This document shows positions 1 through 64,000 of a DNA stretch of 64,000 nt, piece by piece (position 1 is the first letter of the stretch; every line of letters begins with the position of its first letter). The DNA is taken from the NCBI GenBank assembly GCA_019637395.1, contig JAHBVR010000002.1, positions 443,495 through 507,494 on the forward strand, in the 5' to 3' direction. The notes beneath the pieces are model-generated. The model was not told the origin of the DNA. It made no database searches and saw nothing but the letters and a program-made list of their open reading frames with translations. Source of the DNA: Vulcanimicrobiota bacterium. GTDB lineage: Bacteria > Vulcanimicrobiota > Xenobia > Xenobiales > JADMJV01. Both the position numbers and the translations under genes were made by a program.

Positions 1-440
1 ACACCGTGATAGGTAAGAAACTGGCTCATCTGCTCCCAGACCTGGGGGGCACCCCGCAGATAGACGTCCAGGTGAGGACCATCCACGAACTCCTCGACCA
101 GTAGGAACTCCAGTGCCTCGTTACGTCCCAGCGTTCGTACCACGCGCACCGGCGGTAAGTCAAAACCCAGCAGGCGCATTTCTTCCAGGGCCGACTCTTC
201 TTTGCGCATGATTTTGCGGAAATGCTCGTCATCGGGCTTTTCTCCCTCGGTGGGGAGTTTGCGGCCAAAGAATTTACAGGCGACCGTGGTGCCGCTGACG
301 CGGTCCTGGTAGCGCACCAGCAGCATCTGAGGATGCAGGCGATAACTATCGAAAACCGGTTCCTTCAGGTCCAGGAGCCGAGCGAGGAAGCCGTGCAGCG
401 GCTCAGCGGCGGGCAGCACGCCCAGGTAGACGTCTTCCAT
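1..440 (-). CDS. Kinase-like phosphotransferase, 3' part cut by window edge
   Basis: About 146 N-terminal residues are visible and the gene runs off the left edge. The segment VACKFFGRK looks like the ATP-binding lysine strand of protein kinase/aminoglycoside phosphotransferase-like folds, and FLLVEEFVDGPHL looks like the hinge that follows the N-lobe. The catalytic loop would lie beyond the window, so the substrate cannot be told; sugar, lipid or protein kinase are all possible. The ATG shares one base with the stop of the upstream reductase-family gene (TAATG), so the two are probably translationally coupled. The fold call is an inference from motifs. Confidence 0.55.
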   Translation of the reverse strand, partial: MEDVYLGVLPAAEPLHGFLARLLDLKEPVFDSYRLHPQMLLVRYQDRVSGTTVACKFFGRKLPTEGEKPDDEHFRKIMRKEESALEEMRLLGFDLPPVRVVRTLGRNEALEFLLVEEFVDGPHLDVYLRGAPQVWEQMSQFLTYHG

Positions 441-853
441 TACAACATCTTCAGCACGACCAGTGGAATCACACGCGAGGTTTTCTTCTGGTATTCTTGA
501 TACTGCGGGTAGTAACGGCAGAAAACCGGCCAAAGATGCTTTTTTAGCTCTTCCGAAGCTGGTTCGGCGCGCACCCGCCAACGGTGTGGTCCCACCTGCA
601 CGCTTCCCTCAGGATGGGCTTGAAGGTTTTTCCACCACTGGGGATCCTGGTCGCGGCCCGCGTAGGAGGCCACTACCACCAGGTCCTCGCGGTCGGGCAG
701 AAACAGTAGGGGAGTGGTGAAGTGACGGCCACTCTTGCGGCCGGTGGTGGTCAGCAGCAGCACCGGGGTGCCGCTGGCCAGACCGGTGAAAACTCCTGAA
801 GTCAGGCGGTAAAGCCAACAGTGTAGCCGGCCCGTATAGCGGAAAATGTTCAC
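440..853 (-). CDS. Deazaflavin-type (F420) nitroreductase family protein (DUF385)
   Basis: This 137-residue protein has the family signature TTTGRKSGRHFTTPLLFL at residues 35-52, which binds the cofactor phosphate in F420H2-dependent quinone/nitro reductases of the Ddn type. The length matches the family. Whether F420 is really used is unknown: many relatives outside actinobacteria bind other flavins or heme, and no F420 biosynthesis gene is in the window. It sits 7 bases after udgX and overlaps the next gene by one base, so it is an inner member of a six-gene minus-strand operon. Confidence 0.8.
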   Translation of the reverse strand: MNIFRYTGRLHCWLYRLTSGVFTGLASGTPVLLLTTTGRKSGRHFTTPLLFLPDREDLVVVASYAGRDQDPQWWKNLQAHPEGSVQVGPHRWRVRAEPASEELKKHLWPVFCRYYPQYQEYQKKTSRVIPLVVLKML

Positions 854-860
854 TCAGCAG

Positions 861-1478
861 TTACTCCAGACTCATAAGTTCTCGCACGCGCAGCATATCC
901 TGAATGAATAACCGCCGCTCGCGCGCCCGATCCTGGCTGGTGCGCTGGCGCAGGATCGAAGAAGGATGGACCGTGGCCAGGGCCAGACGCTGGGCATAGT
1001 CGAGCTTTTGCCCGCGTTGCTCGGTCACGCGGAAACTCTTGCCCAACAAGGCCTGAGCCGCGGTGGCGCCGAGCAGGACCAGGATTTTGGGTTGCATCAC
1101 TTCGATTTCGGCTTGCAGCCAGGGCAGGCAGGCCTTCACTTCGCCGGCTCCGGGTTTCTGATGAATGCGCCGTTTGCCTCTGGGCTCCCACTTGAAATGC
1201 TTAACCACATTGGTCACGTAGGCATCGCGCCGCTCGATGCCGGCTTCCGCCAGCAACTCGTTCAACAGGCGTCCGGCGGGACCCACGAAGGGATGGCCCC
1301 GAAGGTCTTCTTCATCCCCGGGCTGCTCACCGATGAACATGATCCGCGCGCCGGGGGAACCTTCGCCAAAAACCGTCTGGGTGGCGCGTTGATAGAGTTC
1401 GCAACCGTGGCAGTCTCGCGAGGAAACCTGGAGCGCCTTCAGACTCAACTCCGAAGGTAGGTAGTCGGCCGCGCTCAA
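861..1478 (-). CDS. udgX: UdgX-type uracil-DNA glycosylase
   Basis: The 205-residue protein belongs to the family 4/5-related uracil-DNA glycosylases. It shows C23-x2-C26 and C117 as likely Fe-S ligands (a fourth Cys is not evident), the catalytic motif GEQPGDEED at 50-58, and HPSS at 171-174. The loop GKRRIH (101-106) is the hallmark of UdgX; in the characterised mycobacterial enzyme the loop His forms a covalent bond with the abasic sugar after uracil excision, and H106 is its equivalent here. The TTG start overlaps the stop of the preceding 29-residue ORF as TTGA, which argues for this start. The role is repair or capture of uracil in DNA. Confidence 0.92.
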   Translation of the reverse strand: MSAADYLPSELSLKALQVSSRDCHGCELYQRATQTVFGEGSPGARIMFIGEQPGDEEDLRGHPFVGPAGRLLNELLAEAGIERRDAYVTNVVKHFKWEPRGKRRIHQKPGAGEVKACLPWLQAEIEVMQPKILVLLGATAAQALLGKSFRVTEQRGQKLDYAQRLALATVHPSSILRQRTSQDRARERRLFIQDMLRVRELMSLE

Positions 1479-1564
1479 GCGCCCGACAACATTCCAAAAA
1501 GGCCGGCGGTCAGCACAGCTATGGCCAGCGCAATGGCTACGAAAAGCATGGTCGTTTGATTCAT
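1475..1564 (-). CDS. 29-residue single-span membrane microprotein upstream of udgX
   Basis: A 29-codon ORF begins MNQTTMLF and is almost entirely one hydrophobic helix (residues 6-25). It has a strong ribosome binding site, GGAGGAAACACC, directly before its ATG, and its TGA stop overlaps the TTG start of udgX (TTGA). Its own ATG overlaps the stop of the upstream 63-residue ORF as ATGA. The Shine-Dalgarno sequence and the two coupled junctions are the evidence that it is translated. It may serve mainly to couple translation into udgX or may be a true membrane peptide; no homologue is recognised. Confidence 0.6.
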   Translation of the reverse strand: MNQTTMLFVAIALAIAVLTAGLFGMLSGA

Positions 1565-1752
1565 TGGTGTTTCCTCCAATTCAGAGTCTCTGATGTTTCC
1601 AGACCCGGCCGACCCGAGCGGTCAACTCCCAGCCGGCCCCGACTATCGCGGACCCAGTGGGGCCGGTCTCGGTGGCAGTTGCCGGCCGTCGGCCGGGCTT
1701 GAGAGCCGGAAGGATGGGGATAGGCGTAGTCGGAGGGACGCGGCCGGCTCAC
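1561..1752 (-). CDS. Hypothetical 63-residue basic protein
   Basis: This 63-residue ORF is rich in Arg, Pro, Ser and Gly and carries no recognised domain. It is listed because it fills the gap between its neighbours exactly: its GTG overlaps the stop of the HAD phosphatase gene (GTGA) and its TGA overlaps the ATG of the next small ORF (ATGA). Such junctions are the rule for real genes in this window. The composition could also arise from a GC-rich spacer, so translation is uncertain. Confidence 0.4.
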   Translation of the reverse strand: MSRPRPSDYAYPHPSGSQARPTAGNCHRDRPHWVRDSRGRLGVDRSGRPGLETSETLNWRKHQ

Positions 1753-2423
1753 GCTAACACCGCTTCCAGAGCATGATTGCCCATCACTTCCAGCAGCTCC
1801 GCCGGACCTTCAAAGATCCACTCGGCTTCGCCCAGCTCCTGACGCGACCAGCCACCGGTCAGGAAGGCCAGCGGGCGGATAGTCAATTTACGCGCTGCAC
1901 TCAGGTCGTAGGGAGTATCTCCCACCATAATCACTTCGTCGGCCTTGAGCTCCAGGCGTTGCAAGGCTACCGCCACAATATCCGGGTCCGGCTTGCTCTC
2001 TTGGGCGTCGCCGGAAGAAGTCTTTTCGCTCAGATAGGGTCGGATGCCCACGATATCCAACAGGGGATCGAGCTCTTTGGGCGGGGCCGAACTGGCCACA
2101 GCCAATTTCAGACCCTGCTCGTGAAGCTTGCGCACTAACTCTCGGGCTCCCCGAAAGGCATTCAGGGTAGGTAGATAGCGTTCTTCGAAAATTTCGCCGC
2201 GCCGCTTGGCCAGGGCTTTTCCCTCGGGCTCATGCTCGCTCCAAGGCGTTTGCATGGGGATGATCTTGTCGCCCCCCATACCGATGGAGCGGCGAATTTC
2301 CTCCGCGTCGGCCGTCTGTCCGAATTCCTCCAGAGCTTTGAGCCAGGCCTGCGCGTGGGGCCCGTTGCTGTCCACCAGCGTGCCGTCCACGTCGAAAATA
2401 ACGCCGCGAATTGTGCTCGTCAT
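1749..2423 (-). CDS. HAD-superfamily hydrolase, phosphoglycolate/sugar-phosphate phosphatase type
   Basis: The 224-residue protein has HAD motif I FDVDGTLVD near its N-terminus (nucleophile Asp and acid/base Asp), an all-helical C1 cap, motif II VASSA, the KPDPD segment with the motif III Lys, and motif IV GDTPYDLSAA. Length and cap match phosphoglycolate phosphatase/beta-phosphoglucomutase relatives; the substrate cannot be read from sequence. I start at the ATG eight bases after AGTAGG; another ATG lies six bases upstream. It overlaps the following 63-residue ORF by GTGA and probably heads the operon that includes udgX. Confidence 0.85.
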   Translation of the reverse strand: MTSTIRGVIFDVDGTLVDSNGPHAQAWLKALEEFGQTADAEEIRRSIGMGGDKIIPMQTPWSEHEPEGKALAKRRGEIFEERYLPTLNAFRGARELVRKLHEQGLKLAVASSAPPKELDPLLDIVGIRPYLSEKTSSGDAQESKPDPDIVAVALQRLELKADEVIMVGDTPYDLSAARKLTIRPLAFLTGGWSRQELGEAEWIFEGPAELLEVMGNHALEAVLA

Positions 2424-2507
2424 TCCCATAGCCTACTGCCGGTAGACGGCCCTACCGAGAGAAGAGCGTACTGTCTCGCGAGTACTTCAGCAGCTTGGCT
2501 GCCCAGG

Positions 2508-2792
2508 TCAGTCAGTCCAACATAAGGTGGCCTGGGATTCCTGACCGTCCTGGCGCCGAGCGGTGACCACCAGTTGATGATCCGGCCCGGAAAACCACCG
2601 GGTCGTTTGCCGAAAGTGGCGGACATAGCGGGTGAGCCGGTGATGCCGGGAACCTCTCTCCGGGTTGATCAGAATACCGTCGAGGACGACCTGAACGCTT
2701 TCGAGGCTGTGCGGGTCATCGGGGGCCAGAGAAACCTCGACGCCGAGGCCTTCGGGGCAGCGGCACAGTTTGATATCGATCAGGTCATTCAC
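2508..2792 (-). CDS. Hypothetical 94-residue protein
   Basis: The protein begins VNDLIDIKL and has no domain I recognise. It contains alternating beta-prone segments (VEVSLAPDD, VQVVLDG, HQLVVTARR) that suggest a small beta-rich fold. I chose the GTG start because AGAGGAAC lies at proper distance before it. A longer reading from an ATG at 2837 would start inside the U-tract of the terminator hairpin and lacks a ribosome binding site. The gene lies about 50 bases downstream of that hairpin, so readthrough or attenuation could control it. It is 84 bases upstream of the HAD gene. Confidence 0.5.
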   Translation of the reverse strand: MNDLIDIKLCRCPEGLGVEVSLAPDDPHSLESVQVVLDGILINPERGSRHHRLTRYVRHFRQTTRWFSGPDHQLVVTARRQDGQESQATLCWTD

Positions 2793-2837
2793 GCGTGGTC
2801 CAGTTCCTCTCGCGGATAGCCCGAGGACGGGAGGCAT

Positions 2838-2867
2838 AAAAAAACCTCCCGCTTCTCGGGAGGTTTT
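2838..2867 (-). terminator. Strong intrinsic terminator, minus strand
   Basis: An 11-bp perfect stem (arms 2841-2851 and 2857-2867, core CCTCCCG/CGGGAGG) with a 5-base loop is followed on the minus strand by an uninterrupted run of U residues. On the plus strand the tail is weaker (TTTTCTTC). No plus-strand gene ends nearby, so it most likely ends a short minus-strand transcript. Confidence 0.85.
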
Positions 2868-2962
2868 CTTCAGGCTGTTTGATGGGCTATCAGGCCAGCT
2901 GAGAAACTTCCCGCCAGAGCCGACAACAACAGAACTGCAAACTGAGCGGGAAGAACTTCATC
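2838..2962 (-). ncRNA. Candidate small RNA or terminated (attenuator) leader, about 120 nt
   Basis: A consensus promoter is followed by about 120 bases without an ORF and then by a strong terminator. The predicted transcript can fold: CUUCCCGC near its 5' end pairs with GCGGGAAG about 40 bases later, the flanking GGCC segments can also pair, and UGAU-AGCCC-AUCA forms a small hairpin before the terminator. It could be an independent small RNA or a regulated leader for the 94-residue gene just downstream. I do not recognise it as 6S, SRP, tmRNA or a known riboswitch. Confidence 0.5.
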
Positions 2963-2967
2963 GGCCT

Positions 2968-2996
2968 ATTTTAATTTCAGCTCGAGCCTCTGTCAA
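2968..2996 (-). promoter_or_regulatory. Consensus sigma-70 type promoter
   Basis: On the minus strand TTGACA (2991-2996) and TAAAAT (2968-2973) are separated by exactly 17 bases. This is the best match to a vegetative promoter that I found in the window. It points into the candidate small RNA and stands 34 bases upstream of the divergent plus-strand gene start at 3030. Confidence 0.75.
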
Positions 2997-3029
2997 GGCG
3001 AAGAGAGAAGAGGAAAGGCAGGTCTTGGC

Positions 3030-4130
3030 ATGACGGAATTGGATGCGCAATGGCGCGCGGCCCACCCCATTCCAGCTTCTGATGAAGGGGCCGACAAGCG
3101 ATCAAGAGGACATCTAACCGTGGTGGGGGGCTCGCCTCAGACACCAGGGGCACTGCTGCTGGCCGGGACCGCCGGCCTGCGGGTGGGGGCAGGCCGGCTG
3201 AATCTGGTCACCGTTCCCGAGTGTCTGGCCGGTCTGGCCATGCAACGCCAAGAGGCGCGGGTCTACCCATATCTTTATTCCCGCAACCTGCGGCGTTTGC
3301 GCGGTCCCTGCCTAAAAGCGGACGCTCTGGTGCTGGGACCGGGAGTCTTGTGCGGCCGGTTGTTACGCGGCGCCCTGGATGAATTTCTGAGCCTGCCCAT
3401 TCCCCTGGTGCTGGATGCTCTGGCCCTGCACCTGGTGCAAGGCCGCCAGCTACAGTCGCGACCGGCGCCGACCGTGCTGACCCCCCACCAGCGCGAGCTT
3501 TCGGTGCTGCTGGGGGAAGAAGTGACCGACCCGCCGGGGGACGCTCAGCGGCTGGCCCGGCTGACCGGCGCTATCGTGGTCGCCAAAGGGCCGGAAGCTT
3601 GCATCGCCGCGGCCGGGAGCCCTTGCTGGCGGCCGCCTGGGGAGTGGGACCCTGATACCGCCAACGAGGGACGAGTAGATATGGGGACTTGGCCCGGGCA
3701 GCCCTTACTCTCTGAAGAGAGGAGATGGACAATGACGAATTTACTCGACAGAAATGAAATTTTGACGATTTTCAAGGGAATCAGCCAGGATGTTCAGACA
3801 CTGGTCCGGCAGGAAGGTATGCTATTACGCGCCGAGTTAAAAGAGGACGCAACGCAAGTGGCCAAAGTCGGCGGCGAAATGGCATTGGGCGGAGCTGTTG
3901 TCGCCATGGGCAGCTTGCTGCTGGTATTGGCCGTGGTCTTTGCTCTGAGCTGGCTCTTTCCCGAACTTCCGCTGTGGGGTTCTTGCGCGCTGGTCGGGTC
4001 CGTCCTGCTGATGGCGGGCGGCGTCCTGGTGGCGCGAGCCAGGGCTAAAGCCAGGCAACTCGATTTAACGCCCCGACAAACTCTTCGGTCTGTGAAGAAG
4101 GACCTGCGCGTGTTGGCTCCGGGAACGTGA
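3030..4130 (+). CDS. Truncated NAD(P)H-hydrate dehydratase (NnrD) domain fused in frame to a DUF1469 holin-like membrane domain
   Basis: Residues 1-200 match the YjeF C-terminal/ADP-dependent NAD(P)HX dehydratase family: HLTVVGGSPQTPGA, GALLLAGTAGLRVGAG and VLTPHQRE are visible. The essential GTGD-type catalytic loop and the last third of the fold are missing; the sequence degenerates after VVAKGPEACIAAAG. Residues 235-366 form a separate unit, MTNLLDRNEIL onward, with a helix and two membrane spans as in DUF1469/YqjE-like phage holin III proteins. An internal ATG at 3732 has a strong Shine-Dalgarno, so the membrane protein is probably made alone and the NnrD part is likely a decayed gene whose stop was lost. 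It overlaps the next gene by GTGA. Confidence 0.6.
   Translation: MTELDAQWRAAHPIPASDEGADKRSRGHLTVVGGSPQTPGALLLAGTAGLRVGAGRLNLVTVPECLAGLAMQRQEARVYPYLYSRNLRRLRGPCLKADALVLGPGVLCGRLLRGALDEFLSLPIPLVLDALALHLVQGRQLQSRPAPTVLTPHQRELSVLLGEEVTDPPGDAQRLARLTGAIVVAKGPEACIAAAGSPCWRPPGEWDPDTANEGRVDMGTWPGQPLLSEERRWTMTNLLDRNEILTIFKGISQDVQTLVRQEGMLLRAELKEDATQVAKVGGEMALGGAVVAMGSLLLVLAVVFALSWLFPELPLWGSCALVGSVLLMAGGVLVARARAKARQLDLTPRQTLRSVKKDLRVLAPGT
3716..3734 (+). promoter_or_regulatory. Internal ribosome binding site and start of the DUF1469 protein
   Basis: AGAGAGGAG stands eight bases before an ATG at 3732, inside the 366-codon reading frame. It suggests that a 132-residue DUF1469-type membrane protein is translated on its own, independent of the degenerate NnrD portion upstream. 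Confidence 0.65.
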
Positions 4131-4693
4131 GGCTCGCCAATCTGGTCAAAGGCGCCCTGGCTGGCGCCATCGCGGGGGCGATCGCTTCAGCCGTCATGAA
4201 CCGGTTGGTGGGATTCTATCCTTCGGAATCGGCCGGCCGTGGCCACGGCGCCCAGTCATTGCAGCCGGGTCAGCCCGAGCATGGTTTTGGCCTGCGGCAG
4301 ATTCGCCGCGACGGGGCCTGGCGCCACCATCAGGAAGACGCCACCGAGCGACTGGCCGAGTGTCTCATCTGGGAAATCATCGGCGTCCACCTGACCGCTC
4401 GACAAAAGCAGACCCTGGGCACGTTGGTCCACTATCTCTTTGGTAGCAGCAGCGCTGCCGGCTATGGCCTGCTGGCCGAGTTCTTGCCTGCCAGCCGGAC
4501 CGGCCTGGGGGTGCCTTTCGGCACAGCCGTGTGGCTGGGCGCCGACGAAGGCGCGGTGCCTCTGCTCGGCCTCTCTCGTGACCCCTCCGAGCAATCTCTC
4601 CTGGTTCACCTGACCTCGATGGGATCGCACTGGATCTACGGTTTGACTACCGAGCTTATGCGACGCCAACTGCGCGCCAGCTGGTTGCGCTAA
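4127..4693 (+). CDS. DUF1440 (YagU-like) inner membrane protein
   Basis: The 188-residue protein starts at GTG overlapping the previous stop (GTGA). Its N-terminus, LVKGALAGAIAGAIASAVMN, is a glycine/alanine-rich membrane helix typical of DUF1440/YagU proteins. Further hydrophobic segments lie at roughly 108-125, 130-150 and 165-180, separated by a charged region rich in His and Arg (40-80). The function of the family is not established; YagU has been linked to acid stress. Coupling to the DUF1469 protein suggests a small envelope-stress operon, which is inference. Confidence 0.65.
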   Translation: MRLANLVKGALAGAIAGAIASAVMNRLVGFYPSESAGRGHGAQSLQPGQPEHGFGLRQIRRDGAWRHHQEDATERLAECLIWEIIGVHLTARQKQTLGTLVHYLFGSSSAAGYGLLAEFLPASRTGLGVPFGTAVWLGADEGAVPLLGLSRDPSEQSLLVHLTSMGSHWIYGLTTELMRRQLRASWLR

Positions 4694-4699
4694 GAGTCC

Positions 4700-5326
4700 T
4701 TAGTCCGGGGGTAGGGGAGGAAAGGGCCGGCTGCGTAGCAGGCGAGCCAGGTGAGTGCTGGTTCTGGCCATGCTCTTTGTCATTTGAGCCACCACTTTGG
4801 GCGTCTTGCTCAGGTGAATATAGTCGACGCTACCCATCACCTCGCCCACCCAATAGGTCATTCCATTCGGGGGAATGGTAAAGCCCAGGTCATTGAGAGC
4901 CTGGAAGACGGCGGCCGTGCAGTAATGGGCACCATCCTCGTTGCCGACCACGGCCAGCGTGGCGACCTTGCCGTAAGAAGGCATATGGCCCTTTTCGTTC
5001 TTTTCCTCGAGGAAGATGTCCAGTCGCTCCAGCACTCGCTTGGCCAGGCTGGAGGGTTGCCCGAGCCAAATGGGTGTGCCGATCAGCAGAATATCCGCCG
5101 AGTCCACCTTCTGGCGTAACTCCGGCCACTGATCTCCGCTCCCTTCGTCGTTGGTTACTCCCGGTTCCACGCGGTAATCGGCCACGTGGACAATCTCGCC
5201 GGCGGCGCCTTCCTCGGCGAAAGCGACGAGACACTCTTCGAGTAAGCGCCGGGTCGAAGAATTTTTCTCCGGGTCGCTCTTTTTCAGACTACAGTTGAAG
5301 GCCAGAATCTTGATTTTTGCTTTCAT
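4700..5326 (-). CDS. NAD(P)H-dependent FMN reductase / flavodoxin-fold protein
   Basis: The 208-residue protein has a flavodoxin-like fold: the first strand KIKILAFNCSLKKSD leads to the FMN phosphate-binding loop, ADILLIGTPIWLGQPSS (residues 78-94) matches the conserved P-I-W-x-G-x-P-S segment, and GNEDGAHYC resembles the second FMN loop. It is likely a cytoplasmic quinone or azo-type reductase. The ATG at 5326 is preceded by AAAGGTG; a GTG three codons upstream is less likely. It is transcribed convergently to the YagU-like gene and divergently from the Nramp gene. Confidence 0.8.
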   Translation of the reverse strand: MKAKIKILAFNCSLKKSDPEKNSSTRRLLEECLVAFAEEGAAGEIVHVADYRVEPGVTNDEGSGDQWPELRQKVDSADILLIGTPIWLGQPSSLAKRVLERLDIFLEEKNEKGHMPSYGKVATLAVVGNEDGAHYCTAAVFQALNDLGFTIPPNGMTYWVGEVMGSVDYIHLSKTPKVVAQMTKSMARTSTHLARLLRSRPFPPLPPD

Positions 5327-5396
5327 CCCGGGCACCTTTGCGCTGGCCCACCGGCTTCCGGCCCCGCTCCGTCCTGTCGTCCGGGTACTCCGGTAC

Positions 5397-5473
5397 TGAG
5401 ACGATCTTTATCTCCCTACTGCCCGGGATCAGCGTCCCTGGTCCCGTTCGGGCGGCAAAACTAGGCTGAAAAC
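5397..5473 (+). promoter_or_regulatory. Upstream element shared with the MgtE-N/CBS gene; probable leaderless promoter
   Basis: Blocks TGAGACGATCT (5397), GCGTCCCTGGTC (5432-5443), CGGCAA (5453) and CTAGGCTGA (5461) recur in the same order before the gene starting at 8039 on the other strand. The spacing between GCGTCCCTGGTC and CTAGGCT is 17 here and 18 there. TAGGCT ends six bases before the ATG, as expected for a -10 box of a leaderless transcript. No ribosome binding site is visible. Confidence 0.5.
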
Positions 5474-6844
5474 ATGACCGAGCGCACCCCGGCTCTCGAA
5501 GGTTTAGAACCTCTTGAGCGGATCGACAACCGAGCCACTGAAGATGCTCTCCGCGCCGCCAGCGGCAGTCAGATTCGCTTGCAGGGCCGTAGCTATCCGG
5601 CCGGGCGTATCCCCCAACCCAAGGCTGCCTGGCTGCGCTGGTTGGCCATTCTGGGCCCCGGTCTGGTAGCCGCCTCAGCAGGTAACGACGCGGGCGGGAT
5701 CGCTACTTATAGCAGTGCTGGCGCGAAGTACGGTTACGATCTGATCTGGGTGATGGTTTTGATCACGGTGCCCATGGCCTTGATCCAGGAAACCTGCGCC
5801 CGGCTGGGGGCAGCCACAGGCCGGGGTTTGCTGGATTTGATTCGGCACCGCTTCGGCTGCAACTGGGCTCTCTTCGCTATCGTGGTGGTGGGTATTGCCA
5901 ATGCCGGTCTGATCGTAAGCGAATTCGTGGGATTGGGGGCGGCCGGCGATTTGCTGGGCATTCCCAAACTTGTCCTGGTTCCTCTGGCGGCTATCGCTCT
6001 TTGGGCGCTGGTGCTCTTCTGGTCCTACAGCTACCTGGAAAAAGTGTTGATCTTGATGACTCTGGTCTTCCTGGTATATCCGGCAGCCGCCTGGATGGGA
6101 CAGCCGCACGCCGGGGAATTGGCCCGTGGGGCTTTCATTCCGCACCTTAAATCGGATCGCGGCTTCCTCATGCTGTTGGTGGCCTTGATAGGAACCACCA
6201 TCACCCCCTACATGCAGTTGTTTCAGCAAAGCTCGATGGTGGAGAGACTGGCCTCGCGTAAAAATTACGGCAACGAGCGTTGGGATGCCTGGGTTGGCTG
6301 TACGCTTTCCAATCTGATGTCGATCGCTATGATGGTGGCCACCGCGGCCACCCTTCACAAGCTGGGCAAAACCACCATCGATTCCGCCGCCGACGCGGCC
6401 AAGGCCCTGGAACCCGCCGCCGGTCATGCGGCCACCACTTTGTTTGCCGTGGGACTGCTGGGGGCCACTTTGTTGGCCGCCGCCGTGCTGCCTCTGGCCA
6501 CCGCCTATGCGGTGACGGAAGCCATGGGTGCCCCTAAGGGTGTCGATCTGGACTTCCGGCGCGCACCCTTGTTCTTTGGCCTGTTCACTTTCTTGCTGGT
6601 ATTGGGGGCCGGCGTCGCGCTGATCCCCAGATTGCCGGTGATGGATCTGTTGGTGGGAGTGCAGGTTCTCAATGGCGTTCTGTTGCCGTTCGTTCTGGTT
6701 TTCATCGTGTTGTTGGCCAACGACAAGCGCTATATGGGTGAGCTCAAGAATACCAGGCTTACCAACATTTTCAGCGTGATCACCATCGTCACGATAACTA
6801 CGGCCGTTCTCATTTTGCTGGGTGACCAGTTCTTCGGTGGCTGA
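5474..6844 (+). CDS. Nramp-type divalent metal ion transporter, atypical metal site
   Basis: The 456-residue protein has about eleven membrane spans and the Nramp fold. After a soluble N-terminus of about 55 residues, span 1 reads GPGLVAASAGNDAGG. The canonical DPGN site is DAGG here, so the Asp is kept but the Asn is changed. In span 6 the canonical M-P-H is T-P-Y (ITPYMQLFQQSS). Loss of the metal-binding Met is known from Nramp-related magnesium transporters, so Mg or another hard cation may be carried rather than Mn/Fe. The convergent partner is an MgtE-N/CBS protein, which fits Mg or Mn control. Confidence 0.85.
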   Translation: MTERTPALEGLEPLERIDNRATEDALRAASGSQIRLQGRSYPAGRIPQPKAAWLRWLAILGPGLVAASAGNDAGGIATYSSAGAKYGYDLIWVMVLITVPMALIQETCARLGAATGRGLLDLIRHRFGCNWALFAIVVVGIANAGLIVSEFVGLGAAGDLLGIPKLVLVPLAAIALWALVLFWSYSYLEKVLILMTLVFLVYPAAAWMGQPHAGELARGAFIPHLKSDRGFLMLLVALIGTTITPYMQLFQQSSMVERLASRKNYGNERWDAWVGCTLSNLMSIAMMVATAATLHKLGKTTIDSAADAAKALEPAAGHAATTLFAVGLLGATLLAAAVLPLATAYAVTEAMGAPKGVDLDFRRAPLFFGLFTFLLVLGAGVALIPRLPVMDLLVGVQVLNGVLLPFVLVFIVLLANDKRYMGELKNTRLTNIFSVITIVTITTAVLILLGDQFFGG

Positions 6845-6860
6845 AGCGAGCTTTGTTTCC

Positions 6861-8039
6861 TCAAGTAAAGACCCGGGGAAGTTGGCTTCCCAGCGTAGGC
6901 GGCAGCACCGTGTCGATGGCCAGGTCGACCGTAAATACTCCCAGCATTTCACCATGGCTTCCCACCACCGGCAGCGCCGCCAGCTGGCTGCGTAGCACTT
7001 CGTAAGCTGCGGTGCGAGCCGATTGATCGGCCGGGATAGCGCTTACGTAGCGAGTGGCCAGTTGCTCGACCGCCTGGCCTGGATCAGGGGCCGCGATCAG
7101 TTGAGAGCTGCTCAGCACCCCCACCAGTTCATGCTCGCCGTTGGTCAGGTAGAGAAATTGATGAAAGCGAGGAGGGTTATGGGCGAAGGCCTGGCGAGCC
7201 TTTTCCACGGAGGTGTGGCCGGGCAGGCACAGGATGCCGTTGCTCATGCGCCCGGCCGCCAGATGAGCGGGGAAGCGCAGTAAGTTGAGGAGTCGCACTC
7301 GTTGGTCCAGCTCGAGGCGCGGCAGCAGGCGTTCCGTTTCCTCTAAACCCAGACGAGCCAGCAATTCGCAGGCCAGGTCCGGTGACATCAGGCTGACGAT
7401 GGCGGCCTGACGTTTTTCGCTCAATTCGCCAAAAATCTGCGCCTGGCGAGCCGGTTGCAGGCTCTGGAAGACGGATGTGGCCGTGCCTTCAGGAAGAAGC
7501 AACAATAGTTCGGCGGCGTACAGGTAGGAAACCGAGTCGGTGAGGGCAGCGATATCCCCCGGCGGCAGACGGTTAATTTTCCCGTGGTGAGCGCCTTCTT
7601 CCTGAACGAGTTCCGGCTGGCCTCGGAGAAAGTCCGCATACTTCCATTCCAGATACTCATGTTCAAGGCTGCGGCCCTTCCATAATCCGCGGGTAAGACG
7701 CCGCAGCAAGGCATGCACGCCGGTGTCCACGGCCCCGATCCGCCACTTGCCTTCTTCTTCGCGAAGCACCAGATCGTTGGCACGGATGCCGCGCCGATTT
7801 TTCAGGTCAAGCACCATTCCGTCCAGCACGTCTCGCACCACGCAAACCCAGGCCGGGTCGAACTCGAGCGGTTGCTCGGGTCTTCCTTGCAAACCGCTCC
7901 AGGGATAGAATCTGCCGTCCTCCAACCGAACCGCGCGAATTTCCGGGTGGTCGACAGGCTCCAGGGGATTGAAAGCAAAGTCTCGGATCCGCTGGCCGCC
8001 GGCCAGTTTGCGGTGCAACAATTGGGTTAGAAAGATCAT
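6861..8039 (-). CDS. MgtE intracellular N-domain/CBS protein with PRC-barrel-like N-terminus
   Basis: The 392-residue soluble protein starts with a PRC-barrel-like region repeated as two small beta units (residues 1-150, e.g. IRAVRLEDGRFYPW and DGMVLDLKNRR), followed by the MgtE N superhelix (about 160-265, with YLYAAELLLLLP, LMSPDLACELLARL and LEETERLLPRL) and a CBS pair (270-392, including ELVGVLSSSQL and AALPVVGSHGEMLGVFTVD). The transport domain of MgtE is absent. Such proteins commonly accompany Nramp genes and are thought to sense Mg or Mn; here it converges on the Nramp gene and shares its upstream element. No ribosome binding site is seen; translation is probably leaderless. Confidence 0.82.
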   Translation of the reverse strand: MIFLTQLLHRKLAGGQRIRDFAFNPLEPVDHPEIRAVRLEDGRFYPWSGLQGRPEQPLEFDPAWVCVVRDVLDGMVLDLKNRRGIRANDLVLREEEGKWRIGAVDTGVHALLRRLTRGLWKGRSLEHEYLEWKYADFLRGQPELVQEEGAHHGKINRLPPGDIAALTDSVSYLYAAELLLLLPEGTATSVFQSLQPARQAQIFGELSEKRQAAIVSLMSPDLACELLARLGLEETERLLPRLELDQRVRLLNLLRFPAHLAAGRMSNGILCLPGHTSVEKARQAFAHNPPRFHQFLYLTNGEHELVGVLSSSQLIAAPDPGQAVEQLATRYVSAIPADQSARTAAYEVLRSQLAALPVVGSHGEMLGVFTVDLAIDTVLPPTLGSQLPRVFT

Positions 8040-8112
8040 AGTAACCTTAGCCTAGAGGGGAGGCCTTGCCGGAGACCAGGGACGCCCGTCCTGAGTATCA
8101 GAGGTCGTCTCA
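8040..8112 (-). promoter_or_regulatory. Second copy of the Nramp-associated upstream element
   Basis: Read on the minus strand the blocks are TGAGACGACCT (8102-8112), GCGTCCCTGGTC (8074-8085), CGGCAA (8066-8071) and CTAGGCTAA. TAGGCT ends nine bases before the ATG at 8039. The order equals that upstream of the Nramp gene, so co-regulation of the two convergent genes is likely. Confidence 0.5.
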
Positions 8113-8166
8113 AAGGCAGGGGAAGGCCGTCAAAAATTCTGTCGCGGGAGCAATTGCGGGCTGCTT

Positions 8167-8976
8167 CTAAACCAGATTGACTACCGATGTTCCGCAAATC
8201 TGTTGGATCCATTTGCGAACCCAGACTTCCCAACTGACTTCTGATTCAAAGTAATCCACTTCGCCTTCAAATTGGGTCATGACGGACTCGATACCCCCGG
8301 AGAAAACGCACTCGCTGACGTCCGTGACTACCCGGCCCAACTGTACCCCCTGTTCCAAGACCAGATGATGATGGGTGTGGGACTGCTTCCCGCGTACGTA
8401 GAGGCAGAGGCTCTTTAACTGGCCGTCGGGGAAAAATTCGGCGACCGGACCATCCAAGATTTCGCCTTCGCGGACTTGATAGGTACGCTTCGGCAGCCAG
8501 CTTTTGTCGACGTGGTCGGCCGGTCTGGTGGGCGAAATGGCCTCGGGTTCGAGTTCCGGCGCCGGCTGGGGCGGAGTCCAGGCGGGTATGAGCGGATCGG
8601 CTTCGGCGACCGCTGTGGGCGTGGGCCCCTTGGGAGAGAGCGACTGACGTTCTAAAACCAGTACCATATTGCCAATCTTCAAGCGCAATCCCGGCTTCAA
8701 ATCGCGCGGGGCCCCGCGAGTCAGCGGCAAACCGGCGATCCAGGTCCGGCTCTGGCTGGTTTCGTGGGTGATCACGTAGTGGCCGCGGGCTTCATTCCAG
8801 CGCATAATCGCTTGCACGCTGGCTACGGTCGGGTCATGGAAGTAAAGGCGACCGGGACCTACCTCTTCATGACTGATGGCCCGACCGAGTACATAGGAGC
8901 GCTCATCCAAAGGGTAAATCCGGCCCTGCTGATTTCCGCGCAGAACTCGAATTTGCAGTCCGGTCTCGACCCCCAT
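8167..8976 (-). CDS. FHA-domain protein
   Basis: From the ATG at 8976 (MGVETGLQIRVLRGNQQG) the protein has 269 residues. An FHA domain fills roughly residues 7-125, with YVLGRAISHEEVGPG, a strand carrying DPTVASVQAIMRW where typical domains have S-x-x-H, and the final strand LKIGNMVLVLE. The usual His is replaced by Q, so phosphothreonine binding may be weak. A Pro-rich linker follows, then a unique C-terminal domain (about 165-269) with no recognised relatives. A longer reading frame extends 58 codons upstream but its composition is unlike protein. It probably serves kinase signalling. Confidence 0.7.
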   Translation of the reverse strand: MGVETGLQIRVLRGNQQGRIYPLDERSYVLGRAISHEEVGPGRLYFHDPTVASVQAIMRWNEARGHYVITHETSQSRTWIAGLPLTRGAPRDLKPGLRLKIGNMVLVLERQSLSPKGPTPTAVAEADPLIPAWTPPQPAPELEPEAISPTRPADHVDKSWLPKRTYQVREGEILDGPVAEFFPDGQLKSLCLYVRGKQSHTHHHLVLEQGVQLGRVVTDVSECVFSGGIESVMTQFEGEVDYFESEVSWEVWVRKWIQQICGTSVVNLV

Positions 8977-9198
8977 AGGGAAATCTTTTCTGAACCGGTG
9001 TTGGGCACCTTTTGTGTGAGAAGATGTTAACTGTCGAGGAACTGTGCGCCGCCTTGCGTAGTTATGGATGGCCATAACTGTTTTATGGCAGGACGAAAAA
9101 ATATTGAGATAGCGGCAGGAGTTAGTTCCTTTAGCGAACAAGTGCGGCATTGTTCAGGCGAGGCATAAGACTGGCCTGTTTGAAAGGGCTACCTGATC

Positions 9199-9375
9199 AT
9201 GAGGCTCTACCGGTCCAAAGAACTGAGGGAAGATGCCGCCGAGGCGGGCTCAGCTTTGACGCTCATCCTGGTCGTTGTGGCGATGCTGTTAGGCCTGCGC
9301 GCCCTGGAAGGCCCGATTCTGGAGGAAACATGCAAAACACCTGTCGCGATCCTATCCGTTGGGCAAACGCCATAG
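9199..9375 (+). CDS. Possible 58-residue membrane protein
   Basis: An ATG preceded by AAAGGG opens a 58-codon frame beginning MRLYRSKELRED, followed by one clear membrane helix (LTLILVVVAMLLGLRAL, residues 21-37) and a short polar tail. It overlaps the better supported Cys-rich gene by 46 bases in another frame, which is unusual for this window. It is listed as possible. Confidence 0.3.
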   Translation: MRLYRSKELREDAAEAGSALTLILVVVAMLLGLRALEGPILEETCKTPVAILSVGQTP

Positions 9376-9572
9376 TTCGATTGGCCAAAATCCATGAATG
9401 CTGCGAATTCTCGCTTCAGGACGGCAATTTACACGTCGACTTCTTCCGTGAACCTTGCTGTGCCTGCTGCGCTAAACCGATCGGACGCATGCGCTGGCTA
9501 CAAAAGGTAAGCGTCGGCTTCGAATCGGAAATTGCCGATTTGATCTGGCAACACTTACACAGCTCGGGCTAA
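9330..9572 (+). CDS. Small Cys-rich protein, 80 residues
   Basis: The ATG at 9330 follows an excellent ribosome binding site (GGAGGAAAC). The protein has Cys at position 5, a pair in HECCEF and the cluster EPCCACCAKP (about residues 44-53), then GRMRWLQKVS and a hydrophobic C-terminus. The Cys spacing suggests a metal-binding or disulfide-linked miniature domain; it does not match a zinc ribbon I can name. It is isolated between the FHA gene and the convergent molybdoenzyme gene. Confidence 0.6.
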   Translation: MQNTCRDPIRWANAIVRLAKIHECCEFSLQDGNLHVDFFREPCCACCAKPIGRMRWLQKVSVGFESEIADLIWQHLHSSG

Positions 9573-9586
9573 TCCGCCGCAGGCGG

Positions 9587-11905
9587 CTAGCTCCCTCCGA
9601 TCTCGCAATTCACCGCTGAGGCGGTAATCTCCACCAACACGTGCTTCATCAGCGGCTGGTCGCTTTGGGAGCTGTAGTCCCCGATGGGGCACAAGACATT
9701 CAGTTCAGGCATGTAGCCCATGGCACATCCCGATGGCAAATGATAAGGTATGGCGCGGTAGCCGCGGACGTCCCGGGTGGAACCGTCCTTGGCGAAGCTG
9801 GTGATGTCCACCAGGTCATACTTCTTCAGGCCCCGGGCCTGCATGTCGGCAGGATTCATGAAGACCAGGGTTCTTAAATTCTTGACGCCCCGGTAGCGGT
9901 CATTGTCGGAGTAGATGGTCGTATTCCACTGATCGTGAGACCGCATGGTGCCTAATAGAAGCTTGCCCGGAGCAATATCCGATCCGGCCAGCGGGGCAGT
10001 GGAGAAATTGGCCCTTTGCGTAGGTGTTAGAAAGACCAGTTCGCGCGCCGGTTGCTTGAGCCGGAAGCCCAGGGGCTGGCGCACCCGCCGGTTAAAATCC
10101 TCAAAGCCTTCTATGGCCTCGGCCATCTTGTCACGAATTCGATCATAGTCCTCGGCATAGTCCTGCCAGGGAGTCTGGGAATTAGGCAACGAGGCGGCCG
10201 CCATACCGGCGATGATGGCGATTTCAGAACGAAGTTGAGAAGAGCGGGCTTCTTTCATCCCGTAGGAGAGGTGCACCATGCTCATGGAATCCTCCACGGT
10301 GATACCCTGCAGGCCGGTTTTTCCATGGTCTTTCTCGGTGCGGCCCAGACAGGGAAGAATCAGCGCCTCTCGGCCGTGCACCAGATGGCTGCGGTTCAGT
10401 TTGGTGCTGACCTGCACCGTCAGCTCGCAGCGCTCGATGGCTCGAAAGGTATATTCCGTGTCGGGGGCGGCCAGCGCGAAATTGCCGCCCAGGCCGATGA
10501 AGACTTTCACTTTTCCGCTCATCATGGCCGGAATGACTCGGACCGTGTCCAATCCGTGGGCGCGCGGAGAGGTGATGCCGCAGGCCCGGTCCATCCGCTC
10601 CAGCCAGGCTTCTTCGGGTCGGTGGTCGATGCCGCAAGTACGATTGCCCTGCACGTTGGAATGGCCGCGAATCGGGCAAGGCCCGGCTCCTTCCCGCCCG
10701 ATGTTGCCTCGAAGCAAGAGGACGTTCATTATTTCTCGGATCGAATCGACAGCTTTTTCTTGTTGAGTAACGCCCAGGCACCAGCTGATGATGGCCGAGC
10801 GCGACTTGCGGTAGATTTCGCCCACTTCCCGGATCTTGGCCTCGGGCAGACCGGATCGGAGCTCGAGTTCCAGCCACGGAACAGATTGGACCCGCTCTCG
10901 ATAGGCTTCGAAATGGGCCGTGTAACGTTGAATGAAATCATGGTCGATGGCTTTGGGATCGTGCTCCAGGGATTCCAGGAGATGCTTGGCGATTCCGCGC
11001 ATGAGCGCCATGTCGCCGGCGATGCGCGGCTGCACGTTGAGGGTGCCGGTGGGCGTTGTTTGAAAGGTGGCCATGCGCAAGATATCATGGGGGATGATGG
11101 TCCGGCGGGCGGCCGCTTCGATGAGCGGGTTGACATGTACAATCTGGGCTCCGCGGCGAAAGGCCTCGGCCAGGGCGGTCAACATGCGCGGAGTGTTGGA
11201 AGCCGCGTTCACCCCCATTACAATGAGACAGTCGCTCTTTTCCCAATCCACCAGATCGCAGGTGCCTTTGCCGGTGCCGATGGAAGCCTTGAGCGCCCGC
11301 CCACTGGCTTCGTGACACATGTTGGAGCAATCCGGCAGATTGTTGGTGCCCAGTTCGCGAGCCCAGAGCTGGTAAAGAAAAGTGCCCTCGTTGCTGAGTC
11401 GCCCCGAGGTGTAGAAGGCGGCCTGATTGGGATCGGGCAGGCCGGCAAGGTGCCGTCCGACCACCCCAAAGGCCTCATCCCAAGAAATCGGGGTATACTT
11501 GTCGCTGGCCGCGTCGTAGCGTAGCGGCTCGGTCAGTCTGCCCGCATTCTCCAGGGCGAAATCGCTCCAGGTGGCCAGTTCTCTGACGGTGTGCCGCTCG
11601 AAGAAGTCGGCGTTCACCTGCTTCTTGGTCAGTTCCCAGGCGGCATGTTTAATTCCATTCTCGCAGATATCCATGGAGAGCCCGTGCCGGTCATCCGGCC
11701 AGGCGCAGCCTGGACAGTCATAGCCACCGTTCTCATGGTTCATCTTGAACACGACTCGGGCGCCATCCAGCAGTTCCCGTTGCTGGAACAGTACCTTGCC
11801 GACGCTGACCGCCGCGCCCCAGCCCGCGGCGGGATGCTCATAGTCTTGTTGTGAGAATGCTCCACCCGCGTTGGGACCACAGCCTTTGGCAGCTTCTTCC
11901 GACAT
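9587..11905 (-). CDS. FdhF/YdeP-family molybdopterin oxidoreductase
   Basis: The 772-residue protein carries the signature of the FdhF/YdeP family near its N-terminus, DCPGCAWPDDRH (62-73) followed by CENGIKHAAWE (80-90), then the molybdopterin oxidoreductase core (YTSGRLSNEGTF, NNLPDCSNMCHEASG, VMGVNAASNTPRML) and the molydopterin dinucleotide-binding C-terminal domain (MRSHDQWNTTIYSDNDRYRG). It should bind a bis-guanine-dinucleotide Mo or W cofactor. The electron donor of this family is mostly unknown; relatives have been tied to acid resistance and formate metabolism. The ATG has AAGGAG upstream. No maturation genes (FdhD) are nearby. Confidence 0.9.
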   Translation of the reverse strand: MSEEAAKGCGPNAGGAFSQQDYEHPAAGWGAAVSVGKVLFQQRELLDGARVVFKMNHENGGYDCPGCAWPDDRHGLSMDICENGIKHAAWELTKKQVNADFFERHTVRELATWSDFALENAGRLTEPLRYDAASDKYTPISWDEAFGVVGRHLAGLPDPNQAAFYTSGRLSNEGTFLYQLWARELGTNNLPDCSNMCHEASGRALKASIGTGKGTCDLVDWEKSDCLIVMGVNAASNTPRMLTALAEAFRRGAQIVHVNPLIEAAARRTIIPHDILRMATFQTTPTGTLNVQPRIAGDMALMRGIAKHLLESLEHDPKAIDHDFIQRYTAHFEAYRERVQSVPWLELELRSGLPEAKIREVGEIYRKSRSAIISWCLGVTQQEKAVDSIREIMNVLLLRGNIGREGAGPCPIRGHSNVQGNRTCGIDHRPEEAWLERMDRACGITSPRAHGLDTVRVIPAMMSGKVKVFIGLGGNFALAAPDTEYTFRAIERCELTVQVSTKLNRSHLVHGREALILPCLGRTEKDHGKTGLQGITVEDSMSMVHLSYGMKEARSSQLRSEIAIIAGMAAASLPNSQTPWQDYAEDYDRIRDKMAEAIEGFEDFNRRVRQPLGFRLKQPARELVFLTPTQRANFSTAPLAGSDIAPGKLLLGTMRSHDQWNTTIYSDNDRYRGVKNLRTLVFMNPADMQARGLKKYDLVDITSFAKDGSTRDVRGYRAIPYHLPSGCAMGYMPELNVLCPIGDYSSQSDQPLMKHVLVEITASAVNCEIGGS

Positions 11906-11986
11906 GGCTACTCCTTCCAGGGGTGAAGGAAGTATACTACTTCTCCTGGGTTTTACAGGTGCACTTGGCAGGAAGTAAACCGGAAG

Positions 11987-12259
11987 TTAGCCGCGAAAAC
12001 GGATGGTCCGGCGGCGAGACAGGCGAAGATAGAGAGGAGTCAAGATTCCGCAGATAAGGGCCGGCAAGAAGCATTGGCGGTAGATGGAACGCATGGAGTT
12101 TCCTCTCAGTTCAGCCGTGCGCGCGTTGATCATGTAGCCGAAGATGGCCGATTTATCGGTTTCACTGGCGTGTCGAACCGAAGGATCCGGAGTGGGGCTG
12201 GGGGTCGGTTGGGCCGAGACGGAGAGGCTGAGCAGGAACGCCAGCAAAAGAAATCTCAT
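11987..12259 (-). CDS. Small exported/membrane protein, 90 residues
   Basis: It starts with a Sec signal peptide (MRFLLLAFLLSLSVSA, cleavage probably after SAQ or SA), then a Pro/Thr-rich stretch and a second hydrophobic helix (FLPALICGILTPLYL, about 63-78) ending in a basic tail. No family is recognised. The ATG overlaps the stop of the TPR gene by ATGA, which places it last in the ABC transporter operon, so an envelope role with that transporter is inferred. Confidence 0.65.
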   Translation of the reverse strand: MRFLLLAFLLSLSVSAQPTPSPTPDPSVRHASETDKSAIFGYMINARTAELRGNSMRSIYRQCFLPALICGILTPLYLRLSRRRTIRFRG

Positions 12260-12912
12260 CGTCCTTTGAGTTCCTCCTTCCAGCGTCGATATTGCTCCAT
12301 ATAAGGGTTGGCTCCGCCAGTCAGGCGGGAAATCAAATCCACAACCTCGACTCCTGTCTTGGCATCATGGAAACGAACGGCGGCCCTGTACATCGTGCGC
12401 AAGGCCATCAGATTGTGTATTTCGTCTTGATCCGCCGCCAGGGCGCGCTTGGCGAACTCAAAGGCGGTGGTCGAGTCACCTTTGCGCTCGGCCAGAAAGG
12501 CTTTGCGAAAGTTCAACTCAAAGTTGTCGGGAGAGTACTGCAGGCCCTCTTCCACCAGTTCCATCGCCTTGTCTGTCTGATCGTACCCCTTATACAGTTC
12601 GTAGGCCAGAGTGTCGTAGGCATCCGTTAGATAAGGGTCGAGGTAGTTGATCATGCGCAGCAGCGGCACGACTTCTTTTTGTTTAAAGGTCGCGACCCCC
12701 TGGTCGTCTTGTTGTTCATGCATGGTGTCCATCTTGAACCAGAGATAGCGCGCCAACATGGTGCGGCCCTCCCCAAGCAGATCGAGAAGCACGTCCTGAT
12801 AGCGAATGACCGGCTTGGTCGGGCTCATTTTCAGGTTCTCTCGCTTGAGCGGGCCGGCCAGCCCGGCAGCCGCCAACCAAAGTCCAAGCAACCAGAGTAG
12901 TGGCCGTCTCAT
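12256..12912 (-). CDS. Exported TPR protein, 218 residues
   Basis: A signal peptide (MRRPLLWLLGLWLAAAGLA) precedes a helical protein with at least two TPR-like units, for example AYDTLAYELYKGYDQTDKAMELVEEGLQ and the following DNFELNFRKAFLAERKGDSTTAFEFAKRAL region (about 95-165). It probably acts in the periplasm as a partner of the ABC export system encoded just upstream; its ATG overlaps the permease stop (ATGA) and its stop overlaps the next ATG. The substrate is unknown. Confidence 0.75.
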   Translation of the reverse strand: MRRPLLWLLGLWLAAAGLAGPLKRENLKMSPTKPVIRYQDVLLDLLGEGRTMLARYLWFKMDTMHEQQDDQGVATFKQKEVVPLLRMINYLDPYLTDAYDTLAYELYKGYDQTDKAMELVEEGLQYSPDNFELNFRKAFLAERKGDSTTAFEFAKRALAADQDEIHNLMALRTMYRAAVRFHDAKTGVEVVDLISRLTGGANPYMEQYRRWKEELKGR

Positions 12913-13685
12913 AGGTCCTTGGTCTCGAATCGGATGCCGGCAATCAGCAGAAACATCAGAATCCAGAGAAAGGCGTAGAGAGATTCCGCCAGGTGGTACT
13001 CCGGATGAATCGGAATTCCGTGCACTACCGGATATTTGAGCCGGAAGATAGCGAAATTGGGAACAAATCGCTGGAGAGCTTCGACGCCGTCAGCCACCCA
13101 GAGAGCGCCTCGATCTTCCCGCAGGAAGAATTGAATGAAGGCATTCGGCATGCCTCCTATGGTGTAGACGAAAAATCCCAAGACTCCGGCCAGCGGAGGG
13201 CTGGCAAAGACACTGAAGCACATGCAAATCGCCACCACCAGTGCACTTTCCAGACTATAGCCCCAGGCGGCCGCGAACAGGCCCGAGTCCCACTCGCGAC
13301 TCAGGGAGGCTATTCCCAGTCCCATGCACATGGTCAGCAGAAACACGCTCCCACTGACCAGGACCGCCGTGCCCAGAAACTGTCCCCCCAGGTAAGTGAC
13401 TCGGCCCAGGGGCCGGGATAGAATCGGGTAGATGGTCTTACGTTCGATATCGCGTGGCACCACACTGGAGCCGAGCAGCAATGCCATGGCGATTCCGTAG
13501 TAACTGATAGCCGTCAAACCAAAGTCTTTCGTTACCAGGCCAAAAGCTTTCAGGCCCATGCTGAAGGCGTTGACATAGGCCGGCAGGATCAGCATCGCGG
13601 CGGCCATGAAGAGAGTGACCAGATGCACCTGGCGCCGGATATTTTCGAGTAACTGAACTCGAGCGATTTCTAAGAAAGAGAACAT
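12909..13685 (-). CDS. ABC-2 type transporter permease
   Basis: The 258-residue protein has six hydrophobic segments (about 22-45, 55-75, 103-125, 138-165, 165-185 and 237-252). Between the second and third lies VVPRDIERKTIYPILSRPLGR, the typical cytoplasmic loop of ABC-2 permeases in which the enzyme-like ERKTI...LSRP motif contacts the ATPase. It overlaps its ATPase gene by 16 bases and the downstream TPR gene by ATGA. Export of a lipid, polymer or peptide is the usual role; the cargo is not evident. Confidence 0.87.
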   Translation of the reverse strand: MFSFLEIARVQLLENIRRQVHLVTLFMAAAMLILPAYVNAFSMGLKAFGLVTKDFGLTAISYYGIAMALLLGSSVVPRDIERKTIYPILSRPLGRVTYLGGQFLGTAVLVSGSVFLLTMCMGLGIASLSREWDSGLFAAAWGYSLESALVVAICMCFSVFASPPLAGVLGFFVYTIGGMPNAFIQFFLREDRGALWVADGVEALQRFVPNFAIFRLKYPVVHGIPIHPEYHLAESLYAFLWILMFLLIAGIRFETKDL

Positions 13686-14590
13686 GCGCCGACCTCCTCA
13701 TCGATGCGCCGGGTAATCGAGTGAAAAACATCTTCTAGATTGGTTCGTTTTGTGTTCATCCGTTTGAGCCGGTAACCCCGGCTCAGGGCCAGTTGGAGAA
13801 AATCATGGGCCCCCTCTGTCGCTACCGCGGCCTCACCGAGGCTGGAAATTTGGCTCAAAGGCTCGCTCACATGGACTGCTTCCCAAAGCATTTCCACTCT
13901 TTCCCGATTTTCGGTCAACTCAGGGATGGTCCCACAGGCTTGCAGCGTCCCCCGATGGATAATGGCGGCTCGGTCGCAGATTGCTTCCACCTCGCTCATG
14001 TGGTGGGAGGAAAAAAATACCGTAATATTACGTTCTTTCAGGCGTGTCATGATGTCCCGAAGATCGCGTTGTGCGAAAGGGTCGAGCCCGGAGGTTAATT
14101 CATCCAGGATCAGCAAGGGTGGATCGCTGACCAGAGCCTGTGCCACCCCAACCCGCTGCTTCATTCCCTTGGAATACTCACTGATGCGGCTGTGTTTGCG
14201 GGCTGTGAGGCCCACTACATCGAGAGCGTCGCGGCAGCGCTCGGCCTGCAATGCTCGAGGCACCCCGGCCAGGCGAGCATGAACCATCAGAAGTTCGGCC
14301 GCGCTCATAAATTCGTGGTAGTTGGCCACTTCCGGCAGGTAGCCGATTTTGCGGCGGGCGGCCAGGCTCCCGGCCGGCTCTCCGAAGACCCAGGCGGCCC
14401 CGGCAGTGGCCCGGATCAGACCAAGCAAGACTTTGATGCTGGTGGATTTGCCAGCTCCGTTGACTCCGATATAACCGAAAATTTCCCCCGGTTTAACCTG
14501 TAGGTCCAGGCCGCGCAAGGCCTCCACCGGCCCGCGCAGAGTGCGGAAGGTTTTGGTGAGTCCTTGAAAGTCTATCGCATAGCCACTCAT
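13670..14590 (-). CDS. ABC transporter ATP-binding protein
   Basis: The 306-residue protein has Walker A GVNGAGKST (42-50), signature SKGMKQRVGVAQAL, Walker B LLILDELTSGLD and the H-loop SSHHMSE, followed by a C-terminal domain of about 90 residues as in exporters of the CcmA/NatA type. Walker B reads DELTSGLD instead of the common DEPTSGLD; the catalytic Glu is kept. I start at the ATG after AAAGGAG. It heads a coupled operon ATPase-permease-TPR-small membrane protein. An AT-rich dyad lies 10 bases upstream of its start and may be an operator. Confidence 0.9.
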   Translation of the reverse strand: MSGYAIDFQGLTKTFRTLRGPVEALRGLDLQVKPGEIFGYIGVNGAGKSTSIKVLLGLIRATAGAAWVFGEPAGSLAARRKIGYLPEVANYHEFMSAAELLMVHARLAGVPRALQAERCRDALDVVGLTARKHSRISEYSKGMKQRVGVAQALVSDPPLLILDELTSGLDPFAQRDLRDIMTRLKERNITVFFSSHHMSEVEAICDRAAIIHRGTLQACGTIPELTENRERVEMLWEAVHVSEPLSQISSLGEAAVATEGAHDFLQLALSRGYRLKRMNTKRTNLEDVFHSITRRIDEEVGACSLS

Positions 14591-14599
14591 ATAAACTCC

Positions 14600-14618
14600 T
14601 TTGATAATGAGCAATCAA
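14600..14618. promoter_or_regulatory. AT-rich dyad, candidate metalloregulator operator
   Basis: TTTGATAATGAGCAATCAA stands just upstream of the ABC ATPase gene. Similar GATA/TATC dyads are found at 14691-14710, 16562-16583 and 21072-21134. The pattern recalls Fur- or DtxR-family boxes, but no regulator of these families is encoded in the window. Confidence 0.4.
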
Positions 14619-14690
14619 CATCCTTTATCTATACCCAGTCAGATAGAAGTACGGACTGTCTGCGTTGCAAATTTGCAGGACTTGTGATAA

Positions 14691-14710
14691 ACGATTATCG
14701 AATATCAAAT
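14691..14710. promoter_or_regulatory. AT-rich dyad, candidate operator before the TM-TPR gene
   Basis: ACGATTATCGAATATCAAAT ends one base before the GTG start codon at 14712. The half-sites TTTGATATT and GATAATC (minus strand) resemble those of the site at 16562. Its position at the start suggests overlap with a promoter. Confidence 0.4.
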
Positions 14711-14711
14711 A

Positions 14712-15503
14712 GTGTTTATCCTCCCTGCCCTGGCCACCTGTTTGAATCTGGCGCTAGGTTCCATCGTATTGCTTCAAATTCTCAAGGCCTTGCGCTCGAC
14801 AGCCGCCCAGCCGGCAGCCGTGTTGATCGGCGCGTCGATTTTGTTGGGGACTTGTTTTCATTTGGAATTGGAGGGCCCGTGGCCGCGAGCCTCACTTCCC
14901 TGGCTGGTCAGATACTTTGAACCCTTTGCCATGGGGTGCTCTGGGCTGACCATAGTGCAGAACCTTACTCTCGGGGGGCTTTACCTGGGAATTTGGACGG
15001 GCTATGCGGCGTTCTGCCGGGGGCTCGTCTGTCCGTCTGAAAGGAACGCGAAGTTCGCTCTCTTTTCGTCCTTCTTTATGTTGGCTGCCTTCCTTTGGCT
15101 GCAGGCCGGGATTGATTTCATGCGCTTCCGCTCGGCCATGGATTTGCGACTGGAAGCATGCCGGAAAATTCACCAGGGCGATTTGCCGGGCGCCATCGGA
15201 TTACTGGAACAGGCCTTCGCCAGGGACCCTGGTCAGCTGGATATCGCTGCCGATCTTGCCGACCTCTACCGGGAGACCGGTTGCTCCGAGCAAGCTCTGT
15301 TTGTCTTGAATCGGGCCGTCTCGCTCTCTCCGCGCCGCCCCCAGCCTCTGGCGACCGTCTACGCCCAACGCGGTCTTTTTCTTTTGCATATCGGCAAGCC
15401 CCTGGCTGCCAGTCAAGACCTGCGCACAGCTTTGCGCTGGGAGCCTAAAAATGAAAAGGTTCGCGGTTGGCTGCGCCTGGCCGACCGTCAGTTGCTTAAG
15501 TAG
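14712..15503 (+). CDS. Membrane protein with C-terminal TPR domain
   Basis: The 263-residue protein has four or five membrane spans in residues 1-135 and a cytoplasmic or periplasmic TPR region in 148-260 (units starting LRLEACRKIHQGDLPGAIGL, DLADLYRETGCSEQALFVL and TVYAQRGLFLLHIGKPLAA). The membrane half is paralogous to the 120-residue protein at 16192-16554: both share NL-x-LG near the N-terminus, and AYxAFC in the last span. The start is GTG with no ribosome binding site, directly after an AT-rich dyad. The function is unknown; context suggests service to the ABC systems nearby. Confidence 0.65.
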   Translation: MFILPALATCLNLALGSIVLLQILKALRSTAAQPAAVLIGASILLGTCFHLELEGPWPRASLPWLVRYFEPFAMGCSGLTIVQNLTLGGLYLGIWTGYAAFCRGLVCPSERNAKFALFSSFFMLAAFLWLQAGIDFMRFRSAMDLRLEACRKIHQGDLPGAIGLLEQAFARDPGQLDIAADLADLYRETGCSEQALFVLNRAVSLSPRRPQPLATVYAQRGLFLLHIGKPLAASQDLRTALRWEPKNEKVRGWLRLADRQLLK

Positions 15504-15512
15504 CCCCGGCAG

Positions 15513-16205
15513 CTATGCGTAGCTGACCCAGCCGGTCCAGTCGAAACCGCGGTAAAAAATTTCCGTCTTGGCAAAGCCTGCCTTGCGCAATAGCTCCCTT
15601 TCGCGCTCCGGACTGAGAAGGGTCAGGCCTGATAGCATCTGCTTTTGAGCCTGGGCCACCAGCTCCGGGTCAGCCCCCGAAGCCAGGGCGAAATCCGCGT
15701 AGCGCTTTTGACTTCTTTCTGCCCCTGGACCTTTCGGGTCGAAGGCGAGATGGGCTGTCACCAGCGGAGCCCGGGTCCGTAGACACGAGCGAACGTGCCG
15801 CAGAGAGCGGAGGCGCGTTCCGTCGTCAGGCAAAAAAGGGAGAGTCAGCAGGCAGGTTGCGCCGTCGAATTCTTCCACGGGTGCTTGAGAAAGCGACGCC
15901 TCGCTCCATTCCACGCGCTCCGTCGCGCCTATGGCGGCCATTCGCTGCTTGGCCCGGGCCAGCATCAAGGGGGAGGAGTCCACCGCTACGAATCTCCAAT
16001 CGGGCTGGAGCCGGGTGAATACCTCCAATTCAGCGCCTCCTCCCGCCCCCAGGACCAGCACTCGCCCGGCCGGTCCCAGGCTCTCCGCCAACAGCACACA
16101 GGCCATGATTTGAAGGGAGCGATAGCCGGGGACGAACCTGGGCGGACCCTCCTCATAAGAACGGACCCATTCGGGATCCTGGAACGGTTCTTCAGCCCTC
16201 TTCAC
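15513..16205 (-). CDS. Class I SAM-dependent methyltransferase
   Basis: The 230-residue protein has motif I VLVLGAGGGAELEVF (about 47-61), motif post-I FVAVDSSPLM and a later strand CLLTLPFLPDD, with the usual Rossmann order. I start at the GTG at 16205 (VKRAEEPFQD), which overlaps the end of the preceding gene by 14 bases, as is normal in this window; a longer frame to 16268 reads through that gene. The substrate is unknown; relatives methylate small molecules, lipids or quinones. It is coupled to the small membrane protein gene upstream. Confidence 0.75.
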   Translation of the reverse strand: MKRAEEPFQDPEWVRSYEEGPPRFVPGYRSLQIMACVLLAESLGPAGRVLVLGAGGGAELEVFTRLQPDWRFVAVDSSPLMLARAKQRMAAIGATERVEWSEASLSQAPVEEFDGATCLLTLPFLPDDGTRLRSLRHVRSCLRTRAPLVTAHLAFDPKGPGAERSQKRYADFALASGADPELVAQAQKQMLSGLTLLSPERERELLRKAGFAKTEIFYRGFDWTGWVSYA

Positions 16206-16554
16206 GCTGGCCGCAGAACATCCAGGTGCAAAAGGCCAGGTAAGCCGACCAGACGAGAAAATAGGCAAGGTTGGTCAGGCCTGTGCTGAGCAAGGTCGCC
16301 GAGGTGGAAGCAGCATGAAAGCCGGTCTGGAAGATAGAAAAGTTTGGCAAAAACAGGCGTGCGCACTGACCGAGCCCTCGGCCTGCCGGATAGACGAGCG
16401 GTTGGCTGCCCGCCAGGTAGATCAGGCCGGCCAGTGGCGCCGCCAGGCTGGGCCGGACCATTTTGTGTAGCGTTCTCAGCAGCGAACAAAACAGCCAGGC
16501 CCCCAGGCACAGGTTCACCAGGGAGGCCAAAAGGAGAAGAGCTTGGAATGCCAT
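16192..16554 (-). CDS. Four-span membrane protein, paralogue of the TM-TPR protein
   Basis: The 120-residue protein is nearly all membrane helices (about 4-26, 36-55, 65-85 and 90-115). It matches the N-terminal half of the protein at 14712-15503, sharing LVNLCLGAWLF versus LNLALGSIVL, a Pro-x-x-Ala segment and AYLAFCTWMFC versus AYAAFCRGLVC at the end, but lacks the TPR part. There is no ribosome binding site; an AT-rich dyad lies upstream. Function unknown. Confidence 0.6.
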   Translation of the reverse strand: MAFQALLLLASLVNLCLGAWLFCSLLRTLHKMVRPSLAAPLAGLIYLAGSQPLVYPAGRGLGQCARLFLPNFSIFQTGFHAASTSATLLSTGLTNLAYFLVWSAYLAFCTWMFCGQREEG

Positions 16555-16561
16555 TTCCGGG

Positions 16562-16583
16562 TTTTCGATAATGAAATATCAAA
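16562..16583. promoter_or_regulatory. AT-rich dyad between divergent membrane-protein and ABC genes
   Basis: TTTTCGATAATGAAATATCA with flanking A residues forms a GATA..TATC dyad between the start at 16554 (minus) and the ABC ATPase gene (plus). A related ATTATCGAGAA lies at 16621-16631. It is likely the control region of both genes. Confidence 0.4.
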
Positions 16584-16634
16584 ATCCTCTGGTGGCTGGA
16601 CAAGGGAGTTTTGAGAACGTATTATCGAGAACTG

Positions 16635-17324
16635 ATGCTGGCCTCAAACCAAGATCGACCTTCATCCCCGGCTTTACGCATGGCGCAGGTGGTGAAAACT
16701 TACCGCGCTTGCGACGGACCCATTCTGCGGATTCCCTCTTTGGAATTGGCCGCCCGGCAGGAATTGGGTTTGAAAGGAAAGAGCGGTAGCGGAAAAAGCA
16801 CTCTCTTAAACTTGATCGCGGGCATTCTCCTGCCGGATAGCGGGAGCATCGAAGTCGACGGGCGGGATATGACCAGGCTGGACGAGGCGGCCCGGGATGG
16901 CTGGCGCGGCCGTCGCATCGGCTATGTTCATCAGTCTTTCCATCTGCTGCCAAGCTTGACGGTCTGGGAGAACTTGTGGGTCGCCGCTGCTCTCAGCGGT
17001 CAGGGGAAAGCGGAGCGAATTGAGTCTTTCTTGGAGCGGCTCGACCTGCAGGACCGCCGTAACTTCAAGCCTTCCCGGTTATCGCTGGGGCAGCAACAGC
17101 GGGTGGCGGTGGCCCGGGCTCTGGTCCACCATCCCATCCTCGTCCTGGCCGACGAGCCCACCGGAAACCTGGACGCCGAGATGGCTCAGACCGCTCTGGA
17201 ATTGTTGCGCTCGATGTGTCGCGAGAGTGGCGCCGCGCTTCTGCTGGTCAGCCACGACCCTGCGATCTTGTCGCAGTTTGAGCATTCTCATGATCTCTCC
17301 GAGTTGAATCAGGCGTGCTCTTAA
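16635..17324 (+). CDS. LolD/MacB-type ABC transporter ATP-binding protein
   Basis: The 229-residue protein has Walker [11 protein letters not shown]-loop [17 protein letters not shown], signature [15 protein letters not shown], Walker [13 protein letters not shown] and H-loop LLVSHDP. The Q-loop sequence and the compact size are typical of the LolD/MacB/FtsE class that serves FtsX-fold permeases. Several starts are possible: ATG at 16635 (used here), ATG at 16680, or TTG at 16611. It overlaps the permease gene by 10 bases. Confidence 0.88.
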
Positions 17325-18553
17325 GAGCTCTCTGGCTGGTCACCTGGCGTAGTCTCGAGCAGCACCGGCTGGCGGGTTCCATCACGGCTTTCAGTATCGC
17401 TCTGGCCACTTCTCTGATTCTGACCGTCAGTTCTTTGCAGTTCCAGGCCGTCAAAGTGTTCTCCGGACAAACCGGCGGATATGACGCGGTGCTGGGCGCC
17501 CGAGGCAGCTCCTTGCAACTGGTTTTGTGCAGCCTCTACCACCTGGAGAATTCCCCGGGTAATCTGAGTTGGGACAAGGTTCTGGCCATTCGCCAGGAGC
17601 CGCTGGTCAGCCGCGCCATCCCCTTCGCTCTGGGAGATAACTACCTGGGCTATCGGATCGTGGGAACGCTGAGCGAATATTTTTCCGCTTGGGAGCCGGG
17701 CTTCGCTTTTGCCCAGGGCGGTCCATTCCAGGCGGAGTCTCAGGCCGTGGTCGGCAGTTGGGTGGCACAACGGACCGGCCTGCGCCTGGGGGATCGTTTT
17801 CATCCTTTCCACGGCCTCAATTATGACGCCGGCGCCCAGCATGAGGAAAGCTATCAGGTGGTCGGCATCCTGGAGCCCACCAACACGCCTCAGGACCGCG
17901 TGATTTTTATCCCTCTGGAGGGTGTCTTTCGGATGTCCGGCCATGTTTTGCGCGGCCAGGGTCAAGAGTTTGTCCCCCGGGCCGGACAGCCGATCCCTGA
18001 GGCGGCCCAAGAAGTGAGTGGGGTTTTGCTGAAACTGAAGAGCCCTCAGGCCGGGATGCACCTGGATCAGTTGATCAATCGCCAGGGCCATTCAGCCACC
18101 CTGGCCTGGCCGATAGCCCGCATCGTTTCGGAACTTTTTTTGAGGTTGGAGTGGCTGGTGCAGTTGATGAAGCTGACCACCGTGCTGATTCTGGTGGTAG
18201 CGGCCGCCTCGGTGTCGGCCAGCCTTTGCAATACCTTGCAGGAAAGGCGCAGAGAGTTTGCTATTCTCCGGGCGCTGGGAGCCCGCCGGCTGTTTCTCTC
18301 CGCGGTGATCGGTTTGGAATCGATGCTCATCACTTTGCTGGGAACGTTCGGCGGATTTTGTCTTTACCTGGGGCTGATGTGGCTGGTAACCCGCTGGCTG
18401 CGCTTTCAGACCGGCATCCAGTTCGATCCCTGGGCTCTGCATCCCGGCCTGGTGGCGGTTCCGGCGGGTGCCCTGGCGCTGGGTTTCCTTTCTGGTTTAT
18501 TGCCCACCATGCTGGTCTACCGCCGAACGCTCGCTCCCGACCTGCACGGGTAG
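17315..18553 (+). CDS. MacB/LolC-type FtsX-fold ABC permease
   Basis: The 412-residue protein has span 1 at about 18-40, a periplasmic MacB-PCD-like domain of about 230 residues, and three C-terminal spans (about 288-310, 337-362 and 380-400). The motif LQERRREFAILRALGARRLFL between spans 2 and 3 is the conserved FtsX coupling segment. With the ATPase it forms a four-span-per-subunit mechanotransmission ABC system for lipoproteins, peptides or envelope work. No MacA-like adaptor is next to it. The GTG start overlaps the ATPase gene end. Confidence 0.85.
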   Translation: MLLRALWLVTWRSLEQHRLAGSITAFSIALATSLILTVSSLQFQAVKVFSGQTGGYDAVLGARGSSLQLVLCSLYHLENSPGNLSWDKVLAIRQEPLVSRAIPFALGDNYLGYRIVGTLSEYFSAWEPGFAFAQGGPFQAESQAVVGSWVAQRTGLRLGDRFHPFHGLNYDAGAQHEESYQVVGILEPTNTPQDRVIFIPLEGVFRMSGHVLRGQGQEFVPRAGQPIPEAAQEVSGVLLKLKSPQAGMHLDQLINRQGHSATLAWPIARIVSELFLRLEWLVQLMKLTTVLILVVAAASVSASLCNTLQERRREFAILRALGARRLFLSAVIGLESMLITLLGTFGGFCLYLGLMWLVTRWLRFQTGIQFDPWALHPGLVAVPAGALALGFLSGLLPTMLVYRRTLAPDLHG

Positions 18554-18606
18554 ATGCTCGCAGGTCTTTCCCGAGATCGTCAGTCGCTGGATTTCCCACC
18601 CCCGTT

Positions 18607-18966
18607 TCAGGCCGGCCGCACGACCTCCAGCGGGCCGTGGTCGTCACAGTGCCCAGCGTGCGGATGATGCAGGTGGCCATCGACCAGGTAGCAGAGGTGG
18701 TCGCCGTGAGGCACGGCTTCGTGGCCACAGTTCGGGCCGTGAACATGGTCTTTGGGGTGACCCGAACAAACGTGGTCGGGAGTACAGGCCGCCGGATTCT
18801 TCTCCGAAATTTCGATACTGTGATGCTCCACGGCCGAGTCACCGGTCGGATGATGCAGGTGGCCATCATGCAGATAGTCCACGTGGTCATTGTGTTTTAC
18901 GGCGGTGTGGCCACAGCTCTGGCCGTGCTGGTGATCGTGATGCTGACAGGTTTGCTGATTTGACAT
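18607..18966 (-). CDS. His-rich metal-binding protein with internal repeat
   Basis: In this 119-residue protein about a quarter of the residues are His, with several Cys. Two copies of a unit of about 23 residues are visible: CGHTAVKHNDHVDYLHDGHLHHP (reading from residue 18) and CGHEAVPHGDHLCYLVDGHLHHP (from about residue 79). Such proteins commonly sit beside ArsR/SmtB regulators and probably buffer zinc. The gene begins 11 bases after the ArsR gene ends, with AGGAGAAACC upstream of the ATG, so regulator and buffer are co-transcribed. Confidence 0.75.
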   Translation of the reverse strand: MSNQQTCQHHDHQHGQSCGHTAVKHNDHVDYLHDGHLHHPTGDSAVEHHSIEISEKNPAACTPDHVCSGHPKDHVHGPNCGHEAVPHGDHLCYLVDGHLHHPHAGHCDDHGPLEVVRPA

Positions 18967-18977
18967 GTTGGTTTCTC

Positions 18978-19307
18978 CTAGGTTGAATGTTGGGCGTGAA
19001 CCAGAGCCGAGCGAATCAGATCGCTCACGTGTTCATCCGCCAGAGAATAAAAGATGTGCTTGCCTTCGCGTCTTCGCTCTATCAAGCGCTCGTTTCGCAA
19101 CACTTTGAGACGCTGAGAAATGGTTGAAACTTCCTGTCCAAAGAAGGCGGCCAGGTCGCCCACGCACCGTTCCCCCTCCATCAAGCATTCCATCAGTAAC
19201 AACCGCGCCGGGTCTCCCAGAGCGCGGAACATCGCGGCGGCCTGATCCCTGGCTCGGGTGCCGGCCACCTTGATTTCACCAGCAGAATGACTGCATGCGG
19301 AGTTCAT
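18978..19307 (-). CDS. ArsR/SmtB-family metal-sensing repressor
   Basis: The 109-residue winged-helix protein shows FRALGDPARLLLMECLMEGERCVGDLA (helix 1-3), the recognition helix VSTISQRLKVLRNERLIERRREGKHIFYSL, and a C-terminal helix DEHVSDLIRSALVHAQH whose Asp-x-His...His-x-x-His spacing is that of alpha-5 zinc sites in SmtB/CzrA. A Cys in ERCVGD recalls alpha-3 sites (CVCDL) but only one Cys is present. Zn (or Co/Ni) release from a repressed operator is therefore the likely mode. Operator-like repeats lie directly upstream. Confidence 0.87.
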   Translation of the reverse strand: MNSACSHSAGEIKVAGTRARDQAAAMFRALGDPARLLLMECLMEGERCVGDLAAFFGQEVSTISQRLKVLRNERLIERRREGKHIFYSLADEHVSDLIRSALVHAQHST

Positions 19308-19360
19308 GGTTCATCTGTTCATTTCAACAATCGTTCAAGTGTTGATTCAACCTACATCAC
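19308..19360. promoter_or_regulatory. ArsR operator candidate region
   Basis: The region directly before the ArsR start holds five TTCAA/TTCAT repeats at near-helical spacing and, on the minus strand, the perfect dyad GTTGA-A-TCAAC. SmtB/ArsR boxes are built from TGAA..TTCA half-sites. It lies between the divergent ArsR gene and the small membrane protein gene at 19412, so both may be controlled. Confidence 0.45.
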
Positions 19361-19411
19361 GGAGCAAGAGTTGTCAAGGACCTCAAATCAGGCAAGTCGA
19401 ATCGCCCCATC

Positions 19412-19735
19412 ATGAGAAAGCTCTTTTGGTTTCTGCTGACCGCCTCGGCCTGGGCCGACGAGCCCTCGATGCAACAGGACATTTTGCTGGGGTTCAAGTG
19501 GGCGGTGATCCTGGTGGTGGGAGTCATCGGCGGAATGTGGCTGCTGTTTGCCTTCGTGCAGAAATTTGGTGGAATGGGCGGCGCCCAATGGGGACCGCAC
19601 AAAGTCGAGGATATTGGCCCCATCGATCGTCAGAAATCGAATGCTTTCGCGGCCAGGGAGCGCGAGGCCATGCGTCAGCCTTACGTGGACAACTACCAAT
19701 ATCCGCAAGCGGAAAGTTACGATTTCGGCTCTTGA
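19412..19735 (+). CDS. Small exported/membrane protein, 107 residues
   Basis: It starts with a signal peptide (MRKLFWFLLTASAWA, then DEPS) followed by one strong membrane helix (WAVILVVGVIGGMWLLFAFV, about 30-49) and a polar C-terminal tail rich in Gln and Tyr. No domain is recognised. It is divergent from the zinc-type repressor gene, so its expression may be metal-responsive; it converges with the permease gene, whose last base is one base beyond this stop. Confidence 0.6.
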   Translation: MRKLFWFLLTASAWADEPSMQQDILLGFKWAVILVVGVIGGMWLLFAFVQKFGGMGGAQWGPHKVEDIGPIDRQKSNAFAAREREAMRQPYVDNYQYPQAESYDFGS

Positions 19736-19736
19736 G

Positions 19737-21026
19737 CTAAATCGGTCTGAGCACGTTCTGGCCCAGAACGGCCCAGCTCAGGGCCACCAGCACAAAAGTC
19801 CAGACCCAGAAAAGCGAGTGTAGCGCTAAGGCCTCCGGGCTCTCCTTGACGATCTGACCTACGCAGACGGTATGGGTGCAGGTGGGATCGCAGATGGATT
19901 GTACCTGTCCCAGGCATAGAAAGGCGGCCAGCAAGGCGCTGACCGGTAACAGCTTGCTCTTGATCAGGAGAACCGCCACACCGCTACCCAGGCCATAAAG
20001 CGTTAAGGGGCCCCGGTAGGTGGCCAGCGGGGCCAGCAAGGTGAAGATCAGAATGAACTTCACGGGAGACTGTGGAGCCAGCCAGGCTACGATGGGCCCC
20101 AGTGCTTCTTCACTAAGGGGATGCCGAAAGGCTTCCAGGGCTATGCCCAGGCCGATAAAAAGCACGATCACCGTCGCCACTTCGCGTGTCCCTTCGATCA
20201 AGGCACGGCTCAGGTTGCTCAGGCAGTGGCGAGGTTGGGTGGCCAGGGCACCGTAAAGAAGGGATAGCAGCATGGTGGGCAGGGGCGAGAGGTGCAGCGG
20301 ACCCATCAGAAGCAAGGGTACGACGGGAGTCACCAGCGCCCACCAGGGAAGGGCCGGCGCTGCTTCCGTCTCGACCGGACTGGCCCAGGCAAAGCGCCTT
20401 TCCCGCCGAATCTGAAAGGCCAGGTAGGCCAGGGTGAAAACCGCGAGCAGAGCCAGATAGGGCACGGACAGGCGCAGACAAAGCGCCAGGTCCACCTTGA
20501 AGATATCCATGAAGATCTGTAGAGCCAGCGGATTCACCAGATTTCCCAGGGCCACTCCGAAAAGCATCAGCGTACCGGCCAAACGCGGGCTGTATCCCAC
20601 CGAGATTAAAATGGGCAAGACCAGGTTACCTACCAGCAGGATGGCGGCCACGCCGCTTAAGGAGGTGAAGTTGATGGCCACTACCAGCAACATGCAAATT
20701 CCTTGTCCGGCTTTGCGGTCGCCGGCATACTCCGCAGCTCGGGCCACCAACGCTCGGGTGATGCCTTGCTGAGTGACGAGCTGGGCCAAAGCTCCGCCGA
20801 AGATGGCTGCCACTACCGACCGGGCCATCGCCACACTTCCTTTGCCGAGCACTTCCACGGTCAAGAGTTCTTCAAGTTGGCCGAGCGTCAGTTGCTGATG
20901 GAGCCCGACCAGGGTGGCTACCGACAAACCTAAGCAGGGAAGGGCAAGCATGGCCGGCATCCAGCGGTTAACCATCAGAGCCGAAAAAACCACGAAGAGA
21001 ACCAGAAGCGTGAGAGAGGTTAGCAT
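19737..21026 (-). CDS. Ion-transporter-superfamily permease (GntP/CitM-like)
   Basis: The 429-residue protein has eleven or twelve membrane spans. Features of the GntP/CitMHS superfamily are the glycine-rich segment AAIFGGALAQLVTQQGITRAL (about 70-90), the helical hairpin region FTSLSGVAAILLVGNLVLPIL and the C-terminal SICDPTCTHTVC, which replaces the usual Ser/Gly-rich signature. A carboxylate or gluconate is the usual substrate; given the neighbouring metal genes, a metal-citrate complex is conceivable (inference). I use the ATG at 21026 preceded by GGTGGGG. It is divergent from the TonB receptor gene. Confidence 0.65.
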   Translation of the reverse strand: MLTSLTLLVLFVVFSALMVNRWMPAMLALPCLGLSVATLVGLHQQLTLGQLEELLTVEVLGKGSVAMARSVVAAIFGGALAQLVTQQGITRALVARAAEYAGDRKAGQGICMLLVVAINFTSLSGVAAILLVGNLVLPILISVGYSPRLAGTLMLFGVALGNLVNPLALQIFMDIFKVDLALCLRLSVPYLALLAVFTLAYLAFQIRRERRFAWASPVETEAAPALPWWALVTPVVPLLLMGPLHLSPLPTMLLSLLYGALATQPRHCLSNLSRALIEGTREVATVIVLFIGLGIALEAFRHPLSEEALGPIVAWLAPQSPVKFILIFTLLAPLATYRGPLTLYGLGSGVAVLLIKSKLLPVSALLAAFLCLGQVQSICDPTCTHTVCVGQIVKESPEALALHSLFWVWTFVLVALSWAVLGQNVLRPI

Positions 21027-21071
21027 CAAACCCCACCTGTCGAAATTAAGGGCCTTCTCTTTTGCTGTAGA

Positions 21072-21134
21072 GATGATACTTTCCTATCATTTTACCCCAG
21101 GGGGTGTTTGATAATAATAACTTCTTATCGATAG
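21072..21134. promoter_or_regulatory. Operator candidates between permease and TonB receptor genes
   Basis: Two dyads lie here: ATGATA-CTTTCC-TATCAT (21072-21089, perfect 6-bp arms) and TTTGATAATAATAACTTC followed by TTATCGATAG (21107-21134). Both have the GATA..TATC form seen at 14.6, 14.7 and 16.6 kb. They cover the divergent promoters of the ion permease and the TonB-dependent receptor. Confidence 0.45.
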
Positions 21135-21196
21135 CAGGATGTTTTAGACGAGGCTAAAATTTTTCTGGCTCACGATCCTTGGGAGGTTCTCGTCAC

Positions 21197-23524
21197 TTGT
21201 CTCGATTCTATCTGCTATTCGCCGTGGTGCTGCTGACCGCTCAGGTGTGGGCGGCCGAGATTCAGGGGGATTTGTTGGTTCGGGTGCTCCGGGCCGACAA
21301 CGACAAACCCATCGTGAAGGCCGTGATCCGTCTTCAAGATAAAGGCGGACGCCGCGAAGTCTTGGAAAAACTGACGGATGAGTCAGGTAGGGTTCAGTTC
21401 AACAGTCTGGAGCTGGGCGAATACTACCTGGAAATCTCCCATCCCGAGTATGAGGGAGATCGTAGCCTGGTCAAAATCAATGCCGGGGCTGAAACCAACT
21501 ACTTCACCCTGCTGGACTTGAAAGGCCAGGAGAAGGTCCTTCGCTTCAAGGAAGATCTCTTATTGGTCAACGGCAAGGACCCCAACGATGGGGCAGTCGC
21601 TCGCCGCAATGAAGACTTTGTGCGCACTCAATTGGCGGACCGCAGCTTGCCCGGCATCCTGGCCACCGTCCCCGGCACCGCCAACAACTCCGTGGGCCAG
21701 GTGCATGTTCGCGGGGATCACCGCGCTATCAACTTCTCTTTAGATGGAGTTACCCTGCCGATTGCCCCGTCCAGTTCCACCACCTCTCCCATCGACCCTG
21801 ACTTCATCGATCAGCTCGAATTGCGGACCGGCAGCTACAACGGCAGTCAGAGCGGAGCGGGCGGCATGGTCCTCAACGCCATCACCGATTGGGGAGCGAA
21901 AGAGCCCTTCTTTGAACTACGCCCCAGCCTGGGTAGCCAGGGCACCCAACAGGTAATGCTCAAATTGGGCGGTTCTAACCAGGACCAGACCTTCAGCTAC
22001 CTGGTTGCGGCCAAGACCGGCACTACCGACATGAAGTTCGAACCTCCCAGCCCGACCGACCAGTTGCTCAACAACAAGGGCCAGAATACCAATCTGCTGG
22101 CCCGTTTTCGGGTGCGCGATGAACTGGACGAATGGGGATTGACGCTCTCCCATCAGGCCGGTCTCTACGGTGTCTCCCAAACTCCTCAGAACTTTGCCGC
22201 CGGGGTGCGTCAGACGCAACAGGACATCAATACCTTTGCGCTCGGCAGTTGGAAACGCCGCCTGGACGAGAATTCCGATCTCAACATGTCGCTGGCCTAC
22301 TATCGCTCCCGTCAAACGGTGAATAACAATGGGGTTTTTACTCGCTACCAGGTGTTTGATGAGGCCATCAATCCGGAGCTTGCCGAAGAAGGCCTGCCGG
22401 CCGACCCGACCAACCCGGGCTCTCCCTACCTGCCCACCACCTTGACCGAGTTCCGGCAGTTTCAGCCGGCTTTTCAATACACTCGCCGACTGGGCGATAA
22501 TCATCGAATCGTATTGGGGGGCAACGCCAACTTTATCCATTCCCACCAGGACATCGACATCGTCGACGCCGGCGGAGGCGGCGCCTTACCCGATCAGGCC
22601 TTGCGTTTTCAGGCCCAGGTCGCCCGGGCCGGTTTTTCCGGCGGTTTGTTTTTCAGCCACACTCTACCGATTGTGGACGAGCTGATCCTGAACTATGGGG
22701 TCCGCCTGGACCGCTTCAACGATGGAATCGCAGTGAACACCGGGCAGATCAGCCCCTTTGCCAATCTCGCTTACGCGCCCACCGCCCAGGACGTCTTCCG
22801 ACTTTCTTATCATCGCCTCTTCCAGGCCCCTCCCCTGGAACTCGACCTGGGTTTTTCCAACTCGGTGCTTCCACAGCGGGTGCACCTTTACGAGGCCAGT
22901 TACGAGCACCAATTTGAAGGGGGAGTCACCGCCAAGCTGGCCGCCCTCCACAAAAGCTACCGCGACCAGGTGGACACGGGACAGTTGATCTCGTTATCCA
23001 ACATTCCCCTCTACGCGCCCGTCAACTTCAGCCGCGCCAGCTACGACGGCATCGAACTGAGCGTGAACAGCCACAATAAAACCGGCTTGAACGGCTTTCT
23101 CGGCGCCAACCTCAGCTGGGCCCGGCCGCTCCAGGCCGGCAGCGCCGGAATTCTCAGCCAGTACAATGACCACGACCAGCGCCTTCAACTTACGGCCGGC
23201 CTGTCTCATACCTGGGAAAACGGCCTGACGGTAGCCTCTGACATCTTCTACGGCAGTGGCTTTCCTCAGGACGCGTTGGGTCTTTATAACGCTCAGGGGA
23301 TTTATCCCTACGGCCTCAACCAGCAGCGAATCCCGCGTTTTCTCGCCAACCTCTCGCTCAACTACTGGCCGGTTCGCGAAACCAACAGTGTGGAATATGG
23401 CGGTAGCCTTCAGGTGATCAATCTCTTCGACCAGCGCAACTTGATCAACTTCTTCAGCGACTTTTCCGGCACGCGATTTCATCAGCAGCGGCGCATCCTG
23501 CTGAACGGAATGGTGCGGTTCTAA
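21197..23524 (+). CDS. TonB-dependent outer-membrane receptor with carboxypeptidase-regulatory-like N-domain
   Basis: The 775-residue protein starts at a TTG about ten bases after GGGAGG. After a signal peptide (ending VWAAE) comes a CarboxypepD_reg-like beta domain (about 22-105), a plug domain (about 125-235, with LPGILATVPGTANNS, VHVRGDHRAINFSLDGV and LRTGSYNGSQSGAGGMVL) and a 22-strand-type barrel ending in the aromatic-terminal LNGMVRF expected of outer-membrane proteins. It takes up a large substrate such as a metal chelate. The upstream dyads and the neighbouring metal genes favour metal acquisition. It also shows that the cell has an outer membrane. Confidence 0.88.
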   Translation: MSRFYLLFAVVLLTAQVWAAEIQGDLLVRVLRADNDKPIVKAVIRLQDKGGRREVLEKLTDESGRVQFNSLELGEYYLEISHPEYEGDRSLVKINAGAETNYFTLLDLKGQEKVLRFKEDLLLVNGKDPNDGAVARRNEDFVRTQLADRSLPGILATVPGTANNSVGQVHVRGDHRAINFSLDGVTLPIAPSSSTTSPIDPDFIDQLELRTGSYNGSQSGAGGMVLNAITDWGAKEPFFELRPSLGSQGTQQVMLKLGGSNQDQTFSYLVAAKTGTTDMKFEPPSPTDQLLNNKGQNTNLLARFRVRDELDEWGLTLSHQAGLYGVSQTPQNFAAGVRQTQQDINTFALGSWKRRLDENSDLNMSLAYYRSRQTVNNNGVFTRYQVFDEAINPELAEEGLPADPTNPGSPYLPTTLTEFRQFQPAFQYTRRLGDNHRIVLGGNANFIHSHQDIDIVDAGGGGALPDQALRFQAQVARAGFSGGLFFSHTLPIVDELILNYGVRLDRFNDGIAVNTGQISPFANLAYAPTAQDVFRLSYHRLFQAPPLELDLGFSNSVLPQRVHLYEASYEHQFEGGVTAKLAALHKSYRDQVDTGQLISLSNIPLYAPVNFSRASYDGIELSVNSHNKTGLNGFLGANLSWARPLQAGSAGILSQYNDHDQRLQLTAGLSHTWENGLTVASDIFYGSGFPQDALGLYNAQGIYPYGLNQQRIPRFLANLSLNYWPVRETNSVEYGGSLQVINLFDQRNLINFFSDFSGTRFHQQRRILLNGMVRF

Positions 23525-23612
23525 GTTTTGAAGGTTCTGCGGGTGGGTCACTCGCCCAGCGGCCAACATCCGCCAAAAGGCCCATGCAACCCGCAACGGG
23601 AAACACCACAGC

Positions 23613-24938
23613 ATGGACGAGATCGAAAAACTACGGGCCGAGGGGGCCTATCTGGACACGGCCAGGTTTACTCTCGACTCGCTTAAAGCTCGCCAGAAGC
23701 TGGCGGGATTCCAGTTGCCCGAATCGGGCCTGTGGCTGGTCAAGCTGGTGCAGGCCGCCGTTGTTCTAAAAGCCCCCTCCATTACCATCGCCTTCGCTCG
23801 CAGCACCGTTAGTGTCCGCTTCGAGGCTGCGAAGCTACCCGAGGCGCAAGATTTGCTCAATCTGGTCATGAGCGGCCAGCTTCCCCAAGAACCGGAAAAG
23901 CTTCACCTGGTCACCGCCCTGCGTTCCTGCGCCAGCGCCACCACCGAGTCAGTCGAATGGCACAGTGGGGGAGGCATGGTCAAGCTGGACGCCCGGGTCA
24001 CACGCACCGGCACCTCAGAACAGCCCGGCTTCCAATTGATCGCCACCCGGCCCCCGCGTGCCCGCACCCTGGCCAGGACGCTGGCCACCTCGGTTTCCCA
24101 CCTGGTGCGCAACACCGCCGAAGAATACGAAGCGGTGGCCCAACGCTGCTGGGTCTGTCCCATCCCCGTCCTTCTGGACGGGCGTCCGCTGCAGCGGGGC
24201 TACGACAGCCCGCTGTTACGCGGCCTGCTCGACACGCCCGGCGAGGTCATCCTGCAATATGAGAAGTCGCGCGCCAATTTGCCCACCTTTTGCGTGGGGA
24301 TACGCCAGATCCCGCCTCTGCCGGGCCGGCCCGCCCTGGCCGCCCTGGAAAGCCGGGCCGAGCTGCGCAGGCCGGTGTTCAAGCAAGGCACTTTTCTGCG
24401 CTGGCGGAACGAGGGCGACTCCATCGGCGCCGCTCTTACCGTCCAGTGCTACCGGGACTGCAAACAGCGCATCGACTTTGTCTGGGACGGAGCGGTGGTG
24501 GCCAGTCACGAGCTGGAGTGGCAGCTGGCCCGGCCCAAATCCTGGCTGGGCCACGGCCAACACCACCTGGGACTCCGGCTGGTTTTTGCTGTCGATGGAG
24601 CGGAGCTTGATCTGAGTCAGTTCGAAGTGCGGGACAAAGCCGCCCTGGCTCGCCAACTGATGGAACAATGCAAACCCGCCCTGCTGGAACTCATCGAGGA
24701 GCTCCTCAACAGAATCAGGGAACTCTACTACGTCCACTTCACCTTCACGGCGGGAAAGGCGGTCGGCCTCGGGCTGGGAACCTACGCCCTTGGTGGTTCC
24801 GCCGTTTGGGGCGCCTGGTTCCTGGCTCCTTTCGGTATTGCGGTGGGAGGAGGAGCCTACGCCTCTCTGCTGAGCTATCGGCATATAGTCCAGGCCTCCC
24901 TCAAAGCGCTCCGAGAGGCCTTGACGGCCCATGCGTAA
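23613..24938 (+). CDS. Uncharacterised 441-residue protein with C-terminal membrane hairpin
   Basis: I do not recognise this protein. The N-terminus (to about 90) contains LWLVKLVQAAVVLKAPSITI, followed by beta-rich segments; WHSGGGMVKLDARVTRTG sits near 112-130. A region of about 200 residues follows with repeated R-x-P and W patterns, then a helical stretch and, at 376-415, a glycine-rich hydrophobic hairpin (AVGLGLGTYALGGSAVWGAW, then FGIAVGGGAYA) before a basic/alanine tail. It may be a membrane-associated enzyme or regulator. Its end overlaps the next gene by 8 bases. Confidence 0.55.
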   Translation: MDEIEKLRAEGAYLDTARFTLDSLKARQKLAGFQLPESGLWLVKLVQAAVVLKAPSITIAFARSTVSVRFEAAKLPEAQDLLNLVMSGQLPQEPEKLHLVTALRSCASATTESVEWHSGGGMVKLDARVTRTGTSEQPGFQLIATRPPRARTLARTLATSVSHLVRNTAEEYEAVAQRCWVCPIPVLLDGRPLQRGYDSPLLRGLLDTPGEVILQYEKSRANLPTFCVGIRQIPPLPGRPALAALESRAELRRPVFKQGTFLRWRNEGDSIGAALTVQCYRDCKQRIDFVWDGAVVASHELEWQLARPKSWLGHGQHHLGLRLVFAVDGAELDLSQFEVRDKAALARQLMEQCKPALLELIEELLNRIRELYYVHFTFTAGKAVGLGLGTYALGGSAVWGAWFLAPFGIAVGGGAYASLLSYRHIVQASLKALREALTAHA

Positions 24939-25341
24939 GTTTCTCTTGCTCCTCATCCTGCTGACCTGGGAGGTTGCCGCGACTCGTATCTTTTTCCGTC
25001 CCCTGGGCGAAGTGCTCACCCCTGAGATCGGCGTGGTACACGCTCGCCTGGCTCAGGTGCGTGTGGAACATCCACATGGATCTTATCAGGTGTTCTGCAC
25101 TCTGGACGAAGTCGAAGTGCTGCGCGGTCCCAGACCGGCCCGCCAGGTGTTGCACAGCTTTTCCACCCGGCTGGAGCGCAATGGCATGCGCGTTTCCCCT
25201 ATCCGCGACGGCTCGGGCCTGGAAACCAGCCTGTCGGAGGGTCAATCCTACTATTTTCTTCTGGATCCTTCCGGCCAGTTGGCGGTGCGCATCGAACCTG
25301 AATCATCGGAGCAGGAGATCAAGAAGTTACTTGACCGTTGA
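24931..25341 (+). CDS. Exported protein of unknown function, 136 residues
   Basis: A clear signal peptide (MRKFLLLLILLTWEVAA) is followed by a compact beta-rich domain (VRVEHPHGSYQVFCTLDEV, ARQVLHSFSTRLERNG, SYYFLLDPSG). No known domain is recognised. It overlaps the 441-residue gene by 8 bases and is followed by the VapBC module with its own control region, so it is probably the last gene of its transcript. Confidence 0.6.
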   Translation: MRKFLLLLILLTWEVAATRIFFRPLGEVLTPEIGVVHARLAQVRVEHPHGSYQVFCTLDEVEVLRGPRPARQVLHSFSTRLERNGMRVSPIRDGSGLETSLSEGQSYYFLLDPSGQLAVRIEPESSEQEIKKLLDR

Positions 25342-25354
25342 CGGCGGGAGAAAT

Positions 25355-25381
25355 TTGAGCTATATCAAAAATATATCTCAA
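25355..25381. promoter_or_regulatory. Operator candidate of the first VapBC module
   Basis: An inverted repeat, TTGAG at 25355-25359 and CTCAA at 25377-25381, encloses the AT-rich TATATC..ATATATC region that could serve as -10 box. It ends 13 bases before the antitoxin ATG. AbrB-type antitoxins usually repress their own promoter through such dyads. Confidence 0.45.
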
Positions 25382-25394
25382 GCCGGAGGCTCCG

Positions 25395-25637
25395 ATGGAC
25401 ATTGCCAAAGTTTTCTGGTCCGGACGCTCACAGGCCGTCCGTCTGCCCAAGGAATACCGGTTCGATTGCGAGGAAGTGCGCATTCGCCGCCAGGGCAACG
25501 CCATCATTCTTGAGCCGGTGACCAGCGACTGGCACTGGCTGGACGCCGCCGTGCGCGAATTGGCGCCCGACTACCTGACTCAACGCGAACAGCCTGGCGA
25601 ACAGAAGCGCCCCGCCCTGGACGAGCTGTTTCCCTGA
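25395..25637 (+). CDS. vapB: VapB-type antitoxin (AbrB/SpoVT fold)
   Basis: The 80-residue protein starts MDIAKVFWSGRSQAVRLPKEY, the typical swapped-hairpin AbrB domain of VapB antitoxins (SGRSQAVRLPKE), with VRIRRQGNAIILEP completing the barrel at residues 31-44. The C-terminal tail, ending ALDELFP, would wrap and inhibit the toxin. GGAGGC is present before the ATG. It is directly followed by vapC with a one-base overlap (TGATG). Confidence 0.9.
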   Translation: MDIAKVFWSGRSQAVRLPKEYRFDCEEVRIRRQGNAIILEPVTSDWHWLDAAVRELAPDYLTQREQPGEQKRPALDELFP

Positions 25638-26032
25638 TGCTGAAATATCTATTGGACACCAACGCAGTCATCTCACTGCTCAAGGACGACCGCCCGGGAT
25701 TGGCGCGCAGACTGCGCCAGTGCTCTCCCGGCGAGGTGGGCATTTCCGCCGTGGTCGCGCATGAACTTTATTTCGGAGCCTTCAAGAGCCAGCGGGTCGA
25801 AGCCAATCTGGCGGTGGTGGACCGGCTCGCTTTCGAAGTGCTGGAACTCACGCGCGCAGACGGCCGTGAGGCCGGGCGAGTGCGCGCCGGGCTGGCCCGG
25901 CTAGGCAAGCCGATCGGCCCCTACGACGTGCTCATCGCCGGACAGGCGCTGGCCCGCAAACTGGTGCTGGTCACCGGCAATTCCAGGGAGTTCTCCCGCG
26001 TCGAGGGCCTGCGCTGGGAGGATTGGGAATGA
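25637..26032 (+). CDS. vapC: VapC-type PIN-domain toxin ribonuclease
   Basis: The 131-residue PIN domain keeps the acidic site: D7 in YLLDTNAVIS, the Glu in SAVVAHELYFGA, the Asp in GPYDVLIAGQAL, and a C-terminal TGNSREFSRVEGL segment. It cleaves RNA, often tRNA or rRNA, when free of antitoxin. Length and motifs are complete, so the toxin should be active. It is coupled to the upstream antitoxin gene. Confidence 0.9.
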   Translation: MLKYLLDTNAVISLLKDDRPGLARRLRQCSPGEVGISAVVAHELYFGAFKSQRVEANLAVVDRLAFEVLELTRADGREAGRVRAGLARLGKPIGPYDVLIAGQALARKLVLVTGNSREFSRVEGLRWEDWE

Positions 26033-26074
26033 ATTCGAGGATCGCCCGCAGCTCGGGACGAAAGGCGCTCGCCT

Positions 26075-28042
26075 ATGAGTCGTAAGTTTTATGTCACCAC
26101 CCCGATCTACTACGTAAACGCCCCGCCCCACATGGGCACGGCCTACACCACTATTCTGGCCGACACGCTGGCTCGCACCAAGCGCATGCTGGGCTACGAC
26201 GCCCTGCTGGTGACCGGCAGCGATGAGCATTCCCAGGGCATCGCCGACAAGGCCGCCGCCGAGGGCATGCACCCCGAAGAATTCTGCCGCCGTTTCATTC
26301 CCCAGTTTCACGACGCCTGGAAGCTGCTCAACATCGGACCCTACAAGTTTTGCCGCACTTCCAGCCCCGAACACAAAGCGGTGGTGCAATCCTTCTTTCA
26401 GAAAATTCACGCCAAGGGCGACATCTACAAGGCGGAGTACTCCGGCTGGTATCACACGACCGACAACAAGTTCGTGGACGAAGGCGACCTGCCGGAAAAG
26501 CCCGAGGAGCACCCCAACCTCAAGTTTCTCACTGAGGACGCCTACTGGTTCAAGCTCAGCGCCTACGAGGAAAAGCTCATGGCCTGGCACGAGGCCCATC
26601 CCGAAGCCATCATCCCGGGCTTCCGCCGTAACGAAATGCTGCAGCGCATCCGCGAAGGCCTGCGCGATCTGTGTATTTCCAGGTCATCCACCAACTGGGG
26701 TATTCCGCTGCCCTGGGACACCGACCATGTTTTTTATGTTTGGGTCGACGCGTTGCTATCCTATTTAACCGGCGCGCAAGGCGGCTACTGGCCCTGCGAC
26801 CTGCACATCATGGCCAAGGACATTCCCTGGTTTCACACCGTCATCTGGCCGGCTATGCTGATGTCAGCTGAAGTTGAACTCCCAAAGCAAGTGCTGGTGC
26901 ACGGTTACTGGAACTTCGCCGGCAGCAAAATGAGCAAGTCCAAGGGCAACGTTTTTCACCCCCAGGATGCCGTCGCCCTGGTCGGTGCCGATGCCGTCCG
27001 CTACTTCTTGCTGCGTGAAGCGCCTCTGGGCCAGGATGGCAACTTCACCGTCAAGGGCCTCTCGGAGCGCTACAACTACGACCTGGCCAACGACTTCGGC
27101 AACCTTTTGCACCGGGCTCTGACCATGGCCGGCCGCTACGTGAACGGTGAAATCGCCGAGTTTCAGCTCAACGGACCACACCAGGAGCTGGAGAATCTGC
27201 GCGCCGAGGTGGCCAGCACAGCCGTGCCGCAGCTCGAAAAACTCGAATTCCGCGAGGCGCTGGAGAACTGCTGGCGGCTGGTGTCGGCCCTCAATCGCTT
27301 CATCGATGAAACCAGGCCCTGGGAGCACGCCAAAAATTCTCCCGAAGCGCTGCCCCCTCTGTTTTCGGTGCTCTTCCGCTCCATCCGCACCCTGCTCTTG
27401 CTGCTTTCCCCCATCATGCCGGCCGCCTGCGACCGCTACTGGATCCAGTTGGGTTTGAATGGCAAGGCCAGCGAACAGCAGTTTACCGCCCTGCAAGCCG
27501 GCTTCCCCCTGGAGGCCCGCCTGCAGAAACCGGAGATCGTCTTCCCAAAACTCGATCTTAAGAACTTAGAAGAGGAATTCATCGTGAAAAAAGAGAGCCT
27601 GACCGGCGAAAAAGTAGAACGTACGGAAGAACCCAACGCCCTGGCTACCGCCGTCAAAACCGTGGCCACGGCCGCCAAAGCTGTGGCCAAAGCCGTCACC
27701 CAAGAAGAAGGCAACGGCCAGATCGAATACGACGACTTCAACAAAGTGCGCCTGATCACGGTGAAAGTGGTTAAAGCGGAAGCCGTGGAAGGCAGCGACA
27801 AGCTCATCCGCCTGACCGTCGATGATGGCCAACGCCAGGATCGCACCATCGTGAGTGGCATTCGCAAGCACTTCACGCCCGAGCATATGGAAGGCCGCAC
27901 CATTTGCATCGTGGACAATCTCAAGCCCCGGAAAATCTTCGGTATCCTTAGCGAAGGCATGATTTTGGCCGCCGGTGACGGCGAAGTGCTGCGCCTGGTC
28001 ACGCCGGAAGGGGAGTTGGCCCCGGGTGTGCGCGTGGGCTAA
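26075..28042 (+). CDS. metG: Methionyl-tRNA synthetase
   Basis: The 655-residue class I synthetase shows YYVNAPPHMGTAYTTI with the HIGH-box region, KMSKSKGN at about 285-292, the anticodon-binding helical domain (350-480) and a C-terminal EMAP-type tRNA-binding domain (about 550-655, IEYDDFNKVRLITVKVVKAE). It lacks the Cys4 zinc knuckle of some MetRS, as in the MetG2 type. The HIGH box reads H-M-G-T: the last residue is Thr instead of His or Asn. A Lys/Ala-rich linker of about 40 residues separates anticodon and EMAP domains. It charges tRNA-Met in the cytoplasm. Confidence 0.95.
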   Translation: MSRKFYVTTPIYYVNAPPHMGTAYTTILADTLARTKRMLGYDALLVTGSDEHSQGIADKAAAEGMHPEEFCRRFIPQFHDAWKLLNIGPYKFCRTSSPEHKAVVQSFFQKIHAKGDIYKAEYSGWYHTTDNKFVDEGDLPEKPEEHPNLKFLTEDAYWFKLSAYEEKLMAWHEAHPEAIIPGFRRNEMLQRIREGLRDLCISRSSTNWGIPLPWDTDHVFYVWVDALLSYLTGAQGGYWPCDLHIMAKDIPWFHTVIWPAMLMSAEVELPKQVLVHGYWNFAGSKMSKSKGNVFHPQDAVALVGADAVRYFLLREAPLGQDGNFTVKGLSERYNYDLANDFGNLLHRALTMAGRYVNGEIAEFQLNGPHQELENLRAEVASTAVPQLEKLEFREALENCWRLVSALNRFIDETRPWEHAKNSPEALPPLFSVLFRSIRTLLLLLSPIMPAACDRYWIQLGLNGKASEQQFTALQAGFPLEARLQKPEIVFPKLDLKNLEEEFIVKKESLTGEKVERTEEPNALATAVKTVATAAKAVAKAVTQEEGNGQIEYDDFNKVRLITVKVVKAEAVEGSDKLIRLTVDDGQRQDRTIVSGIRKHFTPEHMEGRTICIVDNLKPRKIFGILSEGMILAAGDGEVLRLVTPEGELAPGVRVG

Positions 28043-28841
28043 GCTCCTCACAGGCGGCCTGGCGCTGCTCTGGCTGACCGTTCCGGCTTGGGCGCAGGAA
28101 GTGCGCAGCCTGGGCGATCGCAAAGCCTGGGTTCGCCCCTCTCCGGAGAAGGGAGGCCCGGCCCTGGTGGTACTGCATGCCAGCGCCTCCACGGCTGGCC
28201 AGATCGAGCGCCTGACCGGTTTTTCCCAATTGGAAGAGAAGCTGACCCTGGTCTATCCCGAGGCCGCCGAGGGCGGCTGGAATGACGGCCGTCCCGACGC
28301 TTTTCCAGCCCATGGACAGCAAGATGACGTGGCTTTTGTCGATCAATGCTTGAATCTGGCCGTCACCGAGTACGGCGCCGATTCCCGGCGTCTTTTTGTG
28401 GTGGGATTCGATAGCGGCGGCGACCTGGCGCTGCTCTGTGGACTGCGCCTGAGCCACCTGGCCGGAGTAGCCAGTTGTATGGGAGGCCTTTCGCCGGCCC
28501 TGGGGGCATCTTCCACTACTCCGCTGCTTTGCATCAACTCGGAATCCGACCCCTGCTTTCCCTTTCAAGGCGGGCCCATCCGTTACTTCGGCGGCCGCTC
28601 GCGGGGACAGATCCTGGCTTCGGACGAACTCATGCGGCGCTGGACCGGTCAACTCCAGCCCACCGCGGTGGACGGAATCAAAGAAAGCTGGGGCCCGAAA
28701 GCGGTGCGTTATCGTCTGAAGAGCGCCGGCCACCTCTGGCCCGGGACCGAAGCTCCTGTGTCCGAGCAGATGTTTGGACCGCTGGCTCGGGAGCTCAACG
28801 CCACCCAGGTCATCTGGGACTTCTTCAGGGGATTGCCATGA
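28026..28841 (+). CDS. Exported alpha/beta hydrolase, LpqC/feruloyl-esterase/PHB-depolymerase-like
   Basis: From GTG 28026 the protein has 271 residues and a signal peptide (LLTGGLALLWLTVPAWA) with cleavage before QEV. The alpha/beta-hydrolase core shows ALVVLHASAS as the oxyanion strand, the segment FVDQCLNLAVTEYGADSRRLFVVGFDSGG with a nucleophile elbow G-F-D-S-G, and LKSAGHLWPG with the catalytic His. Secreted esterases of the LpqC type have G-x-S-x-G; here the elbow is GFDSGG, so Ser follows an Asp as in some PHB depolymerases. It overlaps the metG stop. Confidence 0.72.
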   Translation: MCAWAKLLTGGLALLWLTVPAWAQEVRSLGDRKAWVRPSPEKGGPALVVLHASASTAGQIERLTGFSQLEEKLTLVYPEAAEGGWNDGRPDAFPAHGQQDDVAFVDQCLNLAVTEYGADSRRLFVVGFDSGGDLALLCGLRLSHLAGVASCMGGLSPALGASSTTPLLCINSESDPCFPFQGGPIRYFGGRSRGQILASDELMRRWTGQLQPTAVDGIKESWGPKAVRYRLKSAGHLWPGTEAPVSEQMFGPLARELNATQVIWDFFRGLP

Positions 28842-29200
28842 GGCGTTTTCTCTCGTCGGCAGCCGTGGCTTTCGGCCTGGTAGGGTTTTTCGTGGCCGTG
28901 GCCGGCGTCTTCGGCCCGCACCTGCATCATGTCGCGGAGCGGCCCATTCCGCCTTCGCCCACTTCCGACTATATCGGTGACTGGGAGTGCGAAACGCGCA
29001 ACCTGGACCTGCATATCACCGGCGCGGGCCAGTCACTCACCGTCACCGGCCTGGACACTTCCCCGGTCACTTTCGAGCGCCAGAGCGATACCCAGCCCTT
29101 CCACGAAAGGAACGGAGAACGGAGGTTGCTGGCCAAGTTCAAGCACCTCTCGGTGACGCTGGCCGACGGCAAAGAATATGGCTTCCGGCTGCGCGAATGA
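28838..29200 (+). CDS. Membrane-anchored protein of unknown function, 120 residues
   Basis: The ATG overlaps the hydrolase stop (ATGA). One N-terminal membrane helix (SAAVAFGLVGFFVAVAGVF, about 7-25) anchors a small beta domain starting YIGDWECETRNLDLHITGAG and ending LADGKEYGFRLRE. It resembles the next gene product in plan: both have an anchor and a G-x-W-containing beta domain (IGDWEC versus VGTWRN), so the two may be divergent paralogues. Confidence 0.6.
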   Translation: MRRFLSSAAVAFGLVGFFVAVAGVFGPHLHHVAERPIPPSPTSDYIGDWECETRNLDLHITGAGQSLTVTGLDTSPVTFERQSDTQPFHERNGERRLLAKFKHLSVTLADGKEYGFRLRE

Positions 29201-29556
29201 TGCGCAACCTGCTGATCGTCCTGGGATTCATGCTCTGCTTCGTGGTCGGGGGAGTGGGGGTCAGCCGCTACCTTTCCAGTCAGGGTAAAACCCCCTTCCT
29301 CAAGGCCAGCGCCGCCGACCTGGTCGGAACCTGGCGGAACAAGGCCACCGAGCTGAAAGTCGAAGCCAGCGGGGATACCCTCATGGTCGACCGAGCCGAC
29401 TACGTGCGTGACGGTAAAGCCGCCCGCTGGGTGGAAAAGACCCCCCAGACAAAAGTCCCGCGCGTCCTGGAGTGGAACGGCTCCACTCTGCAATTGACTA
29501 CCGTTGACGACACCGGCCAGCGCCGCTCCGAGATTCTGGAAAAAGCCAGGAAATAG
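29197..29556 (+). CDS. Membrane-anchored protein of unknown function, 119 residues
   Basis: It starts with an ATG overlapping the previous stop (ATGA) and has one N-terminal anchor (LLIVLGFMLCFVVGGVGV). The beta domain begins LVGTWRNKATELKVEASGDTL and includes VLEWNGSTLQLTTVDDTG, a lipocalin-like or copper-resistance-like pattern of short strands. No named family is recognised. It shares the layout of the preceding protein. Confidence 0.6.
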   Translation: MMRNLLIVLGFMLCFVVGGVGVSRYLSSQGKTPFLKASAADLVGTWRNKATELKVEASGDTLMVDRADYVRDGKAARWVEKTPQTKVPRVLEWNGSTLQLTTVDDTGQRRSEILEKARK

Positions 29557-29650
29557 CCACCACAGGTGGTCGGCAACACAGACACTGGTGGCGGCCCCCG
29601 CAACCCGGGCCGGCTCGCCCTCAATTCGAAAGAACGTGCTAGAATGGCTG

Positions 29651-30220
29651 ATGTCCATTTTGGAGAGGATGGTCCAGGCCGTGGAAAGGGTTCGACAGCG
29701 CCTGTTGAGAGCCAGCCGGGCGCTGGACCAGGCTGGTATTGCTTATGCCGTCATCGGGGGCAACGCGGTTGCGGCCTGGGTCGCCCGCGTCGACGAATCA
29801 GCCGTGCGCAATACTCAGGATGTGGACATGCTGTTAAACCGGAGTCAGTTGGAGTCCGCTATTCAGGCCATGAGTCGGGCGGGGTTCGTCTTTCGCCATG
29901 TGGCCGGAGTCGATCTTTTTCTCGACGGTCCCGACGCTAAAGCCCGCGATGCCGTTCACATCATCTTTGCCGGCGAAAAGGTTCGACCGGATTACGCCGA
30001 GGCCGCTCCATCCCTGGCCGAGGCGCAACGCCTGGACGAAATTTCCGTCCTCTCCCTACCGGCTCTGGTAAGGATGAAGTTGACCTCTCATCGTGACAAG
30101 GACCGCACCCATTTGCGAGATCTGATCGAAGTCGGGTTGATCGACTCAGCCTGGGTAGCGGCGCTCCCCCCCGTATTAGGGGAACGTCTTCAGGCTATCC
30201 TGGACAACCCCGAGGGCTGA
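29651..30220 (+). CDS. Nucleotidyltransferase-fold protein
   Basis: The 189-residue protein has the nucleotidyltransferase signature GGNAVAAWVA (about 35-44) and NTQDVDMLL with the paired Asp residues, plus LSLPALVRMKLTSHRDKDRTHLRDLIEVG near the C-terminus, as in AbiEii/MNT-like families. These proteins transfer nucleotides to RNA or protein and often act as toxins or antitoxins. No HEPN partner is next to it. TAGAAT stands five bases before this ATG, which suggests a leaderless transcript and supports the start. Confidence 0.72.
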   Translation: MSILERMVQAVERVRQRLLRASRALDQAGIAYAVIGGNAVAAWVARVDESAVRNTQDVDMLLNRSQLESAIQAMSRAGFVFRHVAGVDLFLDGPDAKARDAVHIIFAGEKVRPDYAEAAPSLAEAQRLDEISVLSLPALVRMKLTSHRDKDRTHLRDLIEVGLIDSAWVAALPPVLGERLQAILDNPEG

Positions 30221-30349
30221 GCACGGCTTCTCAGAAGAAGGGGAGGGAGCCTGAGGTTGGCGGACGGCGTCAAGCAAATTCTCGCGACGCGGGGATACTT
30301 CCAGCAGTTGGGCCAGCTGGGCTTCGGTCAGTTGAATCAAAGTGCGCAT
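30176..30349 (-). pseudogene. Relic of a ribbon-helix-helix antitoxin gene
   Basis: This 57-codon frame starts MRTLIQLTEAQLAQLLEVSPRRE, which matches the N-terminus of the intact antitoxin at 30767-31006 (MRTTIELSEHQRAQLLELAARRG) in 11 of the first 18 positions. After residue 31 the similarity is lost and the frame runs into the antisense of the nucleotidyltransferase gene. It is probably the remaining head of a duplicated antitoxin gene. Confidence 0.45.
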
Positions 30350-30386
30350 CCCGTTATCTTAGCACGTCCGGGCAAGGTTATTTTAT

Positions 30387-30770
30387 TCAAGCCAGAGTCC
30401 CCAGGCTTAAACCTGCCACGCGTTCAAAATAGCCTCGATTTCGAGTCAGCAGGATGGCCTTGTGCTCCAGGGCAATTCCGGCGACAAGGTAATCCGCAGT
30501 CCCTATCGGGTTTCCTTCGGCTTCCAGTTGGAGCCGTATGGAAGCGGCTCGGTTGGCCGCATCCCGGTCCAGCGGCAGGATCACCATGGCCGCCAGCAGG
30601 GCGTCAATCCGTTGGCGTTGCAGGGGACGGCGGGCGCCGCTCAGCAATTCGAAGGCTGTTACGGAGGTGGTGGCCAGGCGCCCGCTGGCCAGTTCCAGGG
30701 AGATCCGACTGGCGGACGGTTCCTTGCCGTGGAGGGCGTCGATCAAGACGTCGGTGTCGGCCAGAATCAT
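30387..30770 (-). CDS. vapC: VapC-type PIN-domain toxin ribonuclease (second module)
   Basis: The 127-residue PIN domain has ILADTDVLIDALHG with the first acidic residues at D5 and D7, the Glu in VTAFELLSGAR, the Asp in GTADYLVAGIAL and LTRNRGYFERVAGL at the C-terminus. All four acidic positions appear present, so it is likely active. The ATG overlaps the stop of the antitoxin gene (ATGA). Confidence 0.9.
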   Translation of the reverse strand: MILADTDVLIDALHGKEPSASRISLELASGRLATTSVTAFELLSGARRPLQRQRIDALLAAMVILPLDRDAANRAASIRLQLEAEGNPIGTADYLVAGIALEHKAILLTRNRGYFERVAGLSLGTLA

Positions 30771-31006
30771 CGCCAGGAGCTCCGGCTTTTCTTCAGTGTT
30801 TCGAGCAGATCGGCCGCTTCCTCGTGGCTGAAACTGCCGATGGTGTCCAGGGCAGCGCGGATCGTGGTATGCTGGTTGGCGTTGCTCTTCAAATAAAGCT
30901 CGACGGCCTCTTGAATAATTTTGGAAAACCCTCTTTCCCCGCGCCGGGCGGCCAGTTCCAGGAGTTGAGCTCGTTGATGTTCCGAGAGTTCAATGGTGGT
31001 GCGCAC
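30767..31006 (-). CDS. Ribbon-helix-helix antitoxin
   Basis: The 79-residue protein starts MRTTIELSEHQRAQLLELAARRG, the ribbon strand and first helix of a CopG/RHH fold, followed by FSKIIQEAVELYLKS (second helix). The C-terminal tail with SFSHEEAADLLETLKKSR likely neutralises the PIN toxin encoded next. The start is GTG, located inside the first operator repeat, which suggests tight autoregulation. Confidence 0.85.
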   Translation of the reverse strand: MRTTIELSEHQRAQLLELAARRGERGFSKIIQEAVELYLKSNANQHTTIRAALDTIGSFSHEEAADLLETLKKSRSSWR

Positions 31007-31034
31007 ATTCCAATGCTAACATGCATTCCAATGC
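31005..31034. promoter_or_regulatory. Duplicated operator of the second VapBC module
   Basis: Two copies of (G/A)CATTCCAATGC, at 31005-31016 and 31023-31034, are 18 bases apart. Each is a dyad of CATT and AATG arms around CC. The first overlaps the antitoxin start codon. Paired short dyads are the usual binding sites of RHH antitoxins. Confidence 0.6.
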
Positions 31035-31067
31035 AGGACAAGCCTGGTCTGTAAGAAAGCTTTCGCT

Positions 31068-31376
31068 ATGAACGAAGAGCGCATCAAGACTTTGCAACAA
31101 TTGCTCAAAATGGATCCCACCGACGTTTTCAGCGAGTTCGCCCTGGGCCTGGAATTTCTCGAAGCTCACCCGGAGCTGGCCCAACGCCACTTCTATCTCA
31201 CCCTGGAAAAGGACGATCGCTACGTGGCCGCCTACTTCCAACTGGGTAAGCTCTTTTTCGATCAAGGCAACGAGAAGGCGGCTACCGAGTGGTTGGAAAA
31301 GGGAATCCAGGTAGCCGAAGAAGTCGGTGACGCGCACGCCGCGGGGGAAATGCAAGACTTTCTCGACCAGATTTAA
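31068..31376 (+). CDS. TPR-repeat protein, 102 residues
   Basis: The protein consists of about two and a half TPR units (FSEFALGLEFLEAHPELAQRHF, then VAAYFQLGKLFFDQGNEKAATEWLEKG, then a capping helix). It has no signal peptide and is likely a cytoplasmic adaptor. It is transcribed towards gnd; a strong hairpin separates the two genes. Confidence 0.75.
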   Translation: MNEERIKTLQQLLKMDPTDVFSEFALGLEFLEAHPELAQRHFYLTLEKDDRYVAAYFQLGKLFFDQGNEKAATEWLEKGIQVAEEVGDAHAAGEMQDFLDQI

Positions 31377-31382
31377 AAGCAG

Positions 31383-31419
31383 GGGGTCCTAGGGGGAGAC
31401 GGAGTCCCCCCTAGATCCC
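31383..31419 (+). other. Strong hairpin between the TPR gene and gnd
   Basis: CTAGGGGGA (31389-31397) pairs with TCCCCC(C)TAG (31405-31414) with one bulged C, extended outward by GGGTC/GATCCC. There is no U-run, and AAAGGAGG of gnd follows directly. It may be an mRNA processing or stability element rather than a terminator. Confidence 0.5.
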
Positions 31420-31432
31420 AAAGGAGGCATAA

Positions 31433-32887
31433 ATGGCTGCTGTAGCAGATATCGCCGTTATCGGCCTGGCCGTGATGGGCCAGAACCTGGTTCTCAATAT
31501 GGACGATCATGGATTCACGGTGGCCGTCTACAACCGTACCACCGCCAAAGTGGACGAATTCATCGGCCGTGAAGCCAAAGGCACCAAAGTGGTGGGCGCC
31601 CACAGCCTGGAAGAACTGGTCAAACTGCTCAAACGCCCCCGCAGACTGATGCTCATGGTGCAGGCCGGCAAACCGGTGGACGCCGTCATCGACCAGTTGC
31701 TGCCCTTGCTCGAGCCCGGCGATATTATTATCGATGGCGGCAACTCACACTATCCGGATTCCGAGCGCCGAGTGAAAGAGCTGAAAGAGAAAGGGATTCT
31801 CTTCCTGGGCACCGGCGTCTCCGGCGGCGAAGAAGGCGCTCGCTACGGCCCCTCCATCATGCCCGGCGGCAACGAAGAAGCCTGGCCCCACGTGAAAGCC
31901 ATCTTTCAAGCAATTGCCGCCAAGGCTCCCGACGGCTCCCCGTGTTGCGACTGGGTAGGGCCCGGTGGAGCCGGCCACTTTGTGAAAATGGTCCACAACG
32001 GCATCGAGTACGGTGACATGCAGTTGATCTGCGAAGCCTACGATCTCATGCGCCACGGGCTCGACATGAGCGTGGACGAGATTGCCAAAGTCTTCCATAC
32101 CTGGAATGAAGGCAAGCTCAAGTCGTTCCTGATTGAAATCACGGCCGCCATCATGGGTTACCACGACGATGACGGCCAACCGCTGCTCGACAAGATCCTC
32201 GATGCTGCAGGCCAGAAAGGCACGGGCAAATGGACGGTCCTGGCCGCCATGGATCTGGGCACCCCGCTCACCCTGATCTCCGAGGCGGTCTTCGCCCGCT
32301 CCCTGAGCGCCCGCAAGGAAGAGCGCGTCACCGCCGGCAAAATCCTGGGGGGCGCCCTCAATCCGTTCAGCGGTGACAAGGAAGCCTACATCAAGGATCT
32401 GGAGAACGCTCTCTTCGCCGCCAAAGTCGTTTCCTACGCCCAGGGCTACATGATGTTCCGGGCCACCGAGAAGGAACTGAACTGGAAGCTCAACTACGGC
32501 GGCATCGCGCTTATGTGGCGCGAAGGCTGCATCATTCGCTCGGCCTTCCTGGGCAAAATCAAGGAAGCCTACGATAACAACCCCGACCTGGTGAATCTGC
32601 TGCTCGATCCGTATTTCCAGAAGGATATGCAGAATTCACAGGCCTCCTGGCGCCGGGTCGTGTCCAAAGCCGTGGAGATGGGCATTCCCGTACCCGCCAC
32701 TTCTTCGGCCCTGGCCTTCTTCGACGGCTTCCGCCGCGAGCGGCTGCCCGCCAACCTGCTGCAGGCCCAGCGCGACTTCTTCGGCGCTCACACCTACGAG
32801 CGCACCGACAAGCCGCGCGGCGAGACCTTCCACACCAACTGGACCGGCAAAGGCGGACAGGTCACGGCGGGAACCTACAACGCCTGA
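31433..32887 (+). CDS. gnd: 6-phosphogluconate dehydrogenase, decarboxylating
   Basis: The 484-residue enzyme shows the Rossmann segment VIGLAVMGQNLVLNMDDHGF (canonical GLAVMGxNL), NRTTAKVDEF for NADP specificity, GTGVSGGEEGARYGPSIMPGG, the catalytic HFVKMVHNGIEYGDMQ with Lys/His, and C-terminal LLQAQRDFFGAHTYERTD. It converts 6-phosphogluconate to ribulose 5-phosphate with NADPH in the pentose phosphate pathway. Length is that of the long, dimeric bacterial type. AAAGGAGG precedes the ATG. Confidence 0.97.
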   Translation: MAAVADIAVIGLAVMGQNLVLNMDDHGFTVAVYNRTTAKVDEFIGREAKGTKVVGAHSLEELVKLLKRPRRLMLMVQAGKPVDAVIDQLLPLLEPGDIIIDGGNSHYPDSERRVKELKEKGILFLGTGVSGGEEGARYGPSIMPGGNEEAWPHVKAIFQAIAAKAPDGSPCCDWVGPGGAGHFVKMVHNGIEYGDMQLICEAYDLMRHGLDMSVDEIAKVFHTWNEGKLKSFLIEITAAIMGYHDDDGQPLLDKILDAAGQKGTGKWTVLAAMDLGTPLTLISEAVFARSLSARKEERVTAGKILGGALNPFSGDKEAYIKDLENALFAAKVVSYAQGYMMFRATEKELNWKLNYGGIALMWREGCIIRSAFLGKIKEAYDNNPDLVNLLLDPYFQKDMQNSQASWRRVVSKAVEMGIPVPATSSALAFFDGFRRERLPANLLQAQRDFFGAHTYERTDKPRGETFHTNWTGKGGQVTAGTYNA

Positions 32888-32906
32888 GGCCGCTTAACAG
32901 AGCAGC

Positions 32907-33905
32907 TTGAAAAAGACCCTCCTGGCCTTGTTGCTCACGGCGGCGGCCGGGGCGGTTCCCCCTCCGAAGGGAACCGACCCGATGCCGCCCATTTCGCTCA
33001 TGTTGGACGCCCGCACCGTTTCGCTGGGCGTGGTCCACGCCCGCCCCGAGGACGAAGGTTTCAAATCGCTCTTCGCCACCGCCTGGGATTCGATCAAGAC
33101 CCGCAGCGGCGGGTCCGGCTCGGCGCTGGACCTGGTTTCCAGTTTCCTGGGGCGGTCCACCACCAATATTCTCCTGCAGTTGCTGCCCTTTCAAATGGTC
33201 CGCGTCGATCACTTTGACGACCAGGGCCGCGACAAACCTTCGTTCATGGTCACCATGTCCGGCTTTCCGGGCCTGCAGGCCATTTTTTACAATACCCTGC
33301 TCAACGGGCCCGACGGTAAGCCTTTTGAAACGGAGAAAATCGGCAAGGAAACCGTAGTCATCCGCGCCAAGCCCGGCCAGAAACGCGAGGAAGCCCTGGT
33401 GCTGGCGCGCGTTAACGGCACCTTCTACGGTTTCGCCGACCTGGAAACGGCCCATCGCATCCTCGAAAAAAAGACCGCCGCTAACCCTGACCTCAGCAAA
33501 AACCTGAGCCTGGTCAACCAGGATCAGGACACTTACGGAGTGCTGCTCAACCGCCAGAACAGCGTATTACGCTTTTTCGAATGGGCCAACCGCCGCGATT
33601 TCGAAGCCATCAAGAACTCCATCGGCGAAGAAAAGCTCAACAAGCTGTTTGAACATGTATCTCTGGTCACCTGGACCGGCGACCTCATCTCCGACGATCG
33701 CATGGACATGCAGGTGCGCTGGCGTACCGACTCCCCAGACTCCTCCGAAGCGCTCGAAGAGGCCCTCAGCACGGCCCGTAAAACCCTGGCCGAACGCGGC
33801 CGCACCGGCGAAATTCGCCTCACTACCGTCGACACCGAAGTGCTGCTCGACATCCAGTTCACCGGCTACCGCAAAATGCTCCAGGATTACATCGCCCGCC
33901 CCTGA
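32907..33905 (+). CDS. Exported protein of unknown function, 332 residues
   Basis: It starts at a TTG and carries a signal peptide (KKTLLALLLTAAAGAVP). The mature protein is a mixed alpha/beta domain without a recognised family; visible segments are TNILLQLLPFQMVRVDHFDD, LVLARVNGTFYGFADLE, and RMDMQVRWRTDSPD. The layout resembles large DUF3352-like periplasmic proteins (long helices alternating with V-x-A-R strands), which is only an impression. It lies 19 bases after gnd, so readthrough from gnd is likely. Confidence 0.6.
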   Translation: MKKTLLALLLTAAAGAVPPPKGTDPMPPISLMLDARTVSLGVVHARPEDEGFKSLFATAWDSIKTRSGGSGSALDLVSSFLGRSTTNILLQLLPFQMVRVDHFDDQGRDKPSFMVTMSGFPGLQAIFYNTLLNGPDGKPFETEKIGKETVVIRAKPGQKREEALVLARVNGTFYGFADLETAHRILEKKTAANPDLSKNLSLVNQDQDTYGVLLNRQNSVLRFFEWANRRDFEAIKNSIGEEKLNKLFEHVSLVTWTGDLISDDRMDMQVRWRTDSPDSSEALEEALSTARKTLAERGRTGEIRLTTVDTEVLLDIQFTGYRKMLQDYIARP

Positions 33906-34020
33906 CGCGAAGTTCACAATCCCGAAAAATCCCGCCCCCTAAAACGCGCCCTGTTTCTGCCGTGTTTATATCTCCTGGACGAAACTAGGGGAGCACACAC
34001 ATCCAAGGAGAAACACATAA

Positions 34021-34272
34021 ATGCAGATTCAGTCCAACTCCACCCAGAACCGCATCCAGAATGCCCGCACCACCCAGGCGCCCGTGGAAATCGAGAGCTT
34101 TCAGGACGGCTACGCCGGCTCGGTCGATAGCAGTGACGCCTACAAAGGCAACCCGGCCCTGCAGAGCCACCGTTCCGATATGTCCGCCAGCGGCGGTGAG
34201 ATCTTGCTCTACGGTCTGGCCGGAGTGGGCGTCTTCGTGCTCTGTTGCGGAGCCGGCAGCGCCGGCCGCTAA
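34021..34272 (+). CDS. Small 83-residue protein with C-terminal membrane helix
   Basis: AAGGAG stands nine bases before the ATG. The first 55 residues are polar, rich in Gln, Asn and Ser; the last 25 form one membrane helix (ILLYGLAGVGVFVLCCGAG) ending in SAGR, so it is tail-anchored. It has its own terminator and probably its own promoter, and it is followed by the YidD-clostripain fusion. Abundant expression of a short peptide next to a protease suggests a precursor or substrate, which is speculative. Confidence 0.65.
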   Translation: MQIQSNSTQNRIQNARTTQAPVEIESFQDGYAGSVDSSDAYKGNPALQSHRSDMSASGGEILLYGLAGVGVFVLCCGAGSAGR

Positions 34273-34291
34273 CCTCGGGCACCACCAAACA

Positions 34292-34325
34292 AAAGGGCGA
34301 AGTTTTGGCTTCGCTCTTTTTGTTT
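34292..34325 (+). terminator. Intrinsic terminator after the 83-residue gene
   Basis: An 11-bp stem (arms AAAGGGCGAAG and CTTCGCTCTTT, one G-U pair) with a TTTTGG loop is followed by TTGTTT. It separates the small gene from the downstream YidD-clostripain fusion gene. Confidence 0.85.
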
Positions 34326-34382
34326 AACAATCCATGCAGCGAATTTATCGCCCCCTCAACCCGCTCCACCTAGACTGCAAGT

Positions 34383-36287
34383 ATGAAGGCCGGCATCCGT
34401 CTCTACAAAGACTACATTTCCGAGGACTACAACAGCCTGCGCCAGTCGCGCTGCATGTTCGCTCCCACCTGCTCGTCCTATGCCCAGGAGTCGATCGCCA
34501 AACACGGACCCATCCATGGCCTCAGAGACGGCTTTGAACACCTGGGCCAGTGCAACACCAAACACCACGCCGAGCAACTCTCGGCCTTCCTGGGGACTCT
34601 GGGCCAACCCGGCCCCATGGACAAACTCACCTTCGAAACCCCTGAAGTCGAGGCCCGGCTCCGCCAGCTCGAAGGCCAGGTGGAAGAACTGGCTCAACAG
34701 GCTCAAAAGGGCCCCACTCCCCAACTGCAGGCCCAATTCGGGCACGTGGTGGCCGACATGCAACAAAATCTGCATGTGGCTACCATCCAGCACCCCGGGA
34801 AAGAGCCCGAAGGCTTCCACATCAGCGCCTCCACCGCCATGGCTCCGTTGCGCCCGCTGCAAGACCGCAACTGGCTGCAAACCGGCATCGCCAGCCTGGC
34901 CGGAGCCACCCTGGCCACCATCGGCGCCGCCGCCGGCGGTCTCTTTCTGCTGGCCATCGGCCAGAGCTTCAAAGACGGTGTCACCCAGGGTTTTAACGCC
35001 GGCAAAATCCTGGGACGTAACCTGGCTGACAGAGTCACCGGAGTGGATAAACTACCCAACCAGCGCCAGCCTCTCGAGCCGCTCGCGAACACGAAAAAAG
35101 CCCCAAACGAAGTCATTCCCGGCTCCTGGAAGCTCTTGGCCCTGGTCGACGCCACCTCGGCCGACCTGGAGCCCCAAAGGACCCGTAAGTTCCTCGATGT
35201 CCAGCAACCCGGCGTTACCGCCCAGATCCGGCGTGTCGGCCACACTCCCGGTCATCTCCAGGCCAAGGGCATCGCTCAACTGGCCGGCGCCGGCGGCATC
35301 GTGGCCGCTTCCGTTGGCTTGAACCTGCTGCTGGGCGCTTCCGGCTGGGGCCTGGCCCTGGGCGCTGCCGGCAGCCTGATCACGGCCGGCAGCCTGGCCA
35401 GCCGCGGCCTGGGCAACCTGCACCTGGCCAAAACCCAGGGCCAGATCCACCAGGAGCCCGCCTGGACGGGTACCCGCACCTGGGCCCATCAGCAAACTGT
35501 TCAAACAAACGGCCACGCTCCCCAGACCCCGGAGCAAATCGAACAACTCATGCCCGGGGCCGAGAAAACCATCCTCAATTTGGACGGCCATGGTAAAGAC
35601 AACCGCACCGTCGGCGGACTCACTCTCGACAAGCTGCCCAAAAGCGAGGCGGTTGTCTTAGAAGCCTGCCACACCGCCGACCTGGACAACCTCAGAAACC
35701 TGGCCGACAAAGCCGCGGCGGCCGTGGTCAGCCAGGACTCCATGTGGGAAGCCGGCCTGCCCTGGTCCTATATGCTGCCCCGCCTGGATGAAATGGGCGC
35801 CGACGGCCGCTCCTGGGCCACCTCGGTGGTGCAGCGCCACGGCGGCAATGAATACGTGCCTACCCTGAGCGCCATCGATCTCCACAAAATCGAAGATCTG
35901 GGAAAATCCGTCGACCGACTCCGGGAAAAACTGCAGCACGCCTACAAAAACGGGCACAAACGCGAAATTCAGCGGGCCCGGGACATGACCACCAAATTCT
36001 CGCGCCTGGGTCAGCAGACCCACAATCCCGCCCAGTGGATCTTCAAAGCCACCGAACTCCAGCGCGACGGCGACCTGGGCAGTTGGCTGGCCAACCTGGA
36101 GCGCAGTTGCTCCGATCCCGAAGTTATCCAGGCCGCCCACCAGGCCCGCCAGTTGCTCCAAGAAACGGTGCTGGCCAACCGGTTTCACAATAAACCCACC
36201 AGCGGCCTCTCCATCGAGCTTCCCGAATTCAATCCGCTGCTTCAGGCGGTGGGCCGGCTGGCCGATTTGATGGGCAAGTTAGTGTGA
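34383..36287 (+). CDS. YidD-like domain fused to a clostripain (C11)-type caspase-fold protease
   Basis: Residues 4-58 match YidD, the membrane insertion efficiency factor: RLYKDYISEDY, then C24-MFAPT-C30-SSYA, KHGPIHGLRDG and a final Cys at 57. Hydrophobic segments lie at about 163-195 and 293-340. A clan CD peptidase core follows: NLDGHGKDN with H403 and VVLEACHTAD with C429, spaced as in clostripain-type C11 enzymes, preceded by a strand TILNL. A helical C-terminus of about 160 residues ends the protein. YidD normally stands alone near rpmH/yidC; this fusion is new to me. TAGACT lies six bases before the ATG, so translation is probably leaderless. Confidence 0.72.
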   Translation: MKAGIRLYKDYISEDYNSLRQSRCMFAPTCSSYAQESIAKHGPIHGLRDGFEHLGQCNTKHHAEQLSAFLGTLGQPGPMDKLTFETPEVEARLRQLEGQVEELAQQAQKGPTPQLQAQFGHVVADMQQNLHVATIQHPGKEPEGFHISASTAMAPLRPLQDRNWLQTGIASLAGATLATIGAAAGGLFLLAIGQSFKDGVTQGFNAGKILGRNLADRVTGVDKLPNQRQPLEPLANTKKAPNEVIPGSWKLLALVDATSADLEPQRTRKFLDVQQPGVTAQIRRVGHTPGHLQAKGIAQLAGAGGIVAASVGLNLLLGASGWGLALGAAGSLITAGSLASRGLGNLHLAKTQGQIHQEPAWTGTRTWAHQQTVQTNGHAPQTPEQIEQLMPGAEKTILNLDGHGKDNRTVGGLTLDKLPKSEAVVLEACHTADLDNLRNLADKAAAAVVSQDSMWEAGLPWSYMLPRLDEMGADGRSWATSVVQRHGGNEYVPTLSAIDLHKIEDLGKSVDRLREKLQHAYKNGHKREIQRARDMTTKFSRLGQQTHNPAQWIFKATELQRDGDLGSWLANLERSCSDPEVIQAAHQARQLLQETVLANRFHNKPTSGLSIELPEFNPLLQAVGRLADLMGKLV

Positions 36288-36303
36288 AACAGCGGAACGG
36301 AGG

Positions 36304-37212
36304 TTATGCCCCCCAGTATAGGAACAGCAAGACTTCCACTAACAGCACCAGCAACACCCCGAAGGTACCCGCCCGCTCCAGCCACGCCGGCTGTCCTTCC
36401 GCCGGCTGCAGCCAGAAATTCAAGGCCGACGTCAAGCGCGGCATCACCACCCAGGTCAGCAGACTACAGCTCAATACATTATCGCGCAGCACCGCCACCG
36501 GCAACGGGTTGCGCCAGGAAACCAGCTGCGGATCCACATAGCGCATGGTCAGCATCACGATCGGGTAGATCGCGATCAACACCGAGAGCATCTGCTTCCA
36601 ACCGGGGGGGCGGCCCTGATTCTGCGCCACCACCTCGAACCAACCGCCGAAATCCAACACCAGCCGGCGCTGGCCGTGCAGGGCCGTTTCGATCTTCTTG
36701 AGCATGGCCAGGCGCTCCGGCGAAACCATAAAGGCGTCCGCGTGTTCCTGGCAATCAAAGCGCACCGCGATGGTCCAGTCGTTGCCCAGTTCCCTATACT
36801 CGGTGCCCAGATAGCCGGGGGAGGCCTTCTGTACCTCCAGAAACTCGAGCTGCCAGGCTCGAAACCGCTCCGCCGATTCGGGTGGCACCCGGGTCGAGAC
36901 CATCAAGGTCACCGGCCGCGCCGAACTTCCCGGCCCGCACACCACCTCCTGATGAGGCGATAGGGGCGCCCCCCTGGCATACAACTCGCGCCGCCGCGGA
37001 CTCTCTAACCAGGCCTGCAATCCCTCGTCGGATTGAAAGCGCAGTACTAACACCCAGCGGTCCTGCAGGCCGGGAACTTGCGGAAATTCTTCGGAATCTC
37101 GAAAACCAGGCAGCGCGCGGGCCGCCGCCACCACCTCGCGCTGCCACTCCCGCATGAATTCCAGGTCCCCTTGCGGCTGCAGCGAGTAAATTACATTGGC
37201 TAACCCTTGCAT
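36304..37212 (-). CDS. Antibiotic biosynthesis monooxygenase (ABM)-like tandem domain membrane protein
   Basis: The 302-residue protein has two ferredoxin-like ABM units (about 1-95 and 98-190): each has the pattern hxxh..F..W..E...A...PG(F/Y), seen as MREWQREVVAAARALPGF and FRAWQLEFLEVQKASPGYLG. Three membrane spans follow (about 207-225, 250-268 and 283-300). Such tandem-ABM membrane proteins occur in many bacteria without known function; a heme- or quinone-related oxygenase role is possible. GAGGCTCCG precedes the ATG. Confidence 0.75.
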   Translation of the reverse strand: MQGLANVIYSLQPQGDLEFMREWQREVVAAARALPGFRDSEEFPQVPGLQDRWVLVLRFQSDEGLQAWLESPRRRELYARGAPLSPHQEVVCGPGSSARPVTLMVSTRVPPESAERFRAWQLEFLEVQKASPGYLGTEYRELGNDWTIAVRFDCQEHADAFMVSPERLAMLKKIETALHGQRRLVLDFGGWFEVVAQNQGRPPGWKQMLSVLIAIYPIVMLTMRYVDPQLVSWRNPLPVAVLRDNVLSCSLLTWVVMPRLTSALNFWLQPAEGQPAWLERAGTFGVLLVLLVEVLLFLYWGA

Positions 37213-37293
37213 CGGAGCCTCGTTCGCCTTTTATGCACGGAATTCCCCGATTTATCCAGGAAGGAATCGCCATGATCCCGAACCGCCGACCCC

Positions 37294-38583
37294 GTGTCGG
37301 AGTCTGCGATCAAGAGCCCGGACGAGGTGGCCAGGAATGCCAACCGACTGATCCTGGATGGAGACGTCGGGGGCGCTCTGGGGTTATTGAAGTCTCATTT
37401 GCTGCAGGATCCCTTAGAAAGCAAGCTCACCGATCTGGTGGACAGCCTGCTCGAGGGAGCCGCCTTGATCGAGTTTTATCGCGATCTCCAGAAGTCGGCG
37501 CCGGATGACTGGCGACTGGTAATGGTGCTGGCCGCCGCCTATTCCCGCAGTGGCAAGGATTCGCTGGCGGTGGTGCAACTGCAAAAGCTGCTGCGCACCG
37601 ACAGTGATCACCCCGAGGTATGGATGGCTCTGGCCCAGTGCTACCGGCGGCTGGACAAAGCCGAACTGGCTCTGCGCGCCCTCAACAGCCTGATCGATCT
37701 GCAACCCCAATATCCGCAAGCCCACGTCACCCGGCTGCTCTACCTGCTGGAATCGGGAGATTTGGAAGAAGCCACGGCTGCTTCGGTCTTCAGCCTGGAA
37801 GTCAAAGCTCTGCCGCCCGAGCTGCTCAGCTGGCTGGATAAAGTTAACCTCTACCTGGAGCAGGGCTTGAAACCGCCGGCCGCTCTGCTGGAGGAACAGG
37901 AGGAGCGGGCTCAGCCCGAGCCCGAGCCGGCTCCCTCCGCCCAGCCTCAACGAACCAGCAACCAGCAACTCTCGCAACGCGAGAAGACCCAGCAGTTGCT
38001 TTCTTTCACCAACATGCTTGCGATCATGGTCAAAGGCGGACTCTCGTTCGGCCGCATTTTCGGCATCCTGGCTTCCAAGCAGTGCAGCCTCACCGGTTCC
38101 GTCATCAAAGATTTGGAAAAATCGGTGATGCGCGACGGAGAACCCCTCTCCAAAGCCCTGGCCCACCATCCTGAGATCTTTTCCGACCAGTACCTGGCGC
38201 TGGTGGAAATGGGCGAGTCCACCAATCTGAGCCGCTGTCTCGACCGCCTCTGCGAACAGCTCAAGCTCGAATACCTGCGCAGCGAGCCCAAAGACGACTC
38301 GCGCCCGGCCCTGATTCTCTCCTGCCGCAACCTGGTGGACGCTCTGGAAGCCAGTGGCTCCGAGATTCAGGCCCTGGGCTGGGCGGTGCGCGCTTGCGCC
38401 GACGACAAAATCCGCGCCGCCATGCAAGAGCTGGAAAAGCAAGTGAGTTCCGGCATCCGCCTGGCTGAATGCAAATTTCCCCCCATCTTCACGCCCCTCA
38501 TCACCAGTCTGCTGGTCGCCCACGACGCGGTCGGCACCACCCCCAATGCCTTCAAAGATCTTGCGAGGTTGCTGACCCGATGA
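37294..38583 (+). CDS. TPR protein with a soluble GspF-like (T2SS F) domain
   Basis: The 429-residue protein has TPR units at about 45-185 (VMVLAAAYSRSGKDSLAVVQL, VWMALAQCYRRLDKAELALRAL), a Pro/Glu linker and, at about 232-325, a GspF-type helical bundle (LLSFTNMLAIMVKGGLSFGRIFGIL, GEPLSKALAHHPEIFSDQYLALVEMGE). The membrane spans of real GspF/PilC proteins are absent. The GTG start has no ribosome binding site; a good one (GGAAGGAATCGCC) stands before an ATG at 37272 in the next frame, which hints at a frameshift near the start. It overlaps the FGE-like gene by ATGA. Confidence 0.65.
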   Translation: MSESAIKSPDEVARNANRLILDGDVGGALGLLKSHLLQDPLESKLTDLVDSLLEGAALIEFYRDLQKSAPDDWRLVMVLAAAYSRSGKDSLAVVQLQKLLRTDSDHPEVWMALAQCYRRLDKAELALRALNSLIDLQPQYPQAHVTRLLYLLESGDLEEATAASVFSLEVKALPPELLSWLDKVNLYLEQGLKPPAALLEEQEERAQPEPEPAPSAQPQRTSNQQLSQREKTQQLLSFTNMLAIMVKGGLSFGRIFGILASKQCSLTGSVIKDLEKSVMRDGEPLSKALAHHPEIFSDQYLALVEMGESTNLSRCLDRLCEQLKLEYLRSEPKDDSRPALILSCRNLVDALEASGSEIQALGWAVRACADDKIRAAMQELEKQVSSGIRLAECKFPPIFTPLITSLLVAHDAVGTTPNAFKDLARLLTR

Positions 38584-39743
38584 AAAAAATCGCCTTCGCC
38601 GCCCTGCTTCTCAGCACGGCTTACTGCCAGTCGCTCAACGGTAAGAACTGCATTGTGCTCATCAGCACTCCGGCCAGCAAAGCGCGCATCGAAAAGCTGG
38701 CCGACGCCGTGGTGGAACTGCGCGGCCGGGCTCGATTGAGCCGTGAGCAATTGCCGCTGGCCGTTATCGACCAGGCCACTCCGGCCCATGCTCCGGCCAT
38801 CAAGCGGCTCGGTTTTGAAGCCGCCGACCTGCCGGTGGCCACCACCGGCACCATCGACCGCAGCGGACTGCCCTTGAGCGCCAATATCAATCGCCCGCCA
38901 CTCAGCATCGACCCCAAAACCGTCGCCTACTACCTGCTGGCCGAGTGGGGCCGGCGCGAAAAGAAGCCCCCCAACCTTCCCACCTTTCCTTACACCCCTC
39001 TGAGCGGTGACCAGGCCAGGGCGGAAGGGGACTACGTGGCCATCCCGGCGGGGAAGTTTTGGCGCGGCTGCTGTGACGGCGAACTGGACGAGTTCCCGCC
39101 TACTCCCGTAGAGGTGGGGGCCTTCAGCATTGGCAAGCGGGAAGTGACGGTGGAGCAGTTCGGCCGCTTCGTGGCAGCCACCGCCTACAAGACCAGGGCC
39201 GAAGAAGACGGCTACGGCTGGTGCCTGAGGAACGGCGAGTGGGATAAAGTAAGCGGTGCTAACTGGCGTAACCCCGGCGGGCAGGATAAGCCTGCTGCGC
39301 CGGACGCCCCCGTGTCCCAGGTCACCAAAGGCGACGCCCAGGCCTATTGCGACTGGGCCAAAGTCCGCTTGCCCAGCGAGGACGAATGGGAAAAGGCGGC
39401 TCGTGGCCGCAATGGACGCCGTTACCCCTGGGGCGACAGGTGGCAGGCCAGCGGCCGAAGCGAAGCCGCCAGCCCTTACGGCTGTCTGGCCATGGGTGGG
39501 GGAGTGCGCGAATGGACCGATTCGCCCTTTCGTCTCTACCACCCCGACGTGGTCATCAAAGAGCCCAAAGCTGGCCGCTTCATGGTCCGCGGTGGAGCGG
39601 AAAGCGACAACGCGCGCGAATGCCGCGCCACCTATCGTTTCACCGCCTTACCCGAAGCGCGCAGCGATCAAATGGGCTTTCGCGTGGTGCTCTCCAAAGA
39701 CACCCGCCTCGGTCGCTCGGACGGAGACGGCTCTTCTACCTGA
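38580..39743 (+). CDS. Exported FGE-sulfatase (formylglycine-generating enzyme-like) domain protein
   Basis: The 387-residue protein starts at an ATG that overlaps the previous stop (ATGA). A signal peptide (KKIAFAALLLSTAYC) is followed by about 120 residues of unknown type and then by the FGE fold: YVAIPAGKFWRGCCDGELDEFPP, FSIGKREVTVEQFGRF, VTKGDAQAYCDWAKVRLPSEDEWEKAARG, FMVRGGAESDN and MGFRVV at the end. The Cys pair of true formylglycine-generating enzymes in the C-terminal RGGS(F/W) segment is not present, so a structural or regulatory function is more likely, as for many FGE-fold proteins near kinases. Confidence 0.82.
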   Translation: MKKIAFAALLLSTAYCQSLNGKNCIVLISTPASKARIEKLADAVVELRGRARLSREQLPLAVIDQATPAHAPAIKRLGFEAADLPVATTGTIDRSGLPLSANINRPPLSIDPKTVAYYLLAEWGRREKKPPNLPTFPYTPLSGDQARAEGDYVAIPAGKFWRGCCDGELDEFPPTPVEVGAFSIGKREVTVEQFGRFVAATAYKTRAEEDGYGWCLRNGEWDKVSGANWRNPGGQDKPAAPDAPVSQVTKGDAQAYCDWAKVRLPSEDEWEKAARGRNGRRYPWGDRWQASGRSEAASPYGCLAMGGGVREWTDSPFRLYHPDVVIKEPKAGRFMVRGGAESDNARECRATYRFTALPEARSDQMGFRVVLSKDTRLGRSDGDGSST

Positions 39744-39789
39744 AGCAGCTCTTTCAAGCGCGTCCTGTGGGGCCCTGTAGATATCCTCC

Positions 39790-41886
39790 TCACTGGCCCG
39801 GCTGCTTGTCGGCCGCTTCCATCTGAAGCAGGGCTGATATCTGCCGCTTGCGATTGGGCCGTTTGCCCAGAAGCTGATCCCCGGAGGCCTCGACCGGAAG
39901 GCGGGAGTGCTCTTTGGAGGACTTGTCGGGAACGGGCGGCGGCGACGAGGGAAGTTCCTGAAGCTCATCGTTCACGTCGATCTGAAGCAGGTCTGACATC
40001 CGCCGCTTGCGGTTGGGCCGGTTGCCCAGGGGGCGGTCCCACTTCTTGGAGTATTCTTTTTCGCTGAGAGCCAGTTCCGATTCGGCGCCCTTCCTGAGGA
40101 TGTCGGCCGACAGGCGCTGCTTGGTCGCCTCCTCGAGTAGCTGCTTATACCGTTCCGCCTCGGCCTGAAGTCGGGCAATCTCCCTTTCCGATTCCGGATC
40201 TTTGGTCTTCTGGTTGATCTTGGCCTGGGCCGCCTCGGCCTGGCGTTCGGCCGTCTGCTGGCGAGTTTCGGCTTCGCTCACGGCTAGCTTGGCTGCCTCG
40301 GAACGGGCCTCAGAGGCCTGTGTGAGTTGCCGGGCGATGCGCAGCTCATCGCGGGCCTGGTCCAGTTCCTTCTGCAGCTTGAGGGCTGCTTCGTTGCCTT
40401 TGAGGGCTTCATTGGCCTTGACTTCAAGCAGGGCCATGCGCTTCTGCAGTTCCTGGTTCTCGGCTTCCACCTGCTGGCGCCGGGCCTCTTCCGATTTGGC
40501 TTTCTCGGCCAGCATGGCGGCCTGGCTCTCGGCTGCTTCCGCCCGCGCTTTGGCCGCGTCCTGCGATTTGCCGGCCTGCTCCAGCGCCAGGGCTCGCTTC
40601 TCGGCCTCGTCCCTCTTCTTTTTGGCTGCTTCGCCGCGCGCCTCCGACTCGTTCAAGGCCGTGCTCACCCTGGCCAGCTCCTGGCGAGCTTTTTCCAGTT
40701 CGGTTTTCATCTGATCATGCGAAACGGAAGACTGAGCCACCCCGGCCTGGCGTTCCAATTCTAGAAGAGCCGCCCGCTTCTCCAGGGCTTTATTCTGAAT
40801 CTCCAGTTCGTAGCGCTTGGCTTCGGCGATGGCCGCTTTCTCCTCGGCGGCGATAGCTTTGCCTTCAGCCAGTTTTTTGGCGGCCTCGGCCGCCTCGGCC
40901 TTGGCTTTTTCGCTCTCGGCTTTGATGCGCTCGGCCGCCAGGCGCTTTTCCAGGGCCGCCCCATCGGGGGTGCCGGCGCCCAGCAGCACATTGCTGGGAG
41001 CGGCCGAGGCCAGAATCCATTGATCGGTGCCGGGACCTTCATAGCGCAACATGGGCGTCTGGGGGGCCGTCTCGTGGCGGAAGGTCGAGTCTTTTACTTC
41101 CTTGCGGATGTAGTTGTTGATGCTTTGCAGAGTGATCTTGCCATTGGCCTCGGCGGATTTGCTCAGCGCTTCGACCAGGTAATAAGTGAAGTAACCGTGC
41201 TTCTTCTCCTCCGACTCCCAGGAACGTTCGCCTACGCTGCAGGCGAACAAGGTGGCCAGATTGCGTCCCTGATTGCCGGGAGCGGTGGGGGTATTGGTGG
41301 CGCCGGCGCTATTGAAGACCAGCGACCTGGAAAATTGGTCGTTGAGAGGGTTGCTCGAGTCGCCGCGGCCGGCGGTAGGATCATTGCGGCAGGCGTCCAG
41401 CAGGACCAACGAGTTGCGGGCTTTGGACTGGCCCAGATTCTCATAGACGGTGGAGCCGTTCAACGAGGTTATCTTCAAAGTGGCGCCGGCGCGCGGGTCG
41501 GCCTCCTGGGTCAGCAGATAGGTCTCGTTGTCCTTATTGATGCCGTGGCCGGCAAAATAAAAGATGATGGTGTCATCCGGCCCGGCGTTCTGGCGCAGCC
41601 AGTCCAGGCGATAGACCACATTGGTCAAGGAGGGGCGATTATTCTCATCGGGAGCGTCGGTGGTGTAGAGGAAAATGTTCTTCTGCTGAACCTGCATCTT
41701 GTCGGCCAGCGTCTTGGCCAGCAGCTTGGCATCCGAGCCGGCGTAGTTGAGTTTGGTGACGCCGCCGCGCAGATAGTTGTCCACTCCGATGAGCACCGCC
41801 CAGGTAGTGCCTTCGGCGCGGGCGCACTGGGTCAGCAGTAAAGTGAGGGTGGTCAGGGAAAGGAGGCGGCGAGAAGACAGTTTCAT
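39790..41886 (-). CDS. Exported metacaspase-like (C14) protein with long coiled coil and duplicated basic tail motif
   Basis: The 698-residue protein has a signal peptide, then a caspase-fold domain (27-290) with the catalytic pair in FYFAGHG (H114) and LVLLDAC (C166). From about 310 to 600 runs a charged coiled coil rich in Ala, Glu and Lys. The tail carries two copies of LGxRPNRKRxxSxLLQ (620-637 and 673-690), separated by a Pro/Ser linker. Metacaspases cleave after basic residues, so these NRKR sites may be self-cleaved. It is the last gene of the operon TpsB-TpsA-Spy-like-caspase, with 36 bases to the gene before it. Confidence 0.85.
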   Translation of the reverse strand: MKLSSRRLLSLTTLTLLLTQCARAEGTTWAVLIGVDNYLRGGVTKLNYAGSDAKLLAKTLADKMQVQQKNIFLYTTDAPDENNRPSLTNVVYRLDWLRQNAGPDDTIIFYFAGHGINKDNETYLLTQEADPRAGATLKITSLNGSTVYENLGQSKARNSLVLLDACRNDPTAGRGDSSNPLNDQFSRSLVFNSAGATNTPTAPGNQGRNLATLFACSVGERSWESEEKKHGYFTYYLVEALSKSAEANGKITLQSINNYIRKEVKDSTFRHETAPQTPMLRYEGPGTDQWILASAAPSNVLLGAGTPDGAALEKRLAAERIKAESEKAKAEAAEAAKKLAEGKAIAAEEKAAIAEAKRYELEIQNKALEKRAALLELERQAGVAQSSVSHDQMKTELEKARQELARVSTALNESEARGEAAKKKRDEAEKRALALEQAGKSQDAAKARAEAAESQAAMLAEKAKSEEARRQQVEAENQELQKRMALLEVKANEALKGNEAALKLQKELDQARDELRIARQLTQASEARSEAAKLAVSEAETRQQTAERQAEAAQAKINQKTKDPESEREIARLQAEAERYKQLLEEATKQRLSADILRKGAESELALSEKEYSKKWDRPLGNRPNRKRRMSDLLQIDVNDELQELPSSPPPVPDKSSKEHSRLPVEASGDQLLGKRPNRKRQISALLQMEAADKQPGQ
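39817..39870 (-). repeat. Tail repeat copy 2 in the metacaspase gene
   Basis: It encodes the second LGKRPNRKRQISALLQ unit. The DNA is close to copy 1 at 39976-40029 (159 bases away), including codon use, so the duplication is fairly recent or maintained by selection. Confidence 0.8.
39976..40029 (-). repeat. Tail repeat copy 1 in the metacaspase gene
   Basis: It encodes the first LGNRPNRKRRMSDLLQ unit, following the end of the coiled coil. Its partner lies at 39817-39870. Confidence 0.8.
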
Positions 41887-41922
41887 AAACTACAAATTAC
41901 GGGAACCCGGGACATCCCCTCC

Positions 41923-42324
41923 TTAGGGCGGGCTCCCGTTGCGAACCTGGATCGCCTTCCAACGTTCGAATTGCTCGGTCGTCAAGATTTCCTGAATTTT
42001 GCGGGCCGTGCTGACGTCCAGCATTTTGGCCTCGACTTCGTTGGCGGCGATTTCCTCGAACTTGGCTCGAATCTGTGGCAGCGGAGCCCGCGCCCGCAGC
42101 AGAGTGTTGACGCCCTTCTGCAGGCTGGCGTTGCGTTCCTGACAGGCAACCAGCTGGCGGCGCAGCTCGTCCAGGGCCCGGGTGATCCGCCCGCGCTGTT
42201 CCTTAGACAGGTTCAGTTCCTTGCTGAAACTCATCACCGTCTGGACCTTGCGCGGTGGATCGCAACGGCCCGGCCCGCTCAAGCAGAGCAGGCAGGCCGC
42301 CAGGCAGAGGAGGCGGCCAGACAC
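41923..42324 (-). CDS. Spy/CpxP-like periplasmic helical protein
   Basis: The 133-residue protein starts at a GTG and has a signal peptide (LLCLAACLLCLSGPGRC). The mature part is all-helical with LNLSKEQRGRITRALDELRRQL and ILTTEQFERWKAIQ, the paired L-T/S-x-x-Q helices of the Spy/CpxP/CnrX group. Such proteins act as periplasmic chaperones or stress sensors. It is placed between the TpsA and metacaspase genes, with 3 and 36 bases between them, which suggests a chaperone task for the exported adhesin. A Cys at the signal peptide end is not a clear lipobox. Confidence 0.72.
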   Translation of the reverse strand: MSGRLLCLAACLLCLSGPGRCDPPRKVQTVMSFSKELNLSKEQRGRITRALDELRRQLVACQERNASLQKGVNTLLRARAPLPQIRAKFEEIAANEVEAKMLDVSTARKIQEILTTEQFERWKAIQVRNGSPP

Positions 42325-42327
42325 GGA

Positions 42328-45300
42328 CTAGAGGTCCTTGGCTTCTTCCTCGTCGATGTCCCAGACCACCGTTTCCTGGAGGAAACGCAGCCAGTCTTCT
42401 TTGTCCAGCAAGAAGGCCAATCCGGCCGTGTAGAAGGGCGTGAAGGCCGAGCCAGCCACGCGTCCTTTATCGTCCAGGATAGGCGGGACGTTGAAAATGA
42501 ACGGGTTGAGCAGCGAGGCGTCGATGGCGTTGCGCACCTCCGACGGGCGGAGGTTGGCTGCCTGGCCTCCGCCGATGAACACGAAGTTGTTATTCGGAGT
42601 CGGAGCGGGAGCGGATGGCTCGAAGACGATGGTACCGTTGAAAAGCGCCCGGCCGGTGGGCAGCCCGGTGAAGCAAGCCGTGCCGGCCGGCGGATCGAAG
42701 ACCTCCATGCTGTTGTCGGAAGTGGTGCCGTCAACATTGATAGCCACGCCGTTCACCGCTCCACCGGCGGCCACGCGCAACAGACCGGCGGCCACGTCCA
42801 CCTCGATGGCGTCGGTGTCCGTGCCGATGGTGCCGTGGGCGATTAAGGTGACGTCTCCGCCAGCCTGGATATTGTCGGCGGCTCCGTTGGCATCCAGGAT
42901 GGAACCTTCCGGACAGGTTTGCAGCTTGACGTTGCCACTGGCGCTGATCAACTGTAAATTCAGATTGCCGTTCACGTTCAGGTCTACGTCGCCGTTGGTG
43001 GCGGTAGCGGTGGCCGTGGTGGCTCCGTTTTGTTGGATGAAGACGCCATCCGGTCCGGTGGCGTTGAGGGTATTGGCCTGAGTATTCAAGCGGCTGGCGG
43101 GAGAGCTGCCGATGGAACCGGTGCCGCCGGTCACGTTCAGGTTGACCGTGCTGGCCTGCACATTGGTGGCTGCTCCATTGCCCAGAATGCTGCCCTGGGA
43201 ATTGATGGTGGCGATGCCGCCGGCGCTGATCGTGCTCAGCGTCACCGGACCGGTGGCCGTAAGCACGTAGTCCTGACTGGCCTGGCCGCCCGCCACCAGG
43301 GCTCCATTGTTGTTGATGAAGACGCTGCCACCCGTGGAGGACGCCGTCAGGGTATCGGCGTCGGTCTGCAGCGGTGTGCCTGAGGAGCCCAGGCTGGTCG
43401 AGGTGCTGAGCGTTACGGTGTTGCCCACCAGTGGGAAGGGCGTGGTATCGAAGGTAATGGTGCCGCCGGTGGTGACCAGGCTCAAAGTGGTGGGATTGGT
43501 GGCAAAGCCCACCGCCAGGTCGATGTCGCCGTTGGACAGGATGTCTACCACGGTAGCCGCCGGATTGACCGAGAAAGTGGAAGTTCCGTTGTTATCGACG
43601 CGCACGGTGCCGGCGTTCAGATTGACGGTGCTGCCCGCTGTTCCCACCCGAGCGCCGCTGGCTCCGATATTGGCGGCCTGGATGCTGGTGGTCGTACCGG
43701 AGCTGCCCACTCGGCCACCCGTGCCGCCACTCAGCAGGTCACCACCGCCATTAACGGTCACGGTTGTGCCCGTCTGGCCAACCACTCCCGCGCTTCCTAC
43801 CGTGAGCGAACCGCTGGTGGCGGTCAGATTGACGGTTGCGGGAGAAGTTACGTTAACGCTGGCGCTGCCGCTCTGCTCGAGGTCGGCCGAGCCGCTGCTG
43901 GCCGTTACGTTGAGCACCGAGCCGGCGGTTTGCAGGGGAGTGCCCGCTGTCCCCACACTGGCCGCGTTGATGGTGGTGGTGCCTCCATTGCCGACGGTGC
44001 CGCTCCCGGTCAGGCTGCCGCCGGTGGCGGTCACATTGGTGCCGGTTGTGCCTCGGATGCCCGAGGTTCCCACCACGAGGTTGCCATTGGTGGTAACGGT
44101 GGCGGCGCCGTTGCCGGCGGTGGCGTTGACACTGGCGCCCTGGTTGTTGGTGGCGCGAATCCCGCCGTTGCTGGCGGCCAGGTTGAGCAAGGTGGTGCCC
44201 GTCTCGATGGCGCCGTTCGTGCCGATGCCGTTGTTGGCGGTGATGTTCACGCTGCTGCCGGTCAGGGTCGGGTGGGACGCTCCCGCATCGGCGTAGGCGA
44301 CGGCACCGGTTGTGGTCAGGGTGAACGGATTTGCAGCCGAGGTGCTGGCGGTCACGAATGTGCCGGCTAACGGATCGAAGAAAGTAGAGTTGCCGATATT
44401 AATGTTGCTGTCCGAGGCGATGCTGATAGGCCCGTTGGGCACGTTCAGGTTGACGGTCGATACACCGGTGTTGGTGATATTGATGCCCCCCGTCCCGGCT
44501 GCGCTCAAGTTTAAGGTCGAGCCGGCAGTCCGGACCGCCTGGGCGGTAGTGCCGATGGCGTCGGTCGTGACTAACTGGGTGGGGCTGGTGGGACTGCCCA
44601 GGACACCGGAAGTGCCCGTAGCGTGAATGTCGGTGGCATTCACGGCCGTGCCCAAGATCGTGCCGGCTATGCCATCGTCGCCGACCACGATGGTGCCGGG
44701 GGTGGCCAGGCCTATGGCCACGCCACCGCCCGTGGCGTTGACGACGGTGGAGCCCTGGTTGAGCACAAAGATGTTGCCCGTAGGCCCGGCGTTGAGGTTC
44801 AGATTCGAGGTGGCGTCGGTGCGCAGAGGGCTGCCGGAAGCGATGTTGGGAGGCGTGACCGTGCTGCCGAAAATGCCTCCGGGAGCGGTCAAAGTAATCG
44901 ACGGTGCGCTGAGCAGGGCGGTGGAACCAGCATTCCCAATGGATGAACCGGGCCCAGCCGTCATGACAATCTCGGTGGCGGACGCGTAGGAAGTTCCTGC
45001 CAGGCCGATTCTACCGCCCGCGGTCACCGTCAGTCTGCCGGCATTGGTGTTGATGTTGCCGTTCAGGTTGATGTCGCCGGTGTTGGTGGTAAGCACCAGG
45101 TCGTTGGCGCCCAGATTCATGTTGATGTCGGCGCCGGCCAATTGAGTGATGCTGTTATCGGCCTGCAGGATCAGGGTGCCGCTATTGAAAGCATTGATGA
45201 AACCATTGCTGACCGTGTTCGGAGGTATGTCCTGGCCCTGGGTGTTGGCAAATCCGTCCAGCGAACCGTTTCCATTAGTGTCATTGATAATGGTTAGATC

Positions 45301-46416
45301 AGCCGGGTCGATCAGAAATACCCCGGCCGTGCCTTGAATGGCGCGCACGTCCACGCCGCCTTCCACCCACACTCTCCCTTTGCCCGAGAGCTCCACGAAA
45401 CCACCGTTGCCGGTGCTGCCACCCAGCGCCTGGACGTTGGCTCCCTGCTCCAGGGCGGCCAGACCATTCGAAAGCAGATAAACGTCGCCACCGTTGGAGC
45501 CTTCGCCGCTGCCATTGGCGGTGATCAGGCTGCCAGAGCGCACTAAGGTGGACTGCTGGGAGTTGAGCATGACGCGGCCGGCCGCCTGACCGGGCAGAGC
45601 GTCGGCATGAATCTCGCCGGTGTTGTGCAGGCGTCCCGAGGCGCCGGCGATTTCCACGCCACCGTCGGGAAGCTGTGTGATGGCGTCGGCCGGAGCCAGA
45701 TTGAGCAGACTGCCCACCATATGATCCAGCATGCCGTGGCTGATGGCCACCGGACCGGCCTGGGAAGCGGCCGGATCGACCTGGATATTGATCAAACCCT
45801 GGCCGTCAAAATTGATTTCGGTGTGTTCGCCGGCGGCCAGGGCGATCTGGCCGACATTGGCTACGATCACGCCCTGATTGGAAATAAGCGGGGAGGTCAG
45901 CACCAGGAAGCCACCCGGGGTGACCGTCAGAGTGCCTTCGTTGACGATGGATGCGGCCGGTTTGCCCTCCACCTGGTCAAACTTGTAGCGGCCGGCCAGA
46001 AAGTTCTGGTCGGTGATATCGAGAGTGCTGGCCATGAGACTGCCTACGTTCACCTGGGAGCCGGCGCCGAACAGAATCCCGTTGGGGTTGATCAGGAAGA
46101 CGCGCCCATTGGCCTGCAGACTGCCCAGAATGACCGAGGGGTCCTGGCCGGTGACGCGGTTGAGGATGGCCGAAAGCTGGCTGGGCTGGATGAAGCGCAG
46201 CGCCTCGTTGGCGTTGATGGAGAAGCCGTTCCAGTTGATGATGGCCCGGTCGCTCAACTGCTGGATGGTCATCTGGCCGTTGACCGGGTTGCCGATGTTG
46301 ACCTGACCGTTGGTCACCTGCCCGTCCGTGGGGAGGGCCAGCGAAGTGCCGTAGAGAGCCGCCGCCATGGTCAGACTGGCCAGCAAAGTGCGAGGATTCT
46401 TGCGCTTGTACATCAT
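42328..46416 (-). CDS. TpsA-type filamentous haemagglutinin exoprotein
   Basis: The 1362-residue protein has a signal peptide, then the TPS secretion domain (about 28-270; e.g. DRAIINWNGFSINANEAL, and the NPNGILFGAGSQVNVG motif at about 130-145) that TpsB recognises. The rest is a long beta-helix built from Gly/Thr/Asn/Val-rich repeats (about 300-1230). The C-terminus (about 1270-1362) differs: it is Pro- and acid-rich, with FLLDKEDWLRFLQET and a very acidic end. It is exported to the cell surface as adhesin, cell-contact or biofilm factor. The start has GGAGAG upstream; the gene follows tpsB by 9 bases. Confidence 0.9.
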   Translation of the reverse strand: MMYKRKNPRTLLASLTMAAALYGTSLALPTDGQVTNGQVNIGNPVNGQMTIQQLSDRAIINWNGFSINANEALRFIQPSQLSAILNRVTGQDPSVILGSLQANGRVFLINPNGILFGAGSQVNVGSLMASTLDITDQNFLAGRYKFDQVEGKPAASIVNEGTLTVTPGGFLVLTSPLISNQGVIVANVGQIALAAGEHTEINFDGQGLINIQVDPAASQAGPVAISHGMLDHMVGSLLNLAPADAITQLPDGGVEIAGASGRLHNTGEIHADALPGQAAGRVMLNSQQSTLVRSGSLITANGSGEGSNGGDVYLLSNGLAALEQGANVQALGGSTGNGGFVELSGKGRVWVEGGVDVRAIQGTAGVFLIDPADLTIINDTNGNGSLDGFANTQGQDIPPNTVSNGFINAFNSGTLILQADNSITQLAGADINMNLGANDLVLTTNTGDINLNGNINTNAGRLTVTAGGRIGLAGTSYASATEIVMTAGPGSSIGNAGSTALLSAPSITLTAPGGIFGSTVTPPNIASGSPLRTDATSNLNLNAGPTGNIFVLNQGSTVVNATGGGVAIGLATPGTIVVGDDGIAGTILGTAVNATDIHATGTSGVLGSPTSPTQLVTTDAIGTTAQAVRTAGSTLNLSAAGTGGINITNTGVSTVNLNVPNGPISIASDSNINIGNSTFFDPLAGTFVTASTSAANPFTLTTTGAVAYADAGASHPTLTGSSVNITANNGIGTNGAIETGTTLLNLAASNGGIRATNNQGASVNATAGNGAATVTTNGNLVVGTSGIRGTTGTNVTATGGSLTGSGTVGNGGTTTINAASVGTAGTPLQTAGSVLNVTASSGSADLEQSGSASVNVTSPATVNLTATSGSLTVGSAGVVGQTGTTVTVNGGGDLLSGGTGGRVGSSGTTTSIQAANIGASGARVGTAGSTVNLNAGTVRVDNNGTSTFSVNPAATVVDILSNGDIDLAVGFATNPTTLSLVTTGGTITFDTTPFPLVGNTVTLSTSTSLGSSGTPLQTDADTLTASSTGGSVFINNNGALVAGGQASQDYVLTATGPVTLSTISAGGIATINSQGSILGNGAATNVQASTVNLNVTGGTGSIGSSPASRLNTQANTLNATGPDGVFIQQNGATTATATATNGDVDLNVNGNLNLQLISASGNVKLQTCPEGSILDANGAADNIQAGGDVTLIAHGTIGTDTDAIEVDVAAGLLRVAAGGAVNGVAINVDGTTSDNSMEVFDPPAGTACFTGLPTGRALFNGTIVFEPSAPAPTPNNNFVFIGGGQAANLRPSEVRNAIDASLLNPFIFNVPPILDDKGRVAGSAFTPFYTAGLAFLLDKEDWLRFLQETVVWDIDEEEAKDL

Positions 46417-46425
46417 GTCTCTCTC

Positions 46426-48051
46426 CTAAAACCGGGTCCGAATGGCGCCGTAGACGATCGGCGCGTGATTGTTGAAGTTGTCCGCCGACGATAGCGGGAA
46501 GCCCAGATCGACGCGGAGCGAAGTATTTTCGCTGAAGTTGGAACGCAGGCCGATGCCGGCGCCCGTCAATTGGACCGAGGATACATCGCCGAGCTGCGGA
46601 TTGCGCCGGGCGATGCCGCCGTGGTCGATGAAGGCGGCGAATTGCAGGGCCTCCGGGTCCTCCAGCGGTGACCAGCGGGCTTCAGCGCTGAGCACGTAAC
46701 CCACATCTCCCAGGTAAGAAGCCTGTGGATAGCCGCGCACCGTATCCGGGCCGCCCAGGGCGAATTCCTCGGCAGTAAAGAGCGGGCGCCAGGCGTACTG
46801 GCCGGTGGCGCGTACGATGCCGTAGAAGCCCGGCGCCAGGTTCTGCACGCGGGCGAGGTCGGCGTTGAACTTGGTGAAGTTGCTCTGAGCGCCCACGCGG
46901 CTGGCCAGTGGATCGCCGTTGGGCATGCCCCCCAGGCCCTGGGTGATGGACAGCTGGGCCAGCGTGCGGCCTTCCACTTCACGCCAGTCGCCCTGCCAGT
47001 TCAGACGGGCGCACACGTAGCGGTCGTGGGCTTGCTGGATTCCCAGCAAGCGGCTGTCGCTGTTTTTGTAGCTGATGGCCGCGCCCAGATTGGAAGAAAA
47101 GTCCAACGAGCGGTCGAGAGCCTGAGAAACCGACAGGGTGTAGATGTCGGCGCTGCCGCGTATATCCAGGATGGCGAAGTCACGGCCGGCCGTGAAGGCG
47201 CCGTTGGCGTAGTCGAAACCGATGGTGGTGCCGCTGGTGTTGACCGGAATTTTGTAGCCCACGTTGTAGAACGCACTGCCGGTCGGGAAGAAGGAGAGCA
47301 CGCTGCGCAGGTAGAGGGTGTCCCCGTTGCCCGCGATGTTGTCGATGTCAAAGCCCAGTCCCAGGCGGTGCTCGCCGGTGAAGCGCGAGCCGAAGTTGTT
47401 GTAGTCCAGGTTAACGTGGAAGTTTTTGTCTTCCTCGACCTTGAGGATAGCGTCGACTTTGCCCTTTTCCTGGGATTTGACCAGGTGGGCCGAGACCTTC
47501 ATATTGGGAAGATCGTTGAGCAGCAGCAAGGAACTTTCGAATTCGTCGGTGCGGAAGCTGCCGTCTTGAACGGCGCTGCTGAAGTAGTCCCGAATCAACT
47601 CCTCGGAGTAGGTCTTGTTGCCTTCCACCTTGATTTTGTCGACCTTGCCTTCGACCACGGCCACTTTGACGTTGCCGCCTTGAAAATTCTGATTGGGAAT
47701 GTATGCCTGCGTCAAAAGGCGACCCTGGTCCCGGTAGAGTTGAGCGATTTGGGCGGCCAGTTCTTTCATTTGCCGCAGCGTCAGGTCCTGACCCGCATAC
47801 TGCTTGAACAGAGCATCCACGCCTTCAGGCTGGGTGCCGACATCGCCTTCCAGCGAAAAGCTGTTGACCTTGAGCGTGCGCTCTTTGACTTCGACGTTGG
47901 GAGCTGAGTCGGGGCCGGTCCCCGGCGCTGACGCCTGCCCCAAGGTCGGCGCGGCCAGATCGGGAAGCTCCTGGGCTCCCACCGCCGCCGCCAAAATCAT
48001 ACTGCCCACCAGGAACCGCGCGGCTCCCGTCGTTAAGTTGTTTAGCCTCAT
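46426..48051 (-). CDS. TpsB-type outer-membrane translocator (ShlB/FhaC/HecB family)
   Basis: The 541-residue protein has a signal peptide (to VGAQE), two POTRA-like domains (about 58-215: VNSFSLEGDVGTQPEGVDALF, then VVEGKVDKIKVEGNKTYSEELI) and a 16-strand barrel. DTVRGYPQASYLGDVG contains the conserved VRGY motif of loop 6. The C-terminal residue is Phe, as in outer-membrane barrels (YGAIRTRF). It exports the TpsA protein encoded directly downstream. I start at the ATG at 48051 rather than a GTG five codons upstream. Confidence 0.92.
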   Translation of the reverse strand: MRLNNLTTGAARFLVGSMILAAAVGAQELPDLAAPTLGQASAPGTGPDSAPNVEVKERTLKVNSFSLEGDVGTQPEGVDALFKQYAGQDLTLRQMKELAAQIAQLYRDQGRLLTQAYIPNQNFQGGNVKVAVVEGKVDKIKVEGNKTYSEELIRDYFSSAVQDGSFRTDEFESSLLLLNDLPNMKVSAHLVKSQEKGKVDAILKVEEDKNFHVNLDYNNFGSRFTGEHRLGLGFDIDNIAGNGDTLYLRSVLSFFPTGSAFYNVGYKIPVNTSGTTIGFDYANGAFTAGRDFAILDIRGSADIYTLSVSQALDRSLDFSSNLGAAISYKNSDSRLLGIQQAHDRYVCARLNWQGDWREVEGRTLAQLSITQGLGGMPNGDPLASRVGAQSNFTKFNADLARVQNLAPGFYGIVRATGQYAWRPLFTAEEFALGGPDTVRGYPQASYLGDVGYVLSAEARWSPLEDPEALQFAAFIDHGGIARRNPQLGDVSSVQLTGAGIGLRSNFSENTSLRVDLGFPLSSADNFNNHAPIVYGAIRTRF

Positions 48052-48183
48052 CACCCTACCTACCACTTCAACCTCAGGTTGTCGTCCAGGGTGCTCTATG
48101 GAAGTCCATCCCCGGAGTTGGCCCGGACTTTTGCCACCGAGGCCACAAATCCCCCATTGAGCTAAAAAACTAGGATCGTTGTA

Positions 48184-48990
48184 CTAGTCAGTAAGTTCTA
48201 CTTCCACCAGCGAAACGTCGTCAGACTTGGGGTTGCGGGCTAAATCAGCGATGGCGCGGCCCAAACTCTGATTGTCCGGCAATTGGGCCAGCCCATCGAG
48301 AATTTCCAGGCCGTCCGAGTAGACGGCCAGCCGACTCAAACGCCCCTGGGGAGAGTCCAGACTGGAGACGAATAAACCCGGGCTGCCCAGAATGCCGCGG
48401 CCGCTCGACCAGCGGTCCTCGGTGCGAAAGCCTTCCAGTTTCCATTCCTGGCCCGCCCACCAGCTACGGCAACGCACGTCCCCCAACCAGGACAGCACCA
48501 GCTGGCCATGAGGGTGGCCGGGAGCGGGACGCCAGATGCGTCCGCAGGCATACATACTCTCGGACCCAATCAAACGCTTTTGCTCCAGCACCTGGCGCAG
48601 CATTTCGGGTAGTTCGGCGGGCAAAGGCTGGTCGCGGACGTCCTCGCTGACCTCGGCGCAAAGTTCGCGCAAGCGCGTTTCCAGGCTGGCGCGCACTACC
48701 TCCACCTCGGCGCCGGGTTCGAGTTCGCTCAGCCATTGCACCAGCCCATCGGCCAGGGCGGCGGCGGCAATGTCGCCGAAAAAGGACTGGCTGACGCCGT
48801 CGGTGACGCAAAAAGAGAAACCCTCCGGCGCCGGCGCCAGGACCACGCAATCCTGGCCCATTTCGTTGTTGGCCCTGGTCTCGGCGGCGCGAGCGAAAGC
48901 GTAGCGCCAGCGTAGTCCCGCGGACTCTTCCCAAACCGGAGCCGTCTCGCGGTCCTGGGGCAAACGCCGGGCGCGAAACGGCGAATCCAC
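48184..48990 (-). CDS. PP2C-family Ser/Thr protein phosphatase
   Basis: The 268-residue protein carries the PP2C metal-site motifs: NEMGQDCVV (D47), FCVTDGVSQSFFG (D64-G65), LSWLGDVRC, AVYSDGLE and NPKSDDVSLVEVEL (final Asp pair). It should remove phosphate from Ser/Thr targets of the kinases encoded at 59-63 kb. It starts at a GTG only one base after the vWA gene ends. The pair vWA plus PP2C beside kinases is the TerY-P triad arrangement known from phosphorylation-based stress systems; here it lies next to the EssC-like gene. Confidence 0.85.
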   Translation of the reverse strand: MDSPFRARRLPQDRETAPVWEESAGLRWRYAFARAAETRANNEMGQDCVVLAPAPEGFSFCVTDGVSQSFFGDIAAAALADGLVQWLSELEPGAEVEVVRASLETRLRELCAEVSEDVRDQPLPAELPEMLRQVLEQKRLIGSESMYACGRIWRPAPGHPHGQLVLSWLGDVRCRSWWAGQEWKLEGFRTEDRWSSGRGILGSPGLFVSSLDSPQGRLSRLAVYSDGLEILDGLAQLPDNQSLGRAIADLARNPKSDDVSLVEVELTD

Positions 48991-48991
48991 G

Positions 48992-49741
48992 CTAATGCAC
49001 GGGGGTGGCGGCTGACATTTGGAAGCCCATCGCCACGAATTCGGGATTGTGGCCGGGCAGCACCATCAGGGAGCCCGAAGCCATCTGGTAGTTGGCCTCT
49101 TTCATCATGCGGGCGTAGCTATCGGGAAGGGGGCTGGACATACGGCACAGTTTGCGCGCGTATTCGCTGGCCAGGCCGGTGCTGGGGGTGACACCGCCCC
49201 AGCGGAACGGGTCGCTGATGGGGTCAGCTAGAAACTCATCGGTGATGAAAATGTTTTCGACCAGCACGTTGCCGTCGGCCACGGAAATCTGCTTGAGGCG
49301 TTGAGCTACCGGCTCCGGGTCTTCACCGGTGAATTCCCCGTCAGTCATGTGGCACACCACCGGGGCGGGGGAATTGCGCAAGGCCGGCAGTTCGGCCAGC
49401 AGCAGGCGCTCAGCCGCTTCAAAGGCTTTGGCGGTGCGCGAGCTACGCAGCGTGGAAAGTTCGGGTACGCCTAAATGGGCGACCCGATCCACTGATTTGA
49501 TGCCGTCCAGCAGGTCGTAGACGTGGTCTGAGTAGGCGTACATGGCAACTCGGTAGCGGGGAGAAATGCGCACGCCTTTGGTGGAGCGGAAGACCATCTG
49601 GCGCAAAGCCGCTCCCAAGGCGGACATCACCACGTCGATGCGGCGTTGCTCGCCCATGGGCAGCATCATGGAAGCGCTCACGTCAATGAGGTAGACGATC
49701 AGAGCGGGGGTGGAGGTGGTTGCCAGTAGTTCGTATGCCAT
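48992..49741 (-). CDS. von Willebrand factor A (TerY-like) protein
   Basis: From the ATG at 49741 the protein has 249 residues and begins MAYELLATTSTPALIVYLID, with the MIDAS motif D20-V-S22-A-S24. The other metal-site elements are visible in RSSRTAKAFEAAERLL (Thr) and VCHMTDGEFTGEDPEP (Asp). The size and N-terminal start of the domain match TerY proteins, which pair with PP2C phosphatases and kinases. A longer frame reaches 49957 but overlaps the end of the EssC-like gene. It probably regulates or scaffolds the adjacent apparatus in the cytoplasm. Confidence 0.85.
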   Translation of the reverse strand: MAYELLATTSTPALIVYLIDVSASMMLPMGEQRRIDVVMSALGAALRQMVFRSTKGVRISPRYRVAMYAYSDHVYDLLDGIKSVDRVAHLGVPELSTLRSSRTAKAFEAAERLLLAELPALRNSPAPVVCHMTDGEFTGEDPEPVAQRLKQISVADGNVLVENIFITDEFLADPISDPFRWGGVTPSTGLASEYARKLCRMSSPLPDSYARMMKEANYQMASGSLMVLPGHNPEFVAMGFQMSAATPVH

Positions 49742-49889
49742 GTGGGCGCTGTGTTCCCGGCCTCCAGCATTCCCTCCTTTCCGCGGCCAATTGCCAGTAA
49801 TCCGCTCCCGAGCGCGACCTGTCGTCCATCCGGCCCGCGCCATGACAAGCCGTGACAAAATTCGGCTCAGGCCCGCCTCGGAAACCAAT

Positions 49890-52800
49890 CTAGAGCAATT
49901 TGACCCGCGCGATCTCGGTCCCAGCGGGCACTTTTCTCTCGGCAGGCACGTCCTCAACCGGTTCGGGCTGGAATTGCGCCAGTCGGTCCAGCCATACCAG
50001 CAATCCCTTGGCCTCCGCTCCGGGACGGGCGATGCGTACCTTGTTGCGGGCTGCTCCGCGTTGCACGAAAATGCCCATTCCCCGCGTCAGTTCTTCTGAC
50101 TGCGGGGGAATGCGCACATTGTTGAAGACGCCGTTGTCGTCGCGGGTGGCCAGCAGGAAGCCCGACTTGTAGGAGGCGATGGCCTTATAAATGCCGTCGT
50201 AGGTGTTGGAGCCCATATCGTCGACGCTGCCGGCCAGCACCACGTGCATCCCCGGTCCGCGGCAGGCTTTGATCAGATTGATGAGATCTTCCTGGTTGAG
50301 CGCGCTGCTTTGGGAGCGTAAGGATTCGAAGTCATCGATGAACAGCATGATGGTCGGCTGCTGGGCCACCCATTCGGCCTCATCCAGCACGCCACCCGAT
50401 TGCATGCGGGCGGCTTTGACCGCTGCTTTTCTCTGGTCGGCCAGGTTCCGCAGGCGCTCCAGAGCCTCACCGAAGGTGTCTTCGTTGTCGACGAACTGGC
50501 GCACATGGGGGAGCCGCGCCAGTGGCTGCAGCAGCCCTTCGCGAAAATCCACCACCGTCAGGTCCAGGTTCTCGGGCGACATGCGGGACGCCAGGGAAAG
50601 CGCCCATACCACCAGCAGGTTGGTCTTGCCACTTTGCATCGAGCCGGTGAAGAAGAAGTGCGGGCCGTCGGCGGGGGCCAGGTTGAAGGGCACCACGTCG
50701 TCGATGTCCAGTCCGATGGGCGCGCCCGTAAAAGGTCCGACTTGATCCTGGGTGATGGCCGGGATGAGCAGGTCGAGCGTGACCTGATCGGGCACGATCG
50801 GCACCGGTGGGGGAGGCGGCCCTTTATAGGCGGCGCGCATGGCTTCGGTGAGTGTGTCCATGGCCGCCGCTCGTTCCATCTCGCTGGCGCCGCTAAAGGC
50901 CAGCGCACCCTGGAATTCCAGCGGCGGCTTGGCTTTGACCAGGCCGCGGCCGACGATCGGACCGGGCTCCATTCCCTCGGTGCGTCCTACCGCCACCGTG
51001 TATTCGGTGCGGTCGGCCAGTTGCAGCGAAAGCACGCTGTTGATGTTGCCGCCCACCTTGGGTTTGAGTCCGCTGGGGCCGTTGGCCGACAGGATCAGAT
51101 AGACGCCCAGGTTGCCGCCTTCCTGAACCAGGGTGGCCAGCAGGTCTTCGGCCTCGGCGTGGTCCTTGGAGAAACGCACATAGTTGTCGAGCACGACCAC
51201 CACCGCGGGCACATCGGTTCGACCCGATTCGCGGTAGGATGCCAGGGTGCTGGCGCCGGCTGCGGCCAGGATATCCTTGCGTTTCTGAATCTGGCGCAGT
51301 AAGAAACGCAACAGGCGTTGGGTCCGGTCGATTTCTTCGGCCACCACGATGTCGCCCACGTGAGGCAGGGCGCGCAGCCGGGTCAGCGCCTTACCCCCGA
51401 AGTCCATGATGTAAAAGTGAAGCTGCTCGGGGCTATGTTGTTTGGCCAGCGAGATGAGCATGGTCAAAATTAAAGAAGTAGTGCCCGCGCCGGGCCGGCC
51501 GAAAACGGCGATATGTCCATCCTTGGCCAGGTCCATGAGCAGCGGGCCCTGGAAACTGCGCCCCGGATCATCCAGCAAGCCGGCCCGGGCCTGCAGCCAG
51601 TCCGAACTCGGCTGCCAACTGCTTCCGTCCCAGCCGCCGGCGGGCTGGATTTCCTCCAGTAGCAAGGTTCTGGGAAGCGGCGCCAACCAGGGGCCGGGCA
51701 GGCGCTGGATGCCGTTCTTTTCGGCTTGCACGGCCAGGTGGTGGGACATCTCCTGGAGTTCGGTGCGGGCTTTCCCTTTCGATTCCGCGGCGGCGGCCGC
51801 CCCTCCACCCATCTGCTGGCGGCGCCCGCTCAACTGCACCATCGAAATGGTGGGCTTTTCCTCGACGACTTCCTGGTTGGCCTGATAATCTGCGCCTCCG
51901 TAGGCCGCCTGGAAGAGTTCGAACATCTCGTTCTCGCCCAACTGAAAATAGGCGCGGCCGGACTGGCGGATGCTGGCGGCCTCGGGCCGCTTGATGACGG
52001 CTTTACTGTCTTCTTCCTTGTTGAACTTAAAGGCGATGCGAAAACGCGTGTTGCTCTCGATCTGGTCGCCGATGATGCCGGCCGGCTGCTGGGTGGCCAG
52101 AATCAGGTGCACGCCCAGGCTGCGTCCGACGCGGGCGATACTGACCAGGCGGCCGATGAATTCTGGTTCCTGTTTGGAAAGCTCGGCGAATTCATCGCAC
52201 ACAATCAGTAGTTTAGGCAAGGGTTCGGGAGCCCGATCCTGGCGGTAAAGCTCCTGATATTCGTCGATCTTGTTCACGGCCAGGCCGCTGCTGGCCGAGG
52301 CCGCGGAAAACAGGCGCATGCGCCGTTCGTTTTCGGCGGTTAGAGCCTTCAGGCAGCGCCAGACCTCGCTCTTTTCCAGATTGGTCAGGGTGCCCACCAG
52401 GTGAGGAAGTTCTTCCAGGCCGCGGAAAAGGTCGCCTCCTTTGTAGTCGATACACACGAAGGCCACTTCGTGGGGATGAAATTGGGTGGCCAGCAGCCCC
52501 AGGAAGGTGCTCAAAAAGGCGGTTTTACCTGAGCCGGTGGTGCCGGCCACCAGGCCGTGCGGACCCTGTCCGGTTTCGTGGAGGTTCAGTTCGAGCTTCT
52601 TGTCGCCGCCCTGCATGCCGATGGGCACTGCCATGCTTCGGAAGGGCGCGTTGTTTTTCCAAACGGAGAGAGCGTCGTAGTCCTCGATTTTGCCCACGCC
52701 TATCAGTTCCAGCATGCCGGCCTTGGTGGGAATGTCGGCCGCGCCTCCGCCCCCCTTGATGCGTAGAGCTGCTAGCGAGCGAGCAAAGTGTTCGGCACGA

Positions 52801-54002
52801 TCCAGCGTTAGCGTGTCAGCCACGAAGGCGCTGTCACTGGAGTCGAGAGTGGACACCAGGCGGCCGCCGTCCGGGCCGGCCTCAGCGATGGTGCGGCAGG
52901 TCTGCGGCAACTGCTGCATGGTTTCGCCAAAGAAAACGGGAAGACAACTGGCCTGAACCGAGTTCTTTTCCAGGAAGTCGTGAATTGGGTGATCGGCCGT
53001 CAGGCTGGTCGAGGCGAACAGAAAAACGTAAATGGGAAACTCGATGCTGCGTTTGTTATCCTCCTGTTCCTTCAGGCGCAGGGTGCGCTTACGCAGCAGG
53101 TCGTGGAGGTCGTCAAGCAGGGCTTGCGATTCCTCTCGCTCACAGGCTAAAAAGCGCCGCTGGTGTTCGTCGCTCCAGACATGGGGAAGCCAGCGACACC
53201 ATTTCCAGTCTTCCTCGGCCGGATAGATGACCACCAGTTTGACCTCGTCGGCTGAATGATGGGTCGCCAGTTGGACGATGAAAGCGCGCGCCATTTCGAC
53301 GAGCTGTTTGCGGGTGCCGGTCATGCCGGCCGGAGCCAGGTCGCGTAACTGGGCGCAAACCGGCAGGCCCTCCACCATTTGGAATTCCGCTGCCAGCCTG
53401 AAGGTGGCGACGGCCAGTGGATCCTGCTGCAGGTGATCGACCGCCGGCGCTTTGAGGTGCATACTGAAGGGCCGCAAGCCCAGCCCCAGGCGCACGCTCA
53501 AGAAATCCGGATCGGAGGGAGTGCGTTCGAAAAGCCGGGGGTCGACGCTGTCGGCGCGGCGGGCGCATTCGGCGGGGCTGGGATCGAGCGCCAGGCTGGA
53601 CTGGAGCTGTTGGTCTCGGGAAACGCCGAGGGCGGCCCGGCGCGACTCCAGGTAGCCGGACTGGCGTTCCACGCGCTGGCCGCAGAGCTTTTTGTATTGT
53701 TTGACTTCGCGGCGATAACCGATCACTCCGCGCAGGACGCCGAAGAAGAACATGCTGGCGCCTCCGATCATGGTGGAAGCGCCGCTGTGCGTGAAAGCCG
53801 CCATAAAAGCGGCTCCGGCAATGCTGGCTCCGCCCGTGAAAACCACGTCTTCCATGCGTGAACTGAGGTTGGCCGAGGGGGGAGTGGGGGGAGCCTCCGG
53901 AGCCCGAATTTCTTCCTCGCCGCGGGGAATGGGGGGTAGGATTCGAGGGGGACGTTGGAAGACTCTCTGGGATGGCATCGGCTGCCCAGTTCGTTTCACC
54001 AT
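49890..54002 (-). CDS. EssC/EccC-type FtsK/SpoIIIE ATPase of a type VII-like secretion system
   Basis: The 1370-residue protein has a Pro-rich start, two membrane spans at about 50-70 and 75-95 (VVFTGGASIAGAAFMAAF and GGASMFFFGVLRGVIGY), a cytoplasmic DUF-like stalk domain (100-450) and three ATPase domains. D1 has Walker A GTTGSGKT (487-494) and Walker B LLIVCDEFAEL. D2 has a degenerate P-loop GRPGAGTTS near 835. D3 has GSMQSGKT near 1120 and LFIDDFESL. Three modules after two spans are the hallmark of the type VII motor. Unlike firmicute EssC it has no N-terminal FHA domains; an FHA domain is in the partner at 59197. The start at 54002 follows AGGGAAGCTTG. Confidence 0.9.
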   Translation of the reverse strand: MVKRTGQPMPSQRVFQRPPRILPPIPRGEEEIRAPEAPPTPPSANLSSRMEDVVFTGGASIAGAAFMAAFTHSGASTMIGGASMFFFGVLRGVIGYRREVKQYKKLCGQRVERQSGYLESRRAALGVSRDQQLQSSLALDPSPAECARRADSVDPRLFERTPSDPDFLSVRLGLGLRPFSMHLKAPAVDHLQQDPLAVATFRLAAEFQMVEGLPVCAQLRDLAPAGMTGTRKQLVEMARAFIVQLATHHSADEVKLVVIYPAEEDWKWCRWLPHVWSDEHQRRFLACEREESQALLDDLHDLLRKRTLRLKEQEDNKRSIEFPIYVFLFASTSLTADHPIHDFLEKNSVQASCLPVFFGETMQQLPQTCRTIAEAGPDGGRLVSTLDSSDSAFVADTLTLDRAEHFARSLAALRIKGGGGAADIPTKAGMLELIGVGKIEDYDALSVWKNNAPFRSMAVPIGMQGGDKKLELNLHETGQGPHGLVAGTTGSGKTAFLSTFLGLLATQFHPHEVAFVCIDYKGGDLFRGLEELPHLVGTLTNLEKSEVWRCLKALTAENERRMRLFSAASASSGLAVNKIDEYQELYRQDRAPEPLPKLLIVCDEFAELSKQEPEFIGRLVSIARVGRSLGVHLILATQQPAGIIGDQIESNTRFRIAFKFNKEEDSKAVIKRPEAASIRQSGRAYFQLGENEMFELFQAAYGGADYQANQEVVEEKPTISMVQLSGRRQQMGGGAAAAAESKGKARTELQEMSHHLAVQAEKNGIQRLPGPWLAPLPRTLLLEEIQPAGGWDGSSWQPSSDWLQARAGLLDDPGRSFQGPLLMDLAKDGHIAVFGRPGAGTTSLILTMLISLAKQHSPEQLHFYIMDFGGKALTRLRALPHVGDIVVAEEIDRTQRLLRFLLRQIQKRKDILAAAGASTLASYRESGRTDVPAVVVVLDNYVRFSKDHAEAEDLLATLVQEGGNLGVYLILSANGPSGLKPKVGGNINSVLSLQLADRTEYTVAVGRTEGMEPGPIVGRGLVKAKPPLEFQGALAFSGASEMERAAAMDTLTEAMRAAYKGPPPPPVPIVPDQVTLDLLIPAITQDQVGPFTGAPIGLDIDDVVPFNLAPADGPHFFFTGSMQSGKTNLLVVWALSLASRMSPENLDLTVVDFREGLLQPLARLPHVRQFVDNEDTFGEALERLRNLADQRKAAVKAARMQSGGVLDEAEWVAQQPTIMLFIDDFESLRSQSSALNQEDLINLIKACRGPGMHVVLAGSVDDMGSNTYDGIYKAIASYKSGFLLATRDDNGVFNNVRIPPQSEELTRGMGIFVQRGAARNKVRIARPGAEAKGLLVWLDRLAQFQPEPVEDVPAERKVPAGTEIARVKLL

Positions 54003-54010
54003 CAAGCTTC

Positions 54011-54028
54011 CCTGCCCTGAGGGGCAGG
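54011..54028. other. Hairpin in the intergenic leader of the divergent secretion arms
   Basis: CCTGCCC-TGAG-GGGCAGG is a perfect 7-bp stem with a 4-base loop. In the essC-like mRNA it stands eight bases before the ATG and overlaps the purine-rich ribosome binding site; in the opposite mRNA it lies before the coiled-coil gene start. It may control translation of one or both arms. Confidence 0.5.
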
Positions 54029-54060
54029 ATTTGGGTGCCAAAACGAACAAAGAGCCACCC

Positions 54061-54960
54061 GTGGACGATGCCGGCGCGCTTGCCAAAGTAGTTCAGACGA
54101 TCGGGCGCCTCCGCGAGGTCTCGATTGCCGCTGGCCAGCAGGGACAGACGGCCGCGGCTCTGACCGAACAGCTCGCCCAGGTGCAGGCGGGGGTACGCGC
54201 CCAGTTGGAGCAATCCACTCAGTCCTTGCAAGCGATCGAGCAATCGGTCGGCGCCCTCCAGCTCGAGGCCGACCAACAGTTTGTGGCCCTGGTCGAGGCG
54301 CTGGAACGAGGAATAGCCGAGGAGCGTCCTTTACGCTCGGTGTTGGCCCAAGTTCGCCAGAATTACTTGGTGCAGTTGCAACGATTAGAACAGATTACTC
54401 AAGAGCAACTTCCCCCTCTGTTGGCCGACATCGGTCAGGCCTCGCAGTCGGTCTCGGCCACTCTGGCCTCGACCCAGATATTGGCGCTGCAATCCGCGGC
54501 CGAGTGCCAGCGCCTGCGGGCCGCTTCCGCCCAGCAGCGTCAGGCTCTGCTGGAGATGCGCGCCCGCCTGGAGCAGCAAGCCGAATCCATCGACCAGCAC
54601 ACCGAGCAATTTACCGACTCGTTGCTGCGTCTCTGGAAAGACCTCGAAGTCAACTTCGAGAACGCCCGCGCGGAGACACGACAGCGCTTTGACTCGCTCC
54701 TGGCCGAGGCCGCCCAGGTTCAGAAGGGCGCGGCCGAGGAGTTTCAACAGTGTTGGAATCAACAGTTAGCGGAGCAAATCGGGTCGCTGGCCGCCGCTTT
54801 GGAAGAGACGCTTTTCGGTCTGCGCGAGCTGGCCAAACCGACGCGCAAACTGGCCGATTCTGAGGTGCTGACCAGCATCCAGAAAGTTCGCGAGAGTTTT
54901 GATCCTTTGCAGGACATCGAGAAAGTTTTCCGGGCCGCCCACGGCCTGGAGTTGTGTTGA
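54061..54960 (+). CDS. Coiled-coil protein of the type VII-like cluster, 299 residues
   Basis: The GTG at 54061 opens a protein that is almost entirely helical: heptad-like patterns with Gln, Leu, Ala and Glu run from residue 10 to 280 (ALTEQLAQVQAGVRAQLEQ, LLEMRARLEQQAESIDQHTEQ). There is one Trp-rich point, LLRLWKDLEVNFENARAE, near 195-212. No WXG motif, signal peptide or membrane span is seen. It may be a substrate, a chaperone or a filament-like part of the apparatus. The reading frame is open upstream to 53752, but that region is antisense to the EssC-like gene; TTG 54031 is an alternative start. Confidence 0.75.
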   Translation: MDDAGALAKVVQTIGRLREVSIAAGQQGQTAAALTEQLAQVQAGVRAQLEQSTQSLQAIEQSVGALQLEADQQFVALVEALERGIAEERPLRSVLAQVRQNYLVQLQRLEQITQEQLPPLLADIGQASQSVSATLASTQILALQSAAECQRLRAASAQQRQALLEMRARLEQQAESIDQHTEQFTDSLLRLWKDLEVNFENARAETRQRFDSLLAEAAQVQKGAAEEFQQCWNQQLAEQIGSLAAALEETLFGLRELAKPTRKLADSEVLTSIQKVRESFDPLQDIEKVFRAAHGLELC

Positions 54961-56933
54961 TGGATTCTCTGATCGATCGACTGGGAGGAGAGTTCGAGCA
55001 GCTCGATGCGCTACTCACTTCCCTGGATGAGGTGGCTGGAAGGCTGGAAGTTCAGTTGTCGGACGGCCGCCTCCGGCTCGAAGGCCTGGCCCAGCGAGTC
55101 GAGGCCAGCAGTGAGCAGGCTCGCCAGGAATGGGCTGAAGCCGCGCCGCGCCTGGGCGCTCAGCTTCCCCCACTGAAAGCCGAAGCCTCGATGCTGTCCC
55201 AGCAAACCTCGGCCTTGCAACGGCAAAGCCGTCAATTTGAAACGGATTTTCTGGCCGAGCTACGGGAAACAGCCAGCGTCGTAGAGAGGTTCAGCCAGCA
55301 GCTGAACGCACCGCTGGAGGAATGGGCGCTCAGTTTAAGGGAGGGCCGTCCGGCGGCCCAGGAATTGCAGGCGGCCGCAACCGCTGGCTTAACGGCCTGG
55401 CAGGCTCAGACTCAGGTTCTGTTGGGCCGTTTGGCCAGTCTCGACAAAGAGCTCGAGTCCCACTCCGCGCCCTTGCAGAACCACGGTCAGTTGTTATGGC
55501 AGTCTTTGGCGCAATGGCAGCGGCAATTGATACTCGACCGAGAGCAGACGGGGCCCGAGGCAGCGCGGCCTGTGCAGCGGATCTTGAGCGACGAACTCCC
55601 GGAAACTTCCGACTCTCTTTGCCAGGGCCAGGGGAAGCTGCTGGAGCAGCAGTTCGAACTCTGGCTGAAAGCCGCCGAAACCCGCCGAACTGCCACCGCG
55701 GACGCCCTCACGGCCCTCTACGCGGGGCTGAACGAATATTGCGCTCTCACCCTGCCGCAATTGCTGGCCGAGTGTCTGCAGCAGAGGGCGGCCCCCGCCG
55801 TCCAGCGCACCCGTGCCGCCATTTTGCGCATTCAAGCCTGGGTGCATCGCTCGGGGGAGTTCACCACCCAATTTGGCCGGTTGATGCCGGCCACCCGGGC
55901 AGTTTTGACCTTCTTCGCGCAGATGCAGGACCCGGCGTCCACCGGCCAGGCGCTGGCTCAAAGTTCGCCCACCAGCGGTTGGGGAAGCGCCCCGCCGGCT
56001 CAGCTCTCCAATCCCGAGCCGGTTCAGCAGGGACGCCGGTCTGAGGTCAGCTGGGCCTTGCCCCCGCAGGTGGGGCTGGGTTTTTCGGCCACTCAGACGC
56101 TCTCCCAGACCAGCGCTCAGACGGCTCCAGCGCTTGTTTCTTCCGATCGGGGGCGCCAGGAGACGGCCGCCGAACGTCAGGCTGGAGCCGGCGGTGGAGC
56201 TTCTCCTCGCACCCTTTCCCCCATCAACCAGGGAGGCCCGCAGGGCACCGACCTTAGCGGCCTCGGAGTTGGACCCGGCGGAGGATTCGACAGCGGCTCC
56301 TCCAGCGGCCTTGACAGCTCGCGCTCCGGTTCCCCGCAGACCATTGGCGGTTTCGAAGACAACAGCCGGGAACTCTACGACAAAATGCAGGGCGGCCAGA
56401 ATACGCCGGAAGAAACGCTGGAGCGGATGCGCCAGGAGACCGCCGCCAAAGCGCAGCGCCTGGAGGCAGAGCGGCAGGCCGCCCGCCTGGCCGGCGAAGC
56501 TCCTCCTATCCAGCAAGCCAGTTCTTCCCATACCAGCCACGGTGGCCATCACGGCACCAGCCACGGAACTCATGGCGGCCCCGGCGCGGGTGCCGGCGGT
56601 GGCGCGAGTTCGGGCTCAGGCGGCGGCCATGACAGCTCGCGCTCCGGTTCCCCGCAGACCATCGGCGGTTTCGAAGACAACAGCCGGGAACTCTACGACA
56701 AAATGCAGGGCGGCCAGAACACGCCGGAAGAAACGCTGGAGCGTATGCGCCAGGAAACTGCCGCCAAAGCGCAACGCCTGGCGGCAGAGCGGCAGGCCGC
56801 CCGGAGCGCCTCTATGCAAGAAGCTCCGCCTAAGATCAACCTTGGTTTCCTTCGGGATGGCCAGGGCCAGGGAGTTCCTCCCAGAATTCACCTGGGCAGC
56901 CCGAAGCGCAAGCCGGAGGAGCCCGAGGTGTGA
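54960..56933 (+). CDS. Coiled-coil protein with disordered tail containing two identical modules, 657 residues
   Basis: The ATG shares one base with the previous stop (TGATG). Residues 1-330 are helical coiled coil similar in style to its neighbours (MDSLIDRLGGEFEQLDALL). Residues 335-440 are Ser/Gln/Pro-rich. The tail has two nearly identical modules of about 58 residues, starting DSSRSGSPQTIGGFEDNSRE and each ending in a helix ERMRQETAAKAQRLxAERQAARSA-like, joined by a Gly/His/Ser linker with TSHGGHHGTSHGTHGG. The modules have FEDNSRELYDKMQGGQNTPEE at the centre. They could be binding sites repeated for valency, for example for an FHA domain after phosphorylation. Confidence 0.8.
   Translation: MDSLIDRLGGEFEQLDALLTSLDEVAGRLEVQLSDGRLRLEGLAQRVEASSEQARQEWAEAAPRLGAQLPPLKAEASMLSQQTSALQRQSRQFETDFLAELRETASVVERFSQQLNAPLEEWALSLREGRPAAQELQAAATAGLTAWQAQTQVLLGRLASLDKELESHSAPLQNHGQLLWQSLAQWQRQLILDREQTGPEAARPVQRILSDELPETSDSLCQGQGKLLEQQFELWLKAAETRRTATADALTALYAGLNEYCALTLPQLLAECLQQRAAPAVQRTRAAILRIQAWVHRSGEFTTQFGRLMPATRAVLTFFAQMQDPASTGQALAQSSPTSGWGSAPPAQLSNPEPVQQGRRSEVSWALPPQVGLGFSATQTLSQTSAQTAPALVSSDRGRQETAAERQAGAGGGASPRTLSPINQGGPQGTDLSGLGVGPGGGFDSGSSSGLDSSRSGSPQTIGGFEDNSRELYDKMQGGQNTPEETLERMRQETAAKAQRLEAERQAARLAGEAPPIQQASSSHTSHGGHHGTSHGTHGGPGAGAGGGASSGSGGGHDSSRSGSPQTIGGFEDNSRELYDKMQGGQNTPEETLERMRQETAAKAQRLAAERQAARSASMQEAPPKINLGFLRDGQGQGVPPRIHLGSPKRKPEEPEV
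56313..56486 (+). repeat. Direct repeat unit 1 within the coiled-coil gene
   Basis: About 174 bases encode the first tail module (SGSPQTIGGFEDNS...). It matches the unit at 56631-56804, offset 318 bases, with only a few base changes, so it is a recent or gene-converted duplication. Confidence 0.85.
56631..56804 (+). repeat. Direct repeat unit 2 within the coiled-coil gene
   Basis: Second copy of the 174-base tail module, separated from copy 1 by a Gly/His/Ser-coding linker. Confidence 0.85.
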
Positions 56934-57898
56934 GCGACCTGCTGGAGCAACTCAATCAACTCCTTGATGCCGGCCGGGAAACTCCGCTGCGACTGCGGAC
57001 CCTGCAGTCGGATTTGCTGCACTTGGAGACCAGCGGGCAAGCCTTGCAAGAAAGCGTTCGGCGTAATCATAGTGAGAATCTGGCTTTGCTCACCGAGGTA
57101 TTGGGAAAAGTCAGCGCCGAGACAACCCGGTTGGAGGAGCTCCGCCACTCCGTCAGCCGGGCTCAGGCGGCGGCCAGCCAGGCCCTGCGCGAGCTGCAGC
57201 AAGCCGGGCAAACCCAGGCAGAGATGATTCTATCGGAGCTGCAACAAGCTCGCGAGCGCGTCCTCCAACTGAGCCAGAGCGGCCATCAGTTCAGCCTGGA
57301 GATTGTCACTCTGAGTACGGCACACACCGCCGCCGTCGGCAGCGCCTGCCAGAGCCTCCAGAATCGCTGGAGTGAACTGGAAAAAAGCCTTGACCAGGTG
57401 GAGGTCCGCCTGCAAAGTCTGGCCCAACTGGAGCAACAGGTCCAGACCCGGCACCAGGCCGGTATGGCACGCTGGCAAGAGGAATTTGGTCTTGCTCGCA
57501 CGGGATTGGCCCGGGGCATGGCGGAATTGCGGGAGCGGGGCGAAGCTTGCGAGCACACGTTTGTGAAGGCCATGGAGGAGATGCCGATCAGCCTGGCGGA
57601 GCAAGCCAGCCGGCTGGAACAGCAACAGGCAGATTCTTTGGATGAAGGCATTTCGCGGCCCTGCCAGGAGGGCGCGGCGGCCTTGACCGAGCGGGCCATT
57701 CTCTTCATGGGACAGCAAAGTGTGAACGTGGAGGACAAGCTTCTTCCTCTCGGGGTGGAAGTCGAAAAACAGGTTAAGCGCTCGCAACAGGGAACGCCGC
57801 TCAAGCCGATGCTTGTAACTACCTATTACTTTCTGCAGAAAATCGGACAAGACTCGATCTTGGCGCCTCATTTGGAGCTGCTTTTCAGCGATGTCTGA
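56930..57898 (+). CDS. Coiled-coil protein of the type VII-like cluster, 322 residues
   Basis: The GTG overlaps the previous stop (GTGA). The protein starts SDLLEQLNQLLDAGRE and is helical throughout, with long heptad segments (residues 40-120 and 140-260) rich in Gln, Leu and Glu. Its C-terminus ends with a hydrophobic helix, MLVTTYYFLQKIGQDS, which the neighbours share only weakly. No known domain is seen. The opening MSDLL-x-QL is repeated at the start of the following protein, so the two are paralogues. Confidence 0.75.
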   Translation: MSDLLEQLNQLLDAGRETPLRLRTLQSDLLHLETSGQALQESVRRNHSENLALLTEVLGKVSAETTRLEELRHSVSRAQAAASQALRELQQAGQTQAEMILSELQQARERVLQLSQSGHQFSLEIVTLSTAHTAAVGSACQSLQNRWSELEKSLDQVEVRLQSLAQLEQQVQTRHQAGMARWQEEFGLARTGLARGMAELRERGEACEHTFVKAMEEMPISLAEQASRLEQQQADSLDEGISRPCQEGAAALTERAILFMGQQSVNVEDKLLPLGVEVEKQVKRSQQGTPLKPMLVTTYYFLQKIGQDSILAPHLELLFSDV

Positions 57899-58811
57899 CC
57901 TGCTCAGCCAGCTCCAGGGCTCCCTGCGGGAGGCTGAACAATGCCGGCAGACTCTGAAGGTCGCGAGCCAACGCGCCCAGCAGGCCCAGGCCGAATGCGA
58001 CCGCGCTACCGCCCAATACGAAGCGGAGCAGCAACGAGTGCACCGGGCGCTGCAAAATTATCGAGAGCGTGTGCAAGTCGGCGGGCAAAGCGCCGGCTCC
58101 GCCGCTCAATCCCTCATCGAGGAGTGTGAGCGAATGGCCCTTTGGGCTCAGGAAGCCCAAAAGGAATTGAGTCAAAGGTCGCAACATTTGCAGCAGCAGC
58201 TCAACCAGGCCTCCGCCCAGATCCATCACTTGCACGGCGACCTGGAAGATAAGCGCCGCCTGGTATCGCTGGAGCTGACCAAGAACATCGCTCTGGTGGA
58301 GCATGAGACCGGACAACTCGAACACGAATTGGCCGCCACCCAGAGCTTCGTCAGCGAGCAAATGCTGCCCGGATTGCAGCGGCGCGAGATGACTCTGGCC
58401 CGGCAGGGTGAAGACCTGCGCGCCCTGCTGCTGCAGCGCCTGCTTCCCAATCTGACCCGGGAATTTGCCGCCACCCAACAACATCTATTGAAACAAGCCG
58501 AGACTCTGGAGCAGGCAGGGCCAGGCACGGCGGAGGATGCGCGTCAGGCGACCCTGGATTCGCTGGCTCAACTGAGTGAAAATTTACAGACTTTGTGTGC
58601 TCGCTCGGCCGGGGCGGCGCGCGCCTCCCTGGACCAGGTGGCAGCCGACATTCCCCCCGTTCGTTCCCGAGTAGACGAGCTCAACAAGCAGACCAGGACC
58701 TTTCAGGAACTGGGGACCCCGGCGGCCGGTCATTTGAAAATGCTGGTGAGTGTGGTGGCTCAGTTACGAGAGCTCTTGATTCAAGCCAAAGTGTTGAGTG
58801 GCCTGGAATGA
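57891..58811 (+). CDS. Coiled-coil protein of the type VII-like cluster, 306 residues
   Basis: The gene overlaps the previous one by 8 bases. The protein starts MSDLLSQLQGSLREAEQC and consists of long helices (YEAEQQRVHRALQNYRERV, QHLQQQLNQASAQIHHLHGDL, and later LREFAATQQHLLKQAETLEQ-like segments) with a C-terminal helix MLVSVVAQLRELLIQAKVL. No membrane span is present. It shares the N-terminal opening and overall design with the 322-residue protein. These helical proteins could be exported through the EssC-like motor, as WXG100/LXG proteins are, but this is inference. Confidence 0.75.
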   Translation: MSDLLSQLQGSLREAEQCRQTLKVASQRAQQAQAECDRATAQYEAEQQRVHRALQNYRERVQVGGQSAGSAAQSLIEECERMALWAQEAQKELSQRSQHLQQQLNQASAQIHHLHGDLEDKRRLVSLELTKNIALVEHETGQLEHELAATQSFVSEQMLPGLQRREMTLARQGEDLRALLLQRLLPNLTREFAATQQHLLKQAETLEQAGPGTAEDARQATLDSLAQLSENLQTLCARSAGAARASLDQVAADIPPVRSRVDELNKQTRTFQELGTPAAGHLKMLVSVVAQLRELLIQAKVLSGLE

Positions 58812-59188
58812 GCCGAACCTGCCTGCTGACACTACGCTCGAACGGACGTGAGTGGGACCTGGAAGTTCCCAGCGAGCTGCCTTCCCAGGAGCTGGTGGGA
58901 TTGCTCCAAGAGGCGCTTGGTCTGCCGAGCTCGGAGCCGGCCGCGCGGCTTTATCTGGCTCCGCTGGGTGTGCCCTTACCTCAAAATCAGAATTTGCAAC
59001 AAGCCGGTGTCCTGGACGGCTCCATCCTGATCCTTTCGGCCACTGCTCCGCAGTCCGATGCATCCGGTCAGGATCTGGTGCGTGACAACCCGGCCACCGC
59101 CTGGAAGCCCCTGGGCTCAGAGACCCCCGCTGAACCGACTCCCCCGGCTGCTCCGGATAAGCCGGGCTACGTTTGGAAGAAGCTTTAG
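58808..59188 (+). CDS. YukD/EsaB-like ubiquitin-fold protein
   Basis: The 126-residue protein begins SRTCLLTLRSNGREWDLEVPSELPSQELVGLL and continues with LYLAPLGVPLPQNQNLQQAGVLDGSILIL, the beta-grasp pattern of YukD/EsaB proteins (residues 3-78). A Pro/Ala-rich tail of about 45 residues ends in GYVWKKL; there is no di-glycine end, so conjugation is unlikely. YukD-type proteins are core members of type VII systems in firmicutes and are fused to EccD in actinobacteria. Position directly before the EssB-like gene is the same as in firmicute yuk/ess loci. The ATG overlaps the previous stop (ATGA). Confidence 0.8.
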   Translation: MSRTCLLTLRSNGREWDLEVPSELPSQELVGLLQEALGLPSSEPAARLYLAPLGVPLPQNQNLQQAGVLDGSILILSATAPQSDASGQDLVRDNPATAWKPLGSETPAEPTPPAAPDKPGYVWKKL

Positions 59189-59196
59189 GAGCCGCC

Positions 59197-61008
59197 TTGT
59201 TTACCCTGAACGCCAATCAAGAACTCATTATCGGGGGGGTTCCCTGGCACGTTGTCCAGCATCCGGGAGCGCAAGGCATGGCCTATGGCCAGGAAGGCCG
59301 GGCCGCCGTAGTCTACCAGCTTTGCCGCGGTTCGCATCGCTTCCAGGGCCCGGTTTCGCTACTCGGTTCGGATGGCCGCGTGCACGAGGTTCCGGCTGAC
59401 GGCAGCAGCCTGACCTTCGGAAGGGCCCCCGGCAATGGCCTGGTTCTCTCGGCCGTGGCCGTCAGTCGCCAGCACGGCGCGCTGGTCGTCAAAGACGGCC
59501 AGTTGATGGTTTGGGACAACAGCGCTCGCAACGGCACTTTCATCGACGGCAGCAAGGTGGAGCCACAGAAATGGGTGCCCGTTCCGGCGGGCAGTCGCCT
59601 GCAGTTGGGTACCGCTGAAGATGGTGAACCGTTGGCGGTTCGACCCGATGCTTCCGCCTGCCGGGCGCTGAAGGTTTTCAAGTCGCGCTTTCGCGTCCCT
59701 CGGCTGGTGGAATTGTCGGCCAAACTGGCCAGCTTCGCCGACATTCCGGGCCTGCAAGTTTGTACGCGCACCGTCTTTACTCCTCAGGATCATCGCACCC
59801 TGCTGGTGTCCCAGCCCGAACTCGTCTACGGCGTCCTCATGCCCTGGATCGAAGGGCGCAGCTGGATGGAAATGATCCTGGAGCGGCAGAGCCTCACTCC
59901 CCAAGAGTCGTTGGCCTGCGCCCGCTCGCTGGTGAAAATTTTGGTGGAGATGGAGCAACGCGGCATTGCCCACTGTGATCTATCTGGTCCTAACGTATCC
60001 TTGGAGCGCATTGAAGATCGGTTGGGCATTCAATTGGTGGATGTCGAACAGATCTACTCCACCACGCTGCCCCGCCCGGAAGAGGTGTTTGCCGGCTCCC
60101 CTGGATACGCCCACCGTCAGCTCGACGCGCTGGCCTGGAGCCCCGTTTCCGATCGCTTCTCCGGAGCTATCCTGATTTGCGAGCTGTTGGCCTGGAGTCA
60201 CGCGGAGATGCGCGACACCGCCTGGAGCGAGAGTTTCTTTGAACCTAACGAAATGCAGACGGAATGCGCCCGAGCCGACAAACTGCGGTATTTCCTGGAA
60301 GGCCAGTGGGGGAGCCAGTTGGCTCGTCTTTTCGAGCGCGCCTGGCGCAGCGACAGCCTGGAGCATTGTCCGACCTTCGGGGAATGGGAGCTGGCTCTAC
60401 CTCAAGAGGCCCCCAAAGGCGAGGCTAAAGCCGTCGTTAATCTGGCGCCCGGCCCGAATCTCGGAGTCCCAACTCCGGTAGGACCCGTACCGGCGGTTTC
60501 CTTGGGCCAGGCCGCTCCCACTCCACCGGCCGCGCCCCCCCGCCCTCCCGCCGAGACGGTGGCCGCTAACGAGGGTAGTGAAGACGGCGCGGCCGCTCTC
60601 ATGGACCGGGCTCGCCAACTGGAGGAGTCCGGCAACTACCAGGGCGCTCTCACCCATTATCAGCTGGCCGCCTCGATGGCCCCGGTCGGCACCGCCCTGG
60701 CCAAAGAGCTGGCCCTGATCGTCAATGAGATGTCCTCACGGGTGAGCGGGGAGGCAGCCGCACCGCCCCCTCCACCGCCGTCGCCCGTTTCTTTGGGCGA
60801 AGCTCCTCCTACCAAGAAGAGCGTCGATCCGGGACTTCTGCAGCGAGTGCGGGCGCTGGAGGGAACTCCCGGCCTGGCTTCCCCCGAGAAGCGATCCCCA
60901 AAGGCTGCGCCCAACAAAGCACAGTGGTTCGGCTATGGACTGATCACCGTGATGATGCTTTTACTGGTGGCTTTTCTGGTTCGCTACCAGCCCTGGAACC
61001 ACCACTAA
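59197..61008 (+). CDS. EssB-like membrane-anchored kinase with an FHA domain inserted in its N-lobe
   Basis: From TTG 59197, six bases after AGGAG, the protein has 603 residues. An FHA domain with LTFGR (72-76), SRQH (90-93) and a downstream N-G motif occupies about 65-145. It precedes the kinase strand ALKVF (K159), so it lies within or before the N-lobe. The kinase C-lobe has HCDLSGPN (259-266, D261 and N266) and LVDVEQ (D282 in place of DFG). A Pro/Ala-rich linker, a TPR-like helix pair (ALMDRARQLEESGNYQGALTH) and one C-terminal span (577-597) follow. EssB/YukC are membrane pseudokinases next to YukD; here the catalytic Asp, Asn and Lys are kept, so it may be active. Confidence 0.8.
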   Translation: MFTLNANQELIIGGVPWHVVQHPGAQGMAYGQEGRAAVVYQLCRGSHRFQGPVSLLGSDGRVHEVPADGSSLTFGRAPGNGLVLSAVAVSRQHGALVVKDGQLMVWDNSARNGTFIDGSKVEPQKWVPVPAGSRLQLGTAEDGEPLAVRPDASACRALKVFKSRFRVPRLVELSAKLASFADIPGLQVCTRTVFTPQDHRTLLVSQPELVYGVLMPWIEGRSWMEMILERQSLTPQESLACARSLVKILVEMEQRGIAHCDLSGPNVSLERIEDRLGIQLVDVEQIYSTTLPRPEEVFAGSPGYAHRQLDALAWSPVSDRFSGAILICELLAWSHAEMRDTAWSESFFEPNEMQTECARADKLRYFLEGQWGSQLARLFERAWRSDSLEHCPTFGEWELALPQEAPKGEAKAVVNLAPGPNLGVPTPVGPVPAVSLGQAAPTPPAAPPRPPAETVAANEGSEDGAAALMDRARQLEESGNYQGALTHYQLAASMAPVGTALAKELALIVNEMSSRVSGEAAAPPPPPPSPVSLGEAPPTKKSVDPGLLQRVRALEGTPGLASPEKRSPKAAPNKAQWFGYGLITVMMLLLVAFLVRYQPWNHH

Positions 61009-62915
61009 CGGTAGATGGAGGGCACCGGAGCGGGGGCTGGAGCGGGCGCCGGTCCTGGAGCGAAGGGGACGGGGTCAGGCTGGACAGGCACCGGGATCGG
61101 TTCCAGAGTCAAGGAAAGTGGCAGCGTTCGTCCGGCGACCACGGTGAAGGATTTTTTGGCGCTGATATAGTCGGTCTTGCTGGCCTTGAAGGAATGCTTG
61201 CCCGGCGTGAGCCCGTTGAGGGCTCCCGGCTTGACCTTCTTGCCGTCCATTTCCACCACGGAGCCTGCCGGACTTACCTTCAAAGTAACGTTGCCTACCG
61301 CCCATTCCATTTGGGCCACCACTTCGTTGACTTGAGTGGCGCTGACCGTGACGGGCAGCGTTTTGGATTTACGATCGGGAGCGCTTACCTTGAGCCGATG
61401 GTCGCCTACGGGGAGCTGGAGCATGCCTGCCTCCACGGTGGCGGGGGAAGTCTGGTCATCCACTACCACTTGGGCGCCCGCCGGCAGTTGCTTGAGTTGG
61501 ATTTTGCCTTCGCTTGGAGGTGGGGGAAGCACCGGAGTCGGGCTGGTGGAGGCCGGGGAACTCTCACCGGGTCTGGGGGTGGGACTGGCGCTCGCCAGCG
61601 CCGGGGTTTGCGGCCGGCCGAAGGCGGCGAACAGGCCCACCAATCCTACCAGCAAACCCGAGCCGATAGCCAACGGAAGTTTGGAAGAGCCACCCGAGGG
61701 CTCTTCCAGCGCAGGGGGAGGAGGCGCTGGCGGTGCGGGCACAGGCCTGGAGGTCGGGCCCGGATGCGCAGCGGTCACGGGGGGAGGAGCGCTGCGCAGG
61801 GTCTCCTCCCCGAAGGGCAGCATCTTCATCGGCGCGCCCGTCTGAGTATCTTCGGTAATCGACTTTAAATCCCAGTTTCGCCCGACCATGGTGGCCGAGT
61901 CCAGATGCTCCACCCCCGACCAATCAGGAGCCTGCGGCGCTTCGCTGAAGACCGGCGGGGGAGGGGGATCCGCCTCCACTGTGACTTCCACTTTGGGTTG
62001 CTCCTGGACTTTCTCGGCGGGGCTGACGGTCGGCTGGATCTCGCTCGCCTTCACCACCGGCGCGGGTGAAGGAGCGGCCTGCATAGCCTCGCGCAGGGCT
62101 GCCCGCATGGCTTTGGCGTTGGGATAGCGATCGTTGGTATCCTTGGCCAGAGCCTTCATGATAACTTGGGAGAGGGCCTCGGGGATGGCAAAGTCGAGAG
62201 AATCGGGGGGAGCCGGCATCTCGAACAGTTGCTTCTTCATAACCTGGGACAGCGATTCGGCGCGGAACGGACTGATGCCGGTAACCATTTCGTAAAGCAT
62301 CACGGCGGTGGCATAGACGTCGGAATTCTCGTAGTGCCGCCCATCCAATTGTTCGGGCGCCATATACTCCGGCGTGCCGAGCGTGGTGCCCGTCTGCGTC
62401 AGTTGATTGGCGGTGGCCAGGTATGAGATGGAGAAGTCCGTCAGGGCGGCGTTGCCGGCATCGGTGACCATTACATTGGCTGGTTTGATATCGCGGTGGA
62501 TGATGCCGTGCGCGTGGGCGTGTTCCAGGCCGTCAAGCAACTGGTCGGTCAGGCGCACCGCTTCGGCGATGGGCACCCGTTTGAGTTCCTGCATGTGGGA
62601 TTTCAGGGTGCGCGACCCCAGATATTCCATGGCGATGAACGGAGTGCCCTCGTGGATGGCGAAATCGTAAATCTGCACGATGTAAGGATGGCGCAGTTTG
62701 GCGGCGATCTGTCCCTCGCGCTTGAAGCGCTCGACGAATTCCTGATTGTGCGCGTAGTCCTTGGACATCACCTTGATGGCCAGTTTTCGTCCCAAGTTTT
62801 CGTGGAGGCCTAAGTAGACGACGCCCATGGCGCCCTGGCCAAGCTCCTCGAGGACTTTGAAGCCACAAACGTTATCCGGCGCGGACTGCATTGCTGTCGA
62901 AGTTCTACACGACAT
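61005..62915 (-). CDS. Membrane Ser/Thr protein kinase with two PEGA domains
   Basis: The 636-residue protein has a complete kinase domain (17-280): GQGAMGVVYL, K48, E67, HRDIKPAN with D142 and N147, and D160-F-S in place of DFG, then GTPEYMAPEQ. A Pro-rich linker, one membrane span (about 445-465, SKLPLAIGSGLLVGLVGLFAAFG), and two PEGA-type beta domains (about 495-620: QLPAGAQVVVDD, SPAGSVVEMDGKKV) follow. It resembles PknB-type kinases with extracytoplasmic sensor domains. Its stop overlaps that of the EssB-like gene on the other strand. I start at the ATG at 62915, after AGGG. Confidence 0.88.
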   Translation of the reverse strand: MSCRTSTAMQSAPDNVCGFKVLEELGQGAMGVVYLGLHENLGRKLAIKVMSKDYAHNQEFVERFKREGQIAAKLRHPYIVQIYDFAIHEGTPFIAMEYLGSRTLKSHMQELKRVPIAEAVRLTDQLLDGLEHAHAHGIIHRDIKPANVMVTDAGNAALTDFSISYLATANQLTQTGTTLGTPEYMAPEQLDGRHYENSDVYATAVMLYEMVTGISPFRAESLSQVMKKQLFEMPAPPDSLDFAIPEALSQVIMKALAKDTNDRYPNAKAMRAALREAMQAAPSPAPVVKASEIQPTVSPAEKVQEQPKVEVTVEADPPPPPVFSEAPQAPDWSGVEHLDSATMVGRNWDLKSITEDTQTGAPMKMLPFGEETLRSAPPPVTAAHPGPTSRPVPAPPAPPPPALEEPSGGSSKLPLAIGSGLLVGLVGLFAAFGRPQTPALASASPTPRPGESSPASTSPTPVLPPPPSEGKIQLKQLPAGAQVVVDDQTSPATVEAGMLQLPVGDHRLKVSAPDRKSKTLPVTVSATQVNEVVAQMEWAVGNVTLKVSPAGSVVEMDGKKVKPGALNGLTPGKHSFKASKTDYISAKKSFTVVAGRTLPLSLTLEPIPVPVQPDPVPFAPGPAPAPAPAPVPSIYR

Positions 62916-62966
62916 CTGGCAACCCTGCGCTAGGGGAAACAGCCCGTGCCCCTCGAAAGAGCCTGA

Positions 62967-64000
62967 ATGAAGCGTACTAAATTGCTGGCCGCCGCGGCTG
63001 CACTCTTGTTTTGCGGAATTCCCCAGTGGAGCGCGTTCAGTGCCGGGCGCTCCTACCGGGCGATTGTCATCGGCATCAACAAATTTCCGGGCACCTCGGC
63101 CAGGTCTCTGGCCGGGGCCCGGGCCGACGCGGAAAACTTCGCTGAATCCTGTCGCGCGCGCGGCATTCAGGTGACCACGCTGCTGGACGAACAGGCTTCG
63201 CGGCAGAATATCCTTAAGGCCATCCGCGAAGGCGATACCTCCAGCAACGTGCTGGTCTACTACGCCGGTTACGGAAGCGGCCCGAGCGAGCCACGTTTGC
63301 TCTGCGCCGACACTCAGGAACAGAACGCCCAACTGGGCAACACTCTGACTTTGAAAGAGCTGGACCAGGCTCTGACCGCGTTGCCGGCCGCGGAACGAGT
63401 GTGCATTCTCGACACCTGCTTCACGGCCGCGCGGGCCAGCAAGGACGGCCCCTCAGACGACGTCGTTCGCTATTACCGTGCCCGTAAGGGTGGCGGCTCC
63501 CGCGAAATCATGATGGCCAGCGCCTATGACCTTCCCGGCGTGAGCCATGACAAGGTACGCTACATTGCGGCCAGCCGCTATAACGAAGAAGCTCTCGAGG
63601 CCAATGTCGAGGGACGGCCGGCCGGATTGTTCACCGCCCTCCTGTGCCAGACTTTGAAAGCCTATCCGAACACCACCTGGCAGGCAGTTCAGGTCCAGGT
63701 GGCCAGCAAGCTAAGCGTTCTGGCCGAAGACCGGCAGCATCCCGTGTTCGCTCAAAGCGCGCTGGCCAGCCGCGTTCCCGGCAGCGAGAGCGGCGATGCC
63801 AATAACACGGTGCAGGCCAATCTGTCCACCAACTCCTCGGTCAGCCCCAGTCCCACTTTGGGGAATGGCAGTACGAGCGGCCCGAACTGGGGTGGACCGC
63901 CCACTTCCGCCTGGGATTTGTTCGCCGCCGACATCCGCGATCCGCAGGCCGTGCGCGTTTCGGTGCAACCGGATCAGGACGCTATCCGAGTCGGCCAGCC
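62967..64000 (+). CDS. Exported caspase-fold protein lacking the catalytic His, 3' part outside the window
   Basis: A signal peptide (LLAAAAALLFCGIPQWSAFSA) is followed by a caspase-like domain: YRAIVIGINKFPG, VLVYYAGYGSG and RVCILDTCFTA. In active C14 peptidases the first loop reads AGHG; here it is AGYG, so the catalytic His is Tyr102, while the nucleophile C151 is kept. After about 270 residues a Ser/Asn-rich linker leads into a region near DIRDPQAVRVSVQPDQDAIRVG, which resembles a DUF4384-like beta domain. The protein continues beyond the edge. It is divergent from the PEGA kinase gene. Inactive or altered enzymatic function is likely. Confidence 0.75.
   Translation, partial: MKRTKLLAAAAALLFCGIPQWSAFSAGRSYRAIVIGINKFPGTSARSLAGARADAENFAESCRARGIQVTTLLDEQASRQNILKAIREGDTSSNVLVYYAGYGSGPSEPRLLCADTQEQNAQLGNTLTLKELDQALTALPAAERVCILDTCFTAARASKDGPSDDVVRYYRARKGGGSREIMMASAYDLPGVSHDKVRYIAASRYNEEALEANVEGRPAGLFTALLCQTLKAYPNTTWQAVQVQVASKLSVLAEDRQHPVFAQSALASRVPGSESGDANNTVQANLSTNSSVSPSPTLGNGSTSGPNWGGPPTSAWDLFAADIRDPQAVRVSVQPDQDAIRVGQ

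What the first reader, a model, noticed from the sequence alone, without database searches (positions are those of the whole stretch)
48184..61008. Type VII-like secretion apparatus in a cell with an outer membrane
The sequence shows a divergent cluster: a three-ATPase EssC/EccC-like protein with two N-terminal spans, a YukD-like ubiquitin-fold protein directly before an EssB-like kinase-fold membrane protein, and four long coiled-coil proteins. EssC, YukD and EssB together are the defining set of firmicute type VII systems. The same window encodes TonB and TpsB barrels, so the host is diderm. No WXG100-sized gene is present. Established knowledge: type VII systems are best known from monoderms and mycobacteria. 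Inference: this is a diderm variant that uses the coiled-coil proteins as substrates or as an envelope-spanning part.
Basis: partly seen in the sequence, partly recalled or inferred. Interest (0 to 1): 0.9.

Follow-up and report, generated by a model that had tools for sequence, protein, structure and literature searches.

The report
WXG100-less type VII machine in Eremiobacterota
A bacterium with two membranes carries a relative of the Gram-positive type VII protein-export machine that has lost the small signature protein such machines are thought to need and instead encodes four long coiled-coil proteins, so it could show whether the machine can work without that protein.

Summary
The host is a Ca. 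Eremiobacterota genome with an Omp85/BamA-like protein.

The parts list resembles T7SSc more than T7SSb. EssC has no FHA domain, and the kinase keeps its catalytic residues and does not match EssB. Its FHA domain is inserted between the kinase glycine-rich loop and the ATP lysine.

No WXG100 gene reaches E<=0.001 in the genome. Related EssC-bearing genomes (G003, G004, G016) do have WXG100 genes plus a 220-270 aa partner, and both are absent here and in sister G002. The four coiled coils form an ordered quartet: a colinear second copy lies in an unlinked array in G000 and G002, and a four-gene set lies next to EssC in G003. Purifying selection is strong (dN/dS 0.05 for EssC).

Best reading: a type-VII-derived inner-membrane exporter in which the quartet took over the WXG100 role. 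Export itself is inferred. Putative type VII loci in diderms were reported before; loss of WXG100 with the quartet appears new.

The parts
48184..48990 (-). PP2C-like (PPM) phosphatase, TscF-like
   Evidence: PF13672 17.4 bits, E 0.0034, below cut-off 24; homolog beside the G003 type VII locus, 34% identity
48992..49741 (-). vWA protein (TerY/TscE-like), the best conserved part between loci (57-64% identity)
   Evidence: PF13519 E 9e-5; PADLOC TerY E 6e-24; full-length homologs only in the five EssC-bearing genomes among 11 searched
49890..54002 (-). EssC/EccC-type ATPase, 1370 aa, FHA-less; Walker A GTTGSGKT (module 1), degenerate GRPGAGTT (module 2), GSMQSGKT (module 3)
   Evidence: TIGR03928 1076.8 bits, cut-off 778.4; PDB YukB E 2e-115; motifs
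54061..54960 (+). coiled-coil protein CC1, quartet position a (start inferred at GTG 54061, 58 bp from the essC start)
   Evidence: no family; matches gene 1 of the second array, z 7.5; dN/dS 0.17
54954..56933 (+). coiled-coil protein CC2, position b, with a Ser/Gly/His-rich tail holding two copies of a ~45-aa repeat
   Evidence: repeat copy number differs in G002 and the repeat was not found in the other six genomes searched
56930..57898 (+). coiled-coil protein CC3, position c; nearly invariant C-terminal ~85 aa
   Evidence: AlphaFold2: two ~100-aa helices (2-116, 122-216) at pLDDT ~70-87; conservation
57891..58811 (+). coiled-coil protein CC4, position d
   Evidence: colinear with gene 4 of the second array
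58808..59188 (+). YukD/EsaB-like ubiquitin-fold protein (TsxB)
   Evidence: PF08817 38.3 bits over cut-off; matches the ubiquitin-like part of the EccD model, E 2e-6
59173..61008 (+). membrane-anchored kinase-fold protein (TscD-like): kinase, TPR, C-terminal TM
   Evidence: K167, D269, N274, D290 invariant in five homologs
59386..59622 (+). FHA domain inserted between the kinase glycine-rich loop (GQEGRAA) and the lysine strand (ALKVFK)
   Evidence: PF00498 44.4 bits; absent from the homologs in G003 and G004
61005..62918 (-). Ser/Thr kinase with TM and PEGA repeats, convergent neighbour, possible regulator (start approximate)
   Evidence: PF00069 174.5 bits, PF08308 23 bits
46426..48066 (-). 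TpsB (ShlB-type barrel), neighbour; closest outside G002 is the copy about 17 kb from essC in G004 (66%), next best 48%
   Evidence: PF03865 117 bits, PF08479 57 bits
42328..46416 (-). TpsA exoprotein, neighbour with its own Sec-type N-terminus
   Evidence: PF05860 114 bits

Best explanation
The cluster encodes a type-VII-derived inner-membrane export machine of the T7SSc type in a diderm bacterium. EssC is the membrane ATPase, with YukD, a membrane-anchored kinase, a vWA protein and a PP2C-like phosphatase as partners. The kinase and phosphatase probably switch the machine, and the FHA domain built into the kinase may sense phosphorylation in cis. In this lineage WXG100 and its 220-270 aa partner are gone, and an ordered quartet of long leaderless helical proteins fills their place: made next to EssC, recognised by it and carried through the inner membrane, acting outside as exported helices or as an envelope-spanning assembly. 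Shown: the homologies, the gene order, selection, the absence of WXG100 and the second quartet copy. Inferred: export, recognition by EssC, and phosphoregulation. How anything crosses the outer membrane is unknown.
For: EssC and YukD over curated cut-offs. [quoted passage not shown] vWA has full-length homologs only in the five EssC genomes among 11 searched. EssC-bearing relatives have WXG100 over the Pfam cut-off: G004 has one just before essC (71.7 bits) and one fused to a C39-like peptidase, a plausible effector; G016 and G003 have one each. The same three genomes have the 220-270 aa partner; G000 and G002 lack both. Quartet: four consecutive helical genes beside essC in G000, G002 (split over two contigs) and G003; colinear second copy in G000:C11 and G002:C79, same-order match best of 24 permutations by global and local scoring. 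No signal or TM segment in the quartet. dN/dS: EssC 0.05, kinase 0.055, YukD 0.09, CC1/3/4 0.13-0.18, CC2 N-terminus 0.28. CC3 predicted mainly as two long helices.
Against: No export data exist. No quartet protein of the window matches WXG100 or LXG models. The CC3 model finds only generic coiled coils (best E 6e-3). The second quartet array is not linked to essC, so the proteins may act without it. The colinear match between G003 and the other quartets ranks first by global score but third and fourth by local score.
Confidence: 0.55

Rival explanations
1. The quartet is not exported. It is a cytoplasmic or membrane-side scaffold (a four-subunit coiled-coil complex) that works with the EssC machine, while unknown proteins are the cargo.
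For: A second quartet sits in an array with further helical proteins and a TPR protein away from essC. The fold is generic coiled coil.
Against: The quartet directly abuts essC in three genomes; it evolves faster than the machine; in G000 no other substrate-like gene lies in the cluster.
Confidence: 0.22
2. A WXG100 protein exists but was missed because it is too divergent or lies in an assembly gap, so this is an ordinary T7SSc-like system with extra coiled coils, as in G003.
For: G000 is 97.9% complete, not closed; WXG100 proteins diverge quickly (G003's scores 37 bits). G003 has both the quartet and WXG100.
Against: Best G000 hit is E 0.08 against a model that found all three relatives' copies. 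G002, assembled separately (82% complete), also has none. The partner family is missing from both as well.
Confidence: 0.15
3. Not secretion: the vWA, PP2C and kinase form a TerY-P-like signalling triad, and the EssC-like ATPase with coiled coils is an intracellular stress or defence device.
For: vWA matches PADLOC TerY (E 6e-24) and EssC matches defence-associated FtsK-like models such as mad8 (E 1e-50).
Against: EssC aligns end to end with secretion EssC (1077 bits against 171 for mad8). Relatives carry WXG100 proteins, one fused to a peptidase domain. The same kinase, vWA and phosphatase classes occur in T7SSc (PMC11217815).
Confidence: 0.08

Closest known systems
T7SSc (Garrett, Higginson and Palmer 2024, PMC11217815)
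   Same: FHA-less EssC, ubiquitin-like protein, membrane kinase with conserved catalytic residues, cytoplasmic vWA protein, PPM phosphatase
   Different: No WXG100 (TscA) and no EspG-like TscG identified; four coiled-coil proteins added; FHA domain nested in the kinase; diderm phylum, whereas T7SSc was described in Bacillota. No T7SSc EssC sequence could be fetched, so its place in the tree was not tested.
T7SSb (Bacillota Ess/Yuk system)
   Same: EssC over the equivalog cut-off; separate YukD/EsaB
   Different: No WXG100, no EssB match; FHA on the kinase and not on EssC; EsaA was not specifically searched
Sister Eremiobacterota loci in G003, G004 and G016 (found here)
   Same: EssC clade, vWA, YukD; PP2C-like and kinase-TPR-TM homologs where the contigs allow; quartet in G003
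   Different: They have WXG100 and a 220-270 aa partner; kinases of G003 and G004 carry PEGA repeats and lack FHA
WXG100 plus FtsK-type loci in Gram-negative bacteria (Sutcliffe 2011 and Unnikrishnan 2017, as cited in PMC10765036)
   Same: Putative type VII components in an outer-membrane bacterium
   Different: Those are reported through their WXG100 proteins; this cluster has none. I know those papers only through the citing review.

Membership tests
Type VII secretion system (general) | EssC/EccC membrane ATPase with FtsK-type modules | tested here: met
   1076.8 bits, cut-off 778.4, near full length; tree apart from FtsK
Type VII secretion system (general) | WXG100 family protein | tested here: not met
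   none at E<=0.001 in the genome; best 0.08
Type VII secretion system (general) | ubiquitin-like YukD/EsaB/TsxB component (nearly universal) | tested here: met
   PF08817 38.3 bits, cut-off 27
Type VII secretion system (general) | EssC-dependent export of leaderless helical proteins | not testable with these tools
   needs an experiment
T7SSb | EssB pseudokinase membrane protein | tested here: not met
   no EssB/YukC family hit at E<=0.1; profile from two EssB sequences finds nothing; catalytic residues present
T7SSb | N-terminal FHA domains on EssC | tested here: not met
   no FHA hit on EssC
T7SSc | FHA-less EssC | tested here: met
T7SSc | membrane kinase with conserved active site (TscD) | tested here: met
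   K167, D269, N274, D290 invariant, C-terminal TM; homology to TscD itself not tested
T7SSc | cytoplasmic vWA protein (TscE) | tested here: met
   VWA_2 E 9e-5 (below its cut-off), TerY E 6e-24; no TM
T7SSc | PPM phosphatase (TscF) | tested here: inconclusive
   PF13672 17.4 bits, below cut-off 24, but over most of the model
T7SSc | WXG100 TscA and EspG-like TscG | tested here: not met
   no WXG100; the partner family of the sister loci is absent (its EspG identity is unproven)
T7SSc | EssC clusters with T7SSc in a tree | not tested
   no T7SSc sequence in the reachable collections

The most novel reading that the evidence does not exclude
A WXG100-independent type VII machine in a diderm phylum: EssC recognises and exports an ordered quartet of giant helical proteins in place of WXG100 dimers, with a kinase that carries its own phospho-reader inside the catalytic lobe. 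The quartet acts as an exported or envelope-spanning assembly, and further quartet arrays elsewhere in the genome feed the same machine.
Probability: 0.38. Interest if true: 0.85.

Novelty: new variant of a known kind. Interest (0 to 1): 0.7.

Why it matters
EssC and WXG100 are treated as the inseparable pair of all type VII systems (PMC11217815), and EsxA-type proteins are thought to be needed for other substrates to leave. A conserved, selected EssC locus without WXG100, beside relatives in the same genus that keep it, makes it testable what WXG100 does and what can replace it. It also gives a comparison set for how type VII machines work in cells with an outer membrane.

Tried and rejected
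EssB identity of the kinase-fold protein: rejected on sequence. FtsK/HerA/conjugation ATPase: rejected. TpsA/TpsB as dedicated outer-membrane parts: not supported, because TpsB copies lie near caspase-domain genes throughout these genomes, including G001 which lacks EssC. Caspase linkage to the T7 locus: likewise explained by 6-10 copies per genome. EspG identity of the 220-270 aa partner: no hit in Pfam, NCBIfam or PDB, left open. CC3 fold search: generic coiled coil only. The kinase AlphaFold2 model is poor (pLDDT 53), yet Foldseek ranks FHA kinases Rad53 and Chk2 first. Collection scan with EssC found only the G002 locus; vWA found nothing in plasmids or viral contigs. A claim that quartet arrays never occur without EssC was dropped: candidate regions in G001, G005 and G006 showed none, but those genomes were only sampled.

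Full report
HOST AND OBSERVATION. The window lies in a 7.66-Mb genome in 36 contigs, 97.9% complete. A collection scan with its EssC found one record, a Ca. Eremiobacterota MAG contig (90% identity), of the same length and with the same genes as contig C347 of same-genus genome G002. The genome encodes an 833-aa Omp85 protein with a full-length match and TpsB; LptD has no Pfam hit in G000 or four relatives. A cultured Eremiobacterota shows an outer membrane with LPS (PMC9758169). So the host is diderm.

THE GENES. On the minus strand: EssC (49890-54002), vWA (48992-49741), PP2C-like (48184-48990), then TpsB and TpsA. On the plus strand, starting 58 bp from essC: CC1, CC2, CC3, CC4, YukD and a kinase-fold membrane protein, with ends overlapping as in an operon. 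EssC scores 1076.8 bits on TIGR03928 (cut-off 778.4) and only 88 on FtsK; among solved structures YukB and EccC lead and FtsK follows at about 68 bits. The first and third FtsK-type modules have intact Walker A motifs, the second has lost its lysine. YukD passes its Pfam cut-off. In G015, G016 and G017, YukD-like proteins also stand beside other genes without EssC on the contig, and in G020 beside E1-like, JAB-like and E2-like genes, so YukD alone is not diagnostic.

THE KINASE. Five homologs align over the kinase and TPR parts. K167, D269 (HCD), N274 and D290 are invariant, so this looks like an active kinase and not the EssB pseudokinase; EssB profiles do not match. In G000 and G002 an FHA domain sits between the glycine-rich loop GQEGRAA and the lysine strand ALKVFK; the G003 and G004 homologs lack it and carry PEGA repeats beyond the TM segment. 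In T7SSb the FHA domains are on EssC and contact EssB (PMC11217815); here the FHA is on the kinase itself. That the insertion senses phosphorylation is inference.

RELATIVES. In 149 genomes of the phylum EssC is found in five: G000, G002, G003, G004 (same genus) and G016 (same class). They form one clade with 99/99 support, separate from the three T7SSb-type and four Actinomycetota sequences used. vWA has full-length homologs in the same five and not in G001, G005, G006, G010, G015 or G017. WXG100 over the Pfam cut-off occurs in G003, G004 and G016: G004 has one immediately before essC (71.7 bits) and one fused to a C39-like peptidase. A 220-270 aa family encoded near WXG100 or essC in these three (possibly EspG-like, unproven) is absent from G000 and G002. 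WXG100 and this partner are thus missing together in the two genomes that have the FHA-kinase.

THE QUARTET. CC1-CC4 have no family, no signal and no TM segment. G003 has four helical genes of 297-325 aa between its essC and its WXG100. G000:C11 and G002:C79 hold an unlinked array of eight or more such genes ending in a TPR protein. Its first four genes match CC1-CC4 in order: of 24 possible pairings the same-order one is best, by global and by local scoring (CC1 z 7.5, CC3 z 4.6). The G003 set matches in order by global score (best of 24 against both), less clearly by local score (third and fourth). Equal gene lengths help the global score, so this last step is suggestive only. CC3 is predicted mainly as two helices of about 100 residues with a short turn (pLDDT about 70-87). 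Its last 85 residues are nearly invariant between G000 and G002, while the helices diverge.

SELECTION. Between G000 and G002 (dS 1.0-1.6) dN/dS is 0.05 for EssC, 0.055 for the kinase, 0.09 for YukD, 0.13-0.18 for CC1, CC3 and CC4, and 0.28 for the start of CC2 (the G002 copy of CC2 is split over two contigs and frame-shifted). The machine is strongly kept; the coiled coils change faster. CC2 carries a repeat of about 45 residues, two copies in G000 and at least four in G002.

MECHANISM. I commit to an EssC-driven inner-membrane exporter controlled by a kinase and phosphatase, in which the quartet replaced WXG100 as the helical partner or cargo. Homology, order, absence of WXG100 and selection are shown. 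Export, EssC binding and regulation are inferred. The outer-membrane step is unknown; the neighbouring TpsB is not a good candidate because TpsB and caspase genes pair up across these genomes with or without EssC.

NOVELTY. The review PMC10765036 notes WXG100 with FtsK-type genes in some Gram-negative species, not confirmed as secretion systems, so a putative type VII locus in a diderm is not new in itself. PMC11217815 describes T7SSa-j only in Bacillota and Actinomycetota, with WXG100 in all but one unclear case (T7SSi). I found no paper joining type VII secretion with Eremiobacterota in the library searched. By strict membership the cluster fails the WXG100 criterion, so I call it a type-VII-derived variant and not a member.

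Noticed in passing
L077 (G000:C11:104001-120000) 3033-13474 and L085 (G002:C79) 1-13131: Unlinked arrays of eight or more tandem ~300-445 aa helical proteins, with a Cys-containing small protein and a TPR protein; orthologs between the two genomes are only 26-37% identical.
   Followed up: partly
L020 (G004) 18357-19565; L018 (G003) 9526-10647: WXG100 domain fused to a C39-like peptidase in G004, and a helical-LysM-C39-like protein in G003: candidate type VII effectors of a diderm.
   Followed up: partly
L032 (G004:C141:14000-30500) 4623-15494: ClpB/ClpV-type AAA+ protein, a 1149-aa protein of no family and a 914-aa protein with a long helical tail (weak tape-measure matches), possibly a contractile injection cluster, about 20-30 kb from the G004 type VII locus.
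   Followed up: partly
window 39790-48066; L022 (G004) 2250-9999: Caspase-domain (C14) gene next to TpsA/TpsB; TpsB and C14 genes lie close together at several sites in these genomes, also in G001 which lacks EssC, so this looks like a recurrent cassette.
   Followed up: partly
L029 (G020:C62): YukD-like protein beside genes that read as E1-like, JAB-like, RING-like and E2-like: a possible bacterial ubiquitin-like pathway. Judged by eye, no profile run.
   Followed up: no
L027 (G017:C143) 8387-10646; L026 (G016:C517): YukD-like protein convergent with a putative N-acetylmuramoyl-L-alanine amidase, with no EssC on the contig.
   Followed up: no
window 54954-56933: CC2 tail repeat (GGFEDNSRELYDKMQGGQNTPEETLE...) varies in copy number between G000 and G002 and was not found in the six other genomes searched.
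   Followed up: yes
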